This document shows, one piece after another, positions 1 to 27,078 of a DNA stretch of 27,078 nt. The translations under genes were made by a program, and so were the position numbers. Numbering within the stretch: position 1 is the stretch's first letter; each line of letters begins with the position of its first letter. Under the pieces are notes generated by a model. It worked only from the letters and a program-made list of their open reading frames with translations, had not been told where the DNA came from and did not search any database. The DNA comes from Glaciozyma antarctica PI12 (taxonomy: Eukaryota; Basidiomycota; Microbotryomycetes; Kriegeriales; Camptobasidiaceae): assembly GCA_002917775.1 (NCBI GenBank), contig KZ627146.1:1-27078 (forward strand). The letters are read 5' to 3'.

Positions 1-355
1 AAACACCTATCTGAACGAAAACTTATAAGAGTATGACAATAACAATATATCTATATAGGTATACACCCTATCATCCGAAAACTTATAAGAGTATGACAAT
101 ATATATTATTACACGATTTTATATAAGAGAGAGAGAAGTTATATGGACATAAGAGAGAAGATAGTTTTATATAAGAGAGAGAGAAGTTATAGGAACTAGA
201 TAGTTTTATATAAGAGAGAGAGAAGTTATAGGAACTAGCCGGTTCAGTTTAATATACAGTTAAGGCAGAACTGGGGGAGTAAGGGTTAATCTCTTTTAGA
301 GTCCCTCCGGGGAGGTGTTGTCACCTGAAAAGGTACCCTGGACAAAGGGATAATA
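1..355. repeat. Left copy of the inverted repeat
   Basis: This stretch is the reverse complement of 26486-26844, from AAACACCTATCTGAACG at the window edge to GGACAAAGGGATAATA. The copies are identical apart from about eight one-base length changes, mostly in homopolymers (A4/A5, T4/T5 twice, G3/G4, C3/C4). It contains two copies of CTTATAAGAGTATGACAA pointing into the molecule, three copies of a TATATAAGAGAGAGAGAAG unit, and a GC-rich hairpin block at 299-344. Near-terminal inverted repeats are typical of linear mitochondrial DNAs; an assembly fold-back or a circular molecule with a large inverted repeat would look the same here. Confidence 0.9.
117..239. repeat. Three-copy purine-rich repeat inside the inverted repeat
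   Basis: The unit TTTTATATAAGAGAGAGAG followed by AAGTTATA occurs three times at about 42-46 bp spacing, twice followed by GGAACTAG. Its core TATAAGAGA is the same word found in the spacer motif TATAAGAGAYTGAC, so it may be promoter-derived. The mirror copy lies at about 26604-26727. Confidence 0.75.
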
Positions 356-437
356 CTATGGTGGGTGATAGTTATTAAGACGTATCTAATACAACTATGA
401 GATACGAACATCTATCAGTCTATCTACCAGAAACACG

Positions 438-526
438 GGGCGAGAAAAAGATTCGAACTTTCAGATAGAGACAATCTATACGGTCGATTAGCAATCGACT
501 TCACTTTACCAATAGATGACTCGCCC
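438..526 (-). tRNA. trnS(gcu): tRNA-Ser(GCU)
   Basis: On the minus strand the acceptor GGGCGAG pairs with CTCGCCC. The anticodon loop TTGCTAA carries GCU, there is a long variable arm as expected for Ser, and the T loop is TTCGAAT. One T too many lies between the T stem (CTTTT) and the acceptor strand, a probable homopolymer overcount. It decodes AGY serine codons. Confidence 0.85.
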
Positions 527-589
527 TATATTATATTATGATACACTTTCTTATACCTAAGGTGAGTTGTTGGAGATCCTGTTTTCTTT

Positions 590-670
590 TAGCCGATTCG
601 AACTCGTAGATAGAAACACTATAGGGTCGATTAGCAATCAACTTCACTTTACCAATAGATGATTTGGCCC
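590..670 (-). pseudogene. Degenerate second copy of tRNA-Ser(GCU)
   Basis: From its 5' end through the GCU anticodon arm and variable arm this copy matches the intact tRNA-Ser at 438-526 closely. The 3' side has diverged: the T stem no longer pairs, and the 5' acceptor GGGCCAA has no complement after the TTCGAAT loop. It is most likely a tandem duplicate that lost function. Rescue by tRNA editing of the acceptor, known in some chytrid mitochondria, is possible but would not mend the T stem. Confidence 0.65.
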
Positions 671-696
671 TTATTGATACACTACAGTTTATTACT

Positions 697-767
697 AGGT
701 GTTGGCAGACTCGAACTGCCGACCATTGAGTTAAAAGCTAAACGCTCTACCACTGAGCTAAACACCC
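697..767 (-). tRNA. trnK(uuu): tRNA-Lys(UUU)
   Basis: The minus strand folds with acceptor GGGTGTT/AACACCT (one G-U), D arm AGCTCAGTGGTAGAGC, anticodon loop CTTTTAA and T arm CGGCAGTTCGAGTCTGCC. There is one pyrimidine mismatch in the anticodon stem. The anticodon UUU gives lysine. Confidence 0.9.
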
Positions 768-803
768 TGTACGACTAAACCGTTAGTCTAGTCTATAGCT
801 TAC

Positions 804-876
804 TGGGTCAACTTGATTCGAACAAGTATCATGGACCTCCAAAAAAATACCCGTCATGCCATTAGACCATGACCCA
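804..876 (-). tRNA. trnQ(uug): tRNA-Gln(UUG), anticodon loop oversized
   Basis: The acceptor TGGGTCA/TGACCCA and the T arm ACTTGTTCGAATCAAGT are perfect on the minus strand. The anticodon region reads GGGTATTTTTTTGGAGGTCC, with seven Ts before GGA, giving a loop about three bases too long and a weak stem. The best anticodon is UUG (Gln). The excess Ts fit the homopolymer expansions seen elsewhere in the window. Confidence 0.75.
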
Positions 877-895
877 ATTTATGTGCGTGAAAGGA

Positions 896-967
896 TACCA
901 AATCCGTGAATCGAACACAGGATTGCTACTTACAAGGTAGCCGTTTTACCACTAAACCAATCTGGCA
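896..967 (-). tRNA. trnT(ugu): tRNA-Thr(UGU)
   Basis: The minus strand folds with acceptor TGCCAGA/TTTGGTA (two G-U pairs), D arm TTGGTTTAGTGGTAAAAC, anticodon stem GCTAC/GTAGC around CTTGTAA, and T loop TTCGATT. The anticodon UGU gives threonine. Confidence 0.9.
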
Positions 968-1026
968 TTTCTCACACACTAAAACACATGCTCATTTTAG
1001 GTTATTAAATATCTCCAATAGATAGG

Positions 1027-1062
1027 GAGGGTAGTCATTTTACCACTAAACTAATCTGTCTA
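1027..1062 (-). pseudogene. 5'-half fragment of a tRNA-Thr
   Basis: The minus strand reads CAGATTAGTTTAGTGGTAAA followed by ATGACTACC, matching acceptor, D arm and 5' anticodon stem of the adjacent tRNA-Thr (896-967). The similarity stops at the anticodon loop; no 3' half follows. It is a partial duplicate left between two intact tRNAs. Confidence 0.65.
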
Positions 1063-1095
1063 CATCCCTAGTTGGTACAAGGAACATACATATAT

Positions 1096-1165
1096 AGACT
1101 GGACTGGAATCGAACCAGCGTGCACATCATGAAGAGATGTTATCCTACCATTAGATGACCAATCC
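1096..1165 (-). tRNA. trnE(uuc): tRNA-Glu(UUC)
   Basis: The minus strand has acceptor GGATTGG/CCAGTCT, D arm TCATCTAATGGTAGGAT, anticodon stem ACATC/GATGT around TCTTCAT, and T loop TTCGATT. The anticodon UUC gives glutamate. Confidence 0.88.
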
Positions 1166-1180
1166 TTTAGGCTAACGAAT

Positions 1181-1249
1181 GCGAACTTAGGAATCGAAAC
1201 CTAAAACTACTAGGCATGAGCCAATAATGATACCGTTTCACCAATTCGC
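1181..1249 (-). tRNA. trnM(cau): tRNA-Met(CAU)
   Basis: The minus strand has acceptor GCGAATT/AGTTCGC, anticodon stem ATTGG/CTAGT around CTCATGC (anticodon CAU) and a T arm TTAGG..CCTA. The T loop reads TTTCGATT, one T longer than usual, probably another homopolymer expansion. I cannot tell an initiator from an elongator species. Confidence 0.82.
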
Positions 1250-1346
1250 GTTTGGGCTAATACACCTGAAAGGGAATAGCACTTTACCTTACATCTTATA
1301 TTCTAATATCTTAAACCTTTAGCTATGTCTCTTATAGGTACGTAAT

Positions 1347-1362
1347 GAAAGGGGATTATAAT
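1347..1362 (-). terminator. 3'-end motif after nad4
   Basis: In the nad4 sense the sequence reads TATAATCCCCTTTCAT and begins within ten bases of the TAA stop. The same word follows most other transcription units in the window, so I read it as a transcript 3'-end processing or termination signal. Confidence 0.7.
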
Positions 1363-1365
1363 AGA

Positions 1366-2817
1366 TTATTCGTATAACAGTGCTGATACTGAGTAATGTA
1401 GGTCAGTAAGAATAATGTTAGGGAATAGTCCGAATAGGAACATAGTAAAGGCTAATGGTAGTAATACCATGAACTCACGTCGAGTTAAGTCAATAGCATA
1501 TCCAAGGTATGGGCTTCATGAACCGTTACATAATCGAGCGTAAAGCCAGATTGAGTATGCAGCAGATAGGATGATACCGGAACTCATAGCAAGACCAACT
1601 AGTGGACTACGCTGTATTGAACCTGTTAGACACATAAACTCTCCAATCCAGTTAACTGTAAGTGGAGTTGACATATTACCTAGAATGAATAGGAAGAATA
1701 TGGCTGAGAATAACGGCATGTATTGAGTCAGACCCCGGTAGTATCGAATTACACGTGTATGATATCGATCGTATAGAACACCACCTACACAGAAGAACAT
1801 AGCTGGAGATACTATACCGTGAGCAATACCAAGCATGATTGCACCTTCGATTCCCTGTAATGTATTAGAGAATAGACCGATAACAACCACTGACATGTGG
1901 GCGATAGATGAGTACGCAACAAGTACTTTGAAATCTGTTTGTCGTAGTGTAGTTAATGAACTGTACACTAATGTAACAACAGCAATAGTTTGCACTAGAG
2001 GTGAGAAGTAAGATGTTGCCTCAGGTAAGAATGGGATTAATACACGTAAGAATCCGTATGTAGCCAACTTAAGAATAAGTCCAGCTAGAATCATAGAAGC
2101 ACCAACTGGCGCCTCAACATGTGCCCGGCTTAATCAGATGTGAACTGGTAATAGCGGAGTCTTAACAGCAAGACTCAGGAAGATAGCAAGCCATAGTCAG
2201 CGTTGACTATCAAAGCTAATGTCGGCTAATGAGATCACCTCAAAGTCACTACTACCAACGTTGTAGAAGATAACTATGAAGGCTAATAGCATGAATAGTG
2301 AACCTAATAGTGTATATAGGAACAGTAAGAAAGAGGCACGTACACGGTCTGCACTAGCACCTCATACCCCAAATAATTAAGAATAGTGGGATTAATACTG
2401 CCTCGAAAAAATACGTAGAATAGAAGAAGATCTAATACTACGAATAATGCAACTAGTAGACTTTCAAGTACAAGGAAAGCAATCATAAATGTTTTGATAT
2501 TGTGTTTAACATTATCCCAACTAGCTAATACACATATTGGTAGTGTAAATGTTGTAAGTAATACGAAGTAAAGTGAAAGACCATCAACTCCTATGTGCAT
2601 GTGCAGATAGTCAAGTTGGTTGAACTCAACTGTAAACTGGTAGGCTGACGAGCTTGAGTCAAACTCTCCTCACATTATCATTGATAATATGAATGTCACT
2701 ACAGTTGTTAGAAGTGCAACACGTTTAACACGTGAGATTTGTAATGGTGTAGACTCACTCATTGGGGGCTAAGATTAAAGCACCAAGTAGTGGTATAAGT
2801 ATAAGTCCTGTAAGCAT
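1366..2817 (-). CDS. nad4: NADH dehydrogenase subunit 4
   Basis: Membrane-arm proton-pumping subunit of respiratory complex I. It is recognised by PVHIWLSRAHVEAPVGAS, FKVLVAYSSIAHMS and the C-terminal FPNIILTDLHYS; multiple hydrophobic helices run throughout. Start chosen is the ATG at 2817 (MLTGLILIPLLGALIL), stop TAA at 1366. Trp codons include TGA (HIW, NGSW), fixing code 4. Three one-base expansions interrupt the frame: the G5 run at 2764-2768, the A6 run at 2406-2411, and AAA or CCCC at 2367-2373 (plus-strand view). Without them the gene is 483 codons including the stop, normal for the family. The last ~750 bases are free of such sites. It heads the nad4 unit, with an AGGAGGT a few tens of bases before the start. 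Confidence 0.95.
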
Positions 2818-3249
2818 AATAATAATGAATAGATTTACCTCCTACTCTAAGCACCCTTTCATGAAGTTAGGGTAGCAAAGCAGTATGATTATATAATCAC
2901 AATAGAAACTTGCCCTACTCTACAGAAGAGTCATTGAAACACAACATAGAATAAGACAGGGTGGTCAGGTATTTATCCTGACGTTATCTTATATATGCCG
3001 CTTGTATTATAAGAGAGATACAAGTAATATCATGTTACTGTATTATCATTGCAACTCGTCCCCGGCGGGACGAAGGGGGTTAGTATTCTTACATACTACG
3101 ACACAGTGCTAATTTGATGTAGTACACGCTGTAGCTCTGTGTATATAGTATATTCTTTGTGTATATAGTTTGTCATACTCTTATATAACGACACGAGTGT
3201 GTAGTTCGCTAGTATTATTGAGGACATTCCCAAGAAAAGCATACTACTT
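2818..3249. other. Spacer between nad3 and nad4
   Basis: No gene is seen. The spacer holds a perfect GC-rich hairpin CGTCCCCGGCGGGACG near 3057-3072, a minus-oriented TATAAGAGTATGACAA word near 3170-3187 that could serve as a promoter for nad4, and a short direct duplication of TTTGTGTATATAG. Confidence 0.6.
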
Positions 3250-3266
3250 AAAAGGGGAATTATGAT
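3250..3266 (-). terminator. 3'-end motif after nad3
   Basis: Sense reading is TCATAATTCCCCTTTTAAG, a one-base variant of the common ATAATCCCCTTTT, starting about ten bases after the nad3 stop. It would end the nad2-nad3 transcript. Confidence 0.65.
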
Positions 3267-3275
3267 AATAATAGA

Positions 3276-3663
3276 TTAGGCCTCGATAGGAGTACGGTTA
3301 ATTGAAGATCGGTGATCAGTGAACTTAAGAGCTCCCTTACCGAATTCGTAGCAGAAACCAACAGTTAATAGTACTAAGAAGCTTGTGGCTACCCAGAATC
3401 CATATGCAGTTACTTGGTATAATGTAACAGCTACAGGGAATAGAACAGCAATCTCAAGATCGAAAAATTAAGAACAGTATACCTACAAGATAATACTGAA
3501 TTGCAAATGGTGCACGAACTTGACCGTATACAGGGGTTAAACCCCACACTCATAAGGAGTGACTTTCTCAGTATCGGGACGGGTGTACTGCTAATAGCAC
3601 GTTAAGAGCTAATAGAATACCTACAAGAATAGGTACGAAGAATAATAGAACAATCATTGTCAT
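3276..3663 (-). CDS. nad3: NADH dehydrogenase subunit 3
   Basis: Small membrane subunit of complex I. Diagnostic blocks are [33 protein letters not shown] and [15 protein letters not shown] at 3663 shares its A with the nad2 stop (TAATG), so the two genes are read from one transcript; stop TAA is at 3276. Four one-base expansions are inferred from the conserved blocks: GGG 3581-3583, CCCC 3542-3545, GGGG 3533-3536, and AAAAA 3463-3467 (plus-strand view). Discounting them leaves 128 codons with stop, the usual size. Because TGA is Trp, the shifted stretch stays open and could be mistaken for a divergent protein. Confidence 0.92.
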
Positions 3664-5232
3664 TAGTAACCATAGATAGACATAGCCATTAACTGAGTGC
3701 TATTTAATATTAGTGATGGCTGTAGTACGAATAGTACAATGAATAGTGTAAGAACAGCTATTACGTAACTATGTGTACTAGTTAGAACTGCAGGTGCTTG
3801 ACTTGAAGTTCCAGCTACTGGCGCATCGAAGTAAAGTACACGTACCACTCGTAAGTAGTATGCTGCACTTACTACACTAGCTACAATTGCAACTATTGAG
3901 ATGAAGTAGTAACCGTTGTGTATTGCAGTGTATAGAACTGCATACTTAGCGAAGAATCCCATTAGTGGAGGCACACCAGCCATAGAGAATAGACAGATAG
4001 TCATACTTAATGCAAGGATAGGGTTCTGTCGGAATTGTCCACTTAACTGTGAAATGAACTGTACATCACTACTCTGAGATGATCCAGATGTCTGTCGGCT
4101 ATGGATTAGATATCCGAAGGCTAATAGAATAAAGAATGAGTTTAAACTAGTTAAGCTATACTGAATTAAGTAGAATAGGAATGCGTCAATAGATTCTTGA
4201 CCACTAACAGCAAGTGCTAGTAGCATGAAACCTACGTGTGATATAGTACTGTAAGCAAACAGTCGTTTAATACGGAACTGTGCTAATCCAACTACTGTAC
4301 CAGTGATTAGTGATAGTAATGAACAAACTAATAGTAGAGCTTGTCATACGTTAACAGTTACGTCACCTAATGAAAGTCCAATACCTTCAGTTAATGAGTG
4401 TAATGTTAATAGCAGGATGAAGATAGAGATCTTAGGCATTACAGCAAGTCATGTTGTAACGATTGTAGGAACTCCGTCATATACATCTGGTGCCCAGTTG
4501 TGGAATGGAGCTGATCCAACTTTGAATAAGAAACCCAACTGTCATAATAACTAAACCAAGAATTACTCCTTGTGTTACGTTATCGGATGAAGATACAGAC
4601 ACTAAACTACTGATAGCGTCAAGGTTAGTTAGACCAGTGTATCCGTAGATTAGGCTTGAACCTAGTAAGATGAAGGCTGAAGATAAAGCACCTAATAAGA
4701 AGTACTTCAGTCCAGCTGCTGTAGCAGACTCACTGTTTCGGTAAAGAGCAGCAAGAATGTAAACAGCGAAACTTTGTAGCTCAATAGCTAAGTACAGTGA
4801 CACTAAGTCAGTACTAGATATTAAGAATGAGGCACCAATTGTAGTGAATACAATGATCATAGGATACTCAGCAATAGTAGGTCGAACAGTATCACCTGTA
4901 AGATTAGCAGTATTAACTGATGATGCTCATGGTAGAAGAATTAGTCCCCCCAACAATGAATATGAATAATTCAATTGCCATAGAGACTGTACTAACGTGA
5001 AACAGTCCACTATAAAGACTTACCCCCCGACCCCTATAGTAGTAACGTAGTAAGCGTTAAACGATAGTGCCGCGGCGAAGAAGAATGTTATAGAGGTCGC
5101 CCGGGTCAGCTGCACGGCCGATATATTTGAAGAAGAAAGCGGTATCGCAATTAACAGGGATAATAGTGAAATAACTAGCATTACATAACCTACAGTAAGT
5201 TTTTGTTTGAGATGTGATTCTTTGATAATCAT
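3663..5232 (-). CDS. nad2: NADH dehydrogenase subunit 2
   Basis: Membrane-arm antiporter-like subunit of complex I. Recognised by [69 protein letters not shown] and [11 protein letters not shown]. The ATG at 5232 ([12 protein letters not shown]) lies 6 bases from tRNA-Gly. Expansions are inferred at the C6 run 5023-5028 (two extra bases, or one missing), C6 4946-4951 (one) and AAA 4531-4533 (one); with four removed the gene is 522 codons with stop. About 860 bases from 4530 to the stop are clean. It overlaps nad3 by one base. Confidence 0.94.
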
Positions 5233-5238
5233 ATAAAT

Positions 5239-5308
5239 ACGCAGGAACAGGATCGAACTGTTGAGAACTCATTGGAAGTGAGTTATGTTACCACTACATC
5301 ACATGCGC
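5239..5308 (-). tRNA. trnG(ucc): tRNA-Gly(UCC)
   Basis: The minus strand has acceptor GCGCATG/CCTGCGT with one T-C mismatch, anticodon stem CTCAC..GTGAG-like pairing around CTTCCAA, and T arm AACAGTTCGATCCTGTT. The anticodon UCC gives glycine. It sits 6 bases upstream of nad2. Confidence 0.87.
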
Positions 5309-5373
5309 TTGTTTAGATATGCATATCTATAGACATAGGCATATATCTTAGTATATTTATTCTCTCATCTACT

Positions 5374-5445
5374 ACACTCCACAGGAATCGAACCCATAAT
5401 CTGCTCATCCGAAGTGAGACGCGTTACCAATTACGCTAGAAGTGC
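5374..5445 (-). tRNA. trnR(ucg): tRNA-Arg(UCG)
   Basis: The minus strand has acceptor GCACTTC/GGAGTGT, D arm TAGCGTAATTGGTAACGC, anticodon loop CTTCGGA (UCG) and T loop TTCGATT. It would read CGN arginine codons. Confidence 0.88.
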
Positions 5446-5523
5446 TTTCTACATCTAACTAGACCAGAATAGGACCTGTTATACCTAGAGTAATATATGA
5501 GAAGATAACGTATATTAATAATT

Positions 5524-5605
5524 ACAAGTAGTGGGACTTGAACCCACATGGTTGGTGACCACGGTTTCCTAAGAACCGCCCGGCTACCAATTACGGCATA
5601 CTTGC
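5524..5605 (-). tRNA. trnL(uag): tRNA-Leu(UAG)
   Basis: The minus strand has acceptor GCAAGTA/TACTTGT, anticodon stem CGGTT/AACCG around CTTAGGA (UAG), a class II variable arm TGGTCACCAACCA, and T arm GTGGGTTCAAGTCCCAC. It reads CUN leucine codons. Confidence 0.92.
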
Positions 5606-5623
5606 TTTATATACCTACCCTTA

Positions 5624-5642
5624 TAAAAGGGGGATTATAATA
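5624..5642 (-). terminator. 3'-end motif between atp9 and tRNA-Leu
   Basis: In minus sense the sequence reads ATTATAATCCCCCTTTTATA. It lies about 285 bases downstream of the atp9 stop and just before tRNA-Leu, and so would close the atp9 transcript. Confidence 0.6.
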
Positions 5643-5923
5643 GTATTGTTAATTAAACTATGAGTATAGTAATAAGAAACTCATCATACTTTCTCAAAGC
5701 ATTTAACTTTAGAGAGAAGATCATGTCTTTGCTTACTATACACCTCAACTTAACATCCTGTTATCCCGGCGGCCCAGGATAGGGTAAATAAAGTATAGAG
5801 GTAGATGATAAACATTAGGCGTATGATCGTTGAAGGGGAATATCCTTGCTAGTCAATTAAACCTATAAACTATTACTTCAAGAGAAGTGTTATCGAATAT
5901 AAAACAATGTTCTAGCATATAGC
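5643..5923. other. Spacer downstream of atp9
   Basis: No gene is seen. It contains a GC-rich hairpin TATCCCGGCGGCCCAGGATA near 5762-5781. It is probably the atp9 3' untranslated region. Confidence 0.5.
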
Positions 5924-6729
<806 letters not shown>

Positions 6730-7761
6730 ATGTCAATCTTTACATCACCACTAGAGCAGTTTGAAGTTACTTCTTTCGTTTGCTCTTAACTCACCATTAC
6801 TTGGAGGAGTTAACTTTTCATTAACTAACTTAGGGTTCTACTCATTAGTAGTTCTACTATTATCAATCGGTGTGCACGTTCTTGCATCAAACGACCGACG
6901 TCTTGTACCTAGCCGATGATCAGTTGGACTAGAGTCATCATACGCATCACTACACGGTATGGTTAAGGAGCAAATTGGATCAGCTAACGAGATGTACTTG
7001 CCATTCATCTACGCCCTATTCTTCTTCATCATCATCGCTAACCTTAACGGTAACGTACCATACGGTTACACTTTAACTACATCTATTATCGTATCAATCG
7101 GTCTTAGTTTCACAATCTTCTTCGGTGTAACAATCCTAGGTCTTTACCGACACGGTGTTCACTTCTTCTCATACTTCGTTCCAGCAGGAACTCCTATCGG
7201 AATGGTACCTCTACTAGTTCTTATTGAGTTAATCTCATACCTAGCTCGTGCATTCAGTTTAGGAGTGCGTTTATAATGAGCGCCTCTCGCATACTCCTTC
7301 TCCCATATTGATGGTGAGTGGTACAAAGTGCGGGGAGATAATTTAACTATATGCCGGGACTCCTAATCGCAAACTACCATCACGTGGTTATAATGTAAGT
7401 GATGAACATAGGACAATCAGCAGGTAATTATTACCTCAACGATCACACGTTAAACCATGGACTCTCAATGTTACATAATGAGAGTATGTGTAAGATATGA
7501 TCTATCTAAGCTTTGTATAGCAACTACAGGGCTTAAATGTTATTCGCCAACATGGTTGCTGGTCACACACTACTTAAAATTCTAAGTGGTATGTTATGGC
7601 CTATCTTAACTTCAGGTGTTGTTATGTTCTTCGTAGCATTACTACCTATGGCAATCTTCCTAGCTCTTGTAGGACTGGAGATCGCTGTTAGTTTCATCCA
7701 AGCCTACGTATTCGTTGTGCTTACTTGTGTTTACTTACGTGACGCAATTGACTTACACTAA
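6730..7761 (+). CDS. atp6: ATP synthase F0 subunit a (two exons)
   Basis: Stator subunit that forms the proton channels of ATP synthase. Exons are 6730-7270 and 7540-7761; the junction restores SLGVRL-FANMVAGH, with a U before and a G ending the intron. Conserved blocks are SPLEQFEV at the start, FFSYFVPAGTPIG, LIELISYLARAFSLGVRL, and VGLEIAVSFIQAYVFVVLTCVYLRDAIDLH at the end (two blocks quoted in part), including the essential channel arginine in ARAFSLGVRL. VPSRWSVGLE uses TGA for Trp. One expansion is inferred at TTT 6779-6781, 50 bases into the gene; without it the gene has 254 codons with stop. Confidence 0.95.
7271..7539 (+). other. Group I intron in atp6, no ORF
   Basis: A 269-base intron with 5' exon U and terminal G. 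The core has AATCAGCAGGTAATTATTAC followed by CTCAACGATCACACG near 7417-7450, the usual P6-P7 part of group I introns. No endonuclease frame is present. It lies at the conserved LGVRL/FANM position. Confidence 0.85.
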
Positions 7762-7781
7762 TACTGCTTATCTAATTATTT

Positions 7782-7798
7782 TTATAATCCCCCTTTCT
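7782..7798 (+). terminator. 3'-end motif after atp6
   Basis: TTATAATCCCCCTTTCT begins about 21 bases after the atp6 stop, in sense orientation. Confidence 0.65.
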
Positions 7799-7840
7799 AT
7801 GAAAAATATAAGGAATGGTATATAGATTATAGAATACATA

Positions 7841-7911
7841 GCGAGATTAATTTAACGGTTAGAATACATACTTTACACGTATGTTGCAGTAGTTCGACTC
7901 TACTATCTCGT
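7841..7911 (+). tRNA. trnV(uac): tRNA-Val(UAC)
   Basis: The plus strand has acceptor GCGAGAT/ATCTCGT, anticodon stem CATAC/GTATG around TTTACAC (UAC), and T arm AGTAGTTCGACTCTACT. It is the only tRNA on the plus strand here and follows the atp6 3'-end motif. Confidence 0.93.
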
Positions 7912-8130
7912 ATCAATATAGTCTGAAACATACTTTCATTACTTTGTTCCGCCACCTTTCTAGCAAGGACACAGTAGTTAAAAATAAGGCTTGTCATATT
8001 CTTATATAAATAACTACGTAAGAAGAAAGTATGCTGTAAGACACCCTTCCTTACGTAGGCTAAGCAATGCCATAGATATTGTTTTAAGTCTATTACATCA
8101 GGACCGGGATAATCTAATTAAAGATGACGT

Positions 8131-8516
8131 TGTGTATATATATTGTCATACTCTTATAGATTTCGGATGTTTAGATGTGTACGAATATATTGTCATGTTC
8201 TTATAGATTTCGGATGTTCAGATCTGTACCTATACATATATATTGTCATACTCTTATACCATTTCGGATGTTACGCCTCTGTTCGAAAGGTGCGAGTGTA
8301 GCCTTTTACGTTAGTAATAGGATACCAGGAGCATGCGAGTGTAGCAGTAAATACAAGGGCTTAAAGGCCTATAGCAACTAAAGTTTAATAAACAAAATAT
8401 TATTTGTGATCTGTTGAACTTAATAGTATATGTATTGGGCCTAAAGTATATTGCATGTAACCATTTTAATGATTAGTTTAGGTGGGGTCATGTAATGAGA
8501 AGAATTATATAAACAA
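8131..8516. repeat. Diverged internal copy of the right-end sequence
   Basis: This region matches about 26740-27074: both have repeated TTGTCATACTCTTATA and TTTCGGATG, then GCGAGTGTA, CCTTTTACGT, AGTAATAGG, GGAGCATGCGAGTGTA, TACAAGGGCTTAA, AATAGTATATGTATT, and ATGAGAAGAA with ATATAAA. Identity is patchy, with conserved blocks and variable links, as in a structured RNA or an old duplication. Short open frames here are not convincing genes. I do not recognise a known RNA; the 5' part of rnl was considered and could not be shown. Confidence 0.7.
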
Positions 8517-10120
8517 ACCTTAGCTATACCAATATACCCATGAAGGTATCTAATGTAGGGCCACAAATCATAACACGACGCAGATCCATCTCCAAACTCT
8601 CAGCGTTAGTTTGTCTGAGTATGAATCTTTGTCAATTCTATACAAACTAAATTAAATACAAAGGAGCGTAAGCTTATATAAAAACCCATTAATATTAAAT
8701 GACTTATACCTGGATCAATATATAATTAAAGGCCTTACGTCTGAGGGAGCGTTGCGACCGATGACTTGCGTTAGCAAGGCTGAGGGAGCTACCGCTCCCC
8801 CGGGGAGCTACCGCTCCCCGGGGCTAATACTAAAGCTGTTTTAGGTATTAATATAGCACCGTAAACAGCTCAAAATAAATAGAACTATTTTAATTTTGCC
8901 TTTTTGTATATATTTTCCCGCCAGCGGTTACTTTTATTATTTTACCGAAAAGGTAATAGTCAATCTCTTATAGTTTGACATACGTGACTGAGTGACTAAA
9001 AGGAAACTAACAAGATAAGGTCCATTTGCCTATTTGTGCGAATGACCTGTCGTATGTCTCTTATAAAATATAGTGATAAGCATGATATATAAGAACATGA
9101 CAACCACTGCCTACCACTGCACACCTACTGCATATCAGTCTCTTATAAATTAATACATATTCCCTTGAATTAACAAAAACATGAGTCTATTTTGCATTCT
9201 CAAAAAAGTGAGCATTTCTCGATTTTGTCTTTATTCATCATTATTTACACTTTAGTTTTACAAACCTCTCAGTCGCAGTATTAATATATCACTATGAGAC
9301 TATACACCTATTATTACCACCATAAACAACCAAATATTGGTCGATTTAGGACATCAATATTTTACATCATGTACAATATGCACACTCAGAGGATCCATTG
9401 CACCTCTATCATACTAAATAAAATAGTCTAATAACCACCCCCCTTCTCTGTCTTTCGAACAGGTAAACACCAAATATTGTATACCATCGATTTCATACAC
9501 CCTACAGTCCACACGGACGGGAGGGGGGGTAGGTATTTCTCGATGTGCATCTTATATCATAATTTATTGGGACTAAATCCACAAGATCTACCATTGCATG
9601 TATTTCATCCCTGGGGACACCTTAAACTAAATATCTAATATATACACTGTTTGTAAATATTGGACATTAATGAATAGTATTTACAAATACTCCATATTCG
9701 GCATAGCACCGTTTTAATGCCCTTTACAGTAAATATATTGATGTGTTTATCATATTCTAATTTATTTAGACAACATACATGACATGTCCATTACATGGAT
9801 TTCATACTTAATCATATCAAAGTACCTATCTAACATGTGTTTACCATACTAATATTTAGAGGTCTCATAAAAATAGAATCCCCCCTTTTACTTATATACA
9901 TTACCCCCCTACTTTCATATAGGTATGTTTTGGTATACTATTTCAAGCATATCATGGTGGTGTGCCTCTTTTCTTTAGTATTCCTTTAGAAACTGAAAAA
10001 AGCAGAGTCATGCCTTAACTAGACTTAGTTTACTACCTTCACAAGCTTGACTCGACTCACGAGTATCATCACTAGCCTATTCGCCTCACCTGTTGTCCCC
10101 TCTCTGGTATTACATAATAC
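8517..10120. other. Gene-free AT-rich region with scattered C runs
   Basis: About 1.6 kb with no convincing frame on either strand and no recognisable rRNA or tRNA. It contains a hairpin cluster (8764-8823), minus-oriented TATAAGAGA words at 8959-8972 and near 9134-9147, an isolated 3'-end-like AGAATCCCCCCTTTTAC near 9875-9891, and unusual runs such as CCCCCC near 9441 and GGGGGGG near 9524. Composition differs from the gene regions. It could be a control region, foreign DNA, or an unrecognised RNA. Confidence 0.5.
8764..8823. repeat. GC-rich multi-hairpin element
   Basis: Three adjacent perfect hairpins lie here: CTTGCGTTAGCAAG (about 8765-8778), GGGAGCTACCGCTCCC (8784-8799) and GGGGAGCTACCGCTCCCC (8802-8819). 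The last two have the same stem and TACC loop. Such double hairpins are known as mobile GC elements in the mitochondrial DNA of Allomyces and other chytrids. Confidence 0.8.
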
Positions 10121-10258
10121 GTCAGTCTCTTATAATTATATAGTATACTAAGATTTCAGTACCCAATCTTTTAATAATACACTCTAACATGTCAGTCTCT
10201 TATAATACACAACTGAGGAGCAGGCCGAAGAGGCAAGATTAAGATGTCAATCTCTTAC
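10121..10258 (-). promoter_or_regulatory. Three minus-oriented TATAAGAGAYTGAC repeats
   Basis: Copies lie at 10121-10134 and 10191-10204 (exact TATAAGAGACTGAC on the minus strand) and 10245-10258 (variant TGTAAGAGATTGAC). They point left into the gene-free region, where no gene is recognised. They may drive transcription of an unknown RNA, or be relics. Confidence 0.4.
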
Positions 10259-10266
10259 AGAAGAAA

Positions 10267-10283
10267 GTAAGGGGGATTATAAG
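10267..10283 (-). terminator. 3'-end motif after the displaced rns tail
   Basis: Minus sense reads CTTATAATCCCCCTTAC, seven bases beyond the displaced rns 3' end, in the same arrangement as at the intact rns end (11505-11522). This supports the view that the displaced copy was once the true rns terminus. Confidence 0.65.
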
Positions 10284-10289
10284 TGTTAT

Positions 10290-10472
10290 ATTGTTCAGCA
10301 GCACCTTCCGGTACCACTCCTATATTTCGACTTCATCTAAATCGAGGCAAATATGCTCACACAAGTTAGCCTACCTTGATAATGCATAGGGATACTCTTT
10401 AGATTAAAAAGGTACTTACTAGCTTATCCAAATAGGATTCGTCATGTTTAACTATACACACCTCTTTCCTAG
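10290..10472 (-). pseudogene. Displaced second copy of the rns 3' end
   Basis: About 180 bases are roughly 90% identical to the 3' end of rns at 11528-11706. Both start at CCTCTTTCC (plus-strand view) and end in the conserved GGTACCGGAAGGTGCTGCTG. A LAGLIDADG gene lies between the two copies. The arrangement fits insertion of a homing-endonuclease element that brought its own rns tail and pushed the resident one downstream, as described for atp6 in Allomyces and for several genes in Glomeromycotina. The copy next to the rns body is presumably the one used. Confidence 0.85.
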
Positions 10473-10627
10473 ATGTGACCATCCATGTCTATATATATAT
10501 ATGGGCACAATAGCTTTCTTTGGATGTAGGGTATAATTAGTGTCGATATATATTACATAGCAAGCAATTTAGGCGCACTATACCTTGCCATATCCGGATA
10601 TTACATGAAATAGGTTCACCTGTCATA

Positions 10628-10644
10628 AAAAGGGGAATTATGAA
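10628..10644 (-). terminator. 3'-end motif after the rns-linked endonuclease gene
   Basis: Minus sense reads TCATAATTCCCCTTTTT, about 16 bases after the endonuclease stop. It is the nad3-type variant with an extra T. Confidence 0.6.
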
Positions 10645-10658
10645 GAGAATTAGGATCG

Positions 10659-11284
10659 TTAGATACCTAGTTTGTATATAAGATCATGGTGCATAAACGG
10701 TTTCACAAGGTCAATAACTAAAGGCATTGAGCCCCCGGTAAACCTCGAATCCGAGGCTTACCCTTCTGGGTAATGATACCACTCCGTATACCGTAAGTAG
10801 CCAGCAACCTTATCAGTCGTTGGCACTCAGGCACAGTGAAGTTGTCAGTACATAGAATTAGGGTCTTGTCAGTGTAATACCCGTCATCCATAATCCAGTG
10901 AGCAAGTGATAAGGGTGAAAAATAAAAGACCTATATCCTGAGGAACTATTTTAATGTACTTCAGTAGGGTTGGGTCCCAGGTGTATCATAGTGAATGTAA
11001 TTCTGTAAATAAAAGGCTGACTGAGAGTGAAAATGTGGTATTGGACCACCTGTATTCCAAGGCTAGTGGATCAGTAAGTATTCTCTCGAAAAACCTAACG
11101 CCGCTATACCGTTTGTAGTGGGCATTGAATGTTTCTAGATGGTGATTGTAGGATAGTTTCGCCTTGTTCATCTCGAATCGCGCGTTAACCTGTTGGTTTT
11201 CCATCCATCTTGCGGCCTGTTCGTCGGAGACAACCATCTCCTAAAAACATTACCGGTAAGAACATGAAGAGTATCCTTAGGCAT
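10659..11284 (-). CDS. LAGLIDADG homing endonuclease (free-standing, in rns tail)
   Basis: A DNA endonuclease of the LAGLIDADG_2 type, which spreads its own gene by cutting an uninterrupted allele. In order: first motif LTGMFLGDG (near residue 12), NARFEMNKAKL, FTELHSLWY, second motif LAHWIMDDGYY, ILCTDNFTVPECQRLI, and a C-terminal LVKPFMHHDLIYKL ending at TAA 10659. The likely start is ATG at 11284. About five frame changes of one or two bases, mostly in homopolymers, separate these blocks, so the gene is either broken or affected by the same expansions as host genes. It lies between the rns tail copies rather than inside an intron with splice cores that I can see. Confidence 0.85.
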
Positions 11285-11504
11285 TTGAGATACTAGAAAT
11301 GGCAAGGTTGACATACTAATGAAGCTTGAAGGATCAGTTAAAAACCTCTATGTAAGAAGTCATAAGATCTGTAATGATGCCCCACCAATGTGACTGTCAC
11401 AGCATAAATAATAAATGTCATAGTCTGTTCTTTTTAACAACCCCCCCTCCCGCAAAGCTCCCTCTTTATACTGATTAGTTGGGCTAATATAACTAGGGAA
11501 CCAG

Positions 11505-11522
11505 GAAAGGGGGATCATAAAA
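11505..11522 (-). terminator. 3'-end motif after rns
   Basis: Minus sense reads TTTATGATCCCCCTTTC, one base different from the consensus, about six bases past the end of the conserved rns tail. Confidence 0.65.
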
Positions 11523-11527
11523 TTTGT

Positions 11528-12940
11528 ATTGTTCAGCAGCACCTTCCGGTACCACTCCTATATTTCAACTTAACTTCAATCGAGGCAAATAGGCTCACAC
11601 AAGTTCGTCTAACTTGATAATGCTTAGGGATACTCTCTAGATTAAAGAGGTCTTACTAGCAGATCCAGATAGGGTCCTTCATGTTTAACATACACACCTC
11701 TTTCCAAGTTTGATGAGTAATTAGTACATCCCGAGTGGTAGTTTCACCGTGTCGCACTACTACACGATTACTCGCAATTCCTATTTCATGTAGCCGATTA
11801 CAGACTACAATCCGTGTGAGTTCATTTGGTGATTAGCTCAGCCTCGCGGCGTTGCATCATATTGTTGAACTCTTCGCAGCACAACGGCAGCCCTGCACAT
11901 AAGGGTCATGGGGACCTCTCTTAGCCCTACTATACAACTATGTCAGTTGTAGACTGCTAAGTATTAATTAACAGTAAGGATTACGTATGTTAGCGGATCA
12001 AACCTCGCATCATGAGACACATACTGAAGAGGGTCATGCAGCACCTGTCATTGACCATTAAGATCAAGATTCAAGCAGCAGGTAAGGTTATGCGCGGGTT
12101 ATCGCATTAAGCGTCATGCTTCACTGCGGGTTCTCGGGACCGTCTAATCATTTGGTGTTCTGTCGTGAGACTGTACTTCCCAGGCGGAGTGCTTATTGCG
12201 TTTGCTAAGTGTCTGATTAATAAATAAAACCAAGCACTAGCACTCATAGTTTAGGGCGTAGACTACTCAGGTATCTAATCTGATTTGCTACCTACGCTTT
12301 CGTACCTCAGTGTCAATCTCTAGCTAATAACCTGCTTTCGCCATTGGTAGTCCTTCAAGTATCAAAGCATATCAGCGCTACTCTTGAAATTCTGGTTATC
12401 TCTATTGGATTCTAGCCCCTCATTGAAATGAATGAGAAGCAACCTACGTACCCTTTACGCCGATTCATAACGAACAATGCTTGCCCCACCGGTATAACCG
12501 AAACTTCTGGCACCGGAATTGGTTGGGACTGGTAATTTAATTGGTCATTATCCTACTAAATTTTATTCCTTAGACCTGAGCCTAAATGGAATTCTGGCTT
12601 TCACTATCAATCTTTCGATCATTGTAAATGATTCTCGACTGTTGCCTCTAAGATTAGAGTGTGGGACTTCTCATTCTCCACTGTGGTCTTAAAGTCTTTC
12701 AACCTAGACTAAACGTCATCGTCTTGGTAGGCCATTACCCCACCAACTAACTGCTGTTTGCCAAGAGCATCAATAGGCGAATACAATTCTTTCAATATGG
12801 TTGATTAAACCTCCTAAAGGTAGCTTCCTAGCAATTACTCACCCGTACGCCATGGTCACTAATGTAACCATCGACTTACATGTCTACAAAAAGCCAGATA
12901 GCATTCGTTCGGGGGCCATGATTAAGCCCTTAAATTTTAT
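11528..12940 (-). rRNA. rns: Mitochondrial small-subunit ribosomal RNA
   Basis: RNA core of the small mitoribosomal subunit. On the minus strand one finds the 5' AAGGGCTTAATCATGG start region (near 12920), the 530-loop side near 12840, ATTAGATACCTGAGTAGTC (the 790 region, about 12250-12285), the helix 28-34 stretch around 11860-11900, ATTGCGAGTAATCGTG (about 11760-11780) and the tail GGTACCGGAAGGTGCTGCTG. The decoding strand reads TACTAATTACTCATC (11712-11726) instead of bacterial TACACACCGCCCGTC; I recall similar forms in fungal mitochondria. Ends are estimates from homology. The last ~180 bases appear to have been replaced by an incoming copy. Confidence 0.92.
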
Positions 12941-13084
12941 TGATAGTCTATGACTACTTAGTATATCGACACCTGAATTATTGAATCCAGTACGTGATAG
13001 TGCATGTTACTTATAATTCAGCTTTCATTAAGATACATATAAGAATATGACGACATAAAAACAAGAGAAATGTATCATTGTCTT

Positions 13085-13156
13085 GTAAGTCTCTTATAGT
13101 TACCCGCTAACGATATTAAACATAGATTCGCCTCAGTGTCTTGTAAGTCTCTTATA
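13085..13156 (-). promoter_or_regulatory. Two promoter-like repeats upstream of rns
   Basis: Minus-strand TATAAGAGACTTAC occurs at 13085-13098 and 13143-13156, about 145 and 205 bases before the estimated rns 5' end, in sense orientation. They match the atp6-upstream word in ten of fourteen or more positions. Confidence 0.5.
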
Positions 13157-13164
13157 TTTAGCCA

Positions 13165-13181
13165 CAAAAGGGGATTATAGA
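13165..13181 (-). terminator. 3'-end motif after atp8
   Basis: Minus sense reads TCTATAATCCCCTTTTG, about 25 bases after the atp8 stop. It would end a cox1-atp8 transcript, since cox1 has no such motif of its own. Confidence 0.68.
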
Positions 13182-13205
13182 AGAAGCTGTTACAGATGTG
13201 TGTCA

Positions 13206-13352
13206 TTATAGCTTAGTAATGTACATTCGTGTTACAAATAACTCAGCGAATACTGGTAGGATGTAAGTTCCAAATACGTAAACCATTGTGATTAGTACTA
13301 AGAATGAGAATGATAGTTGGTTAATGAAGTAGAATGGTAATAGTTGTGGCAT
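13206..13352 (-). CDS. atp8: ATP synthase F0 subunit 8
   Basis: Small single-span stator subunit of ATP synthase. The 48-residue product begins [15 protein letters not shown] and ends [10 protein letters not shown], matching fungal atp8 over its whole length. It was too short for a 60-residue cut-off but is unambiguous. No frame disturbance is present. It lies about 320 bases downstream of cox1 on the same strand, a common fungal order, and is followed by the 3'-end motif. Confidence 0.95.
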
Positions 13353-13669
13353 AGTTATAAGATTTAGAGTAGCCTTACATATCCTACTGTCCTATGTTAA
13401 ACTTAGTCTAACATAATAAATAGCTATGTAGTTTAGGCAGATCAGACTATTTACCCTTCGTCCGCCAGGTGGGTGGATTATAGATAGCTTATTAGGCTAA
13501 AGTCCTATCGACCGTAAGGTCAAAGGCCTAGTCCCCCGGAGGGGGAACTAAGGGGTAAATAAATAGACCTAGTGTTTATTTCTCTTCCTGAAAGGAAAGG
13601 AGAAGCTTTAAAAGACGGGGGGGCTTGTAAGTTGATTATTAGTCAAGTCAATACAAAACATAGACTAAA
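13353..13669. other. cox1-atp8 spacer with GC-rich hairpins
   Basis: No gene is seen. Hairpins include GACCGTAAGGTC near 13509-13520, AGTCCCCCGGAGGGGGAACT near 13530-13549, and TTCTCTTCCTGAAAGGAA near 13581-13598. The lack of a 3'-end motif here suggests that cox1 and atp8 are transcribed together. Confidence 0.6.
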
Positions 13670-20460
<6,791 letters not shown>

Positions 20461-21108
20461 TAAATATGTAGTCCTTGTCTCTGCTTATGACACCAATAGA
20501 GAACTATCGGTACTTAATAGGAGGGAAGCAATCCTCAGTCATGATAAATCAGGTCACTAAGAATTGTGTAGTAACCTCTCTTTCCTAGTTTCGAGAGAGA
20601 GAAGGGCGAAGTGGTTATTACAGGCTACCGTGTCCCTTATATGTTACATGATATCTTAATATATAAGAGATTGACGGCTACATATTTAAGACATAAAGTC
20701 ATTCTCTTTTAGGTTTACAGTAATCCAATGTTACGCCATATCATAGTACATAAGGGATTCCCGACTATACATTACGCCATATCATAATATATAAGAGATT
20801 GACGATTATGCACTACATTATGTACTAGACATAATACATTACATTTAAGACACAAAGTCTCGGAGAGGGTAATTGTCTTTTAGGTATCGTCTGCCCCGTC
20901 AGTTTAAAAAAGGACAAAGGTGTTCCTATTTATTAGAATGGAAGGGGTAAGTCTACATTTATAAATGTAATGGACAAAGGAGTAACATGATGTTCTTATC
21001 ATATCTGTTGTCTTAAATAGGCATCATGTTAGTTCAACAGTATTATAAGACCTAGTTGCATCAGAATGCTTACCTCGACTATGTCTAGGTTACTAGTATG
21101 AGCTCTTT
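20461..21108 (+). promoter_or_regulatory. cox1-cox2 divergent spacer with promoter-like repeats
   Basis: No gene is seen. Plus-oriented TATAAGAGATTGACG occurs at 20662-20676 and 20790-20804. A separate pair of direct repeats, AAGACATAAAGTC..TCTTTTAGGT and AAGACACAAAGTC..GTCTTTTAGGT, lies near 20687-20712 and 20847-20886. The TATAAGAG words point toward cox2, some 650-790 bases away; a closer one (TATATAAGAGGGCC) is at about 21272. Confidence 0.45.
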
Positions 21109-21179
21109 AAGACCAGGGGGGAATCGAACCTCCATAAATCAATTATCGGCTGATCGCTCTACCATTGAGCTATGATCTT
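21109..21179 (-). tRNA. trnI(gau): tRNA-Ile(GAU)
   Basis: The minus strand has acceptor AAGATCA/TGGTCTT, D arm TAGCTCAATGGTAGAGC, anticodon stem ATCAG/TTGAT around CCGATAA (GAU) and T loop TTCGATT. The 3' T-stem strand has six Cs where five are expected, again one base too many. Confidence 0.87.
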
Positions 21180-21235
21180 TGTAGAGTTTAGTAGGCCAAA
21201 CTAATGTTACTTATTCTCTTTTTATGAATCTTACC

Positions 21236-21251
21236 TTGTCATACTCTTATA
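21236..21251 (-). promoter_or_regulatory. Promoter-like word upstream of tRNA-Ile
   Basis: Minus strand TATAAGAGTATGACAA lies 57 bases upstream of tRNA-Ile in sense orientation. It is the same word that occurs twice in each inverted-repeat copy and in 8131-8260. Confidence 0.4.
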
Positions 21252-21448
21252 AATGACCTCAAACTCTTAAATATATAAGAGGGCCTAGTTGCCCTTGTAG
21301 ACTAGAGTTGTTCTAACTAGATATGATCAAGGTTATAATCCAGGGTCCCACAGTAACGTTTTCATTAACCAGGCTGTAGTGTCTAGGCCTGCAGACAGGT
21401 ATGCGAGCTTTCTCCCCCTTTAAGAATATTACAGGGTGCCATGTCTGT

Positions 21449-23039
21449 ATGTTAAATGAGCTGTTGAGCGCACTTATTATATTATTATGCTTCTTAATTT
21501 CAACATTATTATCATTCTTATCACCATTACACTGTGATTCATCATACCCATGACAAATAGGTTTCCAAGACGGAAGTACACCTAACTTCGAGGGTATCGT
21601 TGAGTTACACGATACTATCTTTTTCTTACCTAGTAGTTATCAGTTTCCTAGTATTCTGAATGCTAGCTGTTATCATGTTTAAATTCAGTAGCAGCAAAGT
21701 AGGAATTGTTCACAAATACCATAACCATGGTACAATGATCGAGCTTATCTGGACTATTACTCCAGCTCTAATCTTAATTGCTATTGCTTTCCCCAAGTTT
21801 TCAAAACTTCTTTACTTAATGGATACTAAACTTTGTCCCCTTTAATAGTAATATTAATTGAATCATTTCACTATATGCTGGGATGTCTTATTAGAATATG
21901 TACGTAAAACTCCTTAAATATTAAGTACGTCATAACCATGCTCTACTTCATTATATAAGCCAATCAGCAGGAAATTTACCGTATTTACACTATGACAAAT
22001 CCTCAACGACTACACGTGAAACTCCTTTAGATACAAAGGAGATTATATAGTTCTACTTCCCCTTGTCCCGTGAAGAGAGGGGGAAACGGAAGTTATCTCA
22101 CCTACTATGACAGTTAAAGTAGCCGGACACCAATGATATTGGTCTATTCATAATCCTATTGTTGAATTATTATAATATGCATAGGATTGTTAGTTAAGGC
22201 CCTCAGCCCTATTTAACACTCTCAACAGAGGAGTGAAGAAACAAGCTGAGCAATACACTATATACTGGAACAAGTAAGATACTGCTACTTTATAAGTTGC
22301 AATGCAGACGTTCTTTTTACTTTCAATCAGTAGGAAATCCCTCAGAGACTATACGTGTACATGCAGAACTTCTGCTAAAGATATAGTCCAGCCCTCTAAC
22401 ACAGAGGGCAGCTTACGAGTACTCTGACTTCGTTAGTGCTGACGGAGAGTCAATTGAGTTCGACTCATACATGGTTCCAGAGTCAGATCTAGAGTTAGGT
22501 CAATTACGACTTCTAGACGTTGACAACCGTGTAGTTGTACCAGTAGACACACACATCCGATTTATCGTGACAGGACAAGACGTTATCCATGACTTTGCTG
22601 TACCTTCATTAGGAGTTAAAATTGATGCCGTACCTGGTTATAGGATTTATTCGGCCAGAATACATCACTATATGCAAGAATCTTCTTACTCCTTAAGGGT
22701 ACCATATCTTAGCTGTGCCTTCATTGTGTTTATTCATGATGAAGGTTAGATTAAGAGGGTTACAATCTCTTAGGTTGAAAAAGACTTGCAGCATTACCAT
22801 GCTCAGAGAATATACGTGGTGAGTTTATATTATTATAAATAAGACATATTCCATTTAAGACTACTAAACTAGTGTCTTAATAATAGCGTTTAAACCAAGT
22901 GTCTGTTATTGTACAACGTGAAGGAGTATACTACGGGCAATGTAGTGAGATCTGTGGAGTATACCATGGATTCATGCCAATCGTTGTTGAGGCAGTATCT
23001 CTAGAGAAATACTTGAGCTGATTAGATAGCCAAGTTTAA
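21449..23039 (+). CDS. cox2: Cytochrome c oxidase subunit 2 (four exons)
   Basis: CuA-bearing subunit of complex IV that accepts electrons from cytochrome c. Exons are 21449-21824, 22089-22143, 22412-22638 and 22887-23039. Blocks are [61 protein letters not shown] and the CuA ligand block [20 protein letters not shown] one-base expansion lies at 21620-21627 (FFYLVV), and three occur within 16 bases (CCCC 21791-21794, TTTT 21798-21801, AAAA 21803-21806), where their sum restores frame but turns the conserved FPSFKLL into FPKFSKLL. Discounting four gives 269 codons with stop. Exon 2 is only 55 bases. Confidence 0.95.
21825..22088 (+). other. cox2 intron 1 (group I, no ORF)
   Basis: 264 bases, between YLMD and EVISP. 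It has CTATATGCTGGGATG near 21872-21886, AATCAGCAGGAAATTT near 21961 and CTCAACGACTACACG near 22002-22017. Confidence 0.83.
22144..22411 (+). other. cox2 intron 2 (group I, no ORF)
   Basis: 268 bases, splitting the Ser codon of WYWS-YEY. It has AATCAGTAGGAAATCCCTCA, GAGACTATACGTG and AAGATATAGTCC between 22324 and 22391. Confidence 0.83.
22639..22886 (+). other. cox2 intron 3 (probable group I, no ORF)
   Basis: 248 bases, between DAVPG and RLNQ. The core is less clear: CACTATATGCAAGAATC, then TTGCAGCATTACCATGC and CAGAGAATATACGTGG near 22784-22819. Boundaries are fixed by the protein. Confidence 0.72.
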
Positions 23040-23079
23040 TATAGTTTTAGCACCTTATGGTGCTATCTATCTTCTCGAC

Positions 23080-23095
23080 TTATAATCCCCTTTAT
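23080..23095 (+). terminator. 3'-end motif after cox2
   Basis: TTATAATCCCCTTTATT lies about 41 bases after the cox2 stop, in sense orientation. Confidence 0.65.
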
Positions 23096-23251
23096 TAAAC
23101 TACTTGTCTAACGATTCTATTTCGTTTAGCCCTATACCACACTTTCACTAAACCATTAGAGAAAAGGACGGTTAGGCAAAGAGGCAAGTTTAGTTAACCT
23201 CTTTATTCATTGGATGCTTAGTGTCCAATCGTTCATCTTATTCTATTTAAT

Positions 23252-26200
23252 ATGCTATCCGTACTATACAGCCTTCTTGAAGTGCTTATTGTGTTAGTAC
23301 CTGTTCTGCTATCAGTCGCCTTTATGACTATCATCGAGCGTAAAGTCTTAGCTAGTATGCAGCGACGTGTAGGTCCTAACGTAGTAGGTTACTATGGAAT
23401 AATGCAACCGTTTTCAGAGAGCGGCGTACTTAAGTAGGATCTTCCCTACTTTACGAAAAATAAACTATATGCTGGGACATCTTTTATAAGCTGAGATACA
23501 AATACATTGTTATAATTCTCACGCCTTATCCACCCTCCTTTCAGAGGGTAGACTATAAGTTTATCAGCAGGCATAAGCCTCAACGATCAGACGTTTTACG
23601 GAGCAATCCGATGATATGATCTTAGGAGCATTTATATTATTTATATTTACCTAGTCTCACGGTGACATATGACTTATTAAAATGAAGTCAAATCGAATCA
23701 TTACAGGGCTAGCAACTCTCTTTAGTTCAAAGTTACCTCAGAAACGATACAGTTTCGTTATATCTAACTCTTCTTGAAGCTCTATTATTAAGTTTAAGAA
23801 ACATATTGCGGTAGATCACTGTAAAAAACTTTGAGTCAGATCGCTTAGCTTTCCAAACTAAGTGATGGGGGCGTCTCTGGAGTCTACAAGATAACCTTCC
23901 TACCTTTTCGCTTATTTACCTATTACGGGTCTTCTTCTAACTTAGGGTCACGATTTAAGTTTCACTACTTTAATACTAAGTTTAGTCCTACCTTTTTTAG
24001 GGGTATTTATAGCGGTATTTGGATGGTCATGCTTTTCAGTCACAGTTGTAGAACTGTGTGAATAAAACTGAACGCCGAGTTCGTGAGGATTGATACCTGT
24101 CTACTTTTCACCCTCTTCTTAACATGTTAACTGAAGCTTTCGGCTGCCGTCCTCCTAAAGATAGTTCTCGCCATAGCCCAATTACTCGTGCTCGAATAAG
24201 TGCTAGTTTGACAGGTAAACGACATAGCGATCTTACACGAGCCTCAATGAGTGCTTCACGTTCAGGGCCTTTGAACCGTTTATACGGAAAAAGTCTTCCA
24301 AAGCATGTTCTAGATGCAGCCGCTATTAAAGCAGGCACTGCCATATATGTGTACGATGCAGATTCATTTGCGTTAGTTAATGGAATGCCTTTCCGTAGTA
24401 TCCGTGATACAGTGAAGCATATGCCAATAAGCCCTGATTCGGTTTCTCGCTATTTAGATACTGGAAAGCCCTTTAAAGGCTACTTTTACTTCACTATTGT
24501 TCAAACAGTCAAGCCTTGCTAGTACCTTTTCCTTCATTTATAAATATAATATAGTTGACTCTTAGTTTCAGATGCCCTTAAGTTAGTGGTTAAAGAGACA
24601 GTTGTACCACAGCATGCTACTCGAAGTTTATTCTTCTTAGCACCTGTTATCAGCCTTGTATTTAGCCTTTTAGGTTGAGCCGTGATACCTTTCGGTAGCG
24701 GTTTAGCTCTATCTGACTTCAGCCTTGGTATACTATATTCACTTGCGGTATCATCTATCGGAATATATGGTGTGCTATTCGCGGGTTGGTCTGCTAACTC
24801 TAAGTATGCATTCCTTGGTTCACTACGTAGTACAGCCCAAATGATCAGTTACGAGTTAATTCTTAGCTCTGCTGTTCTAGCTGTAATTCTACTTACAGGA
24901 ACATTCCATTACACAACTATTATCGAGAGCCAACAAAGTGTTTGGTTCTTAATCCCACTATTACCATTATTCATTATCTTCTTCATCTCAGTATTAGCTG
25001 AGACTAACCGTACTCCATTCGATCTACCAGAGGCTACTTGGCCTCTTTAAATACTTCTATATGCTGAGATGCGTCACTCCTACCTACTCTAGATGAGTTA
25101 CAATTGGTAGAGAATCGCCAAATCAGCAGGTATAACAATACCCTAGAGACTTCACGAAGCCGTCTATTTATTTACTGCAGAACATGGTATAATAAATAGG
25201 CATGATAAAGTCCATAATAATTTAACTAAACACTAATGATCACAGAAGGTAACGTACAGAAGTCAGATTTATTATCTATCTTAGGTCGCTTTTTTCTTAT
25301 GGCTAACTACTAGTACTGTAGAAGCCCCTCGCTAATCTTGCTTCACCTATTATGTCCTTCAAAGGACCTTGATATAGATAGTACTTTAGAGGACATTGCC
25401 CCGTCAGCTACGAGGAAAATCTGGTATATATACTTTCATATGTATTGTGGATGGTAAACAGTATATAGGTAGTGCACAGGACTTGTACCATCGTATGCAA
25501 AGAGCACTTAAATGGGCGTAAAAAGCAATGTTCGGCTTCAACGAGCCTTAGGGAAACATGGTATTCCCAACTTTATCTTTGTAGTTTATGAGTTTGCACC
25601 TTATACTATTCCTGCTATTCTGGTACTAGAGACATTATATATAAGTCTAGTTACTTCGAACATGTTGTACAATATACGGTTGTCAGCTACATCTATGTTA
25701 GGTTACAAACATACAGCTGAGGCCATCGCTAAAAATGGTTGCTCGTCTGGCTAATCCAATTAACCATCCTATGTACGGAAAGACTCACACATTAGCGTCG
25801 CGGTTATTGATTAGCAAACCGGGTCCACTTAATCCCATGTATGGAAAACACCATAGCCCATCAACTAAAGCTATTCTAAGCGCTCAGAAGTCGCGACCCG
25901 TATATTCATACAGCCTTGACAATGTATTTGTTCAAGAGTTTACTAGTGCCACTGCTGCTAGTGTACATTTTGGGGTTAATTAAAACCACCATTGGACGAT
26001 ATGTTCGATCTGGTAAGATATTCCAAAACAAGTATTACTTGCGTAGTTCCCGTGTTTAGTTAAAGTATTATTAGGAGTCGGAGCTGGTAGCTGGGTTCTT
26101 TACTGAGCATTCAGGTATGATCTTCGTATTCTTCTTCTTAGCCGAGTACTGTAGTATTGTATTAATGTCTGCATTCACTGCCATCCTATTCATGGGTGGT

Positions 26201-26434
26201 TACATTATGCCAGAGATTATTCCTAACGACACTTTCATTAACATTCAGAGTATAGTCTTAGCACTTAAGACATGTATCTTCTGTTTCATCTTCGTATGAT
26301 TCCGGGCTACATTACCACGTATGCGATACGACCAGCTGATGCAGGCGTGTTGAACTGGTATCCTTCCTGTTGTTATTGCTCTTATTATACTAGTTCCATC
26401 TCTATTGGTTGCATTTGATATTGCACCGTACTAG
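23252..26434 (+). CDS. nad1: NADH dehydrogenase subunit 1 (three exons)
   Basis: Membrane subunit at the quinone-binding junction of complex I. Exons are 23252-23411, 24566-25035 and 26075-26434, each with U before and G at the end of the intron. Blocks are [62 protein letters not shown], and [15 protein letters not shown] near the C terminus. Unlike most genes here it has no frame disturbance in 990 coding bases (330 codons with stop), a useful contrast. GWAVIPFG and FVWFRA use TGA for Trp. Confidence 0.96.
23412..24565 (+). other. nad1 intron 1 (group I, with partial endonuclease ORF)
   Basis: 1,154 bases, splitting QPFS/DALKL. The core has CTATATGCTGGGACATC near 23466-23482, ATCAGCAGGCATAAGCC and TCAACGATCAGACG near 23561-23593. 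TTTCAGA is present at both ends of the intron, so the exact junction rests on the U/G rule. Confidence 0.83.
24124..24522 (+). CDS. C-terminal part of a GIY-YIG-type homing endonuclease
   Basis: A 132-residue frame with the DNA-binding modules usual at the C end of GIY-YIG intron endonucleases: two NUMOD3-like repeats ([30 protein letters not shown] with NRLYGK), then a NUMOD1-like [25 protein letters not shown] and [18 protein letters not shown]. The catalytic GIY..YIG domain that should precede it is not seen in 23600-24120. It is probably a decayed gene retaining only its DNA-binding half. Confidence 0.75.
   Translation: MLTEAFGCRPPKDSSRHSPITRARISASLTGKRHSDLTRASMSASRSGPLNRLYGKSLPKHVLDAAAIKAGTAIYVYDADSFALVNGMPFRSIRDTVKHMPISPDSVSRYLDTGKPFKGYFYFTIVQTVKPC
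25036..26074 (+). other. nad1 intron 2 (group I, with endonuclease ORF)
   Basis: 1,039 bases, between DLPEA and ESELVAG. The core has CTATATGCTGAGATGC near 25056-25071 and AATCAGCAGGTATAACAATA with CTAGAGACTTCACG near 25121-25158. Confidence 0.83.
25419..26059 (+). CDS. GIY-YIG homing endonuclease in nad1 intron 2
   Basis: Intron endonuclease with a complete-looking set of modules: catalytic [20 protein letters not shown] with [30 protein letters not shown], then NUMOD3 repeats ([36 protein letters not shown]), a NUMOD1-like [20 protein letters not shown] and [17 protein letters not shown], stop TAG at 26057. About four one-base additions (CAAAGAG, CGTAAAAAGC, GCTAAAAATGG and AATTAAAACC) put the blocks in different frames. 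The N-terminal limit is uncertain; the gene is perhaps 205-215 residues. Confidence 0.85.
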
Positions 26435-26450
26435 TATGAATTAGTACTAT

Positions 26451-26466
26451 CTATAATCCCCTTTTC
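26451..26466 (+). terminator. 3'-end motif after nad1
   Basis: CTATAATCCCCTTTTC begins 17 bases after the nad1 stop and just before the right inverted repeat. Confidence 0.68.
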
Positions 26467-26485
26467 GCGTATTGGGTGTTAAGTC

Positions 26486-26844
26486 TATTATCCCTTTGTC
26501 CAGGGTACCTTTTCAGGTGACAACACCTCCCGGAGGGGACTCTAAAAGAGATTAACCCCTTATCCCCCAAGTTCTGCCTTAACTGTATATTAAACTGAAC
26601 CGGCTAGTTCCTATAACTTCTCTCTCTCTTATATAAAACTATCTAGTTCCTATAACTTCTCTCTCTCTTATATAAAAACTATCTTCTCTCTTATGTCCAT
26701 ATAACTTCTCTCTCTCTTATATAAAAATCGTGTAATAATATATATTGTCATACTCTTATAAGTTTTCGGATGATAGGGTGTATACCTATATAGATATATT
26801 GTTATTGTCATACTCTTATAAGTTTTTCGTTCAGATAGGTGTTT
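26486..26844. repeat. Right copy of the inverted repeat
   Basis: Reverse complement of 1-355, four bases longer overall. Differences are confined almost wholly to homopolymer length. The TATAAGAGTATGACAA words point inward, toward nad1. The open frame running through it is not a gene. Confidence 0.9.
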
Positions 26845-27078
26845 GTGCATGCGAGTGTATCCTTTTACGTCAGTAATAGGTATCAGGAGCATGCGAGTGT
26901 AAGAGCTCTATACAAGGGCTTAAGGTATATGGAAACTAAAAGTTAAGGCTATAGATTATTAATAGTCTGTAGGATGTAATAGTATATGTATTCAGCCTAA
27001 AGCATTATAGATGTAGCCCATCTTAAGGGATTAGGTTTAATTGGTTTTGTTGATGAGAAGAACTATATAAATCATTTT
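26845..27078. repeat. Right-end sequence beyond the inverted repeat
   Basis: No gene is recognised. It holds two copies of GCATGCGAGTGTA 45 bases apart and matches 8290-8516 in the interior of the window in ordered blocks. It is absent from the left end, which stops exactly at the repeat boundary. It may be terminal sequence, the start of an RNA gene cut by the window edge, or a junction to another molecule. Confidence 0.6.

Follow-up and report, generated by a model that had tools for sequence, protein, structure and literature searches.

Surplus bases in fungal mitochondrial protein genes, very probably run-length errors of the assembled sequence

Kinetoplastid mitochondria edit their RNA by uridine deletion, a process that acts on U only. 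Reading frames can also be restored at the ribosome: mitochondrial frameshift sites in Perkinsus are reported to lie on codons that the genes do not use elsewhere, with conservation of the sites across four species (PMC9550989), and for Magnusiomyces capitatus a mitochondrion is described in which blocks of nucleotides are inserted at 81 positions and translationally bypassed (PMC5009743). Comparable disturbances are known from sequencing itself. In a study of two plastid genomes, more than 97% of pyrosequencing errors were reported to be tied to runs and there were no substitution errors; insertions made up 79% of the run-associated errors, 97% of the runs were of A or T, and the error rate was 0.037%. 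Errors also lay near contig ends, and the base of a run could be inserted at a nearby place (PMC1564139).

Here we analysed a stretch of 27,078 nucleotides (hereafter the window) whose mitochondrial genes carry surplus bases. As in Perkinsus, the frame of its mitochondrial genes changes repeatedly, by +1 or +2 (PMC9550989), and as in M. capitatus, the mitochondrion is fungal and most of its protein genes carry inserts that disrupt the frame (PMC5009743). With plastid pyrosequencing the window shares single-base changes that are tied to runs, are mostly insertions and in some cases sit beside the run, as well as a lack of substitutions and a position of errors close to contig ends (PMC1564139). 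We consider it highly probable that the extra bases are run-length errors of the assembled sequence, and hence an artefact that involves no new way of reading genes.

Insertions in the mitochondrial genes

The window forms the start of a scaffold of 1,046,007 bases (C1), in an assembly of 19,983,266 bases and 18 pieces. Rhodotorula was considered as the source and dropped, since the genome gave no match to the phenylalanine ammonia-lyase family, which Rhodotorula carries. Its genes are of fungal mitochondrial type (nad4, nad3, nad2, atp9, atp6, rns, atp8, cox1, cox2, nad1 and tRNAs; Table 1), and TGA is used for tryptophan, with 18 TGA codons standing opposite W of the references. A second mitochondrial piece (C1:44104-75127), set apart from the window by N, carries the large rRNA, nad5, nad4L, nad6 and one gene reading as cob; a further stretch of N follows on its 3' side. 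The overlap between the two pieces contradicts their order and orientation on what is a nuclear scaffold, a further sign of assembly trouble.

Table 1. Features of the window, with strand and insertion events (approximate positions).
Feature	Position	Strand	Observation
355-base repeat, first copy	1..355		two more copies, an inverted one in the window (26486-26844) and one at C1:74695-75051
nad4	1366..2820	-	insertions at three places (2760, 2414, 2374)
nad3 (aligned part)	3296..3660	-	four bases inserted in three events (3585, 3542, 3468)
nad2 (aligned part)	3671..5223	-	four bases inserted in three events (5031, 4960, 4539)
atp9 (aligned part)	5962..6149	-	one event near 6125
atp6, one intron (about 7268-7540)	6745..7759	+	one event near 6775
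rns (small subunit rRNA)	11521..12937	-	a few one-base inserts relative to the bacterial model, in the first part of the cmscan alignment
atp8	13208..13352	-	0 events
cox1, ten exons	13681..20418	-	a single event with penalty 18; with penalty 12, eight bases in six events (frame-neutral clusters at about 20409-20399 and 17993-17985, single sites at about 20358 and 17411)
cox2, three introns	21506..23034	+	one event near 21623, plus a frame-neutral triple recognised by eye (21795-21815)
nad1, three exons	23261..26432	+	0 events
Right end of window	26410..27078		second, inverted assembly at C1:74458-75127, where the second piece ends on the right

Genes were aligned to proteins with a frameshift-aware DNA-to-protein procedure in which insertions and deletions of one or two bases carried equal cost and introns were permitted. 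Because a search for a near relative came up empty, the reference was an intact but distant fungal mitochondrial genome contaminating a Streptomyces assembly (74,524 bases, 29.5% G+C); a scan of a viral collection had returned no relatives of nad4 and a single, fungal-looking contig for cox1. Two settings were used, a uniform frameshift penalty of 18 or a penalty of 12 applied to cox1 only. When the two-base option was withheld, the alignment gave two -1 events, in nad2 and nad3, both of which became +2 with the option. As a control, intact fungal nad4, nad2, nad1 and nad3 were each set against four bacterial proteins, with no event in the 16 gene-reference pairs, and the distant fungal reference showed no frameshift in the genes tested.

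Under the uniform penalty, 2,546 codons were aligned, and they contained 11 single and two double insertions (15 bases) but not one deletion; deletions were likewise absent from the nine genes at penalties of 12, 15, 24 and 30. Lowering the penalty for cox1 only gave 18 insertion events comprising 22 bases, again with no deletion, over 2,541 codons of nine genes (cox1 8 bases, nad2 4, nad3 4, nad4 3, atp9 1, atp6 1, cox2 1, nad1 0 and atp8 0). With the frame-neutral triplet recognised by eye in cox2 the count reaches 25; set against 7.6 kb of coding sequence, this is a surplus of about 0.33%. An earlier, sequence-only reading of this DNA had claimed about 25 extra bases in seven of nine protein genes, all of them additions and on both strands, and these claims hold: 22 bases were recovered by alignment and three by eye, insertions stood at 18 against no deletion, and events fell in genes of the + and the - strand. 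The same reading had described nad1, atp8 and the last part of nad4 as clean, and indeed the alignment placed no event in nad1 or atp8, and none in nad4 from about position 2374 to the gene end.

Bacterial references recovered these events to varying degrees. The three nad4 insertions appeared with all four references, and the three nad3 events with three of four, the fourth giving two of them; only one of the three nad2 events was recovered, with all four, and nad1 gave no event with any of its four. The atp9 event disappears at penalties of 24 and 30. Of the eight cox1 bases, the six that belong to the frame-neutral clusters are less certain than those that break the frame. The motif QHLFWFFGHPEV occurs in all six cox1 references examined (two of the eight stored, L126 and L127, were skipped), and the window is one residue longer there; another pattern, meant to cover the start of cox1, had no match in these six references and is uninformative. 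The frame-neutral triple in cox2 amounts to one extra residue inside a conserved block.

Insertions were also found on the second piece, in nad4L, nad5 (three places) and nad6 (one place); a +1 at its position 23764, at the nad4L/nad5 boundary, and a -2 near the end of the cob-like gene, where the alignment is poor, are doubtful and were left uncounted. Three intron endonuclease frames, aligned to references only about 35% identical, gave six insertions and one deletion, and this one deletion among seven events counts against an error reading.

It might be asked whether the window is a decaying copy of mitochondrial DNA integrated in the nucleus. The scaffold does continue, once its N gaps are passed, with DNA whose G+C content is about 60%, and two short nuclear copies of mitochondrial DNA exist elsewhere in the assembly, on C3 and C8. 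Yet decay should leave stops and deletions as well as insertions, whereas there is no TAA or TAG in the 2,541 aligned codons, which speaks against such a copy, and no deletion in the nine genes. Moreover, the junction to nuclear DNA runs only through gaps of 17,025 N (between the two pieces) and 1,979 N (3' of the second), the pieces overlap each other in an orientation at odds with their placement, and a DNA search of the assembly with window positions 1-20000 as query found no other long copy. We therefore regard a nuclear origin of the window as very unlikely.

Homopolymer runs and duplicated spacer

The events are strongly associated with homopolymers. Runs of at least three bases were touched by 16 of the 18 events (background 29% of codons), in keeping with the earlier claim that the additions lie mostly in runs; runs of at least four were touched by 13 (background 4.7%), and runs of at least five by 10 (background 1.5%). 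The figure of 13 was reached in none of 100,000 resamplings, and such a concentration of indels at runs is what homopolymer error would produce. An inserted base extends its own run and so favours the association; once the inserted bases were subtracted, 10 of 18 events still fell at runs of at least four.

Whether the events are unevenly spread is less clear-cut than had been proposed. Five pairs of events lie within 15 codons of each other (P = 0.02), which supports clustering, but the longest clean stretch is unremarkable under a uniform model (P = 0.26), so that the pattern is less uneven than claimed. Runs of at least four bases number only about one per kb in the exons of nad1 and in the event-free portion of nad4, which thus offer few targets.

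Run lengths also differ where the same non-coding DNA was assembled twice. The full alignment of the two copies of the window's right end spans 675 columns with nine mismatches and 11 gaps. When the first 70 bases, which hold about eight substitutions, are left out, the remaining 605 columns of spacer contain 12 single-base indels and one substitution. Ten of these 12 indels lie in runs of at least three bases, with the window longer at five of the 12 and the other copy at seven. Outside the omitted 70 bases, then, duplicates of non-coding DNA differ in run length almost without substitutions. Since this is spacer, on which no decoding acts, neither recoding nor editing can explain the differences. 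Given the substitutions in the omitted 70 bases, the duplicate stretches could nonetheless be two real, slightly different copies, a point we count against the error reading.

The 355-base repeat is present three times on the mitochondrial pieces, and every copy differs from the others in the lengths of some runs. A T in the second copy of the window is missing, at one site, from the two other copies and from the short nuclear copy on C3. At another, a T is present in all mitochondrial copies and missing from the C3 copy, which again counts against the error reading. The nuclear copy on C8, 74 bases long, differs by two substitutions and no indel.

Recoding, editing and slippage

The mitochondrial DNA might instead contain the bases, and numerous ribosomal shifts of +1 (or +2) would then bring translation back into frame, as happens in Perkinsus or, with blocks of bases, in Magnusiomyces. 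Most protein genes are hit and by insertions only, as recoding would have it, and mitochondrial frameshifting (PMC9550989) and bypassing (PMC5009743) are both known. The codons at the putative slip sites point the other way. The sense codons unused in the window, AGA, AGG and GGC, begin none of the 18 events; 17 begin with codons used 5 to 163 times, and one with TAG in a frame-neutral cox1 cluster, the start of an event being certain only to a codon or so. Slip sites in Perkinsus are reported to lie on unused codons (PMC9550989), whereas those of the window lie on ordinary codons and its spacer runs vary too. Inserts in M. capitatus are reported to be blocks (PMC5009743), whereas in the window each event adds no more than two bases, in a run or close to one. 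As the ribosome would also leave the run-length differences in the spacer unaccounted for, we judge recoding to be extremely improbable.

Alternatively, deletion editing might take bases that the DNA contains out of the RNA, or slippage of transcription at runs might mask them. Slippage could indeed act where the events lie, namely at runs, but neither process explains the run-length differences in the duplicated spacer or the events at short runs of two or three bases. Kinetoplastid uridine-deletion editing would likewise strip surplus bases from RNA, but the surplus in the window includes all four bases, A, C, G and T. The chance that editing or slippage is at work seems to us vanishingly small. 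The sequence-only reading had held that base-deletion editing, slippage or numerous +1 recodings would be needed if the bases were real; none of these finds support here. More generally, if the bases were real, unstable run lengths would have to be tolerated, with ribosome or RNA polymerase restoring the frame at about two dozen homopolymers that are ordinary and have no codon to act as a signal; this would constitute a new mode of frame maintenance, and we think it very improbable.

Nuclear genes and consensus error

Nuclear genes of the same assembly were surveyed with match tables for three conserved families, PF00012, PF00006 and PF00118 (74 matches, 8,079 profile positions), a test blind to frame-neutral changes. 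At the mitochondrial event rate about 57 frameshifts would be expected, yet none of the 53 junctions of neighbouring matches lay within 12 bases of a plain frameshift. At 32 of the 53 junctions there were 52-65 surplus bases, as expected of short introns, and one junction with -133 was a gap between weak matches. Another, with 19 surplus bases, is ambiguous and counts against the error reading. The nuclear genes are therefore without a clear frameshift, that one junction of 53 aside.

Insertion-biased consensus error, which had already been put forward for this DNA, is thus upheld by the run-length differences in the duplicated spacer, by the clean nuclear genes and by the ordinary codons at the slip sites; the protein genes add to these an excess made up of insertions only and its link to runs. 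On the simplest account, base calling in the mitochondrial pieces overstated the length of homopolymer runs and occasionally added a base beside a run, with the mitochondrial consensus probably left at low or uncorrected coverage. The actual molecule would then most likely contain ordinary open reading frames. We infer that the physical DNA lacks the surplus bases, and that coverage was low and the method similar to pyrosequencing.

Plastid pyrosequencing is nevertheless an imperfect match, and three differences count against the error reading (PMC1564139): all 18 gene events in the window are insertions compared with 79% in the plastids, the window's surplus involves all four bases compared with 97% A/T runs, and the plastid error rate of 0.037% is about nine times lower than the rate in the window. 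Organelle pieces in an otherwise clean assembly can carry an insertion-biased error profile of their own that mimics recoding or editing, and caution is needed when they are interpreted. In rns, for which a bacterial model was used with cmscan, one-base inserts appear in the window and in the reference alike within the first part of each alignment.

Repeated motifs and the rns 530 loop

The motif TATAATCCCCYTTT was matched 13 times in the window, against 0.8 matches expected (up to two mismatches allowed), and seven of these matches follow the 3' end of a gene, on that gene's strand, at a distance of no more than about 50 bases (see table). This placement suggests that TATAATCCCCYTTT is possibly a 3'-end signal. 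A second element, TTATAAGAGACTGACA, is likewise repeated, with 23 matches against 0.58 expected (up to three mismatches), many of them at window 6306-6522 and 8958-10260; from its resemblance to the yeast mitochondrial promoter, this element looks promoter-like. Within rns (window 11521-12937), the near-universal sequence of the 530 loop reads GUGCCAGAAGUUUCGGUUAUAC and that of the bacterial model GUGCCAGCAGCCGCGGUAAUAC. Several of the changes look compensatory, both in the pseudoknot 505-507/524-526 and in the 522-527 pair.

Coordinates of TATAATCCCCYTTT matches near gene 3' ends and of short nuclear copies of mitochondrial DNA
Feature	Position	Strand	Context or identity
TATAATCCCCYTTT	window 1347	gene's strand	downstream of nad4
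TATAATCCCCYTTT	window 3251	gene's strand	downstream of nad3
TATAATCCCCYTTT	window 7783	gene's strand	downstream of atp6
TATAATCCCCYTTT	window 11506	gene's strand	downstream of rns
TATAATCCCCYTTT	window 13166	gene's strand	downstream of atp8
TATAATCCCCYTTT	window 23081	gene's strand	downstream of cox2
TATAATCCCCYTTT	window 26452	gene's strand	downstream of nad1
Short nuclear copy of mitochondrial DNA	C3:124324-124409		86/88 identical
Short nuclear copy of mitochondrial DNA	C8:651280-651353		72/74 identical

Codon use and tRNAs

AGA and AGG are not used at all in the nine aligned genes of the window, although the second mitochondrial piece has predicted genes for arginine tRNAs that bear the anticodons CCT and TCT (L016:1042-1197). 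Adjoining tRNAs at L016:1348-1420 and 1457-1531 carry the anticodons TCA and CCA, and could be separate tryptophan tRNAs for TGA and TGG; alternatively, one of the two may have been misread owing to a surplus base.

Placement and filing of mitochondrial DNA

The start of the 1.05 Mb nuclear scaffold C1 (C1:1-75127, comprising the window and loci L014-L017) consists of two mitochondrial pieces set apart by N gaps. The right ends of these pieces overlap in inverted orientation, and therefore their order in the scaffold is wrong. Two short stretches of mitochondrial DNA, on assembly pieces C3 and C8, are nuclear copies (see table).

The contig NZ_BMRP01000034.1 (74,524 bases; L030, L117-L120), recorded for Streptomyces albospinus JCM 3399, is contamination, being the mitochondrial genome of a fungus. 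From a viral collection, IMGVR_UViG_3300025914_000377 (15,216 bases; L110) carries pieces of cox1 and nad1 with intron endonuclease-like frames, and looks like fungal mitochondrial DNA.
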